This document shows, in pieces, positions 1-64,000 of a stretch of 64,000 nucleotides of DNA. Position numbers and translations under genes: made by a program. The notes under the pieces are model-generated. The model had not been told where the DNA came from and made no database searches. It saw only the letters and a list, made by a program, of their open reading frames with translations. Location: NCBI GenBank assembly GCA_021323165.1, contig JAJTCJ010000017.1:1-64000 (forward strand). Reading direction: 5' to 3'. Position 1 is the stretch's first letter, and each line of letters opens with the position of its first letter. Source of the stretch: Bacteroidota bacterium. GTDB lineage: Bacteria; Bacteroidota; Bacteroidia; 2-12-FULL-35-15.

Positions 1-369
1 TGATACTTTTACAGGCTTAATATCCTTTTTAGCAGCGGGTTTAACTGCTTTTTTCAGAACTTTTGCTGCTTTGCCGCTTGTTTTGATACCTTTTTTAAGT
101 GTCAACGGTTTCGCAGACTTGGTTGCCTTAGCGGATTTTTTCGCTACAGGTTTTGATATTTTTTTTATTACGGTTTTTTTGGACACAATTTTCTTTGTTG
201 CGGTTTTAGCAACGGGTTTTGGAGAAGGCTTGGAAGCCTTCTTTGTTTTAACTGGTTTTACGGCTTTCGCTGACTTTGTCAGCCCTTTTTTCGCAGGTTT
301 TGCCGAAGCTTTTGTTGAAGCTTTAGACGCTTTCTTTGCCGGTTTTTTCATAATTTGTTTCTTGCTCAT
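1..369 (-). CDS. Lys/Ala/Pro-rich basic protein, N-terminal part (runs off the window)
   Basis: The minus strand is open from an ATG at 369 to the window edge, giving 123 codons without a stop. The product is almost entirely Lys, Ala, Pro, Ser and Thr, with runs such as AKKASKAS and PVKTKKASKPSPK, so this part is very basic, disordered and resembles histone H1 tails. In Bacteroidota such N-termini occur on histone-H1-like DNA-binding proteins and also in front of folded domains such as TraR/DksA zinc fingers. The C-terminal half that would decide lies outside the window. The plus-strand reading of the same DNA gives only a Phe/Ala-rich shadow. A divergent tRNA promoter lies upstream. Presence of the gene is fairly sure; its function is not. 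Confidence 0.6.
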   Translation of the reverse strand, partial: MSKKQIMKKPAKKASKASTKASAKPAKKGLTKSAKAVKPVKTKKASKPSPKPVAKTATKKIVSKKTVIKKISKPVAKKSAKATKSAKPLTLKKGIKTSGKAAKVLKKAVKPAAKKDIKPVKVS

Positions 370-462
370 TTTTAGAAAATAAGAACAAAAATTTACGCAA
401 TATTCAATACCCTGCTTTTTTAAAAATATTTAAAGGTATATGACAATTGAAAAGATAAATAC

Positions 463-470
463 TATATTTG
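463..470 (+). promoter_or_regulatory. Bacteroidota -7 promoter box for tRNA-Met
   Basis: TATATTTG fits the Bacteroidota -7 consensus TAnnTTTG and lies 17 bases before the mature tRNA 5' end, as expected for a short leader. A clear -33 TTTG at the usual spacing is not visible; TTG at 447-449 is too close. Confidence 0.55.
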
Positions 471-487
471 CGCCCTCAAAAACCAAT

Positions 488-561
488 GGCGAGGTAGCTC
501 AGATGGTTAGAGCGCAGGATTCATAACCCTGAGGTCTCGGGTTCAACTCCCGATCTCGCTA
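488..561 (+). tRNA. tRNA-Met (CAT anticodon)
   Basis: A 74-nt cloverleaf can be folded by eye: acceptor GGCGAGG with TCTCGCT (two G-U pairs), a D arm, an anticodon loop TTCATAA with CAT at 522-524, and T arm TCGGG-TTCAACT-CCCGA. The discriminator is A561 and CCA is not encoded. The anticodon stem lacks the three consecutive G-C pairs of initiator tRNA, so elongator Met is most likely. A CAT anticodon can also be a lysidine-modified tRNA-Ile, which I judge less likely. Confidence 0.93.
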
Positions 562-567
562 CAAAGG

Positions 568-592
568 AAAGCCCCGATTCGGGGCTTTTTTT
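568..592 (+). terminator. Rho-independent terminator after tRNA-Met
   Basis: The hairpin AAAGCCCCG-ATT-CGGGGCTTT is followed by a T run and begins 7 bases after the tRNA, so it closes a single-gene tRNA transcript. Confidence 0.85.
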
Positions 593-859
593 ATTTAATC
601 CTTTACCCCATTAATGGCCCTTTTATTCTTAAAACCAGCCTTCTTCTAAGGTCCTTGATATTGCTACCGACTCATTACTATTCGTTAATTGTGCAATAAT
701 TACCACACTCACAACTACGTATTAATAGCCTTAGAAAACTGAATATATTGATTTTACTATATAAAGTTACCTTCTGCACAAAACAGGCACGTTTATCATA
801 TGCAATTTCTCTTAAACTATGGATCATACAATAATTAATATTAACTAAAAACTAAAAAG

Positions 860-1306
860 ATGAAAACAGTCAGCACAATTTGTACAGGTTTATTTATTTC
901 TACAGCATTACTTCTAACTTCATGCGATGGGGACGGTACCCGTAATGATCGTCATGATGATACAAGAGAAGTGAATAACGTAGATGTAGACCGTACTACT
1001 TCCGGCAACGTTGAAATTGAAACAAGAGATTACAGAAAAGAAAGAGATGACTACAATGTAAGAATGAATACAAGACTTGGTGAACTAGACAGTGAGATCG
1101 AAGAATTAAGAAAAGAAAGAGCTGCTGAAAAAGACAAAGTTCGTGTTAAAGAATACGATATTAAAATTGAACAGCGAGAAAGAAGCAGAAAAGGCTTAAA
1201 AGAAAGATTGAACAATGCTGCTAACAAAGCTGATGCTGAATGGGATGAGTTCAAAAGAGATGTAGACAATTTCTTTGATGGTGATCTTAATAATGATGGT
1301 AAATAA
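860..1306 (+). CDS. Small coiled-coil lipoprotein of unknown function
   Basis: A 148-aa protein starts with a lipoprotein signal peptide whose lipobox is LTSC (Cys at about residue 22), so it should be lipid-anchored in the envelope. Next comes an acidic, Asp/Asn/Arg-rich linker. From about residue 55 to 130 there is a highly charged Glu/Lys/Arg helix (ELDSEIEELRKERAAEKDK) that looks like a coiled coil. The tail DLNNDGK resembles a calcium-binding loop. It appears to be a single-gene unit, closed by a strong hairpin at 1333. The 263 bases upstream show no other gene and no clear promoter box. I do not recognise a named family. Confidence 0.75.
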   Translation: MKTVSTICTGLFISTALLLTSCDGDGTRNDRHDDTREVNNVDVDRTTSGNVEIETRDYRKERDDYNVRMNTRLGELDSEIEELRKERAAEKDKVRVKEYDIKIEQRERSRKGLKERLNNAANKADAEWDEFKRDVDNFFDGDLNNDGK

Positions 1307-1332
1307 TCTGAATATTATTTTTCCAAATTAAT

Positions 1333-1380
1333 AAATGACCTGATAATTTTAGAATATGTTCTAAAATTATCAGGTCATTT
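1333..1380. terminator. Perfect 22-bp stem hairpin, probable terminator
   Basis: The arms 1333-1354 and 1359-1380 are perfect 22-base inverted repeats around a TATG loop, and the outer end is A-rich on one strand and T-rich on the other. It sits between the lipoprotein gene and the permease, 25 bases before the permease ATG. It most likely ends the lipoprotein transcript. Confidence 0.75.
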
Positions 1381-1405
1381 TCATTTTGCTTATCAGAAAA
1401 TATTT

Positions 1406-2635
1406 ATGGCTGAAACTAAATTAAGAAGAACATTAGGCCTTGGAGAATGTATTTTCTTTGGAGTAGGTTCTATCCTCGGTGCGGGGATCTATGCTTTAAT
1501 AGGAAAAGTTGCGGGTCACGGAGAAAACATGACCTGGCTGGCATTTTTGATTGCATCTATCACTGCGCTATTTTCAGCATTTTCTTATGCTGAGCTTACT
1601 TCAGCCTACCCTTCTGCCGGAGGTGAATTTGTTTTTGCGAAGAAGGCAATGGGAAAAAAAATGGGCGGTGTTCTTGGAACAATGATCTCCTTTAATGGAA
1701 TAATCAGCGGAGCAACCGTTTCTTTAGGCTTTGCCGGATATTTTTCTAAATTAATTGACGTACCACTTCTTGTTGCCGCGATTGGTATCATCCTTATAAT
1801 TTTTGCAGTTAACATTTCGGGAATAAAACAATCATCTGTTATAAATATAATCTTTACCATCATTGAAGCTTTGGGTTTAATACTGGTTATTTATTCAGCT
1901 TATAACTTTATAGGTAAAGTGAACTATGTTGAAATGCCTTCAGCAGGAATTAATGGATTACTTCTGGCAAGCGCTCTGAGCTTTTATGCCTATATCGGTT
2001 TTGAGGATATTATAAAACTTGCTGAAGAAACGAAAAAACCCGAACGAACTATTCCTAAGGCACTATTCTCTGCCAACGCAATCGTAGCGATCATATATAC
2101 AATAATTGCAGTTTGTGCTGTAAGTGTTATTCCCTGGAATGAGCTGGCAAATTCAAAAAGTCCACTCGCGGATGTTGTAGGTAGCAAATTAGGACAAACA
2201 GGTATTTTAATTATATCGTTTATCGCTTTATTTTCTACATCCAATACAATTCTTTCAAATATGATGAGCAGTTCAAGAGTTGTTCTTAAAATGTCGAACG
2301 AAATATCATTCTTTAAAAAGTTGTCTTATGTTTCTCCCAAACGTAAAACGCCAATAGCTGCTCTCATTTTTATTTTAATAACGATGATCATGTTTGCATT
2401 TATTGGGAAGATAGAAACGGTAGCCATGATTGCAAATTTCTTTATCTTTTTTACCTTTTTAATGGTCAATGTTTCTGTAATAATTCTGAGAGTGAAAGAT
2501 AAAAAACTGATACGTCCTTTCCGCATCCCAATAAACATTAAAAACATTCCTGTTTTAAGTGTTATGGGTGTGTTAATGACTGCTGTGCTGATGGGTTATA
2601 CCATTTATGGGTTAATAAAGAACGGAATCGAATAA
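1406..2635 (+). CDS. APC-superfamily amino-acid permease
   Basis: A 409-aa polytopic membrane protein with about 11-12 hydrophobic segments. The first membrane segment carries the APC signature GAGIY (SILGAGIYALIGK), and segment 2 is followed by YAELTSAYPSAGGEF, the conserved segment that helps form the substrate site in the APC family. It should be a secondary transporter of an amino acid or related amine in the inner membrane; the substrate cannot be read from sequence. The length is slightly short of the usual 430-480 aa, with little C-terminal tail. It ends 21 bases before the end of the convergent TPR/SpoIIE gene, and an AT-only inverted repeat (2632-2641 with 2651-2660) covers both stop codons. 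Confidence 0.9.
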   Translation: MAETKLRRTLGLGECIFFGVGSILGAGIYALIGKVAGHGENMTWLAFLIASITALFSAFSYAELTSAYPSAGGEFVFAKKAMGKKMGGVLGTMISFNGIISGATVSLGFAGYFSKLIDVPLLVAAIGIILIIFAVNISGIKQSSVINIIFTIIEALGLILVIYSAYNFIGKVNYVEMPSAGINGLLLASALSFYAYIGFEDIIKLAEETKKPERTIPKALFSANAIVAIIYTIIAVCAVSVIPWNELANSKSPLADVVGSKLGQTGILIISFIALFSTSNTILSNMMSSSRVVLKMSNEISFFKKLSYVSPKRKTPIAALIFILITMIMFAFIGKIETVAMIANFFIFFTFLMVNVSVIILRVKDKKLIRPFRIPINIKNIPVLSVMGVLMTAVLMGYTIYGLIKNGIE

Positions 2636-2656
2636 TTAAAAATTTGCACCTTTTAA

Positions 2657-4180
2657 TTATAATCTCACTCCTATCACGCACACATCATCGATCTGATCGA
2701 GATCACCTTTCCAGGTATTGAAGCTTTCGTCAACCAATTGTTTCTGATCAGGCATATTCTTATCACTAATAGCTAGTAGAAGCTCTTTAAATTTGCTGTA
2801 TTTGAATTTTTTCCCTTTCTCTCCACCAAATTGATCAGCATAACCATCAGTAAAAAGATATAAGATATCACCTTTATTTAAATGAAGATGATGTGTGGTA
2901 AAAGGTTTTTGAAACTCATGCTTACCAATCGGCTGTTTATCTGCTTTGATCTCTCTTATCTCATTCCCTGTAAAATACCAAAGAGGATTGTTTGCTCCTG
3001 CCCATTGTATTTCTTTTTTACTATTATTAATTACGCATAAAGAAATATCCATCCCATCTTTCACTTCACTTTCGCTTTTTTCAAACGTTTCGATCACTAG
3101 CTCTCTCACTTTATCCAATATATTCCCAGGATCAGTTAATCCAAACTCTTTTACTGTTCTGTTTAATGCATTTGAGCATACAACCGAGATCATAGCACCC
3201 GGAACACCATGCCCGGTGCAATCAGCTGCTGCAATAAAAACTATATCACCTTTTTTCTCCATCCAGTAAAAATCTCCTGCGACAACATCCTTTGGCTTAT
3301 AAAGGATGAATGAATTCTCAAGAATTTCCCTCACAGATCTCTCCGATGGTAGGATTGCTTGCTGCAAACGTTTAGCATAATTTATACTATCTGAGATATC
3401 ACGATTTTTAGCTTCAACTAATTCTTTTTGCTGAGCGATTATTTTATGAGACCGTTTCTTATTTCTATAACTCCTGTATGTAACGCCAGCCAGGGCAAGC
3501 ATTAGTACGAATCCACCAATGAAAGCATTACGCTGCATCTTTTGCTTTTCTAATTCTTCAGTCGCCAATGCATCTCTTTTATCCTGCTCATGCTTTGCTG
3601 CCTGCTCTTTCTTTTCAAAGGCAAAGTTCATTTCCGATTCAACCACTTTATTCCGGGCTTCTTCATTAAATATGCTGTCTTTTAATAATGTGAATTGCTT
3701 ATGATGATTGTAGGCAGACTTAAAGTCACCTATCGCTGAATCTAATACAGATAAAGCTTGATAAGCTTTCACAATATCAGGCCTGGATGCAATTGATTTG
3801 GATACAGCTAAACTTTTAGCCTGATATTTCCTTCCTTCACTGATATTTTTCAGTTGGAAATATAGGAGACCGATATTATGATAAGAAGAAGCTATTCCTT
3901 TTTTATCACCCATCTCCTCCTTCATAATTAATGATTTTGAAAAAAACTCAAGCGCCTTTTTATAATCACCAATATGCTTATACGTATTTCCCATATTTCC
4001 ATAAGAAAGAGCGAGGCCTTTTTTATCTCCCGACTCCTGTTTGATCGCAACCGATTTTAACTGATATTCCAATGCTTTCGAGAAATCTCCCTTGTCATCA
4101 TAAATAATCCCAATGTTATTGAATGAAGAAGCCAACCCTTTTTTATCACCTATTTCTTCCCGTATTTTAACAGCTTTCAT
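2657..4180 (-). CDS. TPR / SpoIIE-type (PP2C-like) phosphatase, C-terminal fragment of a frameshifted gene
   Basis: This 507-aa frame holds three to four TPR units with a regular 40-residue period, then a transmembrane helix (about 219-236), the linker motif DISDSINYAKRLQQAILPS, and a SpoIIE-type serine phosphatase domain (about 290-507). Metal-binding motifs are intact: AGDFYW (Asp 303), DCTGHGVPGA (Asp 320), FTDGY and a final IDDVCVIG. Such proteins sense through periplasmic TPRs and dephosphorylate cytoplasmic partner proteins. The ATG at 4180 is not the natural start: the same frame continues upstream with TPR sequence (SYGNIGGIYYSTGDYTKALEYH) that joins the N-terminal fragment at 4177-4653 after a frame loss near 4247-4254. 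Family assignment is sure; whether it is functional is doubtful. Confidence 0.85.
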   Translation of the reverse strand: MKAVKIREEIGDKKGLASSFNNIGIIYDDKGDFSKALEYQLKSVAIKQESGDKKGLALSYGNMGNTYKHIGDYKKALEFFSKSLIMKEEMGDKKGIASSYHNIGLLYFQLKNISEGRKYQAKSLAVSKSIASRPDIVKAYQALSVLDSAIGDFKSAYNHHKQFTLLKDSIFNEEARNKVVESEMNFAFEKKEQAAKHEQDKRDALATEELEKQKMQRNAFIGGFVLMLALAGVTYRSYRNKKRSHKIIAQQKELVEAKNRDISDSINYAKRLQQAILPSERSVREILENSFILYKPKDVVAGDFYWMEKKGDIVFIAAADCTGHGVPGAMISVVCSNALNRTVKEFGLTDPGNILDKVRELVIETFEKSESEVKDGMDISLCVINNSKKEIQWAGANNPLWYFTGNEIREIKADKQPIGKHEFQKPFTTHHLHLNKGDILYLFTDGYADQFGGEKGKKFKYSKFKELLLAISDKNMPDQKQLVDESFNTWKGDLDQIDDVCVIGVRL

Positions 4181-4653
4181 GTGGTATTCAAGTGCCTTAG
4201 TATAATCTCCCGTAGAATAATAGATCCCGCCAATATTTCCGTAAGAACCAAACCTATGTTATTATATACTGAACCCATACTTTTGTTATCTTTCAGCTCC
4301 TCGAGGATAGGAAGCGATCTCAGATAAAACTCAAGAGATTTAATGTAATCACTCTTATAATAATGGATTATACCAAGATTTATAAAAGCTCTCGCCTTTT
4401 CATGCTCAAAGAAAAGTGATTTCTCCGCATTATTTATCATGTCCAGTGCTTCATTTGAATATTTTATTCCTGAGTTATAATCCCCGGTAATAGCATATTC
4501 CCAGCTTACTAAATTTAGAGCCTTCACCTTGGTTGTATCGGGCACAGTTGATGTATTTAAAACAATCTGAAGGGAATCTATAACAGAAACCTGGGCCATG
4601 GAGGTTAACTGATGAAAACTTATTAAAATAAAAACGAGAAACGATCTGTTCAT
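4177..4653 (-). CDS. TPR / SpoIIE phosphatase, N-terminal fragment (signal peptide and first TPRs)
   Basis: The 158-aa frame starts with a signal peptide (about 1-20, cleavage after SMA) and carries TPR-like helices up to residue 134 (SVYNNIG). After that the frame is lost and the last 24 residues (LVLTEILAG...) are out-of-frame reading. The equivalent TPR position, GSVYNNIG here and GSYGNIG in the downstream frame, recurs after only 26 bases, whereas the repeat period in this protein is 120 bases. About 94 bases, 31 codons plus one, therefore appear to be missing. The two fragments are almost certainly one gene, 4653 to 2657, broken by a deletion or by an assembly collapse inside the TPR array. 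Confidence 0.75.
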   Translation of the reverse strand: MNRSFLVFILISFHQLTSMAQVSVIDSLQIVLNTSTVPDTTKVKALNLVSWEYAITGDYNSGIKYSNEALDMINNAEKSLFFEHEKARAFINLGIIHYYKSDYIKSLEFYLRSLPILEELKDNKSMGSVYNNIGLVLTEILAGSIILREIILRHLNTT

Positions 4654-4823
4654 TAATTATATCTGTTTTAAATTTATTTCAATCAAAGGGAATCGATGAC
4701 TATTAAGATCGAGAAGTAAATTTAGTATTAAAATTCAGATGCTAAACTGCATCTTCAGTATCGAAACAAACTCCATATTTGGAACGATTTTTTATCTGCT
4801 ATTGCATATTTGAACAAAATCAT

Positions 4824-5273
4824 ATGAAATCAGCTTCCTTAATAACATGCGGAATTTATCTGTACGATAAAACATCGAATAAGATTCTGATCTGTCATGC
4901 AACCAACTCATCCTGGAAAACCTGGTCGATTCCCAAGGGAATAAAAGATGAAGGTGAAGAAGAGCAGGATGCTGCCATTCGGGAATTGGAAGAGGAAACA
5001 GGAATTAAGAAAAATGAATTGGATTTAAATTCTGTTATAAAATTGGAACCTGTCAAATATAAAAAACAGAATAAGTTCCTGCAGCCTTTTTTTATACTGA
5101 CTGCAACTTCATTAGAGGACAAAGAATTCACATGTTCAACAATGGTCAAAGAAGGTGTTCCTGAAATAGATAAATGGGCCTGGGTTAATCCGGAAGTAAT
5201 ATTAAACAAGCTGCATGAAAGCCAACAGCATCACTATTCGACTATCCTCCAGCTGATAGAAAGATCACACTAA
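4824..5273 (+). CDS. Nudix hydrolase
   Basis: A 149-aa Nudix-fold protein. The Nudix box GX5EX7REUXEEXGU is complete: G-IKDEG-E, then REL-EEETGI, so the Mg-binding glutamates are present. Such enzymes cleave nucleoside diphosphates linked to another group; the start SLITCGIYLYD and the sequence around WKTWSIPKG resemble the Ap4A-hydrolase / MutT-like branch, but the substrate is not certain. I chose the ATG at 4824 because the fold begins directly after it; the frame can be extended to 4779, which adds unconserved residues. It converges on ligD with only 3 bases between the stop codons. Confidence 0.88.
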   Translation: MKSASLITCGIYLYDKTSNKILICHATNSSWKTWSIPKGIKDEGEEEQDAAIRELEEETGIKKNELDLNSVIKLEPVKYKKQNKFLQPFFILTATSLEDKEFTCSTMVKEGVPEIDKWAWVNPEVILNKLHESQQHHYSTILQLIERSH

Positions 5274-5276
5274 TAA

Positions 5277-8015
5277 TTATTCCTTTTCAAAACCTGCGAT
5301 CACTTTTTCCAGATTGATCCCTTTTCCGATAACAGGCTTAAAGATATCTCCTTCACTCTTTACCCTGTCCAATGCATTGTGAATTGTAAAATCAGTCATC
5401 TTCAATCCTTTTTTAACTTCCTCCCAGTGCAAAGGCATTGAAACCGTAGCTCCCGGTTTCGGCCTTACAGAATATGGTGCTGAAACTGTTGCCTGGGCCC
5501 TATTCTGAAGGAAATCGATATACATCTTTCCTTTACGTGCTTTTACGGCCCGTTCAATACTTGTAAATTCAGGGATTGTCTGATGAACCAACCGCGCAAT
5601 AACCCGTGCAAATTCTTTCGATTGCTCATAGGTGTATTTTGTTCCCAAAGGAATATAAATATGTATTCCTGTTGATCCGCTTGTTTTGGGATAAGAAGGA
5701 ACACCCATACCATCGAGAACATCTTTGGTTACTCTTGCGGCTTCAATAACCTGATCGAAGGTGTTTTTAGCAGGATCCAGATCAATGATGCACCAATCGG
5801 GATAATCCTCAGTTTCAACCCTGCTGTGCCATGGATTCATTTCAATGCATCCTAAAGAAGCCATATACAATAAGCTTGCATCATCCTTAGCAACCAGATA
5901 GTTCCTATCTCTGTCATCCGCATCGCTATGATATAAAAATGTTTCAACCCAATCTGGCGCTTTACCTGTTACATCTTTATAAAAGAAATGTTGTCCGTTG
6001 ATCCCATCCGGATGCCGGTTCATTGACTGAGGCCGGTCTTTTAAATAGGGTAAGATGTAGGGAGCCATCTGATAATAATAATTCAGAAGATCGCGTTTGG
6101 TGATCTTTTCTTTTGGCCAGTAAAACTTACTCAGATTAGTGAATTTCAATTCATGACCATTCACTTTCCTTACTTGTGTTTCATCGGTCGGGTTTAAAAG
6201 AGTCTTTCTCTCTTTTTTTCCTGAAGGAACAATTATCTTCTTGCCAGAAATTTTTTCAGATGCAATTGCTTTAGAAGTTGATTTAGGTTTTTCGCGGATC
6301 ACATCGCTTGATTTTTTATCGATTCGCATACCTTCAAAAGATGGATGACGCATAATTCCGTCACTTGTCATTTCAGTGAAACTCACTTCGCATACCAACT
6401 TTGGTTTCAACCATGTTGCTGTAGCATTGGGAGGATTTGGCCGGAAACGCGAAGGTTTATTTATATCCGGAAGTTCTGTAAAAGGTGGTTTGTTGGTGAT
6501 CAATGGTTTGAACAACTTCATCATTTCCTGCTGGGTTTTATCACTGAATCCGGTTCCAATTTTTCCGGTATAGATCAGTTTACCATCATCATAAACCCCA
6601 ACCAGCAAAGCACTGAACTTTTTTCTGGAATCATCATTCAGCGTAAATCCTCCAATCACCATTTCCTGACGTTGGTTCGCTTTGATCTTAAGCCACTCTG
6701 TATTACGCACACCTATCTTGTATGTACTGTCGGCCTTCTTTGCGATAATCCCTTCAAGGCCCATTTTTTTTGCGGCTTCGAAGAATTCTATACCGGAACT
6801 TCCAAAGCTCTCACTGTATTTTATAATGCTATTTTCAGGTATTATTGATTGAAGAACAGCTTTTCTCTCTGTAAGCGGTAAACCGGTAAGATCTTTTCCT
6901 TCATACCACATAACATCAAACACATAAAATAATAATTCTCCATCCGCTTCACTTCTCCAGTTCTGAAGATCTCCGAAATTAGAGATGCCATTCTCCCCAA
7001 CCACCACAACTTCTCCATCTATCACGGCATCAACACCCCAGCCTTTTAAGGTTTTAACAACCGGATAAAATTTATCGTTGAAGGATTTATCATTTCTTGA
7101 TTTCAAATCAACCTTCTTTTTATTACAGAAAGCTACCGCACGATATCCATCCCATTTCACTTCATACACCCACCCTTCTTCTTCAAAAGGCTTGTCAACC
7201 AAAGTAGCCAGCATAGGTTTCAATGCTGACGGAAATTTTCCTTTTGGAGCACTCTTTAAAATTTCATCAGCATCCTTTTCTACTGATTCATCCTTTCCTT
7301 TTTTTTTTGCCGCCTTGGCGGCTCTTTTTACAGTTTTCTTAACAGCTTTTTTTGCAGAAGCTTTTTTAGATTTGGTAGTCTTCACTGCTTCCTTTTCTTT
7401 TTTAGAACTGTCATGTCCATTTGACCCATAAAAATGGGTGCTTGTTTTTGCAATTTGTTCCAATGTTTTTTTAGATATCACTGATTTATCTTTAAGGGTT
7501 ATATCATCTGAAGATGCATGCTCATCCTTAACTTTAAATAATAACCATCCATTCTCTCCTCTTCCGTGAGCTTTAACCAAGGCATATTCGCCTTTTAATT
7601 TTTTACCGTGAATATTAAAATGAAGTTTTCCTGATTTTAATCCCTGAAGGAAATATTTATCCTGCTCTTTTTTATTCTTGAATTCTCCTTTTGCCGGTTC
7701 ATAAAATCCTTCATCCCAAATTATAACAGTACCTGCACCGTAACCACTCGGAATGATGCCTTCAAAATTCCTATAATCATAAGGATGATCTTCCACCATC
7801 ATAGCCAGGCGCTTAACTTTAGGATCTGTTGATGGACCTTTTGGAACAGCCCAGCTTTTTAAAACGCCTTCCATTTCAAGTCTGAAATCATAATGCAGAT
7901 GAGAAGCGGCATGCTTCTGTATCACAAATCTCAGCTTATCATCTTTGGGTTTACCACCTGTAGGTTCGGGGCTTTCTTTAAAATTACGTTTTGCTTTATA
8001 TTTTGTTAATCCCAT
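5277..8015 (-). CDS. ligD: DNA ligase D (phosphoesterase-ligase-polymerase)
   Basis: A 912-aa protein with the three-domain order of Pseudomonas-type LigD, the enzyme of bacterial non-homologous end joining. Residues 1-190 are the 3'-phosphoesterase, with HxxxxxHYD metal and catalytic residues (H35, H41, D43). A Lys/Ala-rich linker (about 200-250) leads to the ATP-dependent ligase (about 260-560), whose adenylated lysine lies in EVKWDGYRA (K287), followed by an OB fold. Residues about 610-910 form the primase-like polymerase, with IIDLDP and SGSTGIHI motifs. The protein is full length and all three active sites look intact. No ku gene is visible in this window, so its partner must lie elsewhere. 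A terminator at 8071-8095 separates it from the gene upstream. Confidence 0.96.
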   Translation of the reverse strand: MGLTKYKAKRNFKESPEPTGGKPKDDKLRFVIQKHAASHLHYDFRLEMEGVLKSWAVPKGPSTDPKVKRLAMMVEDHPYDYRNFEGIIPSGYGAGTVIIWDEGFYEPAKGEFKNKKEQDKYFLQGLKSGKLHFNIHGKKLKGEYALVKAHGRGENGWLLFKVKDEHASSDDITLKDKSVISKKTLEQIAKTSTHFYGSNGHDSSKKEKEAVKTTKSKKASAKKAVKKTVKRAAKAAKKKGKDESVEKDADEILKSAPKGKFPSALKPMLATLVDKPFEEEGWVYEVKWDGYRAVAFCNKKKVDLKSRNDKSFNDKFYPVVKTLKGWGVDAVIDGEVVVVGENGISNFGDLQNWRSEADGELLFYVFDVMWYEGKDLTGLPLTERKAVLQSIIPENSIIKYSESFGSSGIEFFEAAKKMGLEGIIAKKADSTYKIGVRNTEWLKIKANQRQEMVIGGFTLNDDSRKKFSALLVGVYDDGKLIYTGKIGTGFSDKTQQEMMKLFKPLITNKPPFTELPDINKPSRFRPNPPNATATWLKPKLVCEVSFTEMTSDGIMRHPSFEGMRIDKKSSDVIREKPKSTSKAIASEKISGKKIIVPSGKKERKTLLNPTDETQVRKVNGHELKFTNLSKFYWPKEKITKRDLLNYYYQMAPYILPYLKDRPQSMNRHPDGINGQHFFYKDVTGKAPDWVETFLYHSDADDRDRNYLVAKDDASLLYMASLGCIEMNPWHSRVETEDYPDWCIIDLDPAKNTFDQVIEAARVTKDVLDGMGVPSYPKTSGSTGIHIYIPLGTKYTYEQSKEFARVIARLVHQTIPEFTSIERAVKARKGKMYIDFLQNRAQATVSAPYSVRPKPGATVSMPLHWEEVKKGLKMTDFTIHNALDRVKSEGDIFKPVIGKGINLEKVIAGFEKE

Positions 8016-8070
8016 ACTTCAAGAATATTTTTGATCTTTCATCTTTACTAAAAATTAAGTGCCAGTATAA

Positions 8071-8095
8071 ATAAAAAGCCGGCTTTCACCGGCTT
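8071..8095 (-). terminator. Terminator between the disordered-protein gene and ligD
   Basis: AAGCCGG and CCGGCTT are paired around a 6-base loop, followed on the minus strand by TTTTTA. It starts just after the stop codon at 8100, so most transcripts of the upstream gene should end here instead of reading into ligD. Confidence 0.75.
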
Positions 8096-8099
8096 ACAT

Positions 8100-8873
8100 T
8101 TATCTTGAACCATAACGGCCTTTGCCTCTTTTTACAGGCGCTTTGCCATCACGGTAATCATCCTGGTCTTCCCAACTTTGTCCTCGCTGCTGTCCATCCC
8201 TATGTCCGAAACCTTCAGTTTGGCCTGAACTCTGGTAACCACTGTTTCTGAATTCATGGTCATCCATCTCATCTTCATAACTATCTCTGTTATCATAACC
8301 TGAGCGGTTGTAACGATCCTGTTCATTCTGACTTGTATATGTTCCGCGTCTTCCTCCATCACTGTTAAAACGAAGATCTCTTGTTGCTCCGTTATAAACA
8401 TCTGCAACATAGTCATCAGGACCTATACCCGGATGTCTTTTATTACTACCACGATATTCTTCTGCTCCACGGCTTTCAGGATGCTCACCATACAAATTGC
8501 GTGAATTACGTCCTCCGCCTTGTCTTTCATTATGGTCGTTTCTATATTGACCCTCGGATGAAGAACCGTATTGACGTGAACGCATTTCATTCTCATAGGC
8601 TTTTCTTCCTTCGTAATATCCTCTTTCAAATTCTGACATTTGAGAAGACCTGCCGCCATCATTTCCATCAGAATTCTTTATTGAACCAGATCGCTGATTA
8701 GCTCTTGGCCAGTCGGATCCATTTTCCATTCTTAGATCATCTTCATCCTCACCCATATCAGTATTTTTACTGTTCGTTTTTTGTTTGCGTCCCAGCTGGT
8801 CTTTACCATTTCGTTTAAGGCTGGAACTGCCTGTCTTTGGCGATTGTGTGGCTTTGTCGGATTTGTTTTTCAT
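8100..8873 (-). CDS. Intrinsically disordered Arg/Gly/Asn/Ser/Tyr-rich protein
   Basis: A 257-aa protein without signal peptide or membrane segment. It is dominated by Arg, Gly, Asn, Ser, Asp, Glu, Gln and Tyr, with many RG, YR and DR dipeptides, and has almost no hydrophobic core. Only a short block near residues 80-95 (SEFERGYYEGRKAYENEM) looks able to fold as a helix. Composition resembles RNA- or DNA-binding low-complexity proteins and stress-related glycine-rich proteins. A lysine-rich start and basic end suggest nucleic-acid contact, which is inference. It lies directly upstream of ligD on the same strand. That the frame is coding is supported by its length and its own terminator. I know no family for it. 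Confidence 0.65.
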   Translation of the reverse strand: MKNKSDKATQSPKTGSSSLKRNGKDQLGRKQKTNSKNTDMGEDEDDLRMENGSDWPRANQRSGSIKNSDGNDGGRSSQMSEFERGYYEGRKAYENEMRSRQYGSSSEGQYRNDHNERQGGGRNSRNLYGEHPESRGAEEYRGSNKRHPGIGPDDYVADVYNGATRDLRFNSDGGRRGTYTSQNEQDRYNRSGYDNRDSYEDEMDDHEFRNSGYQSSGQTEGFGHRDGQQRGQSWEDQDDYRDGKAPVKRGKGRYGSR

Positions 8874-9089
8874 GTTGTAATATTTATGAATTAATATAAA
8901 TTGAAATACTATCGTTATTCCACTAATATTTTATGCCAAAGGCCGATTTTTTGCCGGAGAAGGTTATTTTTTTGATTTCAATTCTATAAATGAAGCTCTG
9001 ATTAATCTTAAATAATAATTCATAAATAGAAATTTCCCGTTTGCAGGTGGCATTCTTTTTAACTCTTTTATCATTAAAGATTTAAAAAA

Positions 9090-9752
9090 ATGAAACGTAC
9101 GATTATTTACTCCCTGTTGCTAATGATTATACTGGCAGGCTGTGCACCTACAACCTACATTACAGGATCATGGAAAAGTCCCACCGCAGCTGCCAAACAG
9201 TATAAGAGTATCCTTGTTGCTGCTTTTACCAATAATACAATTGCGCGTTCAACACTGGAAAAGGACATGGCAGCAATTCTCTCTAAGAATGTAACTGTTC
9301 TGAAAAGTATAGATGAATTTCCTCCGACTATAAATAATACAGATTCGAGTAAAGCAGCAATTATTGATAAAATGAAAGGAAGGATAGATGCTATTCTTGC
9401 CATCTCTATTATCAGCCGTGAAACAGAAACGAGATATATACCGGGAGAAAGACCTTATGATCCATTAAATTATATGTATTACAGTGATTTCTGGGGATAT
9501 TATAATTATCGTTATCCAACTTTGTATCAACAGGGATATTATGAACAGAACAAAGTCTATTATATAGAAACCAATTTATACGATGCCGAAAATGAAAAAC
9601 TGATCTGGTCTGCACAATCAAAAACATATAGTCCTGATGACCTTGAACCATTTTCAAAGGAATTTGCTGCAGTTATCGTAACGAAGATGCAGGAAGAGAA
9701 GATCATTTCAGGTTATCAGAAAAAGAAAGACACCGCTTTTGATGGATATTAA
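9090..9752 (+). CDS. Envelope lipoprotein of unknown function
   Basis: A 220-aa protein with a lipoprotein signal peptide (lipobox LAGC, Cys at about residue 18) followed by PTTYITGSWKSP. The rest reads as a single soluble domain: IDAILAISIISRETETRY, a Tyr/Asn-rich surface loop (about 125-155), then YYIETNLYDAENEKLIWSAQSKTY. This layout, including the 'expressed as a strand, then Leu-Ile-Trp' ending, resembles the DUF4136-like small lipoproteins that are common in Bacteroidota; that match is from memory of the pattern and is moderate. It is convergent with the propeller gene, with 15 bases between the stop codons. Confidence 0.75.
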   Translation: MKRTIIYSLLLMIILAGCAPTTYITGSWKSPTAAAKQYKSILVAAFTNNTIARSTLEKDMAAILSKNVTVLKSIDEFPPTINNTDSSKAAIIDKMKGRIDAILAISIISRETETRYIPGERPYDPLNYMYYSDFWGYYNYRYPTLYQQGYYEQNKVYYIETNLYDAENEKLIWSAQSKTYSPDDLEPFSKEFAAVIVTKMQEEKIISGYQKKKDTAFDGY

Positions 9753-9767
9753 TACTATCTAATTTTC

Positions 9768-12767
9768 TTATTGCTTGATTATCTTTTCTGACCGGGTTTC
9801 ATTGTCGGTCCTTATAATTATAATATAAATACCATTGGTATAAGAAGACATATCAATCACTTCTTTTGAAGAGATATTTCCAGATCTCACACACTCACCT
9901 AAAACATTATATATTTCCATAATAATATTTTTCGACTTTGAAGTCTCGGTTACGATGGTGATTAGATTCTGAGTAGGATTCGGAAATATTCTCATCATCT
10001 TTTGTTCTGCACCGGGAATATAATTTACTGATGTAACAAGCGGGACTCCATCAGGATAAAAAGCATATAAACCAGTACCTCCGCCCTGATAAAGATCATT
10101 GTAACCTCCTGTATATACTACATTCTGCGAATTTACTTTAATACTATTATAAGTAACACTGATCAGAGGAGAATTGGTAGAATCATATGCAGTAAAAGTG
10201 TTTCCATCAAACATGAATATTCCATTCTTATGTGCACACCAGACATTATTACTTGTATCAACATCCAATGCAGCTATTCCTTCTGCAGGAATTGCACTGT
10301 TGGTTGAATCAAAATATGTAAACCCTGAAGCAGAATACTTAAGCAAGCCTTTTCCTGTGGCCATCCAGGTATTGCCTGACTTATCATTGACTATTTCAGC
10401 GATACGTTGTCTTCCCCAGTGATACGGAATGCCATAATTTCCGCCTTCGTAATTAACCCATGCTGAACCATTGAAGACGTTAACACCGGAATCCAAAGTT
10501 CCTACCCAGATCTCGTCTGTGATATCATTGTAAGCTACACTGATAGGAATTGCACCTTTAAAACCCGGAGTATTTAACCTGTTATACTGCGCAAAAGTGC
10601 TTCCATTAAACTTATGCACTGAAAGATTCGAAGCTATCCACTTGTTATTAGCTGAATCTACAGCAATATCCTTGGCCGGATTTGGAGTGCTGTAAAATGT
10701 ATTGGGTCCGGGATTGAATTCAATTAATCCTGATTGAAATCCTCCATAAAGCTTATTGGAATTGTCTGTCTTTACAGAATAAACTTCTAATCCTCCGGAA
10801 CCACCGGTTGTATCAAACACCCAGGTGTTGTTTGTTTTTAAGGTAGAGATATCACTTCTTGTACCTATTACAACATCATCGTTAGAATGAATATCAATAT
10901 CAGTAACGTAATTGTAATTTAACTGAAGGTCACTTGTACCTGTATATGTCCCCCAGAATTGCCTGTCATAAGTTGTAACCCCAATTCTTGTAGCTATCCA
11001 GATAAGGTTGTTCTTATCCAGATCAATACGATTCACATAATTATTATTTAAACTCGCGGTTGTATTATAATGATCCCAAACCGCACCTCCGTTTAATCGT
11101 GAAATCCCCAATGCTGTAGGAGATGTGGTATAGCTTATCCAAATATTATCCTGCTTATCACAACGAACCTGCATTACTTCATTCTTCTTAATGGTGGAAT
11201 TTGAAATAGAATAATTAGTCGCTGTTGTTCCGGATAATTTACTGATACCGTCATAAGCCCAGCCTATCCATAAGTTTGCAGCTGAATCCGTTGACAAAGA
11301 ACGCACGTAGCTGTTTGGCAAGGAAGTGTTGGCATAGTTATAAATTTGCCATGTGCTGCCGGTATATTTTGCAACTTTATCTGCACATCCTGCCCATAAC
11401 ATTCCATTTTTATCTGTCGTAACCGCTCCAACGATAGAAGAAGTAAAACCGATAGTCGCTGATGGAGTATTTGTGAAAACACCGGAATTGTATGCAGATA
11501 ATCCTGCACCATGACCTAAATACATAGTATTGGTTGGTTTGTGACAACAGATATCGTAAATGAAATTATTAGGCAAAGTTGAATTAGATGTGCCGAGTAA
11601 TGTAAAAGTAGATCCGTTGTAAATAAGTAAACCAAAATTTGTCCCTACATACAATAGACCATTGGTATCTGTCGCCATGGAAAGCATATTCAGTGAAGCC
11701 GGCAGATTAGAATTAGATGTGGTTATATTCGTAATATTATCAGAACCATCCATCTTTGAGATTCCATAAGGATTTCCGGTTGTACAATATCCCATCCACT
11801 TTACACTGTTCTTTTCATCTACACAAAATGCATCTGCCCTGCTTGATAAAAATGTATATGGTGGATTTAAATAGGTAAAGAAGCCTGCTCCTTTTTCTTT
11901 GTGCAAGGTATTGATTGAACTCATCCACACAAAATCCGAAACTGAATCCAATACAATTTTATACATATAAATGCTGTTCAGAAAAGTGCGTGCTGTGTTT
12001 TTATACAACATTACAAATCCTCCTCCTGTAGCGAGGCAAGGAATATCCTGACTGTTAACAACAAGCGAATTGACCTGGATAACATTACTGATCCTTACCC
12101 ATGAAGCACCGCCAGAATATTCAAATACACCATTCTGACCACCCACTAATAAATTCCCGTTTGATTTTTTTGCAAATTCATGTGCCATCCCCGAAGCAAA
12201 ATTCGCGTTGCTGATCTGCCATGTTGATCCGGTAAGTTTGTACATACCGGTATAAGAAGCAATGAACATATCTCCGTTTGAATATTGAATGATATCTTCG
12301 ATCGGGCCGCCTGCAGGAGAAGAGAACTGATCAAAAGTCGTCCATGAAACTCCATCGAATTTATAAACCGTCTGTATTCCCCCTACCCACATATTATTCA
12401 AATTATCAAAGAAAATACTGCTGGCTGTGAATGGAACATTTGAACCATAAGGCCCGTCCAAAGAAGTAAACTGATCATTTGAAATAGTTACGATACCACG
12501 GCCGGTAGCAATAAATAGCTGCCCGTTATTTTTTTTGATATCGTACACTTTGTTGTGAGGGATAGTAGAATTCGCCTTATTAAATTCCTTTCTAACACCT
12601 GTTGAAATAATATATTTAATAAGACCGCCATCGGTACCAACCCACATTGTATCATTATCTTTTAATAATGCATTTACATTTCTGTCATTGGTATAATTGA
12701 TCCAGTTATTCTGAGAATAACCTATTATAGATATCAGAATAAAACTAATTAAGGAAAGTTTTTTCAT
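9768..12767 (-). CDS. Secreted two-component-regulator-type beta-propeller protein with T9SS sorting domain
   Basis: A 999-aa protein exported by the Sec and type IX systems. It begins with a signal peptide (MKKLSLISFILISIIGYSQ); I took this ATG at 12767 over the in-frame 12797 because the signal peptide starts there. The body is a long series of propeller strands of the Reg_prop type (units such as NTMYLGHGAGLSAYNSG and NLWIGWAYDGISKL), as in the periplasmic part of hybrid two-component systems, but with no kinase. The end is a type A sorting domain (about 925-999: IFPNPTQNLITI...IYNVLGECV...YTNGIYIIII). It is probably surface-attached or released; the ligand is unknown. Bases 12768-12829 hold nothing else. 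Confidence 0.88.
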   Translation of the reverse strand: MKKLSLISFILISIIGYSQNNWINYTNDRNVNALLKDNDTMWVGTDGGLIKYIISTGVRKEFNKANSTIPHNKVYDIKKNNGQLFIATGRGIVTISNDQFTSLDGPYGSNVPFTASSIFFDNLNNMWVGGIQTVYKFDGVSWTTFDQFSSPAGGPIEDIIQYSNGDMFIASYTGMYKLTGSTWQISNANFASGMAHEFAKKSNGNLLVGGQNGVFEYSGGASWVRISNVIQVNSLVVNSQDIPCLATGGGFVMLYKNTARTFLNSIYMYKIVLDSVSDFVWMSSINTLHKEKGAGFFTYLNPPYTFLSSRADAFCVDEKNSVKWMGYCTTGNPYGISKMDGSDNITNITTSNSNLPASLNMLSMATDTNGLLYVGTNFGLLIYNGSTFTLLGTSNSTLPNNFIYDICCHKPTNTMYLGHGAGLSAYNSGVFTNTPSATIGFTSSIVGAVTTDKNGMLWAGCADKVAKYTGSTWQIYNYANTSLPNSYVRSLSTDSAANLWIGWAYDGISKLSGTTATNYSISNSTIKKNEVMQVRCDKQDNIWISYTTSPTALGISRLNGGAVWDHYNTTASLNNNYVNRIDLDKNNLIWIATRIGVTTYDRQFWGTYTGTSDLQLNYNYVTDIDIHSNDDVVIGTRSDISTLKTNNTWVFDTTGGSGGLEVYSVKTDNSNKLYGGFQSGLIEFNPGPNTFYSTPNPAKDIAVDSANNKWIASNLSVHKFNGSTFAQYNRLNTPGFKGAIPISVAYNDITDEIWVGTLDSGVNVFNGSAWVNYEGGNYGIPYHWGRQRIAEIVNDKSGNTWMATGKGLLKYSASGFTYFDSTNSAIPAEGIAALDVDTSNNVWCAHKNGIFMFDGNTFTAYDSTNSPLISVTYNSIKVNSQNVVYTGGYNDLYQGGGTGLYAFYPDGVPLVTSVNYIPGAEQKMMRIFPNPTQNLITIVTETSKSKNIIMEIYNVLGECVRSGNISSKEVIDMSSYTNGIYIIIIRTDNETRSEKIIKQ

Positions 12768-12829
12768 GTTGAGGAATTTAAGTCTAAGATAGAACAATTA
12801 TGAAAATACACAAGACTTAGAGGACTAAA

Positions 12830-14050
12830 CTAAAACAAGCTCAGCTGCTCATTTCCCGGAGGCTGTGCTTTTCCAAACACTGTTCTTCCACCGTACTTAT
12901 ATGATTCCGCTCTTTCTTTAGCGATCACTTTATCAAACGCATTTTCATCCGGCTCAAAGCTTTGTTCCATTAACTGAGAAACCATTGTAAGGTTTTTTAT
13001 TGCCTGCTGTTTGTCAGTATTGCCAAGTTTTGCTTTTTGAATAGCGTTGTTCAAAAGCTCGATCGTTTCATCATAAGTATTGACAGGAACAGGAAAGGGA
13101 TGACCGTCTTTTCCTCCATGTGCAAAAGAAAATCTTGCAGGATCCGAGAATCGTGATGGTGTTCCGTGGATCACTTCACTTACCAGAGCAAGAGATTGAA
13201 TTGTACGAGGACCCACACCTTCCAGTAAAAGTAATGATTCAAAATCCCGTAATTCTTTATCATGAGCTAAAGCCAGAACACTTCCAAGTCTCTTCAAGTT
13301 AACATCCTTCGCTCTTACATCATGATGTTTTGGCATTACGATCTTTTGTATTTCCGGCATCATTAAAACAGGATCTTCTTTAACAATTTCAAGCATTGCG
13401 GATTTTGTCTCAGCAGCCTGAATATCTGCAAGATTCAGGATCACGCCCTGATTCTTTCCATAAATGGAAGTATGCGGATTCTCAACAAATGATTTGACCT
13501 GTTCAGAATGCCAGTGATATCTCCTTGCCATTCCGCTGGCATCATTCATGCCCTGCTGAACTACAGCCCATTCTCCTTTGTCGGTGACAATAAATGTATG
13601 AAGATAGATCTGGAAACCATCCTGAATTGCAGTATTATCAACCTTTGCAGTTAATTTACTGGACCTTACCAGGTCGTTGCCGTTTAGACCTGTCCTTTCG
13701 CCAAAGGCAATAAGCTCGGAAGGTGTTTGTCGTGAATATTTTCCTTTTCCTCCGCAGATATAAATTCCGAGTTCTTTGTACTTCGGGTTAACCGCCCTTT
13801 TTAAGGCACCCATCACTGAAGTGGTTATTCCGGATGAATGCCAGTCCATGCCCATTACACAACCCAAAGACTGAAACCAGAAAGGGTCACTTAACCTGCT
13901 TAACACAGCTGACTTGCCATATTCAAGGACTATTGACTCAACGATGGCACCTCCGAGCAAACTCATGCGTTCAGCAAGCCATGGGGGAACTTGGCCATAG
14001 TGAAGAGGCAGATCGGCAGTTCGCCTGTTATTAAAATACAGCTTGGGCAT
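12830..14050 (-). CDS. DUF763 family protein with helix-hairpin-helix-like motif
   Basis: A 406-aa soluble protein matching the DUF763 family along its whole length, with the typical start (PLHYGQVPPWL, then LGGAIVESIVLEYG) and the central YICGGKGKYSRQTP. Residues about 285-305 (LLLLEGVGPRTIQSLALVS) look like a helix-hairpin-helix element, which usually binds DNA. The family is found in archaea and scattered bacteria and has no established function that I know of. The ligD gene 5 kb downstream on the same strand makes a DNA-repair role an attractive guess, nothing more. The C-terminal tail (about 370-406) is poorly conserved and charged. Confidence 0.85.
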   Translation of the reverse strand: MPKLYFNNRRTADLPLHYGQVPPWLAERMSLLGGAIVESIVLEYGKSAVLSRLSDPFWFQSLGCVMGMDWHSSGITTSVMGALKRAVNPKYKELGIYICGGKGKYSRQTPSELIAFGERTGLNGNDLVRSSKLTAKVDNTAIQDGFQIYLHTFIVTDKGEWAVVQQGMNDASGMARRYHWHSEQVKSFVENPHTSIYGKNQGVILNLADIQAAETKSAMLEIVKEDPVLMMPEIQKIVMPKHHDVRAKDVNLKRLGSVLALAHDKELRDFESLLLLEGVGPRTIQSLALVSEVIHGTPSRFSDPARFSFAHGGKDGHPFPVPVNTYDETIELLNNAIQKAKLGNTDKQQAIKNLTMVSQLMEQSFEPDENAFDKVIAKERAESYKYGGRTVFGKAQPPGNEQLSLF

Positions 14051-14278
14051 AATCTTAAATTACAAAAAAAACACATTAGAATTTTCACATTTCGACCAAG
14101 TCAAAAGAATATTCTTTATATTCGTCCCTTGACTGTACGAGGCAAATCCAGTATAAGAGATAATTAAGTTAATACAACGAATTTGTTTAACAAACACAGA
14201 TTCGTAATTCGTTAAGATTCGTTATCCGTACCTGGCACAGCCTTTTTAAATTGAATAATTAACCAATAATATATGATC

Positions 14279-14578
14279 ATGAAAAATTCAGGATTAAAAA
14301 CATTTTTTGCTGCCATTGCTGTTACAACGGCTTGTGTTCCGGATGAAAACGGAGATAACATCGGAAATGATGAGATCACCGAAAACAGAAGTATGGGCAG
14401 CGATTGCAACCCAAACAATGTAATGTGGGACGGATATACTTCTCCTGAAGAAAGAGTTGGTGATGTACCATGTGCTGAAAAGTGTAACAATGGTGATAAG
14501 CATGATGCTCATGGTGAAGGCCATGACAAAGGACATGCTGAAGAACCTAAAGAAGATGCAGGCCACGGACATCACTAG
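14279..14578 (+). CDS. Small His-rich, Cys-containing envelope protein
   Basis: A 99-aa protein (101 if the ATG at 14273 is used). A short hydrophobic stretch, LKTFFAAIAVTTAC, ends in Cys and could be a weak lipobox. Then follow an acidic Asn/Asp segment, CNPNN, and VPCAEKCN. The last 30 residues are crowded with His, Asp, Glu and Lys (KHDAHGEGHDKGHAEE and GHGHH). Such tails bind Ni, Zn, Cu or Co ions, so metal binding or buffering is plausible. No family is recognised. Just upstream (14195-14222) ATTCGTTA is repeated, within a 228-base gap that holds no other gene. Confidence 0.55.
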   Translation: MKNSGLKTFFAAIAVTTACVPDENGDNIGNDEITENRSMGSDCNPNNVMWDGYTSPEERVGDVPCAEKCNNGDKHDAHGEGHDKGHAEEPKEDAGHGHH

Positions 14579-14596
14579 TCCTGAACATTAATATTT

Positions 14597-14723
14597 GCCG
14601 CAGATTTACAGATTAGAAAATTTTATTGTTTCGAATAAAAATCAACAAATAAAATCCAATCTGCAGATCTGCGGCTATTTTTTCTACCTACAGCTTAAAT
14701 CCTGATAATCTGTAAATCTGCAG
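14597..14723. repeat. Intergenic inverted repeat, 'GCCGCAGATTTACAGATT' family
   Basis: The left arm 14597-14614 (GCCGCAGATTTACAGATT) pairs imperfectly with the right arm 14658-14675 (AATCTGCAGATCTGCGGC). A third related copy, AATCTGTAAATCTGCAGC, lies at 14706-14723. Related sequence recurs at 16138-16158. No reading frame covers it. Confidence 0.7.
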
Positions 14724-14792
14724 CTATAAACCTTTCTACTTCACGGCAGCCAAGCTGCTATGAATTCTTAAACATCTCCCGCCCAAAATTGT

Positions 14793-14800
14793 TATCTTTG
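14793..14800 (+). promoter_or_regulatory. Bacteroidota -7 promoter box for ribBA
   Basis: TATCTTTG matches TAnnTTTG and ends 19 bases before the ribBA ATG, so the leader would be only about 12-15 bases. No FMN riboswitch fits in that space. A -33 TTTG is not evident. Confidence 0.55.
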
Positions 14801-14819
14801 TATCTCTAATAAATCAAAG

Positions 14820-16037
14820 ATGCAATCAGTATTAAATACCATTGAAGAAGCCATTGCCGACATTAAAGCAGGGAAAGTAATTATAGTTGTTGATGATGAA
14901 GGACGTGAGAACGAAGGCGATTTTTTAACCGCTGCACGTAACGTTACTCCTGAGGTGATCAATTTTATGGCGACTCACGGGCGCGGACTTATCTGCGCTG
15001 CAATCACTGAAGTGCGTTGTGAAGAGCTTGGCCTCGAAATGATGGTCAGCAATAATACAGCTGAACACAGCACTGCATTTACTGTTTCTGTTGATCTTCT
15101 CGGTTATGGATGTACTACAGGAATTTCTGCTTCTGACCGCTCCAAAACAATTCAGGCACTTATCAATCCTAATATTAAACCGGAAGAATTCGGTAAGCCG
15201 GGACATATATTTCCTTTAAAAGCAAAAAACGGTGGCGTTCTTCGCAGAGCAGGACATACTGAAGCAACGATAGATCTTGCACGTATAGCAGGTTTTGAGC
15301 CTGCAGGTGCGCTCGTGGAGATCATGAATGAAGATGGCACCATGGCTCGTTTGCCTCAGTTGCTTGAGATCGCTAAAAAACATGATCTTAAAATAATATC
15401 TATTGAAGATCTTATTGCTTACAGACTGAAGAACGAAAGTATAATCACTAAAGATGTTCAGGTGAAAATGCCAACCGAATGGGGTAATTTTGAACTTGTT
15501 GCTTATCGCCAGACAACCAATGACCAGGAACATCTTGCATTAATAAAAGGAACATGGGAAAAAGATGAACCGGTTTTGGTTCGTGTTCACTCATCTTGTT
15601 TAACAGGCGATATTTTTGGTTCATGCAGATGTGATTGCGGTCATCAACTTCACCGCTCAATGGAAATGATTGAAAAAGCAGGCAAAGGTGTTATTGTATA
15701 TATGAACCAGGAAGGCCGCGGAATAGGACTACTTAATAAATTAAAAGCATACAAACTCCAGGAAGAAGGCCGTGATACTGTAGAAGCGAATGAAGAGCTT
15801 GGATTTAAATCAGATGAGCGCGATTACGGAGTTGGAGCTCAGATCATACGCGACCTTGGGATCACCAAAATAAAACTGATGAGTAATAATCCGAAAAAAC
15901 GTGCGGGATTAATTGGTTACGGATTAGAGATAGTGGAAAATGTTGCTATTGAAATTCAATCGAATGAGCATAATAAATTTTATCTGCAAACAAAACGGGA
16001 TAAGTTAGGGCATTCGATAAAGGTTGATCATAAGTAG
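14820..16037 (+). CDS. ribBA: Bifunctional DHBP synthase / GTP cyclohydrolase II (riboflavin synthesis)
   Basis: A 405-aa fusion of the first two riboflavin-branch enzymes. The N-terminal half (about 1-205) is 3,4-dihydroxy-2-butanone 4-phosphate synthase, with the acidic active-site loop [10 protein letters not shown] and [13 protein letters not shown]. The C-terminal half (about 210-405) is GTP cyclohydrolase II, with Zn-ligand cysteines in [17 protein letters not shown] and the loop [10 protein letters not shown]. Both active sites are complete and the length is normal for RibBA. It stands alone with its own -7 box and no visible riboswitch, so riboflavin control by FMN is not indicated here. 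Confidence 0.97.
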
Positions 16038-16090
16038 GAGTCGGGAGAGCTTAGTTAATCAAGAGGTTAACCTAATTTCACTTTCGTAGC

Positions 16091-16158
16091 GTCATCCCGT
16101 GCTTGACACGGGTCTTCATTAATGCTTGCAGAATCTTAAGCCGCAGATTCGCAGATTC
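16091..16158. repeat. Two intergenic repeat elements after ribBA
   Basis: 16091-16117 is a REP-like palindrome (GTCATCCCGTG, CTTGA, CACGGG) of the type beginning GTCATCC. 16138-16158 is a copy of the CCGCAGATT-CGCAGATT family also seen near 14.6 kb. They fill the 177-base gap between the convergent ribBA and tamB genes, where they may end transcription. Confidence 0.65.
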
Positions 16159-16214
16159 TATTTCTAAATATTTAGAGGCAGATTATCACTTCGCGATTTG
16201 ATTAGTAATCTTCT

Positions 16215-19200
16215 TTAATTATCCTGAGGCAATGGATCTGTCTTCGTAGAATTCTGCTTGTTCTTTTTGCGTTCTCTCAGATTTCCTAAGTAACGTTTAT
16301 ATAATTGTCCGATCGTATCAAACTCCTCTCTGTATAAAACCCCTACTCCCTGAGTGTACGGGCCTGCGGTATAGATCTGGTTATTATCGTTTGCCTTATT
16401 GAAAGCCTTGATCCTGAACTTCCCGTCATCAGTGATCTTATAATCCACATTAACATCTCCTACAATGTTGTTTGTATTATTGGTAGTTGCATTGTTATTA
16501 TTGTTCACACCGAGATTACCATCAATACTTAACCGGTCATCGAAAAGCTGGGTTGAAAGCGCGACACCAAGTTCTTCTTTACTGATCTCATCTCCCGGAC
16601 GGTAATTAACACCAATATCAAAATCGTTACTGATCTTACTAAGCATATTACTCAGCTGATTGGATAAAAGCTCACTGGTATTAGCATATGTCGCAGAAGC
16701 AACACCCGGACCTGTTCCGGCACCTGTTAATTGAGGTGGTGTCACAAAGCTATTGAGGATCAGTAAAGAGAAAACCTGCCTGTTCATCTCCGCATCCGTA
16801 TTGATATAACTCATGACCTGCTGACGAATACCGGCATCTACCGTAGGAATATTAATATCAAAATTAATTTCCGGAGACAAAAGATCATCCGTCATTGCAA
16901 GCTTCAGATCTACGGGATAGCGTCTCTTATAGGTGCTGGAAGAGTCCGTAGGGAAAAATGGTTTTAGAGAAGCACGGGCTTTATAAACCGCATTGATATT
17001 AACATCTGCTTTATAAGGAACTCCGCTCCATTTAATCACACTTCCTTTTTCTATATCGAATCTCTTATTAATAATATTCTGAAGCGTGAATAAATAATCT
17101 CCATTCTCTATCACATAATCACCATACATTTTAAACTCACCTCTTGAGCTGATCTGAAGCTTAATATTACCCTCTCCTCTTGCCTTGATAACATCACCCA
17201 CCTTCTGATCAAAGATCAGCTGAACCTCTGCATCCGGAGTTACTTCCAGGTCAAAGTTCAAAGCAAGTCCGCCCAGTTTAACATTATAAATATTCTTATT
17301 AGTGGATACAGAATCCTTTTTAACGAAGGTGATAAAATTATTTTCACTTACTTCAGCAGGACCGGAAAGAGGAATAAAGAGTTTTGTTATTTCTGTTTTA
17401 GAAAGTAAAGAAACCTTGTCTGACTTATCATTCGAGGTGATCTTTTCGGTCTTCACATTAGCATCAATTCTTAATTCATCCTTCACAAAACCAAAGATGT
17501 TTATGATCCCAGTTACATAAGCTTTCCCGTAATACAGGTTATTCTCTGCCTCCGTGGTGTTGAGACACATAAACTTAGTTGCCCTGATATCATAATCCAG
17601 CTGAAAATCTTTGAAATTATCATGGTAAAGTTTTCCGGTGGCAATAGCTTTATTATTATTGATATCATACAACACCATATCTTCTATGCCAAATGAATTA
17701 TTCTCAATGATTATATCATGATTAAAATGATAGGAAGTATTCAGATAACTTACAGTCACCTTTTTTGCATTCACGTTTAATTTCCCCGCAACCAAAGGCT
17801 TTTTAACGGAGCCCTTCAAAGTCATGGCCCCTGAAAACTGTCCTTTAAAGTCAGAACAATAATCCTGGATATAAGGTTCGAAAACTCTCATTTGTATTGC
17901 CTGAAGGTTCACTTCCATATCCAGATTCTCTTCCTGTCTTTTCGGATAATAATAGCCTGAAAATAAAATGTTAGGTATAATTCCTAAAGTAAATGTACCA
18001 TGCAGATACAATGCTTCTTTAGCTTTATCCCATACACTTTCCACATCTCCATCACCAATCTGTTCATCATTCAGAAATAAGGAATTAAAAGTTGTATTGC
18101 TGGTGAAGATCATATTATTATAAGCATCCTGAACACGTGATTGCCCTGTCACTGTTCCTCTTAGTTTAAGTCCCAGAGGTCTGGTGATCACATTCAGATT
18201 AGCGAGATTAAAATTATTGAGGTCCAGCACAACCTGATCCTGCTTATTTTTGGATATTATGCCATTCACAGCAATTGATTGCTTATCATGTTCAAACATC
18301 AGATCGCGAATACTTATCCGTGAAGAATCAACGAGAACCTCATTGGTTTTACTTACATCCCATATAGAGTCTGAAATAACAAACACAGAAGGAAGTATCT
18401 TAAATTGTATCTGCTGATCAGAGTTGAAGCGTAAAAAAGCATTGAGATCTCCTTTATACAATTTCGTTTTCGCCTGATTATCCCATGTTACCTGGAGATT
18501 TACGCTATCATCAAGGGTGCTTGTATTTAATGAAAGATCAGTAAGCCATAAGCTGTCTGTCAGATAAAACCTATCTGAGGTCATTCTTACATCGAGTTCT
18601 TTGAACTTTGTTTCCGCATCAATATTCCAATTCTGTAATACATATCCATATAATTCTAATCTTGAGGAATTGCCTTTTAATGACAAATCACTTAAAGAAG
18701 AATTATAATTTCCGGTGATAGAAGTTCTCGGAGCTATCTTTATTTCAGGCGCAAATAGTCTGGTAACTGCTTCAGTCATTTTGAAAAGAAAACTGTATTC
18801 AAAGATCTGCAGAGGATTGCTCTTGGATTTTGATTTTTTCACATAAGCAGGTAAATAGTTATTCATCAGGTTTTGCAATGACGAAGGAAGCTCAAGAATC
18901 TTAAAGCTTCCTCTTATTCTTGCGTCACAAAAATCAGAGAATAGTTTAATCGATTTAACTCCATTCTCTTCCTCTGAAATAAGATTGAAAACACTAAGCT
19001 TATACACATCATCATTTTCTTTATAAACCGTGTTATCAAAATTGATCTGTCCGATAAGGTTATCAATATTGTTTCCCGTAACATTAATGATCACCTGCGT
19101 TGAAAGATCTGTCTTCTTATCTGTTTTAACAAAATGCAATGCACCAAGATCAGCTTTATTAACTGTTGCAATAAAATCAAGATTCGGGAGCTTTTTAGTA

Positions 19201-20801
19201 AAATCAACCTTTCCTATGAAATCGAAATCAATGTTATCATCCTTTACAGCAAGCTTTCCTTTAAAGACTTGTTTTGCAACATTTCCTTCTATTGCAACAT
19301 TGCTGTAGGTGTAATTATTAAAATCTATAGTTGTGATTGTTCCGCTGAGCTTTGCAGCTACATCTTCAAGAGTAAAACCTTCACCATCCACTACAACATT
19401 GGCAGTTACTTTTCCTAAAAGAGGAGCGTTGAAAAAACGCCCGAAATCAAAACCATATGAACGGATCTTCCCTTTGTACAATTCTTTATCCTTTTTATCA
19501 TCATGTCTTAATGAGAGATCCGTTGATAATCTTCCTAATGCCGAAGAAAAATCCCCATAAGCATAAAAATCGTTATACAAACCCGTAAATGTTCCTTTGA
19601 ATTTGATATTTCCAAGCTTCTGAATATTGGCTGGCAGATCAAGCCTGTGATATTCTGTAAAAGGCGGCAGAGGAAATGCTTTCAGATCTTCGTAGTTCGT
19701 TGACAAATTTTCAACGTTAAGATGGATAAGTGTTTCATCAAAATTCGGTAATCCTGTAAAAGCAAAATCACCGATGTAATGTGTGCTTCCTCCAAGATAA
19801 ATATCCATTTTTTTTCCTCTTAGATCACTCACTTTTCCGGTCACTTTTCCCGTTACCGTAATAGCTTTATAAAGTCCTTTTAATCCGGGAGCAAAATATG
19901 CCAGATCATTCATTTCAAGTACAGATTGATCAAACTCCGCACTCAGCTTTACTTTATTGATGAAATTATTGAAATCGCTGTATTGATCATACTTAAAAGA
20001 AAGATCTGTTGCAATATTGCTTTCTGCGGTCCTTAACTTTAGCGCATCCATTTTCACTCCAACCGGGCTAACATTCACGAATGAGCTTAAGCTTTTAAGA
20101 ATGAATCCGCTTTTTTCAATAGCTGAAAGATATTCAATGGTACCACGGATAGTATCATGATCAAGCTTGATATCAGTAAACCTTCCGTTGATATGATTTA
20201 CTCCAAGATCAATAAAGTTGATCCCTGTTGTGATCATAGTATCATGCTCATTCCTGTAGTTAAATGTTGTATTAACACAAGTAATCTCAGATACTTGAAT
20301 ATCCCAGTATGGTTTAACCGTTTTCGCAGTATCCCAGGAGGTGAACGCATCTATTATGAACTGCAGGTTCAGGTCTTCATCTTCCCTGTATTTGATGAGT
20401 GAAGCGTTTGTATTCAAAAGAACTACATTGCTTATCAAAAGCTTATGTTTTTCAAAATCAAGCTCCCCTAGATCCACTTTAAGCTTTTTAGAATAAAGAA
20501 GAGTATCTTTATGCAGATCTTCTATATAAACATCAGTAAGTACAACAGTCTTGACAAATTCAATATCAACACTTCCGATCTCTACCTTTGTATGAAGTCT
20601 TTTAGATAAATAAGCTGCGGCTTTATGACCTGCAAAGGTTTGTATGCTTTTGACCTGGATAAGTAAAAATAAAAGTACTGACAGAAATATCAGTATGGAG
20701 ATAAGACGAAATAATATGTTTGTTAGTTTTTTAATACCTTTGAATTTTAAGAGCCGTCCCGCTGAAAGGCGGGACGAAGTTAACGATAATGAGTAAACCA
20801 A
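16215..20801 (-). CDS. tamB: TamB-family translocation/assembly module protein (AsmA-like, giant)
   Basis: A 1528-aa protein with one N-terminal membrane helix (about 33-50), then PVQ-type start of the long beta-rich taco (VKSIQTFAGHKAAAYLSKRLHTKVEIGSV), and a C-terminal DUF490/TamB domain (about 1180-1480, e.g. GDVIKARGEGNIKLQISSRG). TamB-type proteins bridge inner and outer membranes and move phospholipids or assist outer-membrane protein insertion. The only available start is TTG at 20801; the codons before residue 20 are encoded by the palindrome at 20756-20775 and look unlike protein. The natural start is therefore probably lost or further in. It is divergent from the 5'-truncated tsaD; the two genes abut without any intergenic space. 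Confidence 0.88.
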   Translation of the reverse strand: MVYSLSLTSSRLSAGRLLKFKGIKKLTNILFRLISILIFLSVLLFLLIQVKSIQTFAGHKAAAYLSKRLHTKVEIGSVDIEFVKTVVLTDVYIEDLHKDTLLYSKKLKVDLGELDFEKHKLLISNVVLLNTNASLIKYREDEDLNLQFIIDAFTSWDTAKTVKPYWDIQVSEITCVNTTFNYRNEHDTMITTGINFIDLGVNHINGRFTDIKLDHDTIRGTIEYLSAIEKSGFILKSLSSFVNVSPVGVKMDALKLRTAESNIATDLSFKYDQYSDFNNFINKVKLSAEFDQSVLEMNDLAYFAPGLKGLYKAITVTGKVTGKVSDLRGKKMDIYLGGSTHYIGDFAFTGLPNFDETLIHLNVENLSTNYEDLKAFPLPPFTEYHRLDLPANIQKLGNIKFKGTFTGLYNDFYAYGDFSSALGRLSTDLSLRHDDKKDKELYKGKIRSYGFDFGRFFNAPLLGKVTANVVVDGEGFTLEDVAAKLSGTITTIDFNNYTYSNVAIEGNVAKQVFKGKLAVKDDNIDFDFIGKVDFTKKLPNLDFIATVNKADLGALHFVKTDKKTDLSTQVIINVTGNNIDNLIGQINFDNTVYKENDDVYKLSVFNLISEEENGVKSIKLFSDFCDARIRGSFKILELPSSLQNLMNNYLPAYVKKSKSKSNPLQIFEYSFLFKMTEAVTRLFAPEIKIAPRTSITGNYNSSLSDLSLKGNSSRLELYGYVLQNWNIDAETKFKELDVRMTSDRFYLTDSLWLTDLSLNTSTLDDSVNLQVTWDNQAKTKLYKGDLNAFLRFNSDQQIQFKILPSVFVISDSIWDVSKTNEVLVDSSRISIRDLMFEHDKQSIAVNGIISKNKQDQVVLDLNNFNLANLNVITRPLGLKLRGTVTGQSRVQDAYNNMIFTSNTTFNSLFLNDEQIGDGDVESVWDKAKEALYLHGTFTLGIIPNILFSGYYYPKRQEENLDMEVNLQAIQMRVFEPYIQDYCSDFKGQFSGAMTLKGSVKKPLVAGKLNVNAKKVTVSYLNTSYHFNHDIIIENNSFGIEDMVLYDINNNKAIATGKLYHDNFKDFQLDYDIRATKFMCLNTTEAENNLYYGKAYVTGIINIFGFVKDELRIDANVKTEKITSNDKSDKVSLLSKTEITKLFIPLSGPAEVSENNFITFVKKDSVSTNKNIYNVKLGGLALNFDLEVTPDAEVQLIFDQKVGDVIKARGEGNIKLQISSRGEFKMYGDYVIENGDYLFTLQNIINKRFDIEKGSVIKWSGVPYKADVNINAVYKARASLKPFFPTDSSSTYKRRYPVDLKLAMTDDLLSPEINFDINIPTVDAGIRQQVMSYINTDAEMNRQVFSLLILNSFVTPPQLTGAGTGPGVASATYANTSELLSNQLSNMLSKISNDFDIGVNYRPGDEISKEELGVALSTQLFDDRLSIDGNLGVNNNNNATTNNTNNIVGDVNVDYKITDDGKFRIKAFNKANDNNQIYTAGPYTQGVGVLYREEFDTIGQLYKRYLGNLRERKKNKQNSTKTDPLPQDN
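20756..20775. repeat. GTCCCGC/GCGGGAC palindrome at the tsaD-tamB junction
   Basis: Perfect 7-bp arms enclose TGAAAG. The element lies exactly where the 5' ends of tsaD (plus) and tamB (minus) should be and interrupts both. It resembles the other GTC-initial intergenic palindromes of this window. Confidence 0.6.
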
Positions 20802-20802
20802 G

Positions 20803-21693
20803 GAACTGGCTTCACGCGCTCATCAGCAGAATATAATTCCTGTTGTTGATCAGGCCATTCAAAAAGCCGGTATTAAAAAAGAAGATATAAGCGCCATTGC
20901 TTTTACAAGAGGCCCCGGATTAATGGGCTCACTCCTCGTTGGAACATCATTTTCAAAGGCTTTTGCTATGGGATTACAAATTCCTCTCATTGAAGTTAAC
21001 CATATGCAGGGGCATATTTTAGCTCATTTTATTGACACTCCCGAAGAAACACCTAAGAAGCCGTCTTTCCCTTTTATTTGTCTCACCGTTTCCGGAGGAC
21101 ATACCCAGATAGTTGTTGTTAAAGATCATTTCGATATGCAGGTGATCGGAGAAACCATTGATGATGCCGCTGGTGAAGCTTTTGACAAAGCAGCTAAAAT
21201 AATGGGACTGCCATATCCCGGAGGTCCGCTGATCGATAAATATGCTAAAGAAGGTAATCCGAAAGCTTATAAGTTTACCAAGCCTCATATCCCGGAATTG
21301 AATTTCTCTTTCAGTGGATTAAAAACGGGATTTATGAACTTCATTAATAACGAAAGTGCCAGAGATTCCGGTTTTGTGGAAAATAACAAGGCTGACATCT
21401 GCGCATCCATTCAGTTTACTATCATTACTATATTAATGGATAAGCTTAAAGCTGCCTCGGAACAAACCGGTATAAAACAAATAGCCATTGCAGGGGGTGT
21501 TTCTGCAAACTCAGGTTTACGCGATACTTTAAAAAAACTTGAAAAAGAATTAGCTTGGGAGGTTTTTATTCCGAAATTTGAATATTGTACCGATAATGCT
21601 GCAATGATTGCCATAACCGGATATTATAAATATTTAAAGAAAGATTTTACAAGCCAGGCAGCAACACCATTGGCCCGGTATGAATTAAAATAA
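20803..21693 (+). pseudogene. tsaD: tRNA threonylcarbamoyladenosine transferase TsaD, 5'-truncated
   Basis: From 20803 the frame reads ELASRAHQQNIIPVVDQAIQ, which corresponds to about residue 47 onward of full-length TsaD (t6A37 synthesis in tRNAs reading ANN codons). The rest is complete: RGPGLMGSLLVG, metal-binding HMQGH, SGGHTQ, DDAAGEAFDK, NFSFSGLKTG, AGGVSAN and the final CTDNAAMIA. An in-frame TAA at 20794 closes the frame, and the first ATG is at 20923 (256 aa instead of about 335). The N-terminal part with GIESSCDDT is not present in any frame upstream. TsaD is normally essential, so either the assembly is wrong here or another copy exists. Confidence 0.85.
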
Positions 21694-21694
21694 A

Positions 21695-22408
21695 TTGAAT
21701 AAAAAACTTACATACTATATTTTATTTATCAGCACTGTTCTTCCGCTCTGTATGAACGGAATGGAAACAGATACTATCATTCGGAAGAAGCCTGTTAAAA
21801 CCGACAATTTAAAAGAGAGAATTTTCAATTCTCCAATGGTTCTTAAAACCAGCCCTACCGCGTTTCTTTTAGGGGCTATGTTTCCTCCTTTTACAGCAGA
21901 GTACAGATTAATGATGGAAATCAGTTCCGGAAAAAGACAATCTGAACAGCTTGGAATATCTTATCTTGGAAAGAACATCTTCGTGAATGCTATTGAGAAA
22001 GCAGCAAACATTCCTGCCGAATATCATTATAAAGTTGAAGGCTGGAGAATACAATACGCTCATAAATTTTATCTTGTAGGAAGAAGAGGTTATGCTCCAT
22101 TTGGTTTTTTTGTGGGGCCATCCGTTTCTTATGCAAATGCGAGGATCGCGATCGGCCGCAAAAGATATTATGAAGAAGTGTATTTTGATTTCAGGCACTT
22201 TAACGTGAATGCTATAATTGGCGTGCAGGTAGGAAAAGCAAACAGTTTAACTTTTGAAGTTTATGGCGGTATTGGATATAAATCAAATAAGGTTTATTAC
22301 CACTCAAGTTCTGCCAATATTACCCCATACGATACAGAAGATTTCGGTCTTATCTACCAAACGAATCTGAACCTATTATTTGGGATAAATATAGGATATG
22401 CCAGATAA
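21695..22408 (+). CDS. Predicted outer-membrane beta-barrel-like protein
   Basis: A 237-aa protein starting at TTG 21695, one base after the tsaD stop, so the two are probably cotranscribed and coupled. An N-terminal signal segment (about 1-21: KLTYYILFISTVLPLC) is followed by alternating hydrophobic strands with aromatic ends (GWRIQYAHKFYLV, GYAPFGFFVGPSVSYANARI, NAIIGVQVGKANSLTFEVYGGIGYKSNKVYY), ending in NLNLLFGINIGYAR. This pattern suggests a small 8-strand outer-membrane barrel of the DUF3575 type; the assignment is by pattern only. A bidirectional hairpin follows. Confidence 0.7.
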   Translation: MNKKLTYYILFISTVLPLCMNGMETDTIIRKKPVKTDNLKERIFNSPMVLKTSPTAFLLGAMFPPFTAEYRLMMEISSGKRQSEQLGISYLGKNIFVNAIEKAANIPAEYHYKVEGWRIQYAHKFYLVGRRGYAPFGFFVGPSVSYANARIAIGRKRYYEEVYFDFRHFNVNAIIGVQVGKANSLTFEVYGGIGYKSNKVYYHSSSANITPYDTEDFGLIYQTNLNLLFGINIGYAR

Positions 22409-22410
22409 AA

Positions 22411-22438
22411 AAAGCCGCCTCTATTCAGAAGCGGCTTT
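22411..22438. terminator. Bidirectional terminator
   Basis: AAAGCCGC (22411-22418) and GCGGCTTT (22431-22438) form a hairpin with A-rich and T-rich flanks between two convergent genes, so it can serve both. Confidence 0.8.
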
Positions 22439-22456
22439 TAAATTTTTCAATAAATG

Positions 22457-24871
22457 TTATTTCATTTTTATTATTCTAAGCTGTGCATTTCCCTCATCAC
22501 CATTAATAACATTAACCAAATACATTCCTGAGCTGAGGCCATCAATTGTGAAAGATCCTTTCAGCTGTGAGATCTTAATTGATCTGATCACTCTTCCTGT
22601 AACATCCATGATTTCAATTCTTGAATCAGAAGTTATTTTAGTCAGATCATAAGAAACCGTTGTTTGATCTGAAAATGGATTCGGATACACATTTAAGATT
22701 GTATTCGTTTTTACATTTTCTTCTACCCCAACTACATTGCCTTCGGTGATCTGAAACTGATCAAACGCTGCTTCAACGAGATGACCACTTGCAATATCAG
22801 CCGTCCTTACAATTAATTTCATGGTAGCCGTAACAGCTATTATTGAATCTATAGGGAATGATCTATAAACCCAGCTTGAATTTCCCGGACTATTATATAT
22901 TAAAGAATCCACTGTGACAGTTGTAATTCCATTATTCAGGCTGATCTTTAAATAATCATTAGGAACACCTGATCCACCTGCATTATAAAACCAATGAGTA
23001 TAGTTCAAATAAGGATTTGAATAATTTGAAAGATTAAATATAGGGGATGTTAAGAGTGTAGAACCGTTATCGACATCATCGGAAGCAGCACTTCCACCGC
23101 CATTACCTGTAACATATGCACGGTTACCGCAATCTAAACTATCATCCATACCAGGATTTGAAAAAGCCGTTCCATTCATTGTTCCTACAGGAACCCCTCT
23201 CTCCCAATCTCCTGTAGATGCACTTCCGGTAACTGTCCATCCGAAGTTAAAAGTGAAATCATCATAATAACCCGGAGAGACTTCAAATATCAAATCTCCT
23301 GAAGTAGAATTGATCACCATATTACGGGCGCAGTTCGTCAAATATCCCCACTTTCCTCCCGCAACTTCATAATTTCCAGGGTATATTCCGGGAATAGTAA
23401 AATTACCTGATGCATCGGTTACTGTCGAATAATTGAAATCATTATTTCCAATGGAAACATTCGCACCTGCAACACCAGTTGTGGTACCGGTTTCAATTAC
23501 CCTTCCGTTTAATGAAATCACCTGAATAGGAATTAAAGCAACATCCCTGATAGTAACACTTGCCGGAACCAAAGACACTCCAGTGATAGTTTTAGAATAA
23601 TATCCAGGCTTAGAATAAACAACTGTGTATAAACCTCCCGGTGAAGGAAGTCCTGTTCTATATGTACCGGTTATGTCTGAGTTGTCTGAAACGTTCGATG
23701 ACATGATCTGTACGCCTGCTCCTGTGATCGGCAGACCGGTAACAGAGTCCGTAACCATACCTTCAAGATAACAAGCACGTTCGTAAGTTGGAGTGAAAAC
23801 AAATAATCCATCTTCCATATTCGAAACGACAATAGTTCCGGAAGGAAGATAAGGATATACTCCCCAGGTTCCTTCAAAACCACCACCGCTAGCTGCATAA
23901 GTATCATAATTTCCAACCTGAACTAAATTTGAAGGACGGCCTGCATCTACAATTGTAAAACCGTCTTTATACCAGGACGTAACTGCATAATCATTTCCTC
24001 CAACACGGATGATATGCGTATTATGCACAACCGACTGAGATCCTGGATTAGATTGAATTCTGTCTAACTCTACAATATTGGTTGGATCTGTAACATCATA
24101 AGAAGTAAGAAATGAATTATCTACCTCATCAGTAGTAAATAATGTTTTACTGTTAGTAGAAAGCCAGGTATTATGAGTGAAATTGCTGGGAGTATACTTT
24201 ATTGAAAGTTCAACCGGTGTAGCTTTATTAGTAAAATCTACAACTGAAAAATATCCTGCATAGATATGTCCGGCCCACAAAGTATCATTTCTTACATAAC
24301 CATCATGAACGTAAGCCTGTTGGCCCGCTCCTACTTCATATTTACCAGCAAAAGTCGGGTTCCATGGATCTGTAAGATCCGCAGCAATTGCTCCTCCGTT
24401 AAACAAATTACTTCCATATAAATATGCAAAATGGCCATCAATATGCAATGCATGGATTGTATTTAAAGCTCCGGCAATAGTTCCGTCACCCGTCCAATTT
24501 TTATAAACTATTCCTGTAACATCCGGAAGACTTCTCATATTAACGATCTGCAATCCTCCCCCACCTTCAGTTGTAACATAAGCATAGTTACCATAAACCT
24601 TAATTTCTTTCCAGAGATTATTTACATTCGGGATCTTTTTTACCTCAACAGGAGTTGATGGATTTGTTACATCAACAATTGACATTCCATCCTCTACACC
24701 AACTAGAGCATATTCATTTCCTAATGAATCCACATACCCGCAGATATTAGCACAGGTTTTACCTGGATATGCCAGCTGGCCACGTAAAACAACATTCAGA
24801 TTCTGTGCGATAACACTTGCTGATATAGAAAGAGCAAGTGTAACGCAAGTAAACAACATTCGTAATTTCAT
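22457..24871 (-). CDS. Secreted choice-of-anchor-B/LVIVD-repeat protein with T9SS sorting domain
   Basis: An 804-aa protein. It has a signal peptide (about 1-22, ending SVIAQ). Residues about 30-370 carry LVIVD-type propeller repeats (DGMSIVDVTNPSTPVEV, GGLQIVNMRSLPDV, DGFTIVDAGRPSNLVQV), as in choice-of-anchor B proteins. Two carboxypeptidase-regulatory-like Ig folds follow (about 370-540: ACYLEGMVTDSVTG and LNGRVIETGTTTGVAGANV), then a jelly-roll-like region (about 545-715) and a type A T9SS sorting domain (about 730-804: VYPNPFSDQTTVSYDL...SGMYLVNVI). It should be secreted and kept at the cell surface, probably as an adhesin or binding protein. A 125-base gap separates it from a terminator downstream of parC. 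Confidence 0.88.
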   Translation of the reverse strand: MKLRMLFTCVTLALSISASVIAQNLNVVLRGQLAYPGKTCANICGYVDSLGNEYALVGVEDGMSIVDVTNPSTPVEVKKIPNVNNLWKEIKVYGNYAYVTTEGGGGLQIVNMRSLPDVTGIVYKNWTGDGTIAGALNTIHALHIDGHFAYLYGSNLFNGGAIAADLTDPWNPTFAGKYEVGAGQQAYVHDGYVRNDTLWAGHIYAGYFSVVDFTNKATPVELSIKYTPSNFTHNTWLSTNSKTLFTTDEVDNSFLTSYDVTDPTNIVELDRIQSNPGSQSVVHNTHIIRVGGNDYAVTSWYKDGFTIVDAGRPSNLVQVGNYDTYAASGGGFEGTWGVYPYLPSGTIVVSNMEDGLFVFTPTYERACYLEGMVTDSVTGLPITGAGVQIMSSNVSDNSDITGTYRTGLPSPGGLYTVVYSKPGYYSKTITGVSLVPASVTIRDVALIPIQVISLNGRVIETGTTTGVAGANVSIGNNDFNYSTVTDASGNFTIPGIYPGNYEVAGGKWGYLTNCARNMVINSTSGDLIFEVSPGYYDDFTFNFGWTVTGSASTGDWERGVPVGTMNGTAFSNPGMDDSLDCGNRAYVTGNGGGSAASDDVDNGSTLLTSPIFNLSNYSNPYLNYTHWFYNAGGSGVPNDYLKISLNNGITTVTVDSLIYNSPGNSSWVYRSFPIDSIIAVTATMKLIVRTADIASGHLVEAAFDQFQITEGNVVGVEENVKTNTILNVYPNPFSDQTTVSYDLTKITSDSRIEIMDVTGRVIRSIKISQLKGSFTIDGLSSGMYLVNVINGDEGNAQLRIIKMK

Positions 24872-24996
24872 TTCAATAAGAGAGATTTAGTTTAGAGGGA
24901 TGATTATCTGTCTAAGTACGGTATTTTATTCTGAAAAACCAAGAATATAGCAGGTGGAAATCAGGATCAGAAAGACCTGAATCATGAGTATATGGC

Positions 24997-25030
24997 AAAA
25001 AAAAATCCCGTTCTTTCAAACGGAATCTTT
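24997..25030 (-). terminator. Terminator downstream of parC
   Basis: On the minus strand GATTCCGTT pairs with AACGGGATT (one mismatch) and is followed by a run of nine T. It begins 4 bases after the parC stop. Confidence 0.78.
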
Positions 25031-25033
25031 TTA

Positions 25034-27742
25034 TTAATCGAAATCAAGTGTCAGATCTTTTCCATCATCCTTACCTTTTTTTCTCTTTTTCTTTTCTTCT
25101 GAAGGAAGCTTTATTTCAGCATTGATCATTTGGTCAATTGAAAGCATATTCTTTTCTTTTGCCGGCTCTTGCGCTTTTTTTATTGCTTCGAGCGGTGACA
25201 TACCGCTTTCTTCAAACTCTTCCAGAACATCTTCTTCAATATGGACCTCAACAGGAGGAAGTAAGTTGATCTCTTTCACCTTAGCATAGGACAATTTATT
25301 GCCTTTTGCCTTAAGTCCTTTAACTTCTATGAACTCATGAAGCTTGATCTGCTCAGTAGGAACTTCCTTATCTTTTACCTTTGAGAATTTCACCTCTACT
25401 ATCGGTAATTCTTCAGTAGTCACAACTTCAATGCGTGATCCTTCAGCTTCTGAAATAAAGAGTGTTTTCTTATCATTGACCTCAACCATAAAACGTTTTA
25501 CAAAATATGTTTTACTTTCTCCGTCAAGGTATATTGCCGAAACAGGTTTTTTCGGATTGAACTTCTCTATCAGAACCATATCCTGATCGAAATGTGTGGA
25601 AACATCAAAACCTGTAAGCTTGTAATATCCATTCTGTGTTACTGTCAGGATCTTATCTTCAGGGCCGAAGCTTCCTAAAAACTGACCGCGCTTGTCGGTA
25701 TTTAATCTGTGAACAGTGTCATCAAACCAGATGTCACGCGCTCCTAAAGTTGATACGCCTTTTTCTTTAAGAATGATCTTTCTTACAGCATATTTGGTAA
25801 CCACATTTCCTAATGAATTCCGTCCTTTTACAGCTAACTCAGAGAAATTAAGGTCCCACTGAACCTTTCTTAATCCCGGCATAGGCTTTAACTGGACCTC
25901 AACAACTTCAGCTTCTCCATTTGGATTTGCAGTAAAATATAAGACTTCAGAACCTTTCGTTCCTTTGGTAAGATCATATTGCTTATCGCGTGTAACCCCC
26001 GTAACCGGGAAGCGTTTCATAAACACGCTGCCTGATTTCCCATCACGATAGATCATATTATAAACAGTGCGTTCATCATTCTTTTTGAACACTGCAATAT
26101 GTATGAGGTCTTTTCCTACGAAAGCTTTATCTGCAACCTTGGAAACCTGCATGGTTCCATCCTTACGAAAGACAATGATATCATCTATATCAGAACACTC
26201 TCCAACAAATTCATCTTTCTTTAATCCGTATCCGGCAAAACCTTCTTCACGGTTCACATATAATTTTTCATTTGCAACAACAACGCTTGTCGCGACAATT
26301 GTTTCAAAAGACTTGATCTCAGTTTTACGCTCGCGGCCCGGACCATATTTCTTTTTTAGGTTCTTGAAATACTCGATCGCGTAATCTGTAAGATGTGCCA
26401 GGTGGTGATCGATCTCTTTGATACGGGCATCCAGTGATCTCATTTTTTCATCTGCTTTTGCAGAATCGAAACGAGTGATACGAATCATTGGAATTTGTGT
26501 AAGCTTTTCGAAATCCTCATTTGTGATCTCGCGGATGAACTGTTTCTTATATTTGGCGAAACGTCCGTCAAGATATCCAAATAAACTTGCCTTGTCGGAA
26601 TAATTCTTAAAGTCAATATACATTTCATCCTTGATGAAGATCTTCTCAAGAGAAGCAAACATATAAGATTCCTGCAATTCACCTTTTTCAATCTCGAGCT
26701 CGCTCTTTAAGAGACCTAAAGTCTGATGAGTGGAGATCTTGAGTATTTCATTAACCCCAATAAATCTCGGTTTGTCATTTTCAATGATACATGCATTCGG
26801 AGAAATTGAAACTTCACAATCAGTGAAAGCATACAATGCATCAATTGTTTTATCAGGAGAGATGCCGGGAACAAGATGAACAACAATTTCAACATTTTCA
26901 GCTGTATTATCTTCTACCTTTTTTATCTTGATCTTTCCTTTGTCGTTCGCAGCAACTATTGAATCTATAAGCGATCCTGTGGTTGTACCAAAAGGGATCT
27001 CATTGATCACAAGCGTCTTTTTATCCAGCAATGATATCTTTGCTCTCACTCTCACCTTACCACCACGCAATCCATCATTGTAATTACCGAAATCAGCCAT
27101 CCCGGCAGTAATAAAATCAGGAAGAATATCAGTTCTCTTACCCTTAAGGATTGCTACTGAAGCATCACATAATTCATTAAAGTTATGAGGAAGCATTTTG
27201 CAGGCTAAACCTACTGCAATACCTTCTACTCCCTGAGCCAATAATAATGGGAATTTAACGGGTAACGTCTCCGGCTCTTTGTTTCGGCCATCATAACTTA
27301 AAAGCCAGGTGGTTGTTTTAGGATTGAACACAACTTCCTGAGCAAACTTGGATAAGCGGGCTTCAATATAACGAGGTGCTGCTGCTCTGTCACCTGTTAA
27401 AATATTCCCCCAGTTTCCCTGTGTATCTATTAAAAGATCTTTTTGTCCTAATGCAACAAGAGCATCTCCAATACTCATATCCCCGTGAGGATGATATTTC
27501 ATGGTATGCCCGATAATGTTCGCAACCTTATTATAGCGTCCGTCATCAAGGTCATTCATAGAATGAAGGATCCTTCTCTGAACGGGTTTTAAACCATCTT
27601 CCACATAAGGTACCGCTCTTTCCAGGATTACATAAGAAGCATAATCCAAAAACCAATTCTGGTACATTCCCGATACGTGAGTGATGTTATGCAGCTCCTC
27701 ACCTCCACCGGTGTTTTCTTCGTTTATATTTTCTTCGCTCAT
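25034..27742 (-). CDS. parC: DNA topoisomerase IV subunit A (GyrA/ParC type)
   Basis: A 902-aa type IIA topoisomerase A subunit. Residues about 30-480 form the breakage-reunion domain, with YVEDGLKPVQRRILH, HPHGDMSIGDALV and the active-site tyrosine in AAAPRYIEARL. The C-terminal half (about 520-800) is a divergent beta-pinwheel, and the final 100 residues are acidic then Lys-rich (EEKKKRKKGKDD). Order with parE directly upstream on the same strand is the standard Bacteroidota topoisomerase IV arrangement, so I call it parC and not gyrA. It would relax supercoils and separate daughter chromosomes together with ParE. The gene is intact; its partner parE is broken in this sequence. Confidence 0.92.
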   Translation of the reverse strand: MSEENINEENTGGGEELHNITHVSGMYQNWFLDYASYVILERAVPYVEDGLKPVQRRILHSMNDLDDGRYNKVANIIGHTMKYHPHGDMSIGDALVALGQKDLLIDTQGNWGNILTGDRAAAPRYIEARLSKFAQEVVFNPKTTTWLLSYDGRNKEPETLPVKFPLLLAQGVEGIAVGLACKMLPHNFNELCDASVAILKGKRTDILPDFITAGMADFGNYNDGLRGGKVRVRAKISLLDKKTLVINEIPFGTTTGSLIDSIVAANDKGKIKIKKVEDNTAENVEIVVHLVPGISPDKTIDALYAFTDCEVSISPNACIIENDKPRFIGVNEILKISTHQTLGLLKSELEIEKGELQESYMFASLEKIFIKDEMYIDFKNYSDKASLFGYLDGRFAKYKKQFIREITNEDFEKLTQIPMIRITRFDSAKADEKMRSLDARIKEIDHHLAHLTDYAIEYFKNLKKKYGPGRERKTEIKSFETIVATSVVVANEKLYVNREEGFAGYGLKKDEFVGECSDIDDIIVFRKDGTMQVSKVADKAFVGKDLIHIAVFKKNDERTVYNMIYRDGKSGSVFMKRFPVTGVTRDKQYDLTKGTKGSEVLYFTANPNGEAEVVEVQLKPMPGLRKVQWDLNFSELAVKGRNSLGNVVTKYAVRKIILKEKGVSTLGARDIWFDDTVHRLNTDKRGQFLGSFGPEDKILTVTQNGYYKLTGFDVSTHFDQDMVLIEKFNPKKPVSAIYLDGESKTYFVKRFMVEVNDKKTLFISEAEGSRIEVVTTEELPIVEVKFSKVKDKEVPTEQIKLHEFIEVKGLKAKGNKLSYAKVKEINLLPPVEVHIEEDVLEEFEESGMSPLEAIKKAQEPAKEKNMLSIDQMINAEIKLPSEEKKKRKKGKDDGKDLTLDFD

Positions 27743-27767
27743 AGATTATTAAAATTCTGTAAAAGAT

Positions 27768-27850
27768 GTCATCTCGACCGCAGTGGAGAGATCTTTTTAT
27801 TAAAAAACAATATTTCAGGAACAAGATTCCTCCGCTTCGGTCGGAATGAC
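27768..27850. repeat. Interrupted palindrome, GTCATCTCGACC family
   Basis: The left arm 27768-27794 (GTCATCTCGACCGCAGTGGA...) pairs imperfectly with 27824-27850 (...CTTCGGTCGGAATGAC) across a 29-base AT-rich centre. It fills the gap between parE and parC, where it may shape transcript ends or processing. This element type is widely dispersed in Bacteroidota genomes. Confidence 0.7.
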
Positions 27851-27864
27851 AGAAACACTTATCT

Positions 27865-28419
27865 CTATTTCACCCCAACTTCTTTCTCTATCTTCTCGAT
27901 CTCCTCTATAAGATCTTTCTCTACAACAAGATTGTCAATAATAAAATCCTGTCTTTCAGGAGTGTTCTTACCCATAAAATAACTTAACATTTCAAAGATC
28001 TTGTCTTTACCAATAATCACAGGATCTTTACGCATATCTTTTCCAATGAACAATTTAAATTCGTCAGGCGAGATCTCTCCTAAACCCTTAAATCGTGTGA
28101 TCTCCGGTTTAACACCAAGCTTTGCAATAGCTGCTTTTCTTTCTTCGTCACTATAGCAATAGATCGTTTCTTTCTTGTTCCTTACACGAAATAAAGGAGT
28201 CTGCAGAATGTAAACATGTCCGTTCTTCACCAGATCCGGAAAAAACTGAAGAAAGAATGTCATTAACAGTAAACGGATATGCATTCCATCCACATCGGCA
28301 TCGGTTGCAACCACTATATTATTGTAACGAAGATTCTCAATACCATCTTCAATATTTAAAGCTGCCTGAAGAAGGTTAAATTCTTCATTTTCATAAACTA
28401 TTTTTTTTGTAAGTCCGAA
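27865..28419 (-). pseudogene. parE: Topoisomerase IV subunit B, C-terminal part (after frame loss)
   Basis: From 28419 the frame reads [18 protein letters not shown], then [14 protein letters not shown] (TOPRIM DxDxDG metal site), [16 protein letters not shown] and [13 protein letters not shown], ending at EVGVK. This is the standard C-terminal third of ParE. The frame stays open upstream to 28605, but those residues do not resemble ParE because they are the N-terminal part's DNA read out of phase. Joined to the 28391-29689 part it would give a ParE lacking about 19 residues. ParE is essential in bacteria, so function depends on whether the break is real. Confidence 0.85.
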
Positions 28420-29689
28420 TGCAAGTGATGGATCCGCTTGCAGAATCTCCCTCACAGATGAATAAAGTTGTATCCAGCTTACGTTCATCATTCGAGTTAA
28501 AATGAACTCTGCAGTCACGTAATTTTTTATTATGAAGATTTGATTTCTTAGCGCGTTCACGTGCAAGCTTTTGAATTCCCTGCAGATCCTTACGCTCACG
28601 TTCACTTTGCTGAATCTTCTGTAAAATAGACTGAGCTACTTCCGGATTCTTATGAAGGAAGTTATCAAGCTCCGTTTTCATAAAATCACCAATAAAACTT
28701 TTCACAGATGGTCCTTTTGGCCCGATCTCCTGCGATCCAAGTTTTGTTTTGGTCTGTGACTCAAATACAGGCTCCTGAACTTTAATGCTGACTGCAGCAA
28801 TAATAGATGTTCTTACATCAACCGCTTCAAAATCTTTCTTAAAGAAATCACGAATAGTTTTTACAACGGCTTCACGAAATGCTCCCTGGTGTGTACCACC
28901 CTGTGTTGTATGCTGACCGTTAACAAATGAATAATACTCTTCACCATATTGTTGGTTGCTGTGGGTCATCGCCACTTCAATATCATAACCTTTCAGATGA
29001 ATGGTAGGATATAAAATAGGACCATTAATGTTTTGGGTAAGAAGGTCAAGTAAACCGTTTTCCGAATGGAACTTTTGACCGTTATAGTTTATAGTCAGAC
29101 CGGTATTCAGGTAAGCATAGTTCCATAACATCTTCTCCACATACTCATTGATAAAATGGTAATTTCCAAAAATTGCCTCATCAGGAGTAAAGGTTACGAG
29201 TGTTCCTTTGCGGGCATCAGATGCCGTGAGCTTATCTTCTTTTACTAACTTACCTTTTGTGAACTCAGCAGATTTGGTTTGGTTATCACGGTAAGCCTGA
29301 ACTACGAAATAGCTTGATAATGCATTTACCGCTTTAGTACCTACTCCGTTCAGACCAACAGATTTTTTAAATGCTTCAGAATCGTACTTTGCACCAGTGT
29401 TAATCTTGGACACAACATCCACCAGCTTACCTAATGGAATACCACGGCCATAATCACGTACCCGAACGGTTTTATCTTTAATTGTGATGTCAATGGATTT
29501 TCCATTCCCCATCACAAACTCATCGATACAGTTATCAAGAGTTTCCTTTAAAAGGATATAGATACCGTCATCCGGTGAAGAACCATCACCCAGCTTACCG
29601 ATATACATTCCCGGACGAAGGCGGATGTGTTCATTCCATTCCAGCGTCCTGATACTGTCTTCGTTATATTTTACTTCTTTTTCTGCCAT
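28391..29689 (-). pseudogene. parE: Topoisomerase IV subunit B, N-terminal part (before frame loss)
   Basis: The frame holds the GHKL ATPase and transducer domains of Par[46 protein letters not shown] and QTKTKLGS. It runs into the TOPRIM start [12 protein letters not shown] at about 28424, then goes out of phase ([10 protein letters not shown], stop). In other ParE proteins about 20 residues of the type KSRDV-TQAVFSLRGKPLN separate SGSIT from FGLTKK; here there are 4 bases, so about 56 bases are missing. I took ATG 29689 ([12 protein letters not shown]) because the alternative at 29719 lies inside a repeat element. Confidence 0.88.
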
Positions 29690-29714
29690 TTTGTTTTCTG
29701 TTTTGTGTGTTGCC

Positions 29715-29772
29715 GTCATCCTGAACTTGTTTCAGGATCCGCGCGCAGATTTTGAAACAAGTTCAGAATGAC
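29715..29772. repeat. Interrupted palindrome, GTCATCCTGAACTTG family
   Basis: The arms 29715-29739 and 29748-29772 are 25 bases long and nearly perfectly complementary (GAACTTGTTTCA with TGAAACAAGTTC at the core). It fills the gap between ychF and parE, both on the minus strand. Confidence 0.75.
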
Positions 29773-29794
29773 CTTCGCACAATTAACAATCTAT

Positions 29795-30895
29795 TTACAC
29801 ATTAAACCTGAAATGCATCAGGTCACCATCATTAACCACATATTCTTTTCCTTCTACTCCCATCTTACCTGCTTCCTTACAAGCCGCTTCAGAACCCAAT
29901 CTTACGAAATCTTCGTACTTGATCACCTCAGCACGGATAAAACCTTTTTCAAAATCCGTGTGAATAACTCCGGCTGCCTGTGGTGCTGTCATTCCCTTTT
30001 CAATTGTCCATGCACGTACTTCTTTAACCCCTGCAGTAAAGTAAGTCTGAAGATTAAGTATACGATAAGCAGCTTTGATCAGATGATTTACACCTGGTTC
30101 TGACAAGCCCATCTCTGCTAAGAACATTTGTCGTTCCTCAAAGGTTTCAAGACTTGCTATTTCTGCTTCCATTGCTGCAGTTATTATAAGCACTTCAGCA
30201 TTTTCATCCTTAACAGCTTCCTTCACCTGGTCAACATATTTATTTCCAGTTTTCACTGAAGCCTCATCAACGTTACAAACATACAATACCGGCTTCACGG
30301 TTAATAAATGACAATCAGCAATATATTGCATATCGTTTTCATTCAGATTTGCTGATCTTGCAGATTTACCTTGTTCAAGAAGATTTTTCACATTCACCAA
30401 CACGTCATATGCTTTCTTAGCTTCTTTGTCATTTCCAGTCTTGGCCATTTTCTCCACACGCTTGATCTTTGTTTCAACTGATTCAAGATCCTTTAACTGC
30501 AATTCGGTATCAATGATCTCTTTATCCCTTATCGGATTAACAGAGCCATCCACATGTATGACATTGTCATCATCAAAGCAGCGCAATACATGAATGATCG
30601 CATTTGTCTCACGAATATTGGCAAGGAACTTATTCCCAAGGCCTTCTCCTTTACTGGCTCCTTTTACCAGACCTGCAATATCTACTATTTCCACTGTAGT
30701 TGGAACCACTCTCTCCGGTTTTACCAAACCTTCCAAAACAGCTAAACGCTCATCAGGAACGGTGATCACCCCTACGTTCGGCTCTATAGTACAAAAAGGA
30801 AAATTAGCCGCCTGGGCTTTTGCATTCGATAAACAATTAAACAAAGTTGATTTCCCCACGTTTGGTAAACCCACTATTCCACACTGTAAAGCCAT
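29795..30895 (-). CDS. ychF: Redox-regulated ATPase YchF (Obg-family)
   Basis: A 366-aa P-loop protein matching YchF from end to end. It has the Walker A motif GLPNVGKST (about residues 8-16), the switch sequence FCTIEPNVGVITVPDERL, DIAGLVKGASKGEGLGNKFL (G3 region), the NVDE motif in place of NKxD (ATP preference), a coiled-coil insertion (about 135-200) and a C-terminal TGS domain (AWTIEKGMTAPQAAGVIHTDF). YchF binds ribosomes and influences translation and oxidative-stress response. The minus-strand box at 31038 is a good promoter candidate. It is a conserved single-copy gene and looks complete. Confidence 0.97.
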   Translation of the reverse strand: MALQCGIVGLPNVGKSTLFNCLSNAKAQAANFPFCTIEPNVGVITVPDERLAVLEGLVKPERVVPTTVEIVDIAGLVKGASKGEGLGNKFLANIRETNAIIHVLRCFDDDNVIHVDGSVNPIRDKEIIDTELQLKDLESVETKIKRVEKMAKTGNDKEAKKAYDVLVNVKNLLEQGKSARSANLNENDMQYIADCHLLTVKPVLYVCNVDEASVKTGNKYVDQVKEAVKDENAEVLIITAAMEAEIASLETFEERQMFLAEMGLSEPGVNHLIKAAYRILNLQTYFTAGVKEVRAWTIEKGMTAPQAAGVIHTDFEKGFIRAEVIKYEDFVRLGSEAACKEAGKMGVEGKEYVVNDGDLMHFRFNV

Positions 30896-30918
30896 ATTTT
30901 CTTAATTAATGATTTGGT

Positions 30919-31013
30919 AAATTAGAGATTTGGAGAATTATTGATTTCGAATTAAAACATGAATTATCAGGTAAACACAAGTACACTTCAACAATTCTCT
31001 ATTTCTCCAATTT
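30919..31013. repeat. Interrupted inverted repeat in the ychF-tkt intergenic region
   Basis: The arms 30919-30943 (AAATTAGAGATTTGGAGAAT...) and 30989-31013 (...ATTCTCTATTTCTCCAATTT) are about 25 bases and imperfectly complementary across 45 bases. Together with two promoters and an operator-like direct repeat, it accounts for most of the 300-base gap 30896-31195; I see no further gene there. It lies inside the predicted ychF leader, where it could form a long hairpin. Confidence 0.6.
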
Positions 31014-31037
31014 TTAATCCCCTTAGATTTCAGCCCG

Positions 31038-31045
31038 CAAATATA
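31038..31045 (-). promoter_or_regulatory. Bacteroidota -7 box for ychF
   Basis: Read on the minus strand the bases are TATATTTG, a full match to TAnnTTTG. Start of transcription would be near 31032, giving a leader of about 135 bases that contains the inverted repeat at 30919-31013. Confidence 0.5.
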
Positions 31046-31094
31046 GCCAACTAAGCACTTTTAAAAAACCCTTATCCCCCTTAATTTCCTTGAG

Positions 31095-31128
31095 TTTTCA
31101 ACAATACACCTATATTTTCAACAATACA
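31095..31128. promoter_or_regulatory. 14-bp direct repeat with 20-bp period, operator-like
   Basis: TTTTCAACAATACA occurs at 31095-31108 and again at 31115-31128, a period of 20 bases or nearly two DNA turns. It lies 21-55 bases upstream of the -7 box at 31150 of the transketolase operon, where an activator or repressor dimer pair would bind. No regulator is identified. Confidence 0.5.
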
Positions 31129-31149
31129 TGAAAGGCTTGCAAAAAGTGG

Positions 31150-31157
31150 TACTTTTG
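31150..31157 (+). promoter_or_regulatory. Bacteroidota -7 box for the transketolase operon
   Basis: TACTTTTG matches TAnnTTTG and ends 38 bases before the first transketolase ATG. No -33 TTTG is seen at the usual spacing, which fits a promoter that needs an activator. Confidence 0.5.
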
Positions 31158-31195
31158 AACGCTTAGAACAAAAACCGACAATAATCCAAGTTTAT

Positions 31196-32047
31196 ATGGC
31201 ATCCACAGCAGAATTAGAAAAGATTGTATCTCAGGTAAGAAGAGACATTGTTAGAATGGTACATGCAGTAAATTCAGGTCATCCGGGTGGTTCACTGGGA
31301 TGTGCCGAGTATTTCACTGCTCTCTACTTCGAAATTATGAAACATGAACCTTCTAAATTCAATATGGATGGCAAAGGAGAAGATGTTTTTTTCCTTTCAA
31401 ATGGACATATCTCACCGGTGTTTTACAGTGTTCTTGCCAGATCAGGATATTTTCCCGTAAAAGAACTTGCTACATTCCGTAAACTGGATTCTCGTTTACA
31501 GGGACATCCTACAACTCACGAAGGACTACCGGGAGTTCGTGTTGCATCAGGCTCTTTAGGCCAGGGACTTTCGGTGGGTATCGGTGCTGCATTGGCGAAA
31601 AAACTGAATAAGGATAATAGCATTGTATATACTCTCCACGGTGATGGAGAACTTCAGGAAGGACAGATCTGGGAAGCTGCAATGTATGCTTCCGCAAAAA
31701 AAGTGGATAACATCATTTCAACAGTTGATATGAACGGACAGCAGATTGATGGCTCAACTGATCAGGTATTACCAATGGGAAGCCTTCGTGCAAAGTTCGA
31801 AGCTTTTGGCTGGGATGTACTCGACCTTGAAAGAGGAAATAATATTTCTTCTGTTGTTGCAGCTCTTAAACAAGCAAAAGAACATACAGGAAAAGGAAAG
31901 CCGGTTATGATCCTTATGAAAACAGAAATGGGCCATGGAGTCGACTTCATGATGGGAAGCCACAAATGGCACGGTGTTGCGCCTAACGATGAACAATTGG
32001 CACAGGCTTTGACCCAAAACCACCTCGATGACGAAAAGGATTACTAA
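31196..32047 (+). CDS. Transketolase, N-terminal (thiamine-diphosphate binding) subunit
   Basis: A 283-aa protein equal to the first domain of transketolase. It has VNSGHPGGSLGCAEY, GSLGQGLSVGIGAAL, and the ThDP/Mg motif GDGELQEGQIWEAAMYA ending in DMNGQQIDG. In many Bacteroidota and archaea transketolase is encoded as two genes; the second subunit lies at 33545-34501. Together they shift two-carbon units in the non-oxidative pentose phosphate pathway. Here a VWA-domain gene lies between the halves. All three genes are codirectional and closely spaced, so one transcript from the 31150 promoter is likely. Confidence 0.95.
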   Translation: MASTAELEKIVSQVRRDIVRMVHAVNSGHPGGSLGCAEYFTALYFEIMKHEPSKFNMDGKGEDVFFLSNGHISPVFYSVLARSGYFPVKELATFRKLDSRLQGHPTTHEGLPGVRVASGSLGQGLSVGIGAALAKKLNKDNSIVYTLHGDGELQEGQIWEAAMYASAKKVDNIISTVDMNGQQIDGSTDQVLPMGSLRAKFEAFGWDVLDLERGNNISSVVAALKQAKEHTGKGKPVMILMKTEMGHGVDFMMGSHKWHGVAPNDEQLAQALTQNHLDDEKDY

Positions 32048-32132
32048 TCTTCATTAAAAAATTCCTAAGTCAAAATTCAAAGTTAATAACCCAAATATGC
32101 ATTTCAGAAAAAAACCATTGCTTTTCAATAAG

Positions 32133-33500
32133 ATGAGAACCGTTTTTCTTCTGACTTTTGCCTTACTCACTTTTATCTTACCGGCCCAGCCAGCAAAACC
32201 TCTTACCAGAATTGAGTTTGTCTTTGATGCATCATTCAGTATGTTCGGACAATGGCAAAGCGGAATGAAAATGGATATTGCCAAGAAAATGCTTACCGAA
32301 TTTCTTGACAGTTTAAAAACAGTGAACAACTTAGAAATTGCTTTTCGTTGTTACGGCCACCAGGTTCCTTTACGCCCCGAAAGAAGCTGCACTGACACAA
32401 GATTAGAAGTACCTTTTCATCCGAATACGCGAAACAACGTTCTTCTGATAAAGAATAAGTTAAAAACGATACTTCCAAAAGGAACTACCCCGATCGCCTA
32501 CACACTTGAACAATGCGGTGGCGACTTTCCTACTCCTTCAAATCCTAATCTAAGAAACATCATCATTCTGATCACTGACGGAATTGAAGAATGCGATGGC
32601 GACCCTTGCGCTGTTTCGCTAGCTCTCCAGAAAAAAGGGATCATCCTCAAACCTTTTGTTATTGGTATTGGTATGGACCAAAGCTATCTGAATACATTTG
32701 GCTGCATGGGAAAGTTTTATGATGCTTCTACTGAAGCCAGCTTTAAGAATATCCTGAATATTGTCATTTCTCAGGCAATGAACAATACAACAGTGCAGGT
32801 AAATCTGAATGATCAGATTGGAAAACCAACTGAAACAGACGTGAATATGACCTTTTACGATGAGAACTCAGGTTTGATCAGATATAATTACATGCACTCT
32901 ATTAATAATAAAGGCGTTCCGGATACAGTGGGTATTGATCCTATCGGAACCTACAAAATGGTTGTTCATACCATTCCTCCGCTAGAAAAGAAAGGAATCG
33001 AACTTATACCAGGAAAACACAATATTATAGCTGTTGATGCTCCTCAGGGCTATATAAATCTTAAAACCTCTGGAAATTATCCTCCTGCATGCATAATCCG
33101 AAAGCATGGAGATATGCAGACCATTCACCTCCAGCAATTCAATACCACCGAAAAATTCATTGTTGGCAAATACGATCTTGAGATCCTGACTCTTCCCCGG
33201 ATAAAGCTCAACAAGACGGATGTTTCTCAAAGCAAAACAACTACCATCGAAATACCTCAGGCTGGTATAGCAACTATTGCAAAACCCAGTGAAGGCCCCG
33301 GCAGCTTATATGTTGAAGAGAATAATGTATTGGTCTGGATCGCCAATCTTAATAGTTCACTTACCCAGGAAACCTTTATCTTACAACCAGGAAAATATCG
33401 GGTTGAATACCGTCCTAAAAGTGCAAAAGAATCGATTTATACAGTTGAAAGAAGATTTAAGATCGACTCAGGAATCTCAACTCCTGTAAAATTATACTAA
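32133..33500 (+). CDS. Secreted von Willebrand factor A (VWA) domain protein
   Basis: A 455-aa protein with a signal peptide (MRTVFLLTFALLTFILPAQP); I chose ATG 32133 for this reason, while ATG 32097 adds 12 residues. The VWA domain (about 25-215) has a complete MIDAS: DASFS at about residue 32, a Thr in PKGTTPIAYTLE and Asp in ITDGIEECDGDPC, so a metal ion can be bound. The domain is rich in Cys pairs (CYGHQ, CTDTR, CDGDPC), which fits export. The C-terminal 240 residues look like beta-sandwich repeats without a sorting signal. It lies between the two transketolase genes (85 bases after the first, 44 before the second). Similar proteins act in surface binding; the ligand is unknown. Confidence 0.85.
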   Translation: MRTVFLLTFALLTFILPAQPAKPLTRIEFVFDASFSMFGQWQSGMKMDIAKKMLTEFLDSLKTVNNLEIAFRCYGHQVPLRPERSCTDTRLEVPFHPNTRNNVLLIKNKLKTILPKGTTPIAYTLEQCGGDFPTPSNPNLRNIIILITDGIEECDGDPCAVSLALQKKGIILKPFVIGIGMDQSYLNTFGCMGKFYDASTEASFKNILNIVISQAMNNTTVQVNLNDQIGKPTETDVNMTFYDENSGLIRYNYMHSINNKGVPDTVGIDPIGTYKMVVHTIPPLEKKGIELIPGKHNIIAVDAPQGYINLKTSGNYPPACIIRKHGDMQTIHLQQFNTTEKFIVGKYDLEILTLPRIKLNKTDVSQSKTTTIEIPQAGIATIAKPSEGPGSLYVEENNVLVWIANLNSSLTQETFILQPGKYRVEYRPKSAKESIYTVERRFKIDSGISTPVKLY

Positions 33501-33544
33501 ACTGATTAACAGCAAAATATACAACTTATTTAAACATAAAAACA

Positions 33545-34501
33545 ATGAAAAAATTTACTTACACCGAAAAAAAAGATACACGTTCAGGTTTTGGAGCCGG
33601 TTTGTCAGAATTAGGAAAAACCAATCCTAATGTTGTAGCTCTTTGTGCTGATCTTACCGGATCATTAAAGATGGATGCATTTGCAAAAGATCATCCGGAG
33701 CGCTTTTTTCAGGTAGGTATAGCGGAGGCGAATATGATAGGAATTGCTGCGGGTTTAACGATTGGTGGTAAGATTCCTTTCACCGGAACATTTGCTAATT
33801 TTTCTACCGGAAGGGTCTATGATCAGATCCGGCAATCTGTTGCATATTCAGGCAAAAATGTAAAGATCTGCGCCTCTCACGCAGGTTTAACTCTCGGAGA
33901 GGATGGAGCAACCCATCAGATACTTGAAGATCTGGGACTTATGAAAATGCTGCCTGGAATGACCGTAATAAATCCCTGCGACTTTAACCAGACAAAAGCG
34001 GCAACCATTGCAATAGCAGACCATGAAGGGCCGGTTTATCTCCGTTTTGGCCGTCCAACAGTTCCTAACTTCACCCCTGCTGATCAGAAGTTTGAAATTG
34101 GAAAGGCCGTGATCTTAAATGAAGGGACCGATGTAACTATTTTTGCTACAGGCCACTTGGTTTGGAAAGCAATTGAAGCTGGAGAGCAGCTTTCTGCTAA
34201 AGGTATCAGTGTTGAAATAATAAATATCCATACAATTAAACCATTGGATAATGAAGCAGTCCTAGCATCGGCTAAAAAGACCGGATGTGTGGTTACTGCT
34301 GAAGAGCACCAGATGAACGGAGGATTAGGTGACAGTATTGCTCAGCTTCTGGCACGTGAACTTCCTACTCCACTTGAGATGGTTGCAGTGAATGATAGTT
34401 TCGGAGAAAGCGGGACACCGGATCAGCTGATGACAAAATATGGTTTGGATGCCATTAATATCGTTAATGCCGTTGAGCGAGTAATAAAAAGAAAAAGTTA
34501 A
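33545..34501 (+). CDS. Transketolase, C-terminal (pyrimidine-binding and C-terminal domain) subunit
   Basis: A 318-aa protein matching domains two and three of transketolase. It shows DLTGSLKMDAFAKDHPERFFQVGIAEANMIGIAAGL with the catalytic Glu of the GIAE motif, CASHAGLTLGEDGATHQ, MTVINPCDFNQTKAA, and a C-terminal Rossmann-like domain (TDVTIFATGHLV through VVTAEEHQMNGGLGDSIAQ). It completes the enzyme started at 31196. A 60-base spacer downstream holds an imperfect hairpin (GTTAAAAGGTTA with TAACTTTTAAC) before the sigma factor gene. Confidence 0.95.
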   Translation: MKKFTYTEKKDTRSGFGAGLSELGKTNPNVVALCADLTGSLKMDAFAKDHPERFFQVGIAEANMIGIAAGLTIGGKIPFTGTFANFSTGRVYDQIRQSVAYSGKNVKICASHAGLTLGEDGATHQILEDLGLMKMLPGMTVINPCDFNQTKAATIAIADHEGPVYLRFGRPTVPNFTPADQKFEIGKAVILNEGTDVTIFATGHLVWKAIEAGEQLSAKGISVEIINIHTIKPLDNEAVLASAKKTGCVVTAEEHQMNGGLGDSIAQLLARELPTPLEMVAVNDSFGESGTPDQLMTKYGLDAINIVNAVERVIKRKS

Positions 34502-34560
34502 AGGTTGCCCGTTAAAAGGTTAGGTACGTACCCATTAACTTTTAACCTTTAACGAATAAC

Positions 34561-35103
34561 ATGAATTCCGATAAAGAGCTTTTAATAAAATTCAGAGATC
34601 CCGAAACACGTAATTACGCGTTTAACCTGCTCGTCCGCGAATATCAAAAAAGGCTTTACTGGCACATCAGAAAAATCCTCATCGACCACGATGACAGTAA
34701 TGATGTGCTTCAGAATGTATTTATCAAGGTCTGGAAAAATCTCGATGCTTTCAAAGAAGAATCCCAGCTCTATACCTGGCTTTACAGAATAGCCACCAAC
34801 GAATCTATCACTTTTTTAAATCAAAAAAAGAAACGAGCCGGCATTCCAATGGATGATGTTTCTGATTTCTTAGCGGCTAACCTGGAAAGCGATCATTACT
34901 TCAAGGGCGATGAGATCCAGGCTAAGCTTCAGAAAGCAATTCTCACCCTGCCCGATAAACAGCGCATTGTTTTTAACATGAGGTATTTTGATGAGATCAA
35001 ATACGAAGAAATGAGTGAGATCCTTGAAACATCCGTAGGCGCATTAAAAGCATCCTATCATCATGCAGTAAAAAAAGTGGAAGATCATTTAAAGAACCAT
35101 TAA
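34561..35103 (+). CDS. ECF-type RNA polymerase sigma factor
   Basis: A 180-aa sigma-70-family protein with region 2 (about 20-90: DVLQNVFIKVWKNLDAFKEESQLYTWLYRIATNESITFL) and region 4 (about 115-175: LPDKQRIVFNMRYFDEIKYEEMSEILETSVGALKASYHHAVKKVE). No region 3 is present, as usual for ECF sigmas. It directs polymerase to a specific regulon. The next two genes encode a membrane protein and a periplasmic protein of types usually found behind such sigmas in Bacteroidota, so the three form a signalling unit. Spacers are 32 and 15 bases. Confidence 0.94.
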   Translation: MNSDKELLIKFRDPETRNYAFNLLVREYQKRLYWHIRKILIDHDDSNDVLQNVFIKVWKNLDAFKEESQLYTWLYRIATNESITFLNQKKKRAGIPMDDVSDFLAANLESDHYFKGDEIQAKLQKAILTLPDKQRIVFNMRYFDEIKYEEMSEILETSVGALKASYHHAVKKVEDHLKNH

Positions 35104-35135
35104 ACCTTTATCAATATTAAGGCTCAAAGAATCAA

Positions 35136-35702
35136 ATGAATCCTAACATAACAGATAACAATTTTAATGAAGGACCTGGTCCTTCTTTCGGAGAAGGAAA
35201 CAAAAACCCCTTCAGAACTGAGGCGGACTATTTTGAGAACTTTGCAGAAAGTATTTCAGGTAAGATCGAAATTCATGAAGAATTGAAAAATGAAGCGCCT
35301 CTTTTAAGCAGCATCCCTAAATACAATCCATTTATAACTCCAAAAGGTTATTTTGATGAGCTTCCATCATCTGTTCAGGAAAAATGCCTCATCACGACCT
35401 CCGGTTATTCTTTTTTTGAAATATTGAAATTGATCTTCCGGCCTAATTTTGCTATTCCGGTAGTTCTGGTAATCGTTTTGGCTTTTACAGCTATTCGCTA
35501 CATAGATAATGACCCTATAGAAAAAGTAGTGGCTCAAGAATTAAATATTGATGATCATCTACTTAATATTGATGAATCGGTTATTATTGAAGCCCTTGCT
35601 TCTGCTTCCACAAAAGAAATGGAAATGGATCCTGAAAATGAGCTCATAAAAGATTATCTGCTGGATAATAATATAGAAGAAGATCTTAACAACGAATTAT
35701 AA
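35136..35702 (+). CDS. Membrane protein of the ECF sigma operon, putative anti-sigma factor
   Basis: A 188-aa protein with one membrane helix (about 109-125: AIPVVLVIVLAFTAIRYI). The cytoplasmic N-terminal part carries two copies of one motif, NPFRTEADYFENFAESISGKI (24-44) and NPFITPKGYFDELPSSVQEKC (64-84), typical of proteins encoded after ECF sigmas in Bacteroidota. The acidic C-terminal part (about 126-188) would face the periplasm. By position and topology it may hold the sigma factor at the membrane, although no classical anti-sigma zinc motif is present. That role is inferred. Confidence 0.75.
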   Translation: MNPNITDNNFNEGPGPSFGEGNKNPFRTEADYFENFAESISGKIEIHEELKNEAPLLSSIPKYNPFITPKGYFDELPSSVQEKCLITTSGYSFFEILKLIFRPNFAIPVVLVIVLAFTAIRYIDNDPIEKVVAQELNIDDHLLNIDESVIIEALASASTKEMEMDPENELIKDYLLDNNIEEDLNNEL

Positions 35703-35717
35703 AAAACAATATCCCCT

Positions 35718-36209
35718 ATGAAAACAATATTATTAAGACATTGCATCATTATTTCATTGATTTGCTTTTCTGCTCCTTCTTTCGCACAGCTTACCACGTC
35801 TAAAAATAAAGTCGCACGGGAAGAAAGACGGGATAATATTGAATCAATGAAGATCGCTTTCCTGACTAAAAAACTGGATCTGACTCCCGAAGAAGCACAA
35901 CAGTTCTGGCCTGTATATAATCAGTATACTGATAAACTGCAGGAATTGCGCAAAAAGCACCGTTTGGAAAACAAAGATGCGAAGCACAATTTTGATATTA
36001 TGACTGATAAAGAAGTTGAGCAAACCGTAGACAATGAAATGGCTTTTCGTCAAAAGGAGATCGATATTCAAAAAGACTATCATTCAAAATTCAAAGCAGT
36101 ACTCCCAATCAAAAAGGTTGCAAAACTATATCAGGCGGAAGAACAGTTTAAGCGTGTACTTCTTGATAAATTAAAAAGAGATCAGCCTCCGGTGAGGGAA
36201 AATAATTAG
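35718..36209 (+). CDS. Periplasmic 'sensor of ECF-type sigma factor' protein (Spy/CpxP-like)
   Basis: A 163-aa protein with a signal peptide (about 1-24, ending PSFAQ). The rest is all-helical and charged, with the family motif LTKKLDLTPEEAQQFWPVYNQY, similar to the LTxxQ region of Spy/CpxP chaperones, and a long helix KLQELRKKHRLENKDAK. In Bacteroidota annotation such proteins are called sensors of ECF-type sigma factors. It would sit in the periplasm and could report envelope stress to the membrane protein upstream. It is the last gene of the operon. Confidence 0.85.
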   Translation: MKTILLRHCIIISLICFSAPSFAQLTTSKNKVAREERRDNIESMKIAFLTKKLDLTPEEAQQFWPVYNQYTDKLQELRKKHRLENKDAKHNFDIMTDKEVEQTVDNEMAFRQKEIDIQKDYHSKFKAVLPIKKVAKLYQAEEQFKRVLLDKLKRDQPPVRENN

Positions 36210-36211
36210 TT

Positions 36212-36341
36212 AATGGTTAATTGGTTATTAGGCTGTGTATCAATTTGAGAACAATCGTATTAGTGGTTTTACTTTTCGTGACGGTAATAAGATCCTCAAT
36301 TTTTAAATATGGCCTAAATAACTATTAACTAATTAACCATT
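36212..36341. repeat. Interrupted palindrome between the convergent sensor gene and xerD
   Basis: AATGGTTAATTGGTTATTAGGC (36212-36233) is imperfectly complementary to 36312-36341 (GCCTAAATAACTATT... ATTAACCATT), across 78 bases. It spans almost the whole gap and may serve as a two-sided terminator. Similar GGTTAATTGGTTA-type sequence lies near 63390. Confidence 0.55.
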
Positions 36342-36347
36342 CTCCAA

Positions 36348-37247
36348 TTAAGAGCGGGGATGAAACTGAATTATTGCCGACCTTAAATATTCCCTGTCAA
36401 GGTGCGTATAAATTTCAGTTGTTGTTATTGATTCATGCCCCAGCATTTCCTGAACAGCTCTCAAATCAGCTCCGCCTTCAATTAAATGGGTAGCAAAAGA
36501 ATGTCGGAAGGTATGCGGACTAATATGTTTTTTTAGTTGCGCTTTAGCGGCAAGCCGCTTTATTATAGTAAATATCATCACCCTTGTCAGCCTGGCCCCC
36601 CTTCTGTTAAGAAATAAAAAATCCTCATGATCCTTTTTAACTGGAATATGCACGCGGATCTCATCCTTGTAAATATTGATCTGCTTAATTGCCACGCTGC
36701 CTATAGGAACCAGCCTTTCTTTATCCCCTTTCCCTGTAACTTTTATAAACTCATCATTAAAATACAAATGAGATATCTTAAGATTAACCAACTCGCTCAC
36801 CCTTAAGCCGCAGCTGTAAAGAGTTTCAATCATCGCTTTATTCCGTTGCCCCTCATTCGAACTTAAGTCGATTGCCTCAATAATTTTGTTGATATCATTC
36901 ACACTAAGCGTATCAGGAAGTTTTCTTCCAAGCTTTGGAGCTTCAAGTAATGTTGTTGGATCATTGCTAACAACATTTTCAAGCAGCAGGTACTTGTAAA
37001 AACCCTTGATTCCGCTTATCATTCTTGCCTGTGAATGCGCAGCCATACCAAGCTCATTCACCCACTTTACAAAATCCTGTAAATGCTGGAGCTCCAATTC
37101 CTTTGGAGAGATTTCCATTTTTTTATATTCGAGAAACTGCAGAAGCTTGTGTACATCATGAAGGTATGCTTCCACCGAATTACCCGAGAGTGAGCGCTCC
37201 AGTTGTAAAAAAGATTTATAGCCCTGTATGTATGGTTTCCAGTTCAA
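36348..37247 (-). CDS. xerD: Tyrosine recombinase XerC/XerD
   Basis: A 299-aa tyrosine recombinase. Residues 1-90 are the SAM-like core-binding domain. The catalytic domain has the Arg in YSCGLRVSELVNL, Lys in TGKGDKERLVP, HTFRHSFATHL (HxxR), the second His in MLGHESITTTEIY and the nucleophile Tyr in EIYTHLDREY. It should resolve chromosome dimers at dif together with its partner. The length and the divergent neighbour aroQ match the common Bacteroidota arrangement of the housekeeping enzyme, so this is not a mobile-element integrase. XerC versus XerD cannot be decided with certainty. Confidence 0.93.
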   Translation of the reverse strand: MNWKPYIQGYKSFLQLERSLSGNSVEAYLHDVHKLLQFLEYKKMEISPKELELQHLQDFVKWVNELGMAAHSQARMISGIKGFYKYLLLENVVSNDPTTLLEAPKLGRKLPDTLSVNDINKIIEAIDLSSNEGQRNKAMIETLYSCGLRVSELVNLKISHLYFNDEFIKVTGKGDKERLVPIGSVAIKQINIYKDEIRVHIPVKKDHEDFLFLNRRGARLTRVMIFTIIKRLAAKAQLKKHISPHTFRHSFATHLIEGGADLRAVQEMLGHESITTTEIYTHLDREYLRSAIIQFHPRS

Positions 37248-37342
37248 ATGATGCGTATATTCAGTTTAAAATTACAACAGAGAATTTTACTTTATCTTTA
37301 CATGCAATAATTTAACGAACAACCAATAACTCATAACTCATT

Positions 37343-37762
37343 ATGAAGCTCATCATCATCAACGGCCCTAACCTTAATTTATTAGGCACAAGAGAAACAG
37401 ACGTTTATGGTTCTCAAACCTTTGATGAATATTTTTCCTCTCTGAAAACCAAATTCCCATCGATCGAATTAACAAACTATCAAAGTAATGTGGAAGGTGA
37501 ATTAATAAACAAGATCCATGAAACTGGGTTTGATCATAATGGTATAATATTAAATGCAGGAGGGTATACACATACCTCTGTCGCTTTACGCGATGCCATT
37601 GCTTCAGTAAAAACTCCTGTGATAGAAGTCCATATCTCAAACATTTTTGCCAGGGAAGAGTTTCGTCACGTTTCCCTTATCGCACCCAAATGCAAAGGAT
37701 CAATCTCCGGATTCGGACTGGATTCATACAGACTTGCCGTTGAAAGTTTCCTGTGTAAATAA
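37343..37762 (+). CDS. aroQ: 3-dehydroquinate dehydratase, type II
   Basis: A 139-aa type II dehydroquinase of the shikimate pathway, of normal length. It has INGPNLNLLGTRETDVYGS with the active-site Arg and Tyr (Y22), the LNAGGYTHTSVALRDA loop with the catalytic His, EVHISNIFAREEFRHVSLIA and the final SGFGLDSY. It converts 3-dehydroquinate to 3-dehydroshikimate in the cytoplasm as a dodecamer. It is divergent from xerD with a 95-base gap; TATCTTTA at about 37291-37298 is close to the -7 consensus. Confidence 0.97.
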   Translation: MKLIIINGPNLNLLGTRETDVYGSQTFDEYFSSLKTKFPSIELTNYQSNVEGELINKIHETGFDHNGIILNAGGYTHTSVALRDAIASVKTPVIEVHISNIFAREEFRHVSLIAPKCKGSISGFGLDSYRLAVESFLCK

Positions 37763-37857
37763 ACAGATTTCTCAATTTAGAGAAACGGAACAAATTTTGC
37801 TTTTCGGTTAAACCTTTTATATTAAGGAAGGTCATAATCCAAATAAATCATAAAAAC

Positions 37858-38769
37858 ATGAAAGCAATTAAACTCTTTGCCTTATTTTTTCTTGCAAGTA
37901 CAGGCCTATCTGCTTCTCCCCTCATTCAGGATTCCCTTGGCCTGCCAGGAGATAATTTGGATCTCTATGGTGTACTGGAACTCTTTAAAAAATCAGAAAG
38001 TCCGGAAGAATTTGAAAAAGCTCTCAACACTCAGGATAATAAGCTTAATAATCTCGATCTGAATAACGATCAAAAGACAGATTACATTTATGTGATCGAC
38101 AAAACAGAAAGCGATGCACATGCTTTAATACTACGTGTGGCAACAAGTGATACAAAAACACAGGATGTTGCCGTAATTGAGATCGAGAAAAAAGGTGAAG
38201 AAAATGCTGTTGTTCAGATCGTTGGGGATGAAGCATTGTATGGTAAAGATTATATTATCGAACCTGCTGATGAAAAAGCTCCTGTTACTAAAACAGAGAA
38301 AACAGAAGATTCCAAATCAACAGTTATTGTGAATGTTTATCATTGGCCCGCAGTAAGGCATATTTACCGTCCAACATATGTTCGTTATGTTTCTCCCTGG
38401 GGTTTCAGTCATTACCCTGATTGGTGGAATCCATGGCCACCAATGCTATGGGCTTACTATCATCCTCATTGGTATCCGTTTCGTATATATCACCGCAGAA
38501 CATCCTTTTACCGTACACATCATGCCCATAAAGTTTACCATAATCATGTTCACAGAAGTGTTAGTCCGGCACCACACCGCACAAATAATAAAAATTTGAA
38601 TAGCTCTACGCGCAAAGGCACTGAACAGGCGCCAAGAAAACAGAAACCTGTTGTGAAAGGAAGTCAGTCAAGGCCGAAGCAGAACCCGGGAGTTAAAGGA
38701 CAATCAAGGCCAAAACAAAGTCCTGCTCCTAGACAGAAAAATCAAGGTTCTAGTGGCAGAAGAAAATAG
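37858..38769 (+). CDS. Secreted His/Tyr/Trp-rich protein of unknown function
   Basis: A 303-aa protein with a signal peptide (about 1-19). Residues about 25-145 look like a folded domain (LDLYGVLELFKKSESPEEFEKALN, NLDLNNDQKTDYIYVID, ATSDTKTQDVAVIEIEKK). A middle block (about 160-240) is crowded with Trp, Tyr, His and Pro (WGFSHYPDWWNPWPPMLW and HHAHKVYHNHVHRS). The last 60 residues are a basic Lys/Gln/Pro/Ser tail with a direct repeat (SRPKQNPGVKG and SRPKQSPAP). The pattern is known to me from hypothetical proteins of Bacteroidota. It could bind metals or cell-wall polymers; no function is established. Confidence 0.72.
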   Translation: MKAIKLFALFFLASTGLSASPLIQDSLGLPGDNLDLYGVLELFKKSESPEEFEKALNTQDNKLNNLDLNNDQKTDYIYVIDKTESDAHALILRVATSDTKTQDVAVIEIEKKGEENAVVQIVGDEALYGKDYIIEPADEKAPVTKTEKTEDSKSTVIVNVYHWPAVRHIYRPTYVRYVSPWGFSHYPDWWNPWPPMLWAYYHPHWYPFRIYHRRTSFYRTHHAHKVYHNHVHRSVSPAPHRTNNKNLNSSTRKGTEQAPRKQKPVVKGSQSRPKQNPGVKGQSRPKQSPAPRQKNQGSSGRRK

Positions 38770-38775
38770 TAAAAT

Positions 38776-38806
38776 AAAAAAGGGAAGCATGCGGCTTCCC
38801 TTTTTT
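38776..38806. terminator. Bidirectional terminator
   Basis: GGGAAGC (38782-38788) and GCTTCCC (38794-38800) are flanked by six A before and six T after, so it terminates in both directions between convergent genes. It touches the stop of the glycosyltransferase gene. Confidence 0.85.
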
Positions 38807-39839
38807 ATTTTAAAAATCTTTCAGGTTTATCGATCTCTGAAAATGTTTTTTTGCCTCTTAAATAAAAATCAGCGATCACTGAATGAAGATAAACCGCAGA
38901 AGTTGTGTAATATTTGATCTCTTTTTTTAATGCATTTCTCTTCGCCCTGGTAGATGAATGAGAATTATAAAAATTAAAGTGAGCCTTAATGATGGCTATA
39001 ATATGACCGAACTCTCCTGACAAAAGAAATTTCATTCCTGCGATTCCATCAAGTATCATTCTCCAGAAAAATTTAATGAAAAAATACTGAGGAGGATGAT
39101 TTTTATAAATAAGCATGAGGTTATTCCGGAAATTCAAATATGTTTTTTTCGGACTGATCTTGTTCAGGGTCCCTCCTCCTACATGATATACTGTAGAATC
39201 CGGGCAATACATTATTTTATGACCAAAATTCTTTAGCCTCCAGCAGAGGTCTATTTCTTCCATATGAGCGAAAAAGTCTGCATCGAAACCATTTATCCTG
39301 TGAAAGCATTCAGCACGAATAAACATGCATGCTCCTGTCGCCCAGAATATTTCACGTACATCATTATACTGGCCTGTATCTTTTTCCAGATGATCAAACA
39401 TACGCCCCCTGCAAAAGGGATATCCGTATTTATCTATAAAACCACCGGCAGCACCGGCATATTCAAATGAATCTTTATCTTGATATGACTTGATCTTTGG
39501 TTGGCAAGCTGCAATATTTTTTTCGGAATCCATTAGACGAATAACGGAATCGATCCAACCGGGAGTTACTTCTACATCTGAATTAAGAAGAACGTAGTAT
39601 TCTGAATCAACGTGCTGTAAGGCATCATTGTATCCTTTTGCAAATCCTCCATTTGCAGAATTGATTATAATCTTCACATTCGGATAATTCTCTTTCAGGA
39701 ACGAAACAGAATCATCTGAAGAATTATTATCAGCAACAATTATTTCGGAGTCGGATGAATTGCAGGCAACAACGGACGGTAGAAATTTCTCAAGAAAATG
39801 TTTTCCATTCCAATTTAAAATAACTACCGCAACTTTCAT
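38805..39839 (-). CDS. Glycosyltransferase family 2
   Basis: A 344-aa GT-A fold glycosyltransferase. The start AVVILNWNGKHFLEKFL, then IIVADNNSSDDSVSFL, GGFAKGYNDAL and the DxD-type site LLNSDVEV are the nucleotide-sugar site of family 2. NGFDADFFAHMEEIDLCWRLK carries the acceptor-side ED motif of rhamnosyltransferase-like (WcaA/Rfb type) enzymes. No membrane helix dominates, although there is a hydrophobic patch near 240-260. It should add a sugar to a surface glycan or glycoprotein; the donor is not readable. It sits 23 bases downstream of the GWxTD gene and is probably cotranscribed with it. Confidence 0.92.
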   Translation of the reverse strand: MKVAVVILNWNGKHFLEKFLPSVVACNSSDSEIIVADNNSSDDSVSFLKENYPNVKIIINSANGGFAKGYNDALQHVDSEYYVLLNSDVEVTPGWIDSVIRLMDSEKNIAACQPKIKSYQDKDSFEYAGAAGGFIDKYGYPFCRGRMFDHLEKDTGQYNDVREIFWATGACMFIRAECFHRINGFDADFFAHMEEIDLCWRLKNFGHKIMYCPDSTVYHVGGGTLNKISPKKTYLNFRNNLMLIYKNHPPQYFFIKFFWRMILDGIAGMKFLLSGEFGHIIAIIKAHFNFYNSHSSTRAKRNALKKEIKYYTTSAVYLHSVIADFYLRGKKTFSEIDKPERFLK

Positions 39840-39862
39840 ATAATAATTGTTCGTCTTTATCC

Positions 39863-41365
39863 TTAACGCGGGTTGTTGAAATTATCTTTTGACTGTCCGC
39901 CAAAGTGATCCGGAGTTTTGTCAGCATCCATATCATTGGTTTGGGTATCACGCTTATGAAGAAGTAGATTCCAGCTTGTATTATAGATCTCCCCTTTTGC
40001 GTTTGAATGGATCAGCCTGTACTTATTGGTAACCAGATCCGGGTTATAGAAAACGAATTTTTTGCTGGATTGTTTATTATTAGGATTCGTAAATATCTGT
40101 TTTTTGTCGGTTAGCGTATAGTATTCCCATATCTCATATGGATAAGCACTGGGTTCATGTTCAGACATGGCACGCTGATCAGGAGTTCCGTATTGAAGAT
40201 AAACTCTGCCTCTGTCAGTATCATAACCTTTTAAGCCATAAGTCCCAAATTCCTTATTTACTTTCAAGACTTCCTTATAGTAATTCAACCAGCTTAATTC
40301 AGCATTATCAGGATATCTCGATTTCCAGAATACAAACAAAAACTGCTGCATCAAGGTCACATCTCTTTCTTTCAGCTGATTCTCCATAAAATCAATTTCG
40401 CTTGCACTTGCAATAGGACGCAGACATCTTAGGTACTCCATTAATGTATCTCTGCTTTTATAATTTCCTGTAAATGTTTTAGATATATCCAGCGTTTTCA
40501 AATCTTCCACGCTAAGCTGCAGCGATTTATTCTTCCGCTGAATAAAACATTTCTGTTCTGCATGCAGCATATTATCCTTATCACGGACTTCTAAAACAAG
40601 ATTATAATTACCGGTAGGCAACTCTTCTATATTAAATTCAGCTAGTATTATATTCACATCATTTGGCACCTGTTTGGAAAAAGCCCCGTATTCGCTTAAT
40701 TTAACTTTAGTTTCATAATTCTCAATAAAATAGGAGATCAGGATCTTCTGCCCTTCACCAATTATCTTTTTAGCATTATATATCTCTGTATAAAAGCGAA
40801 GTTTGGAAATGTTTTCCGGGTAATATGTTGATACATAAGGTAAAAGATCATAACCGCTTTTTGTCAAAGGTCCGGATGTAACACTTTTTGTATATGATTC
40901 AAGTAATTCAATGTCGGAAACGGAGATCACTTCATCAGGGAAACGAATATTGATAGGCATTTTTGTTATCATTGGTGCAGACAAAGGCAAATTTTTATCT
41001 GCAATAGATATTTCAACATCATATAATCCATTTGGCAGCGTATATCGCTGCTGGTCAATAAAATTTGGAAATCCTTGAAGAGTATCATTTATTTCAGGAC
41101 TATTCAAAGAGTACTTCTGAGCATTTTTTAATTCTCCATTCTGGGAAAAACTGATGGCTATATCCACAGTTCCCTGATACTTTCCATTGGCATTCCTGAT
41201 GAATTTTACAGAATTCCCAATAACGGAAAGGTGTGTTTCATAATATGGAACTTTTCCGGGAACGTTAAAAGCAGCCGATGTAAGATAAGCAACAACATTG
41301 GCTGATGTTGTATTATGCACTAACATACAAATAGTTAGCACAAATAATAATGATATTTTTTTCAT
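39863..41365 (-). CDS. GWxTD domain-containing protein
   Basis: A 500-aa exported protein with a signal peptide (about 1-22, MKKISLLFVLTICMLVHN); ATG 41365 was chosen because the upstream TTG at 41371 adds only two residues. The N-terminal two thirds consist of beta-sandwich strands. The C-terminal 120 residues form the GWxTD-type domain (TYGLKGYDTDRGRVYLQYGTPD, then YPYEIWEYYT and KFVFYNPDL). The domain is widespread in Bacteroidota and allied phyla; its biochemical role is not established. Its likely operon with a glycosyltransferase suggests an envelope function. Confidence 0.88.
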   Translation of the reverse strand: MKKISLLFVLTICMLVHNTTSANVVAYLTSAAFNVPGKVPYYETHLSVIGNSVKFIRNANGKYQGTVDIAISFSQNGELKNAQKYSLNSPEINDTLQGFPNFIDQQRYTLPNGLYDVEISIADKNLPLSAPMITKMPINIRFPDEVISVSDIELLESYTKSVTSGPLTKSGYDLLPYVSTYYPENISKLRFYTEIYNAKKIIGEGQKILISYFIENYETKVKLSEYGAFSKQVPNDVNIILAEFNIEELPTGNYNLVLEVRDKDNMLHAEQKCFIQRKNKSLQLSVEDLKTLDISKTFTGNYKSRDTLMEYLRCLRPIASASEIDFMENQLKERDVTLMQQFLFVFWKSRYPDNAELSWLNYYKEVLKVNKEFGTYGLKGYDTDRGRVYLQYGTPDQRAMSEHEPSAYPYEIWEYYTLTDKKQIFTNPNNKQSSKKFVFYNPDLVTNKYRLIHSNAKGEIYNTSWNLLLHKRDTQTNDMDADKTPDHFGGQSKDNFNNPR

Positions 41366-41444
41366 TAGCAACTATATTTTAATGATTACAATGGCTATGG
41401 GGAGTCTTACAAAGTTACGGAATAAATATATTTTTTACAGATTT

Positions 41445-41477
41445 TTTGATGTGGAAATAAAAAAAATAGTACTTTCG
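41445..41477 (+). promoter_or_regulatory. Promoter for tRNA-Ser with both -33 and -7 elements
   Basis: TTTG at 41445-41448, 21 bases, then TACTTTCG at 41470-41477, one mismatch from TAnnTTTG. The spacing is in the normal range for the Bacteroidota primary sigma factor. The mature tRNA starts 5 bases later. Confidence 0.65.
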
Positions 41478-41481
41478 CAGC

Positions 41482-41566
41482 GGAGAGCTGGCAGAGTGGT
41501 CGATTGCGGCAGTCTTGAAAACTGTTGAAGGTAACACTTCCGGGGGTTCGAATCCCTCGCTCTCCG
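41482..41566 (+). tRNA. tRNA-Ser (TGA anticodon)
   Basis: An 85-nt class II tRNA. Acceptor GGAGAGC pairs perfectly with GCTCTCC, the anticodon loop CTTGAAA carries TGA at 41516-41518, a long variable arm follows (TGAAGGTAACACTTCC), and the T arm is GGGGG-TTCGAAT-CCCTC. The discriminator is G and CCA is not encoded. It reads UCN codons, mainly UCA. Confidence 0.96.
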
Positions 41567-41579
41567 CTGAAATCAAGCT

Positions 41580-41609
41580 AAAGTCCCGAAGAGATTCGGG
41601 ACTTTTTGC
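41580..41609 (+). terminator. Terminator after tRNA-Ser
   Basis: AAAGTCCCGAA (41580-41590) and TTCGGGACTTT (41595-41605) form a perfect 11-bp stem with a GAGA tetraloop and a T run. Confidence 0.87.
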
Positions 41610-41627
41610 TTTTACAACCTTTATCTA

Positions 41628-42674
41628 ATGTTAAATCACATCAACTCCAGCATTGAAAAATTAAGCGTTCACAGGATCGGAAATAAAAATAATGATGAAG
41701 ACCTGGTACTTTCTAAGGACGTTCTTGATATTGCAAATGAGGAATTAAAAGGATTATTGATAAAATTCTTTCTTCAGCCTTTTGTTAATCCGGAGTATTA
41801 CAACTTTACATTTTCCAATAAGGATGTAACACTTAATCCCATGTATCGCTTTGCGACTGCTATATTTGAGAACCAGATCGACTTTCATATCAACAGTGAG
41901 TACATTGCAAAACAGCTCTATGAATTATCGAATCATCCCCAGATAAAATCCGGAGATCTTTTTGTAGTTTACTTTACTGATATAATGCTGGACAACATAG
42001 CTTATGAAGCAGTAGGTGTATTCAAATCTGAGAACAAACACGCATTTCTGAAGATTGAAGAAGGTAAAGACTTCTTTTCAATTAATTCTGAAGAAGGAAT
42101 AAATATTGAAAAGCTCGATAAAGGCTGTCTTATACTTAATATTGATAAGGAAAATGGTTATAAGGTTTGTATTGTTGACAAATCAAACAAATCTTCCGAA
42201 GCTCAGTATTGGAAAGATCAGTTTTTACTTCTGACTGTTTGTAAGGATGATTATCATCACACAAAACAATTCATGAATATCACCAAGAACTTTGTTGCAA
42301 AACAATTAACGGAAGATTTTGATGTTACAAGGACTGATCAGATCGAGCTCTTAAAAAAATCCGTTGATTATTTTAAAAAGAAAGACACATTTGATATTAA
42401 AGAATTCGAGGAAGAAGTATTTCAGGATAAAGCCGTTATTAAATCATTCCGCAGCTTTGATAACGAATACAGAACTGACAACAATCTTGAAATAGCCGAT
42501 ACATTTGAGATTTCTGATCAAGCCGTAAAAAAACAGGCAAAGATCTTCAAAAGTGTTTTAAAGCTTGATAAAAATTTCCATATCTATATACATGGTGATA
42601 ACAGGATGATAGAACAGGGTGTTGACGATGACGGGAGAAAATTTTATAAGATCTACTATAAAGAAGAACAATAA
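41628..42674 (+). CDS. Nucleoid-associated protein, NdpA/YejK-like (37-kDa family)
   Basis: A 348-aa soluble protein matching the 37-kDa nucleoid-associated family (NdpA/YejK). Its features are the start LSVHRIGNKNNDEDLVLS, SGDLFVVYFTDIMLDNIAYEAVGVFKS, the middle KLDKGCLILN, DDYHHTKQFMNITKNFV, and a C-terminal domain ending in FHIYIHGDNRMIEQGVDDDGRKFYKIYY. In Escherichia coli the homologue is bound to the nucleoid and, as NdpA, blocks topoisomerases weakly; in Bacteroidota the role is not shown. It starts soon after the tRNA-Ser terminator and is convergent with a response regulator. Confidence 0.9.
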   Translation: MLNHINSSIEKLSVHRIGNKNNDEDLVLSKDVLDIANEELKGLLIKFFLQPFVNPEYYNFTFSNKDVTLNPMYRFATAIFENQIDFHINSEYIAKQLYELSNHPQIKSGDLFVVYFTDIMLDNIAYEAVGVFKSENKHAFLKIEEGKDFFSINSEEGINIEKLDKGCLILNIDKENGYKVCIVDKSNKSSEAQYWKDQFLLLTVCKDDYHHTKQFMNITKNFVAKQLTEDFDVTRTDQIELLKKSVDYFKKKDTFDIKEFEEEVFQDKAVIKSFRSFDNEYRTDNNLEIADTFEISDQAVKKQAKIFKSVLKLDKNFHIYIHGDNRMIEQGVDDDGRKFYKIYYKEEQ

Positions 42675-42687
42675 TTTGTTATTCTGA

Positions 42688-43116
42688 TCATTCGTTATAA
42701 TCACTTGGAGCTATGCATGTCTTCCAGTATTCAACGATCTTTTTCATTGTATCTTCAAGCTCCTGGATCTCACTGGGTTTACGAAAAAATCCCTGAACAG
42801 ACATTGCATAAGCATCAGCAACTGAAGTCTTATCCGCACCTGTACTGAAAAACAAAAAAGGCACGCACTTTAATGCCAATGCTTTATTTTCATGGATCTT
42901 TTGTCTGAGCTCAAATCCATTGATCTTCGGCATATTGATATCGGAGATTATCAGGAAAGGAGTCTTATCAGTTTTATCAAGGAATTCAAGCGCATCATTA
43001 CCATCAGTAAAAAACTGCAGCTCATTAGAATAATCCAGATTTTTAAATATTTCAGTTAATATCCTTTGATCGCCCTGATTATCCTCAATTACGATTATTG
43101 GTCCGTGTTTGTCCAT
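42688..43116 (-). CDS. Single-domain response regulator
   Basis: A 142-aa stand-alone receiver domain. It has the acidic pair (ED, residues 11-12), the phosphate acceptor in FLIISDINMPK (D59), a Ser/Thr in FLFFSTGADK and the conserved Lys in QGFFRKPSE. There is no output domain, so it acts by protein contact or as a phosphate relay. It is divergent from the receiver-kinase pair at 43302, 186 bases away, and the gap between them holds nothing but the likely promoters. The closest pattern is the CheY/Rcp1-like receivers common in Bacteroidota. Confidence 0.9.
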   Translation of the reverse strand: MDKHGPIIVIEDNQGDQRILTEIFKNLDYSNELQFFTDGNDALEFLDKTDKTPFLIISDINMPKINGFELRQKIHENKALALKCVPFLFFSTGADKTSVADAYAMSVQGFFRKPSEIQELEDTMKKIVEYWKTCIAPSDYNE

Positions 43117-43301
43117 TCTCTTTTTTATTCCTTCCTTCTAAACATTCATACCCGGGTATATTATTTGTAAATAAACTAATGATAATAAGAACCAAAGAAA
43201 AGCGGACATCCCGGTCAGATGTATGGGGGAAAAACTTCTACATGCTTTTTTTCTGAATATTAAAATCAATAAATATCTTTATTCAACAGTAAATTTAAAT
43301 T

Positions 43302-43682
43302 ATGCCGTATCACCATTTACTACTTATTGATGACGATGATGATGATCAGGAGATCTTTCTAACCGCACTTGAAAAAGTATCAAAATCAGTAAAATGCACA
43401 ACATTCAATAATGCCAAGGAAGCTTTAGAAGCCCTCATAAATAAAGAAGTTGAGCCGGATGTTATTTTCCTTGATCTCAATATGCCTTTGATGAACGGAC
43501 AGCAATTCTTAATGGAAATAAAGAAAATCGATAGCCTCAAAAAGATCCCGGTGATCATTTTTTCAACTTCTTCTCATTCAGGAACCATTGAGCTTACAAA
43601 GGAACTTGGTGCTCACGATTTTATAACTAAGCCCGATAAGTTTGATGATCTTATTAATATACTGAAGCCTCTTATCAATTAA
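43302..43682 (+). CDS. Single-domain response regulator cotranscribed with a PAS kinase
   Basis: A 126-aa receiver domain of the Rcp1 type. It begins LLLIDDDDDDQEIFLTALE (an extended acidic run), with the phosphate acceptor in VIFLDLNMP (D58), then VIIFSTSSHSG and the Lys in FITKPDKF. Its TAA overlaps the ATG of the kinase at 43682 (TAATG), so translation is coupled and the kinase is its likely partner. A -7-like TATCTTTA lies upstream at about 43273-43280. Confidence 0.92.
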   Translation: MPYHHLLLIDDDDDDQEIFLTALEKVSKSVKCTTFNNAKEALEALINKEVEPDVIFLDLNMPLMNGQQFLMEIKKIDSLKKIPVIIFSTSSHSGTIELTKELGAHDFITKPDKFDDLINILKPLIN

Positions 43683-46177
43683 TGAGTACAATACTAATTC
43701 ATTTGGAAAAAGAAATTACTAAAACCAAGCATCAATTCCTCCAGGGTGGCGGAGAGATGGGAGAATTAACCAGGGAATACGACTGGGCTAATACACCGAT
43801 CGGAGAGCCCGACAAATGGCCACAAAGTTTACGGACAACTGTCGCCATGATACTGAATTCTAAATTCCCCATGTTCCTGTGGTGGGGAGAAGATCTGATC
43901 CAGTTTTATAATGATGCTTACCGACCGAGCCTTGGTAATGAAGGTAAGCATCCGACAGCATTAGGACAAAAAGGAAAAGACTGCTGGCCTGAGATCTGGG
44001 CTGTTATTTATCCACTGATCAAGCAGGTAAGAGAAACAGGAGAAGCAACCTGGAGTGAAGATCAGCTTATCCCCATCTATCGAAACGGAAAATTAGAAGA
44101 TGTTTACTGGACCTTTGGTTACAGTCCGATCAGAGGTGAAACCGAAGAAATAGAAGGAGTTCTGGTAGTGTGTAATGAAACTACTGAGAAAGTTCAGAAC
44201 AATCAAAAGCTTGAACAATCAGAAAAGCGTTTTCAAAATCTCATCAGGGAAGCAACCGTTGGAATTGTTGTCTTAACAGGTCAAGACATGGTCGTGGAGG
44301 TTGTTAATGAATCATACGGAAAGCTGATCGACAGAAAACCAGAAGAGCTGATAGGAAAAAAGCTCTTTGAAATTATCCCGGAAACCGGACCATATTTTAG
44401 GAAAATGATGGAAGGAGTCAGGGATACCGGAAAACCTGTATTCTTATATGATCATCCGTATTTTGTGTATTCAAAAGGAGAAAAGATCGAAGGGTATTTG
44501 AACATCATTTATCAGCCATACCGTGAAGAAGATGGAAGAACAACCGGAGTAATGGCTTTATGTCATGATGTTACGGAGCAGGTTCTCTCAAAGAACAGAT
44601 TACAGATAAGTGAAGAACGGACAAAAAGCCTTGTAGAAAGTGCACCATTTCCTATAGGTGTATATATCGGAAAAGATATGGTGATCGAACTTGCTAATCA
44701 GGCGATTCTTGATGTGTGGGGAAAAGGGAATGATGTTATTGGCAAAAAATATTCTGATATTCTTCCGGAACTTGAAAATCAGAAGATCTTTGATCAGCTG
44801 GAAAGTGTTTATACAACCGGAATGCCTTTTCATGCAAAGAACCAGCGAGTGGATCTAGTCGTAGATAATAAAATGCGGATCTATTATTTCAATTACAGCT
44901 TCACACCTCTTTACAACAGTCATGGAGATATCTATGGCGTAATGAATACTGCTGCCGATGTTACTGACCTTGTTAAAATAAAAACTCAGCTGGAAAAAAG
45001 TGAAGATAATTTAAAGAACACCATTCTGCAGGCACCAGTTGCTATGTGTCGTTTACGTGGGGCCAATCACCTTGTTGAGATCGCAAACATACGAATGCTG
45101 GAGCTGTGGGGAAAAACAGGAGAAGAGATCATTAACAAGCCTTTGTTTGAAGGGTTGCCCGAAGCCAAGGATCAGGGCTTTGAAGCTATGCTTGATAATG
45201 TTTATCAGAACGGAGCAACCGAGATAGCGCAGGCTGTCCCGGTTACCTTACCCCGTAACGGGACCCTTGAGGTAGTTTATGTAAACTTTGTTTACGAAGC
45301 TTATCATGAACCTGATGGAAGCGTTTCTGGGATCATGGTTGTGGCTTCCGATGTAACAGCCCAGGTAATAGCAAAAAATAAAATTGAAGAAGTTGTTGCG
45401 AAACGCACAAAAGAACTTGCTGACACTAACAGTGATCTTCAGCGTTCGAATGCGGAGCTTGCTCAGTTTGCATATATCGCCTCACATGACCTTCAGGAAC
45501 CTTTGAGAAAGATAAGCACTTATACGCAAATGCTTGAGAATCAGCTTGAGAATATTGATGACAAATCAAGAAACTATTTTAATAAGATCACAAGTGCTTC
45601 CTCAAGGATGAATAAACTTATCCGTGATGTACTTACCTATTCTGAACTGGTAAGGGAAAACGATGTGTTTGAAAAAGTAGATCTTAATAAAATTGCAGAT
45701 GCAATCACTAACGATTTCGAGTTATTGATTGAGCAAAAGCAGGCTGTGATAAAATATCATGATCTTCCTGTGATTGAGGCAATACCATTACAGATGTCTC
45801 AGCTCTTCAGTAATATGCTTTCAAATGCGCTGAAGTTTTCCAAACCCGGTGTAAAGCCAGTTATTACTATCTCATCAAAACAATTATCTTCCAATGAAGT
45901 TAAACTGATTCCTGATCTCGACCCTAAAAAATTATATTATAAAATAGTGTTTAAGGATAATGGAATTGGATTTCGCTCGGAACACGGAGAGCAGATCTTT
46001 AATATCTTTCAGCGCCTTCATCGCAAATCCGAATATGAAGGAACAGGTATAGGATTAGCTATGTGTAAAAAGATTGCAAAGAATCACAATGGCGATGTTA
46101 ATGCTGATGGAACATCCGACAAAGGGGCAATATTCAACATTATCCTGCCGGCAACACATGTTTCGATTAAAAAGTAA
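43682..46177 (+). CDS. Multi-PAS sensor histidine kinase
   Basis: An 831-aa cytoplasmic kinase with no membrane segment. Four PAS-type domains follow each other (about 35-175, 185-305, 310-430 and 440-565); the first contains PIGEPDKWPQSLRTTVAMIL, found in photo- and redox-type kinases. HisKA (about 590-660) has the phosphorylated His in ASHDLQEPLRK (H602), and HATPase_c (about 695-825) has NMLSNALKFSK, FKDNGIGF and GTGIGLAMCKKIAKNH. The PAS domains could bind small ligands or a flavin, not determinable here. It is coupled to the receiver upstream. A perfect 13-bp hairpin follows. Confidence 0.93.
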   Translation: MSTILIHLEKEITKTKHQFLQGGGEMGELTREYDWANTPIGEPDKWPQSLRTTVAMILNSKFPMFLWWGEDLIQFYNDAYRPSLGNEGKHPTALGQKGKDCWPEIWAVIYPLIKQVRETGEATWSEDQLIPIYRNGKLEDVYWTFGYSPIRGETEEIEGVLVVCNETTEKVQNNQKLEQSEKRFQNLIREATVGIVVLTGQDMVVEVVNESYGKLIDRKPEELIGKKLFEIIPETGPYFRKMMEGVRDTGKPVFLYDHPYFVYSKGEKIEGYLNIIYQPYREEDGRTTGVMALCHDVTEQVLSKNRLQISEERTKSLVESAPFPIGVYIGKDMVIELANQAILDVWGKGNDVIGKKYSDILPELENQKIFDQLESVYTTGMPFHAKNQRVDLVVDNKMRIYYFNYSFTPLYNSHGDIYGVMNTAADVTDLVKIKTQLEKSEDNLKNTILQAPVAMCRLRGANHLVEIANIRMLELWGKTGEEIINKPLFEGLPEAKDQGFEAMLDNVYQNGATEIAQAVPVTLPRNGTLEVVYVNFVYEAYHEPDGSVSGIMVVASDVTAQVIAKNKIEEVVAKRTKELADTNSDLQRSNAELAQFAYIASHDLQEPLRKISTYTQMLENQLENIDDKSRNYFNKITSASSRMNKLIRDVLTYSELVRENDVFEKVDLNKIADAITNDFELLIEQKQAVIKYHDLPVIEAIPLQMSQLFSNMLSNALKFSKPGVKPVITISSKQLSSNEVKLIPDLDPKKLYYKIVFKDNGIGFRSEHGEQIFNIFQRLHRKSEYEGTGIGLAMCKKIAKNHNGDVNADGTSDKGAIFNIILPATHVSIKK

Positions 46178-46212
46178 TAGAAGAAAAGCTCCTTCCAGTG
46201 CTTTTCTTCTAT
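46177..46212. terminator. Bidirectional hairpin between two convergent kinase genes
   Basis: ATAGAAGAAAAGC (46177-46189) and GCTTTTCTTCTAT (46200-46212) are perfectly complementary 13-base arms around a 10-base loop. The sequence lies between convergent genes and is the only spacer. Confidence 0.7.
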
Positions 46213-46216
46213 ATAA

Positions 46217-48553
46217 TTATTTCAGTTCTTCAATTTCCATTTTGAGAGGATCTTTAACCTCATTATAACATTTTTCTATCTCATTATATTTGAGACGTAT
46301 CTCCTCTATAGGATATTTATTATCTGCCAAACGCTCCACCTGCTTGATTATATCACCAGTTTCTTCAATACCCAAAGTAAGAAATAAGCCCTTCATACTA
46401 TGCGCGTATATTTTAATATCCCCATAATTTTTCTGATCTATTGAGGACTTTAGTTTTGTAAGTGCCTGCGGAACATCATTAATAAACAAGGTGATCATTT
46501 CAATGATAAATTCCTTATCACCATCAGCATGATCGATGAGGTAATCAAGATTAAATAAAGGCTTCCCTTTAGATACATTTTTAACAACCACTTTTTCAGG
46601 TTTGCCGGACTTATTCATTAGCTGCATGATCACTTTTTTTAAGTAGTTTGCATTAAAGGGTTTTGACACATATGCATTCATCCCGATATTGATACATCTC
46701 TCAGCCTCAGAATTGGACGCATGCGCAGTAATAGCAATTATCGGAATGTTCTTTTTACGATAATCCTTCATGTCCCTGATAATACGAGTGGCAGTATAAC
46801 CATCTATTTCAGGCATCTGAATATCCATCAGTATAAGATCATAATCCTTCTCTTTTAATTTTTCTATCGCTTCTGCTCCATTGTTAGCAATATCAAGTTT
46901 ATACTTCCACTTGGCCATTATCTTCTGAACAAGCCTTTGATTCAAAGGAATGTCCTCTGCAAGCAGAACTGAATATGATTCATTACTATCTGAAGTTACA
47001 CCAACATTTTTCGTTATATCCACGCTTGGTTTTTCGGTGGTCTTCTTAAATCGCATAATAAAGTTAAAAGTAGAACCTACTCCTTCTTTGCTTTCTACTT
47101 CTATCTTTCCGCCTTGAAGTTCTACCAATTGCTGAACAATTGTCAAACCCAAACCAGTACCACCATATTTCCTTGTTGTATCTGAAGAGCCCTGCGTAAA
47201 TCTTTCAAATATCAATTTGATCTTTTCAGGAGGAATTCCAATGCCTGTATCTTTAATACTGAACTTATATTTAATATCAAGCCCGGTATCTTCCAAAACT
47301 TCTGTACTGATGCTCACCTCACCTTTTTCTGTGAACTTGATGGCGTTACCAATAAGGTTCAGGAGTATCTGACTTAATCTTGCTGAATCACCCATTAAAT
47401 ATTCAGGAGATGCCGGATCTATTTTAATACTGATCTGAATATCTTTTTCCTGAGCTCTGTGTTCAACCAATTCAACAACTGATCTAATAATTTCAGTCAC
47501 ACTGAAACTCGCTTCTTCAAAAATAAATTTTCCTGCTTCTATTTTAGAAAGATCAAGTATATCATTAATGATTACGAGCAAGTTTTTACCAGCAAAATCA
47601 ATAGATTCAACATATTCTCTTTGCTCAGGATTCAATTGTGTTTCTTTAAGAAGCTCCTGAAAACCAAGGATCGCATTTAAAGGAGTGCGGATCTCATGGC
47701 TCATACTTGCCAGGAATTGTTCTTTTACGGTTTTAGATTCTTCGGCTATTTTTTTAGCAGCGATAAGCTTTGCATTTTTTTCAACGAGTTCCTGGGTTCT
47801 TTCTTTAACTCTTAATTCAAGCTGATTATTAGTTTCAGATAATGTATGATCATGTTTTTCAATCTTCTCAATCATTTTATTAAAGGCCATAGAAAGTTTC
47901 GCTACTTCATCCTTTCCTTTAAAACGGGAACGCAGACTGAAATTCCCGCTTTTCATTACATCTTCCATTACATTAACCAGATCAATGATTGGAGTTGAAA
48001 TATATTTCTGTAAGAAATATGCAAGGAAGTAAGCTAATAATCCGCCTATAAAAATGATCAGTAGCGCGAGTTTCATTTTTTTATAAAGCTGTGCTTGAAT
48101 ATCTGAAAGATCAACCTTCAGGCATACTGTACCAAGCCACTCCTTATTACTGAATATTTTATAATAAACGAACAGATCATTTCCACTTGTATGAGAGAAC
48201 ATGTTCATTTTAGGTACATACGAAAATGTAAACGGGTCTGCCTGTTTGCGCGTAAATGCAGCGAATACTTTCCCTGTAGTGTCAATAATACTGGCGTTGG
48301 TTATTGTTGATTCAACATTAAGATCGGTAAGTGTTTCATAAGCAGTTTCTGTATCACCAAAAAGGATTGGAGCTACTGTATTTGAACCAATAACCTGTGC
48401 AATGGAAGAACTTGATTTGATCTTATTCTCACGCATTGCCTTATAATCGATGACCACAAATGTAAGGGAACATAAAACGATCACTACCACAGCAGTGGTA
48501 AGCTGCATTAAGATCAGCTTACGGTGAATCGATATATTAGTTAACAATCCCAT
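46217..48553 (-). CDS. CHASE8-type hybrid histidine kinase (HK-REC-HPt)
   Basis: A 778-aa membrane kinase. Two membrane helices (about 15-35 and 160-180) enclose a periplasmic domain whose sequence (SSSIAQVIGSNTVAPILFGDTETAYETL) matches the CHASE8-type sensor of YfiN. HAMP (about 180-240) comes next, then HisKA with the phosphorylated His in SMSHEIRTPLN (H286), HATPase_c (NLIGNAIKF, DTGIGIP and GGTGLGLTI), a receiver with Asp 577 in LILMDIQMP, and an HPt domain with His 718 in YAHSMKGLF. A full His-Asp-His phosphorelay is therefore present, with no DNA-binding output. Its ATG overlaps the yfiR stop (TAATG), so it is coupled to that gene. Confidence 0.93.
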   Translation of the reverse strand: MGLLTNISIHRKLILMQLTTAVVVIVLCSLTFVVIDYKAMRENKIKSSSSIAQVIGSNTVAPILFGDTETAYETLTDLNVESTITNASIIDTTGKVFAAFTRKQADPFTFSYVPKMNMFSHTSGNDLFVYYKIFSNKEWLGTVCLKVDLSDIQAQLYKKMKLALLIIFIGGLLAYFLAYFLQKYISTPIIDLVNVMEDVMKSGNFSLRSRFKGKDEVAKLSMAFNKMIEKIEKHDHTLSETNNQLELRVKERTQELVEKNAKLIAAKKIAEESKTVKEQFLASMSHEIRTPLNAILGFQELLKETQLNPEQREYVESIDFAGKNLLVIINDILDLSKIEAGKFIFEEASFSVTEIIRSVVELVEHRAQEKDIQISIKIDPASPEYLMGDSARLSQILLNLIGNAIKFTEKGEVSISTEVLEDTGLDIKYKFSIKDTGIGIPPEKIKLIFERFTQGSSDTTRKYGGTGLGLTIVQQLVELQGGKIEVESKEGVGSTFNFIMRFKKTTEKPSVDITKNVGVTSDSNESYSVLLAEDIPLNQRLVQKIMAKWKYKLDIANNGAEAIEKLKEKDYDLILMDIQMPEIDGYTATRIIRDMKDYRKKNIPIIAITAHASNSEAERCINIGMNAYVSKPFNANYLKKVIMQLMNKSGKPEKVVVKNVSKGKPLFNLDYLIDHADGDKEFIIEMITLFINDVPQALTKLKSSIDQKNYGDIKIYAHSMKGLFLTLGIEETGDIIKQVERLADNKYPIEEIRLKYNEIEKCYNEVKDPLKMEIEELK

Positions 48554-49092
48554 TAATTTTTAATATTCAATGCTAATTTTAATAGCTGAGAACTCGCCTT
48601 AATATTGTTTCTGTTGAGTGAATTAAGATTCACTTCAAATTTTATCTTGTTATTTACAATAAGGAAGTTGATCGCGGATCCTAAGTCCAGATCACCTTTT
48701 TGTTCGCTTACAATAAGTGCATTCTTTATAGAAGGGGCTTGTAAAGACCTCTTAATGTGTTCAGGAGAAATATGTTCAGGAATAAATAGCATATGACAGG
48801 TTTTAATATCTCCTGCATCACTGTATTTAGTTATGTTGATCTTCTTATTGTTGATCTTTTTATTTGCTGCCAGATCATTTAAAGGGCTGACTATTGGCGA
48901 ATCACCTAAAACACAAATATTGAAAGTTGAAGCATTGTTCAATGAATTATCTTCCCACTCTACAAATTTCGTAAAATTGTACATGAAGGCTGCCTTTGCC
49001 TGATACTCTTCAACCTCTGTTTGAATCATCACAAAGGATGAACCTAACAGGAGTAATAGAAACATAAATAAGCAACAGGCTTTTCTTTTCAT
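48553..49092 (-). CDS. YfiR family (DUF4154) periplasmic protein
   Basis: A 179-aa protein with a signal segment (about 1-22) followed by the YfiR/DUF4154 domain: EYQAKAAFMYNFTKFVEWED, TFNICVLGDSPIVSPLNDLA, CHMLFIPEHISPEHIKRSL, ALIVSEQKGDLDLGSAINFLIVNNKIKFEVNLNSLNR. In Pseudomonas YfiR is a periplasmic repressor that binds the CHASE8 domain of the cyclase YfiN. Here it lies directly before a kinase with a CHASE8-like domain, with overlapping stop and start codons, so it may well control that kinase in the same way. A 40-base spacer separates it from the nucleotidase-like lipoprotein. Confidence 0.9.
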   Translation of the reverse strand: MKRKACCLFMFLLLLLGSSFVMIQTEVEEYQAKAAFMYNFTKFVEWEDNSLNNASTFNICVLGDSPIVSPLNDLAANKKINNKKINITKYSDAGDIKTCHMLFIPEHISPEHIKRSLQAPSIKNALIVSEQKGDLDLGSAINFLIVNNKIKFEVNLNSLNRNNIKASSQLLKLALNIKN

Positions 49093-49132
49093 AAACTGGA
49101 ATTGAGAAAATAATTCTTAATTTCTCTGTTTG

Positions 49133-49885
49133 TTATTGAAACTTTATTCGATTTTCGATTAAAGGAGTAACAGGAGTATTTAATATTATATATTCTTTAA
49201 TTGCATTTGATTGATTCTCCTGAAGATTTTCTTTCATTGAAGATGAAATATTCTTAAGAGTAACATAACCATCATTTCCATCGGCAATGAAGGCAGGAAA
49301 CGCCACAGTATAAACTGTATTCGAATCAAGCATAGCCTCCTGGATCTTAACAGATGTAATTCGGTTGCCCGGACTTATTATTACAGTTCCTTCTATATTA
49401 ATGACCTGAGGTGACTGATTAGTATCGATAGTAATTTCAAGTTCTTTTGAGAGTTGCAGAAAGGGTCCTTTGGTTAATGGATATTGTGCAACAGAGCGTT
49501 CAAATACCGATTTAAGATCTTTGCCATTCAGTTTGATCAAAACTGTAGGATCCCCGAATGGAAGCATTTCATCAATCATTTCAGCAGTAATAATTCCACT
49601 CGGATAAATTCCATTTGGTCTTTTTGAAGCGCTGTAACGGATACTTCCCGCATTTACCACAGCACAATCAATTAACTTTCCTTTACTAACCACATTATTA
49701 AAAATAGCATCACATATAAGGTTTCCGATCACAGATTCTTTTTTCCTGATTACATTTTCCCTGGCATCCATATCCACAGTAACCGTTCCCAATGCTGTAG
49801 GTTCAGGTAAGTGCTCATCTTTACGGCAGGCATCCGCCAATAACAGAAGTAAAATGAAACTTGAAATTTTCAGAACTGTTTTCAT
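49133..49885 (-). CDS. Lipoprotein with a stand-alone 5'-nucleotidase C-terminal domain
   Basis: A 250-aa lipoprotein (lipobox LADAC, Cys 20). The whole mature part corresponds to the C-terminal domain of periplasmic 5'-nucleotidases (UshA type): ESVIGNLICDAIF, CAVVNAGSIRYS, YPSGIITAEMIDEMLPFGDPTVLIKLNGKDLKSVFERSV and NTVYTVAFPAFIADGNDGYVTL. In full enzymes this domain binds the nucleotide base and the separate metallophosphatase domain cuts the phosphate. No metallophosphatase gene is found beside it, so binding rather than catalysis is suggested. It is 5 bases downstream of the TonB receptor and is certainly in the same operon. Confidence 0.88.
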   Translation of the reverse strand: MKTVLKISSFILLLLLADACRKDEHLPEPTALGTVTVDMDARENVIRKKESVIGNLICDAIFNNVVSKGKLIDCAVVNAGSIRYSASKRPNGIYPSGIITAEMIDEMLPFGDPTVLIKLNGKDLKSVFERSVAQYPLTKGPFLQLSKELEITIDTNQSPQVINIEGTVIISPGNRITSVKIQEAMLDSNTVYTVAFPAFIADGNDGYVTLKNISSSMKENLQENQSNAIKEYIILNTPVTPLIENRIKFQ

Positions 49886-49890
49886 TTTCC

Positions 49891-52023
49891 TTATAATTTA
49901 TAAATTACATTCAGCAGTAATGAAGGCCCGGGCTGAATAAGTCCCTTTAATCCAAATGCATTGATATTTGTGGATTCTTCAGGATCACTGTATTTTTGTG
50001 TCCCAAGATTATTTCCAATAATATTGATATTTAAATGCTTATTAACACTATACCCTAAGGTGATATTTCCCTGTAAATAATAAGGGATACGAACATAGTG
50101 ATCGGTTTCCAGATAAAAGCGTTTATTATTTTCGGCTTCGTTACCATAGTTAATTCCAATAGCTATGAATACTTTTTTTATTGTGTAATCAAATCCTCCG
50201 TTTAATTTTAAGGTTGGGACATTCCTAAGCTCTTTGTAATAATCCGGCTGCTTATCATAAAACGCAACATCAGATGCTCTTACATTATTTTCATTCCACT
50301 TGAACGTACTTAAGAACTGAGAATAATTTGCAAAAACATGGAATTCAGGTGCAAGAGCTAGTGTAATTGTTCCCCCATTTCCGTAAGTTTCGACATCCCC
50401 GATATTCTCGTATATACCAATACTTCCTCCCCCATGTGGATCATAAACTCTTATTAAATTTCTATTCTGAATGTAATACAGGTTGTATTTTATCTGCAGC
50501 TTTTTATAATTGATCACTGTACCTATTTCGACTGTATTAATATCTTCAGGAGTGAGCTTAGTATTGCCTTTTACCCCATACTCATTGCCAATTGTTGAAT
50601 TATCATATAACTCCTGGAATGAAGGTGCCCGGAATGCTTTTCCGTATAAACCTTTAAAATGAATATGCTGGGTAGCTTTATAAGTAATGCCCAAACGCGG
50701 GTTAACAGACTGACCAAAATCATTATAGTCATCATATCTCAATCCTGCTGTTACTGTAAATTTCTTTATACGGAAATTAGTTTGAAGGAAATATGCAAAA
50801 ACGAATCTTCTTTTTTTATCCTGAGTAAATTCAATATTATCATAATTATTAAAAGCTCCTTGATATTCATCTCCCACAATTTTATAATTACGTGACAGAT
50901 CATATTTCGCCAGAGAAAGATCTTCGAACACGCTGCCTGTTAAGATATCAAAATGTTCATTGGCTTTAATGTAAATATCAAGAGAACTTCCGTAGGTCAC
51001 TCCAGTGTATTTTTCTCGTGTAAGCTTACCATCTGGAAAGAGATCTCCTGAAGTAGCTGATACATAATTATCAGGTGCCTCCTGATTAAGAAAATCATGC
51101 GTATTTGAATTATAATAAAGTTTAGGAGTTATTATAACATTATCGCCAATCCTGTAGTCATAAAAAATATTTGCTGCAAGCTGATTGGTAATTAATTTGG
51201 AATCAGGTGACGCAATAAAAACCGGACCGACCCAACTCCCTTGCTGCCTGTAAATATTAAATAAATTAAAGTGCAGATTATTAGAAACTAAATTACAATT
51301 TACATATCCATCCTTATTCCAACGGTTAGTTCTATAATTTTTATCCATGTAAGTTAAGCTCCATTCCTGATCTTTTACTTTATCACTTTCGATCAGTTGT
51401 GAGTTACCATCGCTCTGATAATATCCTAGTGAAAGATCAAGTTTAACTTTCTCGTTTTGAACAGTATAATTTGCGTTTGCATTTAGTGTCGAATTCAATC
51501 CACCGGTAACGCTAACGGAGGTCTGACTTATAGTAAAGATGTTTATTACGCCAGCCATTGCGTTACTTCCGTAAATTGCAGATCCGGGTCCACGGATAAT
51601 TTCGACTTTCTCTATAAAATCTAATGGAAGATCATAAATAGCCCTTCCATTATAAAAATCATTTATCTGTTGGCCATTTATCAAAACCAATATATTACCA
51701 TCTTTGCGGCCTCCGCGTAAAGAAATCCGATATTGTCCATCTGTTCCCATACTCGTTTCGATTCCCGGGATAAATTTCAAGAGATCAATAAGTGTGATCG
51801 CTCCAAAATTCTTAAAATCGGAATGTTCAATAACAGAAATAATTGCGGGTGCTTCTGTTTCTAATTGTGGTTTTTTAGCCGCGCTGAATACTTTCAACTC
51901 TAGAAGTTCTTCAAGAGAAAGGTCAGCGATATCACCGTTCTTTCCCGTTGAATCATTTTGGGAAAATGAAATCAGAGGAAAAAAGAGTATTATGACAAAA
52001 AGTATTGTGTTTCTATTAACCAT
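49891..52023 (-). CDS. TonB-dependent outer-membrane receptor
   Basis: A 710-aa receptor with a signal peptide (about 1-21). A short N-terminal stretch (SLEELLELKVFSAAKKPQ) stands before the plug, as in receptors that start with SLEELL. The plug (about 55-175) has LIDLLKFIPGIE, YRISLRGGRKDGNILVLINGQ and IEIIRGPGSAIYGSNAMAGVINI. A 22-strand barrel makes up the rest, ending in PGPSLLLNVIYKL with aromatic/hydrophobic C-terminus. It needs TonB-ExbBD to import its ligand. No carboxypeptidase-like N-domain of SusC type is present and no SusD gene follows. It is the first gene of the operon with the 5'-nucleotidase domain, YfiR and the hybrid kinase; the ligand is unknown. Confidence 0.92.
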   Translation of the reverse strand: MVNRNTILFVIILFFPLISFSQNDSTGKNGDIADLSLEELLELKVFSAAKKPQLETEAPAIISVIEHSDFKNFGAITLIDLLKFIPGIETSMGTDGQYRISLRGGRKDGNILVLINGQQINDFYNGRAIYDLPLDFIEKVEIIRGPGSAIYGSNAMAGVINIFTISQTSVSVTGGLNSTLNANANYTVQNEKVKLDLSLGYYQSDGNSQLIESDKVKDQEWSLTYMDKNYRTNRWNKDGYVNCNLVSNNLHFNLFNIYRQQGSWVGPVFIASPDSKLITNQLAANIFYDYRIGDNVIITPKLYYNSNTHDFLNQEAPDNYVSATSGDLFPDGKLTREKYTGVTYGSSLDIYIKANEHFDILTGSVFEDLSLAKYDLSRNYKIVGDEYQGAFNNYDNIEFTQDKKRRFVFAYFLQTNFRIKKFTVTAGLRYDDYNDFGQSVNPRLGITYKATQHIHFKGLYGKAFRAPSFQELYDNSTIGNEYGVKGNTKLTPEDINTVEIGTVINYKKLQIKYNLYYIQNRNLIRVYDPHGGGSIGIYENIGDVETYGNGGTITLALAPEFHVFANYSQFLSTFKWNENNVRASDVAFYDKQPDYYKELRNVPTLKLNGGFDYTIKKVFIAIGINYGNEAENNKRFYLETDHYVRIPYYLQGNITLGYSVNKHLNINIIGNNLGTQKYSDPEESTNINAFGLKGLIQPGPSLLLNVIYKL

Positions 52024-52298
52024 AAATTAAAAACGACTAACTAGTCAAATTTATAGATAAATCGACTCTCGCGCAACAAAAACTTTAATATGTTTATAAT
52101 CTGGAAAAAAGGGAAAATATATCCCCGACCAGTACTTACATATAAGTTCTAATAAGAAATCTCGGAAACCGGCTTCTGACAATATACTCGATAAGAGACA
52201 AATGTAATTTTCTTCATTGGCAGATTATTTTACCGGGATTCTCGATCAGCTATTAAAACTCCCTGGATAGCATATTATTAAACTATAATTTTCTATGC
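52024..52298. other. Divergent intergenic region, no gene seen
   Basis: These 275 bases separate the start of the TonB-receptor operon (minus) and the start of the SBBP gene (plus). They must contain two promoters. I see AT-rich sequence without a convincing TAnnTTTG box, no hairpin and no reading frame of note. Confidence 0.4.
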
Positions 52299-53948
52299 AT
52301 GAAAAAAAGCTACTTTGTTTTTATAATCAGTTTTGTATACTGTAACTGTTTTGCCCAGGATTTTCTATGGTCAAAAGTCGAAGGAAAATATGCTTACGAT
52401 TACGGTTATGGTATCGCTACAGACAATTCAGGGAACGTTTATGTGACCGGTAAGTATGAAGAGCTTGCAGATTTTAGCGGAACCATCTTACCAAATCAGG
52501 GTAACCATGATATTTACCTTGCTCAATATTCCCCTTCTGGAAATTTAAACTGGATAAGGACCGGTGGAAGTTATACCGGTGACTATGCCCGTATTCTTGC
52601 CTGCGATAAAACAAGTCATGTATATATAGCAGGGGAAATAGAAGGAGTTAATTCTACCATAGTATTTCCGGGCTCTTCCATAACAATTACCGGACATGGT
52701 GAAAATGATGTGTTTGTCGCTTCGTACGATCTTAATGGAAATTTATTATGGGCCAGAAGTGAAGGTGGAATTTATAATGAAAAAGCTTTGGGTGTTGCCT
52801 ATGATATGTTGGGAAATGTAATAATATGTGGATTTTTCAATGACACAACCAACTTTGGAGGAACTACATATGTAGGAAATGGAGGCAAAGATCTTTTTGT
52901 TGCGAAATATGATTCTAATGGAAATCTTTTGTGGATGAAACACGCTGGAGGTCCTGGGGAAGAAGAGGCAAAATCTGTAGTATGTGATGATGATGGAAAT
53001 ATTTACATCTGCGGCAAATATTCAGATGGAGTAATTTTCGGAGATGATGATTATTCAACAGCAGTAACTCAATACGGACAATTCTTTAATGGATATGTCG
53101 CAAAATACTCATCTGATGGGACCTTTCTATGGATGAAAAATATAGATGGTGATTATGACGATATTGCTTGGTCAATAACAAAGGATAACAATCATAGAAT
53201 TTATGTAACCGGGGAGTTCAGCGGTGCGGTATTCGATTCTCTTACATTATATACCTATGGGAAAGCTGATGTATTTGTTGCATGTTATGATGAAGAAGGC
53301 GTTATTCAGTGGGCGGTGCACGGAGGAGAATTACTTGCTGACAGAGCAAGAGGCATTGGTACTGATGGAGACAAGATTTTCATTACCGGTCAGTTTGCCG
53401 GAACTGCCGTGTTTGGTGATCATACAATTTCTGCAATTGACAGTTCAGATATTTTTGTGGCCGGACTCGACAATACAGGTCAATTCCTATGGGCAAGATC
53501 TGTTGGTGGAATAGCTGACTCTTATGAGCCTGATGGTTATGAATCCGGAATTGCAGTGTGCGGTGACACATCCGGGGTAGTATATTTCACAGGAGCGTTA
53601 TTAAATGGCGGTGTCTTCGGAAATACAAGTCACTACGGATATACAAGAACGGATGTTTTTATATCAAAATTATCTACTGTTGTTGGCCTTGACGAGAGAG
53701 TAAACAATAAGAATCAACTCTTGATCTATCCTAACCCCGGAACCGGAATATTCAAAATCTCCACAAATCAGATCAAAGGACATGACACGGAAGTTAGTGT
53801 ATATAATTACCTGGGAGAACTTGTTAAACCGGCAGATATTACAAACTCTGAAATGCATATCGACCTTTCAGATCAGCCAAAAGGAATTTACTTTGTTCAT
53901 GTTAATTCAGGGAATAATTCATTCATTGAAAAGATCATCCTGAATTAA
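52299..53948 (+). CDS. Secreted SBBP-repeat propeller protein with T9SS sorting domain
   Basis: A 549-aa protein with a signal peptide (about 1-20, ending CFAQ). Residues 22-465 are repeats of the SBBP type: DNSGNVYVTGKYE, NLNWIRTGGSYTGD, DNNHRIYVTGEFSG and similar, each with an Asp/Asn loop and a Trp near the strand end, giving eight to nine blades. Residues about 475-549 are a type A T9SS sorting domain (IYPNPGTGIFKIS...GIYFVHVNSG). It should be exported to the surface or medium. The repeats show no enzyme motif. Confidence 0.88.
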   Translation: MKKSYFVFIISFVYCNCFAQDFLWSKVEGKYAYDYGYGIATDNSGNVYVTGKYEELADFSGTILPNQGNHDIYLAQYSPSGNLNWIRTGGSYTGDYARILACDKTSHVYIAGEIEGVNSTIVFPGSSITITGHGENDVFVASYDLNGNLLWARSEGGIYNEKALGVAYDMLGNVIICGFFNDTTNFGGTTYVGNGGKDLFVAKYDSNGNLLWMKHAGGPGEEEAKSVVCDDDGNIYICGKYSDGVIFGDDDYSTAVTQYGQFFNGYVAKYSSDGTFLWMKNIDGDYDDIAWSITKDNNHRIYVTGEFSGAVFDSLTLYTYGKADVFVACYDEEGVIQWAVHGGELLADRARGIGTDGDKIFITGQFAGTAVFGDHTISAIDSSDIFVAGLDNTGQFLWARSVGGIADSYEPDGYESGIAVCGDTSGVVYFTGALLNGGVFGNTSHYGYTRTDVFISKLSTVVGLDERVNNKNQLLIYPNPGTGIFKISTNQIKGHDTEVSVYNYLGELVKPADITNSEMHIDLSDQPKGIYFVHVNSGNNSFIEKIILN

Positions 53949-53951
53949 AAT

Positions 53952-53984
53952 AAAAAAGATCCGGCTGAAAACCGGATCTTTTTT
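53952..53984. terminator. Bidirectional terminator
   Basis: AAAAAAGATCCGG (53952-53964) and CCGGATCTTTTTT (53972-53984) are perfect 13-base arms with A and T runs, between the convergent SBBP gene and btuB. Confidence 0.88.
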
Positions 53985-53987
53985 TGT

Positions 53988-56192
53988 TTAAAGTGAATAT
54001 CTCACATTTAAATAAAAACTTCTTCCCCTGGTTCTGAATCCGTTGATCTCAGAGTATTTCTCATCAAGCACATTTGCAACTCTGAGGCCTGCGCTTAAAC
54101 CTTTCCAGATCTTAACATTTGCAGACAGATCAAGAAGTGTATATTGTTTTACATTTACAGTTCCCAATGCACCATATGGTCCCAGAGCCGGATCATAAAC
54201 AACATCACCGCGTCCTCCGACATAACGAACATCTGCTCTAAGCATGAGTATAGTTATTGGGCGATATGTTAAAGAAATGTTAGCTGTGTTCGGCCTGCGT
54301 GATAATCCTAAAACCTCTATATCCTTATCATTGATGAAAGAACCATTGCTGTATATCTGAACATGGTTTCCTCCTGTCTGAGCCGTATCAATATTTTCTT
54401 TAGTATATTTTAATTTACCGCTTGTTAAACTTAGGTTTGCCGATACCGTAATCTTTCCAGAGATCTTACTGCTGATCCCCAACTCCACTCCTTCAGTGGT
54501 CATGGAAGCAGCATTAATATATGTATCACCGCGGTAATCATCTCTTCCCCAGTTTTGTCCTAATGTATCCGTTCCAATATTTTTATCCCAGAGATAAACA
54601 TATTCAATTACATTTTCAACAACTGTTTTATAATATGCGGCAGAAAGCTCAATATTATTTATTCTTTGTTTAAATCCCACTTCAAATGTTTTAGAAGTTT
54701 CCGGGTTCAGTTTTTTATTCCCTCTGTTCAAACCTGTTGAAGGTTGTCCATCCCATGGCTTATATGCAGTAGGATCATACAACTGATAAAGAGAAGGAGC
54801 ATTATAACCCGTGGAATAAGTCATGTAAAGCAACGCTGTTTCTGTGATCTTAAAAGACGGATTAATCTCGTATGTTATATTACTTCCAAATATACTGTGA
54901 TCACTGTATCTCAACCCTCCGGATAAATTCAGCCAATTATATTTATCATTGATCAACTCCCCTCCGATATCAGCATGCATAAATATGCTTCCTGTAGTAG
55001 ATTTCGGATCAACAGAATCAACGGATGTTTTTATTTCTTCGTAACCAGCCGGAAAACTCCACATATTGTAATAATAAAGGCTTGTATTTATTCTCATTGA
55101 TTCAGAATACACACCACCGCCAACAACAGCACTCAGACCTTTGATCTTGTAATTGGCCTGGAGCTCTTCGCTTTCTAATTTCCCTTTGTAAGTATTCTTG
55201 ACATATTGTCTGTCATTATCCCCATTGCTATTGATACGGGATGAATCATCTATCGCGATCCTTTTCATATCCGACATCCCGCCAATATATGAAACGCTTA
55301 ATTTCTCATTCACTTTATATGATGCACCAAAAGTGAACAGATTTCTTTTAAAGTCTAATGTATAATTATCATCATCACGATAAGCCCCTTTATCTATTTC
55401 GGTGAATTGATTCGTTTGTTTGAATGAAGCATATACATCAATTTTTTTATTATTAAAACCTGCTTTAACAAGCCAGTCAAGCTTATCAAAATCATCGCTC
55501 ATATCGGAATGTTTATAGGCTGTAGTGCTTTTGACAGTATCTTCTGTCGCATTCATGCCTTGAACATTGGTATTATAAAGCTCAGCAGAAACATACAGTC
55601 CGTTCTTTAAAGCATAATTCAGATATACATTTTCTGAGATCTCTGAAGTATTGTTACCGAAAGTACCTCCCAAAATAGATACATCTGCTGAAAGACCCGC
55701 CTTCTCAGACTTTTTAGTAATGATATTTATCACTCCCCCGATAGCTGCTGACCCATATAAAGTGCTGTGGGAACCTCTTACAATTTCAATTTTCGAAATA
55801 TTAGCAAGAGATAGTTCTGAAACATCAATCGCATTATTAATTGCGGAAGGATCGGTGATACGCACACCGTCAATTAAAATAACAGTTTGATTACTGTTGG
55901 CCCCACGTGTAAATATACTGGAGGTTAGACCCGGATTCTGACCTGCTCCAACAGCATACATTCCTTCCTGCACTGTTAGTAATTCGGCAACAGACGTTGC
56001 ACCGGATCTTTTAATCTCTTCAGAAGTGATTACACTAATACTTCTGCCAACATCATTGGGATCTTGTTCACTTCGTGTTGCTGTAATAACAACTTCCTTT
56101 AATTCTTTTTTCTTTAATGAATCCTGAGCGGATACACTCATTGATAAACACAGAAAGGTGCTTACCGCAATAAAACATTTTTCCTTTTTCAT
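53988..56192 (-). CDS. btuB: TonB-dependent cobalamin receptor BtuB
   Basis: A 734-aa TonB-dependent receptor with a signal peptide (about 1-22), a TonB-box region ELKEVVITATRSEQD (about 30-43), and the plug (about 45-165: ISVITSEEIKRSGATSVAELL, TRGANSNQTVILIDGVRI, SKIEIVRGSHSTLYGSAAIGGVINI). The barrel ends in RGRSFYLNVRYSL with the aromatic C-terminal signature. The best evidence for the ligand is the cobalamin riboswitch directly upstream at 56309-56478. In Escherichia coli BtuB imports vitamin B12, and B12 represses its expression through such an element. It is convergent with the SBBP gene. Confidence 0.92.
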   Translation of the reverse strand: MKKEKCFIAVSTFLCLSMSVSAQDSLKKKELKEVVITATRSEQDPNDVGRSISVITSEEIKRSGATSVAELLTVQEGMYAVGAGQNPGLTSSIFTRGANSNQTVILIDGVRITDPSAINNAIDVSELSLANISKIEIVRGSHSTLYGSAAIGGVINIITKKSEKAGLSADVSILGGTFGNNTSEISENVYLNYALKNGLYVSAELYNTNVQGMNATEDTVKSTTAYKHSDMSDDFDKLDWLVKAGFNNKKIDVYASFKQTNQFTEIDKGAYRDDDNYTLDFKRNLFTFGASYKVNEKLSVSYIGGMSDMKRIAIDDSSRINSNGDNDRQYVKNTYKGKLESEELQANYKIKGLSAVVGGGVYSESMRINTSLYYYNMWSFPAGYEEIKTSVDSVDPKSTTGSIFMHADIGGELINDKYNWLNLSGGLRYSDHSIFGSNITYEINPSFKITETALLYMTYSTGYNAPSLYQLYDPTAYKPWDGQPSTGLNRGNKKLNPETSKTFEVGFKQRINNIELSAAYYKTVVENVIEYVYLWDKNIGTDTLGQNWGRDDYRGDTYINAASMTTEGVELGISSKISGKITVSANLSLTSGKLKYTKENIDTAQTGGNHVQIYSNGSFINDKDIEVLGLSRRPNTANISLTYRPITILMLRADVRYVGGRGDVVYDPALGPYGALGTVNVKQYTLLDLSANVKIWKGLSAGLRVANVLDEKYSEINGFRTRGRSFYLNVRYSL

Positions 56193-56308
56193 TTTTTTTG
56201 AATGATTTAAATAGTAAATAAAAAGGAATAAAAAGTGAACGGATTAGATTGTTCTGAGGATCTTTTTCCATTCTTAGCTCTTTACCCGAAAGCATTGAAT
56301 TATTGCAA

Positions 56309-56478
56309 AATGGCAGGTCTCCTGACTTACTCTTGTGCGCCTTCCCATAACGCATGTGCGGTACAGTGGCTTTTGGGGAACACTTTTCTGAATGATACAG
56401 AATGAGCTTACAGTTGCGGGAACAGTCCTTGAATTTAACAAGGTTCCCTTTTAACCCTTCCACTGATGGAAAGGACCA
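56309..56478 (-). ncRNA. Cobalamin (adenosylcobalamin) riboswitch upstream of btuB
   Basis: Read on the minus strand the element shows TTAAAAGGGAACCTTG, the B12-box core TTCCCGCAACTGTAAGC, AGCCACTGTACCGC, and the closing GTAAGTCAGGAGACCTGCC. These match the conserved segments of the cobalamin riboswitch. It ends about 117 bases before the btuB ATG, leaving room for an expression platform around the start codon. A minus-strand reading frame at 56068-56463 overlaps it and is not a gene. Confidence 0.95.
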
Positions 56479-56489
56479 AAATTGCGCGG

Positions 56490-56497
56490 CAAAGATA
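56490..56497 (-). promoter_or_regulatory. Bacteroidota -7 box for the riboswitch-btuB transcript
   Basis: Minus-strand TATCTTTG, a full match to TAnnTTTG. Transcription would start just before the riboswitch. Confidence 0.6.
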
Positions 56498-56570
56498 GAA
56501 AAATATTGAAGTAAATATCTTAATTTTTAAATTGCTATTTTTAAACGGTAATATCTATTCACCATATTTT

Positions 56571-57809
56571 ATGACTAAACAAACCACTCATTCGGTTTTC
56601 AATATAATTGTAATTGTAGCTGCCCTGGGCTATTTTGTTGACATATACGATCTCCTTTTATTTAGTGTGGAGAGAATTGACAGCCTTAAAGAAATTCTGG
56701 GTGCTTCCGCAACTACTGATCAGCTTCAAAGTGTCGGAAAACAATTGCTCAACTGGCAGATGGGCGGAATGTTGGTAGGTGGTATATTCTGGGGGATTTT
56801 AGGAGATAAGAAAGGGCGCCTTTCAGTTTTGTTTGGTTCTATTTTGTTGTATTCACTTGCAAATATCGCGAATGGCTTTGTCCAATCGGTTCCTCAGTAT
56901 GCAATTCTAAGATTTATTTCCGGTTTCGGCCTGGCAGGTGAACTTGGTGCAGGAATTACCCTGGTAAGTGAAACTATGAGCAAAGAAAGACGTGGGATCG
57001 GAACAATGATAGTTGCCACGATAGGTGTATTTGGTGCTGTGGTAGCTGGTTTCATGGGCACTGTTATCGAGAACTGGAGATATTCCTTTTTTATAGGTGG
57101 CGGAATGGGGTTGTTGTTATTGATCATGCGAATAGGTGTTTTTGAATCAGGGATGTTTGAACAAACCCGACAAACAAATGTAAGCCGCGGAAATCTTTTA
57201 AGTTTATTCTCATCGCGAAAAAAAGCTTTTAAATATCTTAGTATAATAATGGTTGCAATCCCAGTATGGTATGTAATGGGGGTTCTTATAACTTTTGCTC
57301 CTGAAATGATGGAGCGTCTTGGAGTTACAGCCTTTAAACCGAATCCCGGGAAGTGTGTGATGTTTGCATATCTGGGAATAACCATTGGTGATTTCGCAAG
57401 TGGAATGCTGAGTCACTTTCTTAAAAGCAGAAAAAAAGCACTTGCTACATTTATGTGTCTGACTCTCATAGCTATCCTCATGTACTTCACAATAGCCAAG
57501 GAATCTGAAACAATGTTCTACACCGTGGTTACTTTCACAGGATTTGCGACCGGATATTGGGCTGTGTTCATGAGCACAGCATCAGAATTATTCGGAACGA
57601 ATATCCGATCTACAGTTACCACCACTTCACCCAACTTTGTAAGAGGATCACTTATTTTTGTTACTATGCTTATAGATCTGGCAACAATTTTTACTGGTAA
57701 GGTTGAAGCCGTCATCTTTGTTGGTGGATTTATTTTCCTTTTGGCTTTTTTAGCCCTTAGGAATCTTGAAGAAACATTTGGAAAGGAATTAAACTATATA
57801 GAAGAATGA
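56571..57809 (+). CDS. MFS transporter (metabolite:H+ symporter-like)
   Basis: A 412-aa protein with 12 membrane segments. It carries the signature between helices 2 and 3 (GILGDKKGRLSVLFGS, the G-D-x-x-G-R loop) and PAIGLAGELGAGITLVSE with the following ETMSKERRG, typical of the metabolite:H+/sugar porter branch. ATG 56571 is preferred; the TTG at 56532 would add 13 residues with no support. The gene is divergent from btuB, so it shares the B12-regulated intergenic region but not the riboswitch. The substrate is unknown. Its last four bases overlap the CoA-binding gene (ATGA). Confidence 0.9.
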   Translation: MTKQTTHSVFNIIVIVAALGYFVDIYDLLLFSVERIDSLKEILGASATTDQLQSVGKQLLNWQMGGMLVGGIFWGILGDKKGRLSVLFGSILLYSLANIANGFVQSVPQYAILRFISGFGLAGELGAGITLVSETMSKERRGIGTMIVATIGVFGAVVAGFMGTVIENWRYSFFIGGGMGLLLLIMRIGVFESGMFEQTRQTNVSRGNLLSLFSSRKKAFKYLSIIMVAIPVWYVMGVLITFAPEMMERLGVTAFKPNPGKCVMFAYLGITIGDFASGMLSHFLKSRKKALATFMCLTLIAILMYFTIAKESETMFYTVVTFTGFATGYWAVFMSTASELFGTNIRSTVTTTSPNFVRGSLIFVTMLIDLATIFTGKVEAVIFVGGFIFLLAFLALRNLEETFGKELNYIEE

Positions 57810-58174
57810 GCAAAAAAACTGTCGTTATAGGAGCATCAGAAAATCCGGAACGTTATGCATATAGAGCTACTGTTTCATTAGATAGATATAATCATCCGGT
57901 AGTTCCGGTGGGTCTAAAAGAAGGTCACATCCAGGATATAAAGATTCTTAGTGTGAAAGACAAACCGGCTATCGAAGGTGTTGATACAGTTACTATGTAT
58001 GTGGGACCATTGCATCAGCCTTCGTGGTATGATTATATCCTTTCATTGAAACCTTCACGTGTGATCTTTAATCCGGGAACAGAGAACGAAGAATTCTATA
58101 AAATGCTTAAAGAAAAGAATATTGAACATATTGAAGCTTGTACATTAGTAATGCTTTCGGTCGGTAATTATTAA
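57806..58174 (+). CDS. CoA-binding domain protein
   Basis: A 122-aa Rossmann-like protein of the CoA-binding (YccU-like) family. It has KKTVVIGASENPERYAYRA, VVPVGLKEGHIQDIK, VDTVTMYVGP and RVIFNPGTENEEFY. Members bind CoA and other nucleotides, but their cellular role is not settled. Its ATG overlaps the stop of the MFS transporter (ATGA), so the two are made together, suggesting that the transported compound is metabolised via CoA. That is inference. Confidence 0.85.
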   Translation: MSKKTVVIGASENPERYAYRATVSLDRYNHPVVPVGLKEGHIQDIKILSVKDKPAIEGVDTVTMYVGPLHQPSWYDYILSLKPSRVIFNPGTENEEFYKMLKEKNIEHIEACTLVMLSVGNY

Positions 58175-58179
58175 AAGAA

Positions 58180-58203
58180 AACCTCTCCTGTTAAGGAGAG
58201 GTT
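58180..58203 (+). terminator. Hairpin downstream of the CoA-binding gene
   Basis: AACCTCTCCT (58180-58189) and AGGAGAGGTT (58194-58203) are perfect 10-base arms around GTTA. No long T run follows, so termination is likely but not certain. Confidence 0.6.
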
Positions 58204-58266
58204 CTCATCACAACTGGTGATTTTACACCATCGCGGTTCCCGCAACTAAAACAAACAAACCAACTT

Positions 58267-58473
58267 TTAATATTCTCTTTCTGAAGTCGCGTAAGAATAA
58301 CTTTGTCCTACCGAGCTTCGTGTTTTGTGATCATTTAATTTGTTCGTTGATGTTTTATCAGTTTTACCTTCTACAACTTTAGAAACCATATTTTTTAAAC
58401 CTGAAAAACCACCTCTTGCGTATATAGCGCTTGAAACTAGTCCAAGTACAGCTACTAATAATAACTTTTTCAT
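58267..58473 (-). CDS. Small secreted protein of unknown function
   Basis: A 68-aa protein: signal peptide (about 1-19, ending IYARG), then a basic, Ser/Thr/Lys-rich tail (SKVVEGKTDKTSTNKLNDHKTRSS) without Cys or a domain. It follows the similarly small gene at 58523, so the two may be related or transcribed together. I recognise no family. Confidence 0.5.
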   Translation of the reverse strand: MKKLLLVAVLGLVSSAIYARGGFSGLKNMVSKVVEGKTDKTSTNKLNDHKTRSSVGQSYSYATSEREY

Positions 58474-58522
58474 AATCTTCCGTTTTATTGTTTCTTATAA
58501 AACGTCAAACAACAAACAAAAA

Positions 58523-58702
58523 TTATTTTGAAACTGCAATTGCAGCTTTTAGCGGTTTCTTTATAACGGCCTTCTTTACCATTTTTTTGTCCCGGACAAT
58601 TTTAGTTTTTGAAATTTTTGGCTCCTGAGGATAATAATTTGCCGCATCCACTGCTGTTGTAGTTATAGAAGTAAGAGCGAGCATTAAAATTAATCTTTTC
58701 AT
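58523..58702 (-). CDS. Small secreted basic protein of unknown function
   Basis: A 59-aa protein starting at ATG 58702 with a signal peptide (about 1-19, ending AVDAAN) and a Lys-rich mature part (KISKTKIVRDKKMVKKAVIKK). An upstream start at 58750 would add an unlikely segment. Such short basic secreted peptides often go unannotated. Function unknown. Confidence 0.45.
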   Translation of the reverse strand: MKRLILMLALTSITTTAVDAANYYPQEPKISKTKIVRDKKMVKKAVIKKPLKAAIAVSK

Positions 58703-58776
58703 CTTTTCGGATTTAAAATTACAGACGGCATTCAGCAATTGGAATGCCAAATAACTTATTGAATTGCCAATAGATG

Positions 58777-59964
58777 TTAATTTATCTCGGAAAGGCTGGA
58801 TAGAATTATGTCGCAGGAAGTTCTTATTTCTTCATGTGAAATTGTTAATGGTGGAGCTATTCTCATTGAATGAGAATTAAAAAGGAACCAGTCTGTTAAA
58901 CAACCATTCTTTATACACTTATCAATGATCATTTTATTTTGTTCATAATTCTCAAATTCAACCGCTAGCAAAAGTCCTTTCCCATTTATTGATCTGATCA
59001 AAGGATGAATTAAAAGTGATCTGAATAACAATTCCTTTTCATGAACAGAATCAACAAGCTTTTCATCCAGCAAAACATTCAATGTTGCAAGGCTAGCTGC
59101 ACAGCTTACTGGATGACCTCCAAAAGTTGTAATGTGACCTAACACCGGATTATTGGTAAGTACATTCATTATTTTTTGTGAAGAAATAAATACCCCAATA
59201 GGCATACCTCCGCCAAGTCCTTTAGCAAGACATAAAATATCCGGAGTGAAATCATATTGCTCAAACGCAAACATTGACCCTGTACGTCCAAATCCGCACT
59301 GGATCTCATCAGCAACCAACAGGGCTCCTACCCGATCACATTGTTCACGCAATTTTTTAAGAAAATTATTTTGCGGGATAACAGCGCCTGCTTCTCCCTG
59401 AATAGGTTCAACAATTACACAGGCTGTTTTTTCAGTGATGTATTTCAGATCTTCTTCCGAATTAAATCTGATTGATCTTGTATCCGGTAAAAGCGGGCGG
59501 AATGCATTTTTAAATTCCTCGCTTCCCATAATACTCAGGCTTCCCTGGGAACTTCCGTGATATGCATGTTTAAAGGAAATAATCTCCGTTCTTCCTGTGG
59601 CTCGTTTGGCAAGTTTCATAGCCCCTTCAATTGCTTCAGTTCCTGAATTAACGAAATAAACAGAAGTTAAATTATCAGGAAGTATCGCAGCTAATGCTTT
59701 GGCTAATCGGGTTTGCGAAGTTTGTATAAACTCACCATAAACCATCAGGTGCATATATTTATCAAGTTGATCCTTAATTGCAGTCACAACCTTAGGATGT
59801 CGATGCCCCACATTGCTCACAGAAATTCCTGATATAAGATCAATGTATTTTTTACCGTCAGCATCAAACAGATGAACTCCTTCCGCTTTTACAATTTCAA
59901 GTGCAAGAGGAGAATCACTTGTTTGTGCAACGTGATTAAAAAAGATCTGACGATTGGTAAGCAT
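58777..59964 (-). CDS. Class III aminotransferase (acetylornithine/4-aminobutyrate family)
   Basis: A 395-aa PLP enzyme of the class III aminotransferases. It has VNSGTEAIEGAMKLAKRATG, HAYHGSSQGSLS, VIVEPIQGEAGAVIP and LLVADEIQCGFGRTGSMFAFEQ, with the PLP lysine in CLAKGLGGGMPIGVF. The Bacteroidota members of this group are annotated as aspartate aminotransferase family or acetylornithine-like transaminases; substrate choice cannot be read from sequence. The start ATG at 59964 is divergent from the acyltransferase, and the gene stands alone. Gene length and motifs are normal. Confidence 0.92.
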   Translation of the reverse strand: MLTNRQIFFNHVAQTSDSPLALEIVKAEGVHLFDADGKKYIDLISGISVSNVGHRHPKVVTAIKDQLDKYMHLMVYGEFIQTSQTRLAKALAAILPDNLTSVYFVNSGTEAIEGAMKLAKRATGRTEIISFKHAYHGSSQGSLSIMGSEEFKNAFRPLLPDTRSIRFNSEEDLKYITEKTACVIVEPIQGEAGAVIPQNNFLKKLREQCDRVGALLVADEIQCGFGRTGSMFAFEQYDFTPDILCLAKGLGGGMPIGVFISSQKIMNVLTNNPVLGHITTFGGHPVSCAASLATLNVLLDEKLVDSVHEKELLFRSLLIHPLIRSINGKGLLLAVEFENYEQNKMIIDKCIKNGCLTDWFLFNSHSMRIAPPLTISHEEIRTSCDIILSSLSEIN

Positions 59965-60014
59965 TGCGCAAAGTTATGTTTTTTAGGTATCAAAAAAAAT
60001 TCGTTAATTGCAGT

Positions 60015-61382
60015 ATGCTTTATGGAATATTGAAACTATTAATGAAAGGAACTACACAGGTTTTCTTTCGAAGCATTACCATAAAAAATAAAGATACTGT
60101 TCCTGCAGAAGGTCCGGTAATTTTTCTTGCAAATCACCCCAGCACCTTTATGGATCCTATTGTGATCGCAAGCGTCCTGAACCGGGAAGTATTTTTTCTT
60201 GGCAAAGGAGAACTCTTTAAAAACGGTTTGGCAAAATGGCTTCTTCCAAAACTCAATATGATCCCGGTTTACAGAAAACAGGATGATCCAACCCAGATGA
60301 ACAAGAATGCAGAAACTTTCAATAAATGCTTTGAACATCTCGAAAATGGAGGTGCAATCCTTATTTTTCCAGAAGGCATAAGCATTACCGAACGAAAGCT
60401 TAAGCCAATAAAGACAGGTGCTGCGCGAATTGCACTTGGGGCTGAATCAAGAAATAATTTTTCTCTCGGAGTTAAGATCGTCAATATCGGTTTGAATTAT
60501 GCTGATCCGCATAAGTTCAGTCGTGACCTTTTCATTAATATACAAGATCCTTTCAGAGTAGCGGATTATAAAGAACAATTTGTGCAGGACGAGTTTGCTG
60601 CTGCCGAAAAACTAACGGAAGAGATTCGCATGCAATTGGAAGGCGTTGTCATTTCCATTCAGGATTCAAAAACAGAAGAGCTTGTTAAAGATATTGAGAC
60701 ACTTTATAAATATGACCTGAAAAAAGCCAGAGGAGTATCTGGCAAAGATAGCGAAACGGAATTTTCGATAACTCAGAATATAATAAAAGCTGTTGATTAT
60801 TTTTCTGAATCGGATCCGGAGTTCGTAAAAAACATGAGAACAAGGATCAGAAATTACATTGAGAGTCTCAAAGAATTAAATATTCATGATGAGGATATCA
60901 GCCGTAACAGATCAAACCCAAGTTTTATAGGAACCAATATCCGCTCACTGTTATTTCTGATCCTTGGCCTGCCTGTTTATCTTTATGGACTCATTAACAA
61001 CTTTCTACCATTCGAAATTCCGGGATTGTTAGCTGGAAGAATAGCACAGAAAGATTTTCGCGGGGCAATCGGAATGGTACTTGGAATGTTTACCTTCATT
61101 ATCTTTTATAGTGTTCAGATAGCGCTTGTACATCATTACTTTAACCAAACTATAATAACCATTTCATATGCTTTAAGTCTTCCCTTAAGCGGGTTCTTTA
61201 CTTACTATTATTGGCACACGTTTGATAAAATAAAAGCAAAATGGCTTCTTATTTCTTTGTTCTTCACGCGCAGCACCGCAATCGCGACAAGGATCGCAGA
61301 AAGAGAAAGTATTATAGCAGAATTCAATAAAAGAAGAGAGGAATTTTTAAAGAAATTTCCAGACGCAATTGCAACGAATTGA
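60015..61382 (+). CDS. PlsC-type acyltransferase with C-terminal membrane region
   Basis: A 455-aa protein with an N-terminal acyltransferase domain (about 10-220) showing the PlsC motifs NHPSTFMDP (HX4D), the FPEG motif (AILIFPEGIS) and PVYRKQ. It transfers an acyl group to lysophosphatidic acid or a related lipid in the inner membrane. The C-terminal part (about 315-420) has three to four membrane helices. I chose ATG 60015 (MLYGILKLLMKG) because its reading looks like the normal start of this family; the TTG at 59964 and ATG at 59976 are less likely. Confidence 0.88.
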   Translation: MLYGILKLLMKGTTQVFFRSITIKNKDTVPAEGPVIFLANHPSTFMDPIVIASVLNREVFFLGKGELFKNGLAKWLLPKLNMIPVYRKQDDPTQMNKNAETFNKCFEHLENGGAILIFPEGISITERKLKPIKTGAARIALGAESRNNFSLGVKIVNIGLNYADPHKFSRDLFINIQDPFRVADYKEQFVQDEFAAAEKLTEEIRMQLEGVVISIQDSKTEELVKDIETLYKYDLKKARGVSGKDSETEFSITQNIIKAVDYFSESDPEFVKNMRTRIRNYIESLKELNIHDEDISRNRSNPSFIGTNIRSLLFLILGLPVYLYGLINNFLPFEIPGLLAGRIAQKDFRGAIGMVLGMFTFIIFYSVQIALVHHYFNQTIITISYALSLPLSGFFTYYYWHTFDKIKAKWLLISLFFTRSTAIATRIAERESIIAEFNKRREEFLKKFPDAIATN

Positions 61383-61437
61383 ATACAATAATGATTAGAA
61401 AATAAAATACTTATTTAAACTTTTTGAAGGCAAAAAG

Positions 61438-61641
61438 TTACAAAAACCTTTTCTTTTCATTAGGGGATTTCTTCTTTCGCTTTGCTACAGAAGAACCGCG
61501 GTTAAATTGATTGCAAACACATTCCGCTCCGCAATGTTTATTCTTGCTACAATCATTTCCCGCTATCCCTGAATAAAAAGAAATCTCCACCTTAAGAGTA
61601 CAAACTCCATTTTTAATAATTAAAATTATTAATGATATCAA
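61438..61641 (-). CDS. Possible small Cys-rich protein (doubtful)
   Basis: A 67-codon frame opens at TTG 61641, with an alternative GTG start at about 61590 preceded by an AAG stretch. The shorter reading has four clustered cysteines (CSKNKHCGAECVC) and a Lys-rich end. No family is known to me, and the low-complexity neighbourhood makes a chance frame possible. Of the 535-base gap 61383-61917 this and the repeats at 61672-61822 are the only content I see. Confidence 0.25.
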   Translation of the reverse strand: MISLIILIIKNGVCTLKVEISFYSGIAGNDCSKNKHCGAECVCNQFNRGSSVAKRKKKSPNEKKRFL

Positions 61642-61671
61642 AGGTCAAATCCGGAGCAGCGCGCGCGGCCT

Positions 61672-61822
61672 GACTGAATACGATGCCATTTAGCGGTGAA
61701 CGTGATTTTTTCAGAAAATCATAATGAGAGCTTCAGTTCTCGTAGTTTAGATTTTCGAAAAAAATCATGAGAGGCGGGAAGGAATTATTCAGTCTTGATT
61801 TTTTGTTTCTTTTGTATCAAGA
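61672..61822. repeat. Nested intergenic palindromes
   Basis: The outer arms are GACTGAATA (61672-61680) and TATTCAGTC (61786-61794). Inside them lie two hairpin-forming segments, TGATTTTTTCAGAAAATCA (61703-61721) and GATTTTCGAAAAAAATCA (61750-61767), that can also pair with each other. At the right edge TCTTGAT (61793-61799) and ATCAAGA (61816-61822) form another hairpin with an AT-rich loop. TCTTGAT...ATCAAGA elements are frequent in intergenic DNA of Bacteroidota as I remember them. Confidence 0.6.
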
Positions 61823-61884
61823 CAAAAGAAAGAAGCAAGAGAAAGAATACACCACTATACCTCTTTGCATAAAAGACAAGAAAA

Positions 61885-61912
61885 ATAAAAAGCTCAGGCT
61901 TTCACCTGAGCT
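61885..61912 (-). terminator. Terminator of the DUF4349 gene
   Basis: AGCTCAGG (61891-61898) and CCTGAGCT (61905-61912) with a 6-base loop, followed on the minus strand by TTTTATTTTT. It begins 6 bases after the stop codon. Confidence 0.82.
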
Positions 61913-61917
61913 ATGAT

Positions 61918-62814
61918 TCATTTTTTCGTGTTTCTTTTGATGAACTTATAAAGAAGATATCCTCCTGCCGTAAGGATCAACCATAAAGGCCATGCATACA
62001 TCATTCCAACAAGAAACGATAAGAATCCATTCCAGCCATTACCGAAAGCATTACCCATTCTACCAAAAAATCCGGGGCGAGCTTCCGGAGTGTATTCAAA
62101 ATCCTGGTGAAAGCTAAGATTTATAGTGCTGTAGTCTACCTGATCATTCAGAAACTTTAACTGGCCTTCTTTTGCTTCTATTTCTTCACGGATAACTCTC
62201 AGCTGATCTTCTACTTCAAGAATATCACTCACTTTATTTGCTTTCTGTAGAATTTCAAGATATCGTTTCTCCACTTCTTTCTTGCTTTTTAATCTTGCTG
62301 TAATATCAACAAACTCTGCAGTCACATCTTCTGTGTAAACATTCTTAGAATTAACATTTCCTTTAATGAAGGAAATATTGCTTACCATACTATCAAAATC
62401 TTTATTCGCTACGCGAATTACCATCGAATTAGAAATGTTGTAGGTATTGTTTTGTTCGTTTTCCCCGCTAATATAGGCTCTGCCAGACTTCACTATTTTT
62501 TCAATTGAAGCTCTGGCCTGATGGTAATCGTCAACTGTAATATTAAGATCCGCAGTTTTCCGGATCTTCTCCACTATCTTTTCTTTTGGAGTTGAGCCGT
62601 TTAATTCCAATTGCTTTTTATCATTTTCACTGTTCCCTGCAAAATCAGAAGTAACAGGTGGTGTAAAACTGACCTTTTCTGACATTGGAGCAGGTTCTGT
62701 ATCCAAAGAAGAGATAGATTCTTTAGCTTCGTGACGGTAATTACCCTTGTCACATGCAACAAGGAAAACCGCTGAAAGAAGAAATAAGCGTGCAAAAAAT
62801 TTGATTGATTTCAT
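61918..62814 (-). CDS. DUF4349 lipoprotein
   Basis: A 298-aa lipoprotein (lipobox LVAC, Cys 21). After an acidic linker (about 25-80) comes the DUF4349 domain (about 85-235): KIRKTADLNITVDDYHQARASIEKIVKSGRAYI, SMVIRVANKDFDSMVSNI, VDITARLKSKKEVEKRYLEIL, then a coiled-coil stretch (KVSDILEVEDQLRVIREEIEAKEGQL) and VDYSTINLSF. A single membrane helix (about 265-285) and a basic tail follow, so both ends may touch membranes. The domain's role is not known. It is divergent from the thioesterase gene, 132 bases away. Confidence 0.9.
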   Translation of the reverse strand: MKSIKFFARLFLLSAVFLVACDKGNYRHEAKESISSLDTEPAPMSEKVSFTPPVTSDFAGNSENDKKQLELNGSTPKEKIVEKIRKTADLNITVDDYHQARASIEKIVKSGRAYISGENEQNNTYNISNSMVIRVANKDFDSMVSNISFIKGNVNSKNVYTEDVTAEFVDITARLKSKKEVEKRYLEILQKANKVSDILEVEDQLRVIREEIEAKEGQLKFLNDQVDYSTINLSFHQDFEYTPEARPGFFGRMGNAFGNGWNGFLSFLVGMMYAWPLWLILTAGGYLLYKFIKRNTKK

Positions 62815-62946
62815 GGTTTGTGTTTTTGGAGGTTAGAACGACTTGTATGATTAAATATTACAAACAAAAGATGCATTGTTTAAAATATTCCATAAACATG
62901 CTTAAAGGCATATTTGCTTTTAGTAATTTTAGAAAAAATAGAGATC

Positions 62947-63381
62947 ATGAGTATTTGGTTCAGGGACTATAAAATTGAAGATCTTCAGTGGATGCTGAAA
63001 GACAATATGTGTGAAAGGATTGGTATCGAGATCACAGAGATCACCGAAAATTCACTTAAAGGAAAAATGCCTGTTGATCATCGTACAGTGCAGCCGATGA
63101 ACATTCTTCACGGAGGAGCTTCAGTCGCATTGGCCGAATCGCTTGGAAGTATTGCATCCAACCTCATAATAGACAACAGTAAATTTGCCTGCGTAGGGTT
63201 GGATATTAATGCAAACCATCTCAGGCCTGCCAGCAGCGGATATGTTTACGCTGAAGCCAAAGTGATACACATGGGAAAGAAAACCCATGTTTGGAGTATT
63301 GAGATCAAAAATGAGAAGGAACAACTTGTTTGTATCAGCAGACTAACAATGGCTGTAATTGAAGTTGTTGGAAAAGGTTAA
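62947..63381 (+). CDS. PaaI-family hotdog thioesterase
   Basis: A 144-aa hotdog-fold protein with the PaaI-type signature QPMNILHGGASVALAES, including the glycine-rich helix and conserved catalytic position, then VGLDINANHLRPA and SRLTMAVIE. It hydrolyses aryl- or acyl-CoA thioesters in the cytoplasm; the substrate is not known. ATG 62947 starts MSIWFRDYK; an in-frame start at 62914 is less likely. A GGTTATTGGTTAAT repeat-like segment at 63391-63404 lies after it. In Bacteroidota this gene is a common housekeeping thioesterase. Confidence 0.88.
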   Translation: MSIWFRDYKIEDLQWMLKDNMCERIGIEITEITENSLKGKMPVDHRTVQPMNILHGGASVALAESLGSIASNLIIDNSKFACVGLDINANHLRPASSGYVYAEAKVIHMGKKTHVWSIEIKNEKEQLVCISRLTMAVIEVVGKG

Positions 63382-63534
63382 GTTTAATAGGTTATTGGTT
63401 AATTTGGGGAATCATAATAAAAAAAAGACGGAAAGATAAACAGGAATAAGTCAAAGGATAGTACACTAAAATTTGAAATAATAGAAGTATCCTACTTCTA
63501 AAATTCAACAAATCTCTAAATCAACAATTGTATT

Positions 63535-63771
63535 ATGTGGAAAGAAGAAAACAATACATTAAACAGAAGCTTTGAATTCAGTAATTTTATTGAAGCATTT
63601 GCTTTTATGACCAAAGTGGCATTCCTGGCGGAGAAAGCTAACCATCATCCAAATTGGAGTAATGTCTATAACAAAGTAAATATTTCACTGAATACACATG
63701 ACGCAGGAAATATAGTCACTGAAAAAGACAGAAAGCTGGCAGAAGCTATTGATAAGATCTATGGGAAATAA
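63535..63771 (+). CDS. 4a-hydroxytetrahydrobiopterin dehydratase (pterin carbinolamine dehydratase)
   Basis: A 78-aa protein, shorter than the usual 90-110 residues but with the full catalytic core: [16 protein letters not shown] and [14 protein letters not shown], which contain the conserved His-His-Pro, Trp and Thr-His residues of the DCoH/PhhB family. It recycles the pterin cofactor used by aromatic hydroxylases. The start at 63535 is the only one in frame, and the N-terminal strand is short. Its end overlaps the start of the DacB-like gene (63761), so they are cotranscribed. Confidence 0.88.
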
Positions 63772-64000
63772 TAAGAAATTTCAGATTTCAGATTCCAGAT
63801 TAAGTGCCTTGCTTTCAGTAGCTTTTATTTTTATAAGCCAGATCCTTTTTTCTCAGAGCTTTTTAAAATTAAAAACAGAAACAGAATTCCTAAAAAAAGA
63901 TCCGGCTCTTAAACATGCAGCCTGGAGTGTATGTGTGATGAATTCTAAAAAGGATACTGCTATCTTCGAATATAACAGTGAAGCAAGTCTTATACCCGCA
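63761..64000 (+). CDS. DacB-like D-Ala-D-Ala carboxypeptidase/endopeptidase (PBP4 type), N-terminal part
   Basis: The ATG at 63761 overlaps the pterin dehydratase end, and the frame stays open for 80 codons to the window edge. It has a hydrophobic signal segment (about 16-32: [18 protein letters not shown]) and then [31 protein letters not shown], the stretch that comes just before the catalytic STxK site in PBP4 (S13) peptidases. The active site itself lies beyond the window. It would act on peptidoglycan cross-links in the periplasm. Confidence 0.75.

Follow-up and report, generated by a model that had tools for sequence, protein, structure and literature searches.

A stand-alone 5'-nucleotidase C-terminal domain lipoprotein encoded between a TonB-dependent receptor and YfiR-like/CHASE8 kinase genes in Bacteroidota: a possible nucleotide receptor

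Extracellular nucleotides are abundant both as nutrients and as signals. In the 64,000-nucleotide stretch of Bacteroidota DNA analysed here (the window), one gene on the reverse strand (49133-49885) encodes a 250-aa protein that the initial annotation described as the substrate-recognition half of a 5'-nucleotidase, anchored at the envelope next to a TonB receptor, and read as a protein for import or sensing rather than hydrolysis. What could half of an enzyme be doing in such a place? If that reading is true, an enzyme half has been reused as a receptor. In a literature search, we found no description of a TonB-linked nucleotide receptor, or of a TonB-dependent receptor (TBDR) linked to a nucleotidase domain. 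We use “NucC” as a working name for the C-domain lipoprotein family to which this protein belongs.

The identification of NucC as a stand-alone 5'-nucleotidase C-terminal domain lipoprotein was borne out by the Pfam domain, by residue mapping onto CD73, and by a fold search. PF02872 is the sole Pfam domain in the protein (residues 33-211, profile positions 3-157/158, E=5.3e-30, 105 bits against a cut-off of 23.6), and the Pfam search of all 250 aa detected no metallophosphatase domain. The N-terminus, as read from the sequence, has a hydrophobic signal that leads into Cys20 in a lipobox-like context (LLLADAC); this cysteine is invariant in 7/7 full-length family members and reads as a putative lipid anchor. 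The best solved relatives are the C-domains of human CD73 (E=2e-19). An AlphaFold2 model of moderate quality, built from a 7-row alignment (mean pLDDT 77, pTM 0.75), finds as its best PDB folds the C-domains of CD73, Thermus 5'-nucleotidase, and UshA, with E-values down to 6e-18. Compared with its L071 orthologue, the window gene differs at 32% of first, 16% of second, and 58% of third codon positions, a pattern that indicates purifying selection. The mature protein begins with C-R-K-D-E in the window and in L071, which fits the surface-export signal of Capnocytophaga, K-(D/E)2 at positions +3 to +5 (PMC5080379), a consensus derived from an organism different from the present host. Because the other five full-length NucC proteins lack C-R-K-D-E, surface exposure of NucC is only suggested.

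Is the substrate pocket still there? The base-binding aromatic residues, on which the initial annotation had made its reading depend, are both kept: F110 and F199 of NucC align with CD73 F417 and F500. In addition, R47, N78, R83, and D205 align with CD73 R354, N390, R395, and D506. In CD73, F417 and F500 sandwich the base, the ribose is held by D506, R354, and R395, and the phosphate is held by R354 and R395; AMP analogues are bound via R354, R395, F417, F500, and D506 (PMC7508162). Within the NucC family, R47, N78, R83, and D205 are kept in all seven full-length members, the F199 position is Phe or Tyr in all seven (Tyr in L074 and L076), and F110 is kept in six, with Leu in L072. NucC thus has in common with the C-terminal domain of UshA/CD73 both the fold and the substrate-side residues; it differs in having no metallophosphatase domain, and so no metal site, and in being a lipoprotein encoded in a TBDR operon. 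Since the phosphate-side arginines are kept, the ligand would more probably be a nucleotide carrying phosphate than a nucleoside. Part of the CD73 phosphate grip comes from the other domain, so NucC, being a lone C-domain, may bind with low affinity. The Leu at the F417 equivalent in one member also speaks against a ligand-binding reading.

The gene lies second in a four-gene reverse-strand operon, in the order TBDR, NucC, YfiR-like periplasmic protein, and CHASE8-HAMP hybrid histidine kinase. The spacing is tight: 5 bp between TBDR and NucC, 40 bp between NucC and the YfiR-like gene, and -1 bp (a 1 bp overlap) between the last two. The TBDR (49891-52023, 710 aa) carries PF00593 and PF07715; it scores 135 bits with the NCBIfam TOL_0244 TBDR model (cut-off 645) and 123 bits with a B12-receptor model (cut-off 600). 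The YfiR-like protein (48553-49092, 179 aa) matches PF13689 (E=3e-40) and, at 126.3 bits, passes the cut-off of 125 of NF053591 (NCBIfam TOL_0243). The kinase (46217-48553, 778 aa) reads CHASE8-HAMP-HisKA-HATPase-REC-Hpt, with CHASE8 at E=1.2e-12 (48 bits, cut-off 27) and Hpt at E=2e-6, and scores 163 bits with the NCBIfam model HK_near_YfiR_like (cut-off 194). A pattern scan also gave a putative Bacteroidota-type -33/-7 promoter, TTG...TAAATTTG, at 52046-52079 on the reverse strand; it is a consensus match only and lies 53-56 nt ahead of the ATG of the TBDR gene. The two downstream genes had been missed by the initial annotation, and because the operon continues into them, the sensing side of its import-or-sensing reading gains support.

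This operon resembles two known arrangements. TBDR-YfiR-kinase triads, represented by the NCBIfam families TOL_0244, TOL_0243, and HK_near_YfiR_like, have the same three partners in the same order; the NucC operon differs in its extra lipoprotein gene between the TBDR and YfiR genes, and its TBDR and kinase fall below the NCBIfam cut-offs. Such triads without NucC occur elsewhere in the phylum (L051, L057, L059, L065, L066, and L068). Since they are already known and common, NucC is best regarded as an added input module, and if the reading is true, it is a candidate input for these triads. A literature search found no paper linking the parts of the YfiR-TBDR-kinase triad. The second resemblance is to YfiBNR, in which YfiR represses YfiN by a hydrophobic contact between YfiR F162 and the YfiN motif AAVVF, and YfiR is in turn sequestered by YfiB, a lipoprotein of the outer membrane; the outputs of Yfi systems are modular, and histidine kinases are among them (PMC3375315, PMC4887326 for the contact and the sequestration; PMC3375315 for the outputs). 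In an alignment to YfiR structures, F152 of the YfiR-like protein aligns with P. aeruginosa YfiR F162. Residues 61-65 of the kinase, where the CHASE8 match begins, are APILF, the Phe of which is invariant in 10/10 aligned kinases; APILF is the apparent counterpart of AAVVF, YfiN itself lying outside that kinase alignment. The window kinase has a CHASE8 domain, and so have 4/4 other NucC-operon kinases tested. The likeness to YfiBNR therefore comprises a YfiR-like repressor type, a CHASE8 sensor with a YfiR-contact motif, and an outer-membrane lipoprotein encoded in the operon. The differences are that NucC is a nucleotidase C-domain and not an OmpA/Pal-like YfiB (no OmpA-like lipoprotein was found in the operon by Pfam), that the output is a hybrid kinase and not GGDEF, and that a TBDR is added.

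How widely is this arrangement conserved? A single-protein scan of genome contigs found no relative of NucC, and an alignment-based scan found six further loci. The same gene order is seen in five of them: L017/L071 (genome G016), L018/L072 (G001), L020/L075 (G163, from a different family from the window genome), L073, and L074. The very distant L076 has only the TBDR-NucC pair, with YfiR and kinase genes not nearby. A TBDR of one subfamily precedes NucC in 7/7 loci, which confirms and extends the receptor neighbourhood noticed earlier. In a sample of 395 genomes from the class, NucC and this TBDR subfamily each turned up in three genomes, and these were the same three; as only the best candidates per genome were scored, absences are approximate. 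Profile A1, at 1e-20, matched the window only among 396 genomes of the phylum, so the family is rare. Both the pocket and the operon position are conserved across lineages that are 34-63% identical. Two loci vary in the gene itself. In L073, TBDR and YfiR flank two tandem NucC genes (6962-7714 and 7764-8516), which suggests that there are two ligands or that the receptor is heteromeric. In G163, the NucC gene (L020 8100-8744, = L075) is interrupted by a frame break that costs the protein its last third, at the C-terminus, while the operon persists; at the break, another frame reads a short peptide with HEVIGH, which has no Pfam match. The break is either a natural lesion or an assembly error. 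In L076, the TBDR of the pair (4318-7759) has a lysine-rich N-terminal extension.

It should be mentioned that a C-domain lipoprotein standing alone is in itself nothing unusual in this group, which qualifies the interpretation of the initial annotation. Across 36 genomes of the family, some 20 short PF02872 proteins have genes that overlap one for a metallophosphatase of about 317 aa, and about 20 genomes of the genus carry such a lipoprotein; most related genomes thus have a split 5'-nucleotidase. NucC shares with these the lone C-domain and the lipobox, but differs in having no adjacent metallophosphatase, in forming a separate clade, and in retaining about 40 extra residues, as well as a counterpart of R354, that the split C-domains lack. 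In the tree, the NucC clade (support 98/97) stands apart from split, SoxB-like, and canonical C-domains; because of long branches, its deep placement is unsure. The window genome has a split pair of its own on contig C60, where a C-domain lipoprotein gene overlaps the metallophosphatase gene. Its C-domain belongs to the other clade and lacks the R354 equivalent and the extra residues, so the tree and R354 argue against an origin of NucC from it. A fused metallophosphatase/PF02872 protein of 591 aa in the window genome (G000 contig C169, L003 1285-3060, reverse strand) is SoxB-like (275 bits, cut-off 550) and has lost the base-stacking Phe; for both reasons we rejected it as the source of NucC. 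Relatives of this fused protein occur in several other genomes of the genus.

These facts bear on whether NucC might be one half of an active 5'-nucleotidase, completed in trans by a metallophosphatase encoded elsewhere, such as that on C60. Split enzymes are frequent in the genus, and pairs are found not only in the window genome but also in those of L073-L076, G001, and G016. However, a search for a partner adjoining NucC found none in the window or in the six other loci (0/7), as the initial annotation had stated for the window, and the separate metallophosphatase that it had thought worth seeking, although present on C60, overlaps the gene of its own C-domain from a different clade. We therefore consider an enzyme in trans quite unlikely. 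A functionless, decaying remnant of a fused nucleotidase is less probable still, to the point of being very hard to credit: the truncated G163 copy is what such decay would look like, yet the purifying-selection pattern, the tandem duplication in L073, and the conservation of pocket and position all point the other way.

The explanation that we prefer is that NucC is a non-catalytic outer-membrane lipoprotein built from the substrate-binding domain of a 5'-nucleotidase. Its two aromatics and two arginines would hold the ligand, a nucleotide or a molecule that contains one, between them, and NucC would deliver this ligand to the TBDR, or gate the TBDR, in the manner of BtuG with BtuB. The event, be it occupancy or transport, would then be relayed to YfiR, which would bind the CHASE8 domain via the same hydrophobic contact as in YfiBNR, and the output of the kinase would be altered through its REC and Hpt domains. 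The NucC/TBDR pair would thus be the input at the outer membrane, a position occupied in YfiBNR by the lipoprotein YfiB. A TBDR with a surface lipoprotein lid is an established arrangement, as in BtuB-BtuG (PMC10404256). NucC resembles BtuB-BtuG and SusCD in that a TBDR has a lipoprotein partner encoded in its operon, with ligand binding by NucC being putative; it differs in that its fold is unrelated to their lipoproteins (no SusD-like or BtuG Pfam domain was found in NucC) and in that signalling genes are present in the operon. The steps are not equally firm. That YfiR acts on the CHASE8 kinase here is a well-founded inference, whereas control of YfiR by NucC or the TBDR is a hypothesis. For the whole model, in which a non-catalytic binder hands its ligand to or gates the TBDR and its occupancy is read by YfiR and the kinase, we see the chances as evenly balanced. 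A narrower formulation is more tentative, and we lean somewhat against it: the four parts would together form an envelope sensor of nucleotides, or of cofactors resembling them, outside the cell, with NucC as the receptor lipoprotein of a TBDR dedicated to this task and with signalling via YfiR to the CHASE8 kinase. The broken NucC gene in the persisting G163 operon counts against the preferred explanation.

The strongest rival to this explanation is that NucC serves uptake only, as a BtuG- or SusD-like surface lipoprotein feeding the TBDR; the role of YfiR and the kinase would then be confined to regulating the operon, or some other process, along the triad route that existed before. No pair is more constant than TBDR-NucC, the two co-occur among genomes, triads stand as units without NucC elsewhere, and since L076 has no adjacent YfiR or kinase gene, signalling is not obligatory for NucC. 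Against this, 6/7 loci have the NucC gene flanked by those for the TBDR and YfiR, and only two members have the surface-export signal; we regard uptake alone as possible but rather doubtful. Alternatively, the C-domain fold could have been co-opted as a periplasm-facing adaptor that sequesters YfiR upon TBDR activation, ligand binding being unimportant. Such a role would suit an operon shared with YfiR and a CHASE8 kinase, and it would match that of YfiB, which sequesters YfiR and is also a lipoprotein of the outer membrane (PMC4887326, PMC3375315), but an adaptor has no need of the full ligand residue set that is kept, and L076 retains NucC where YfiR is not nearby. This makes the adaptor improbable, if less so than an enzyme in trans.

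Several features surround the operon. A cobalamin riboswitch (RF00174, E=3e-21) at 56295-56495 on the reverse strand lies upstream of a BtuB-like TBDR gene (53988-56192, reverse strand) that adjoins the NucC operon but is separate from it, and G016 has the same arrangement (riboswitch at L017 16147-16341, reverse strand). Neither the NucC operon of the window nor the other NucC operons yielded a riboswitch, and a vitamin B12 system was rejected for this operon because the riboswitch belongs to the separate BtuB-like TBDR. A divergent gene on the forward strand (52299-53948) encodes an SBBP repeat and a type IX secretion sorting tail; it is conserved next to the operon in G016 and was not seen in the other NucC loci. 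Beside the kinase end of the operon, at 42688-46177, lie response regulators and a multi-PAS histidine kinase, partly conserved in G016, which the CHASE8 kinase might have as targets or partners.
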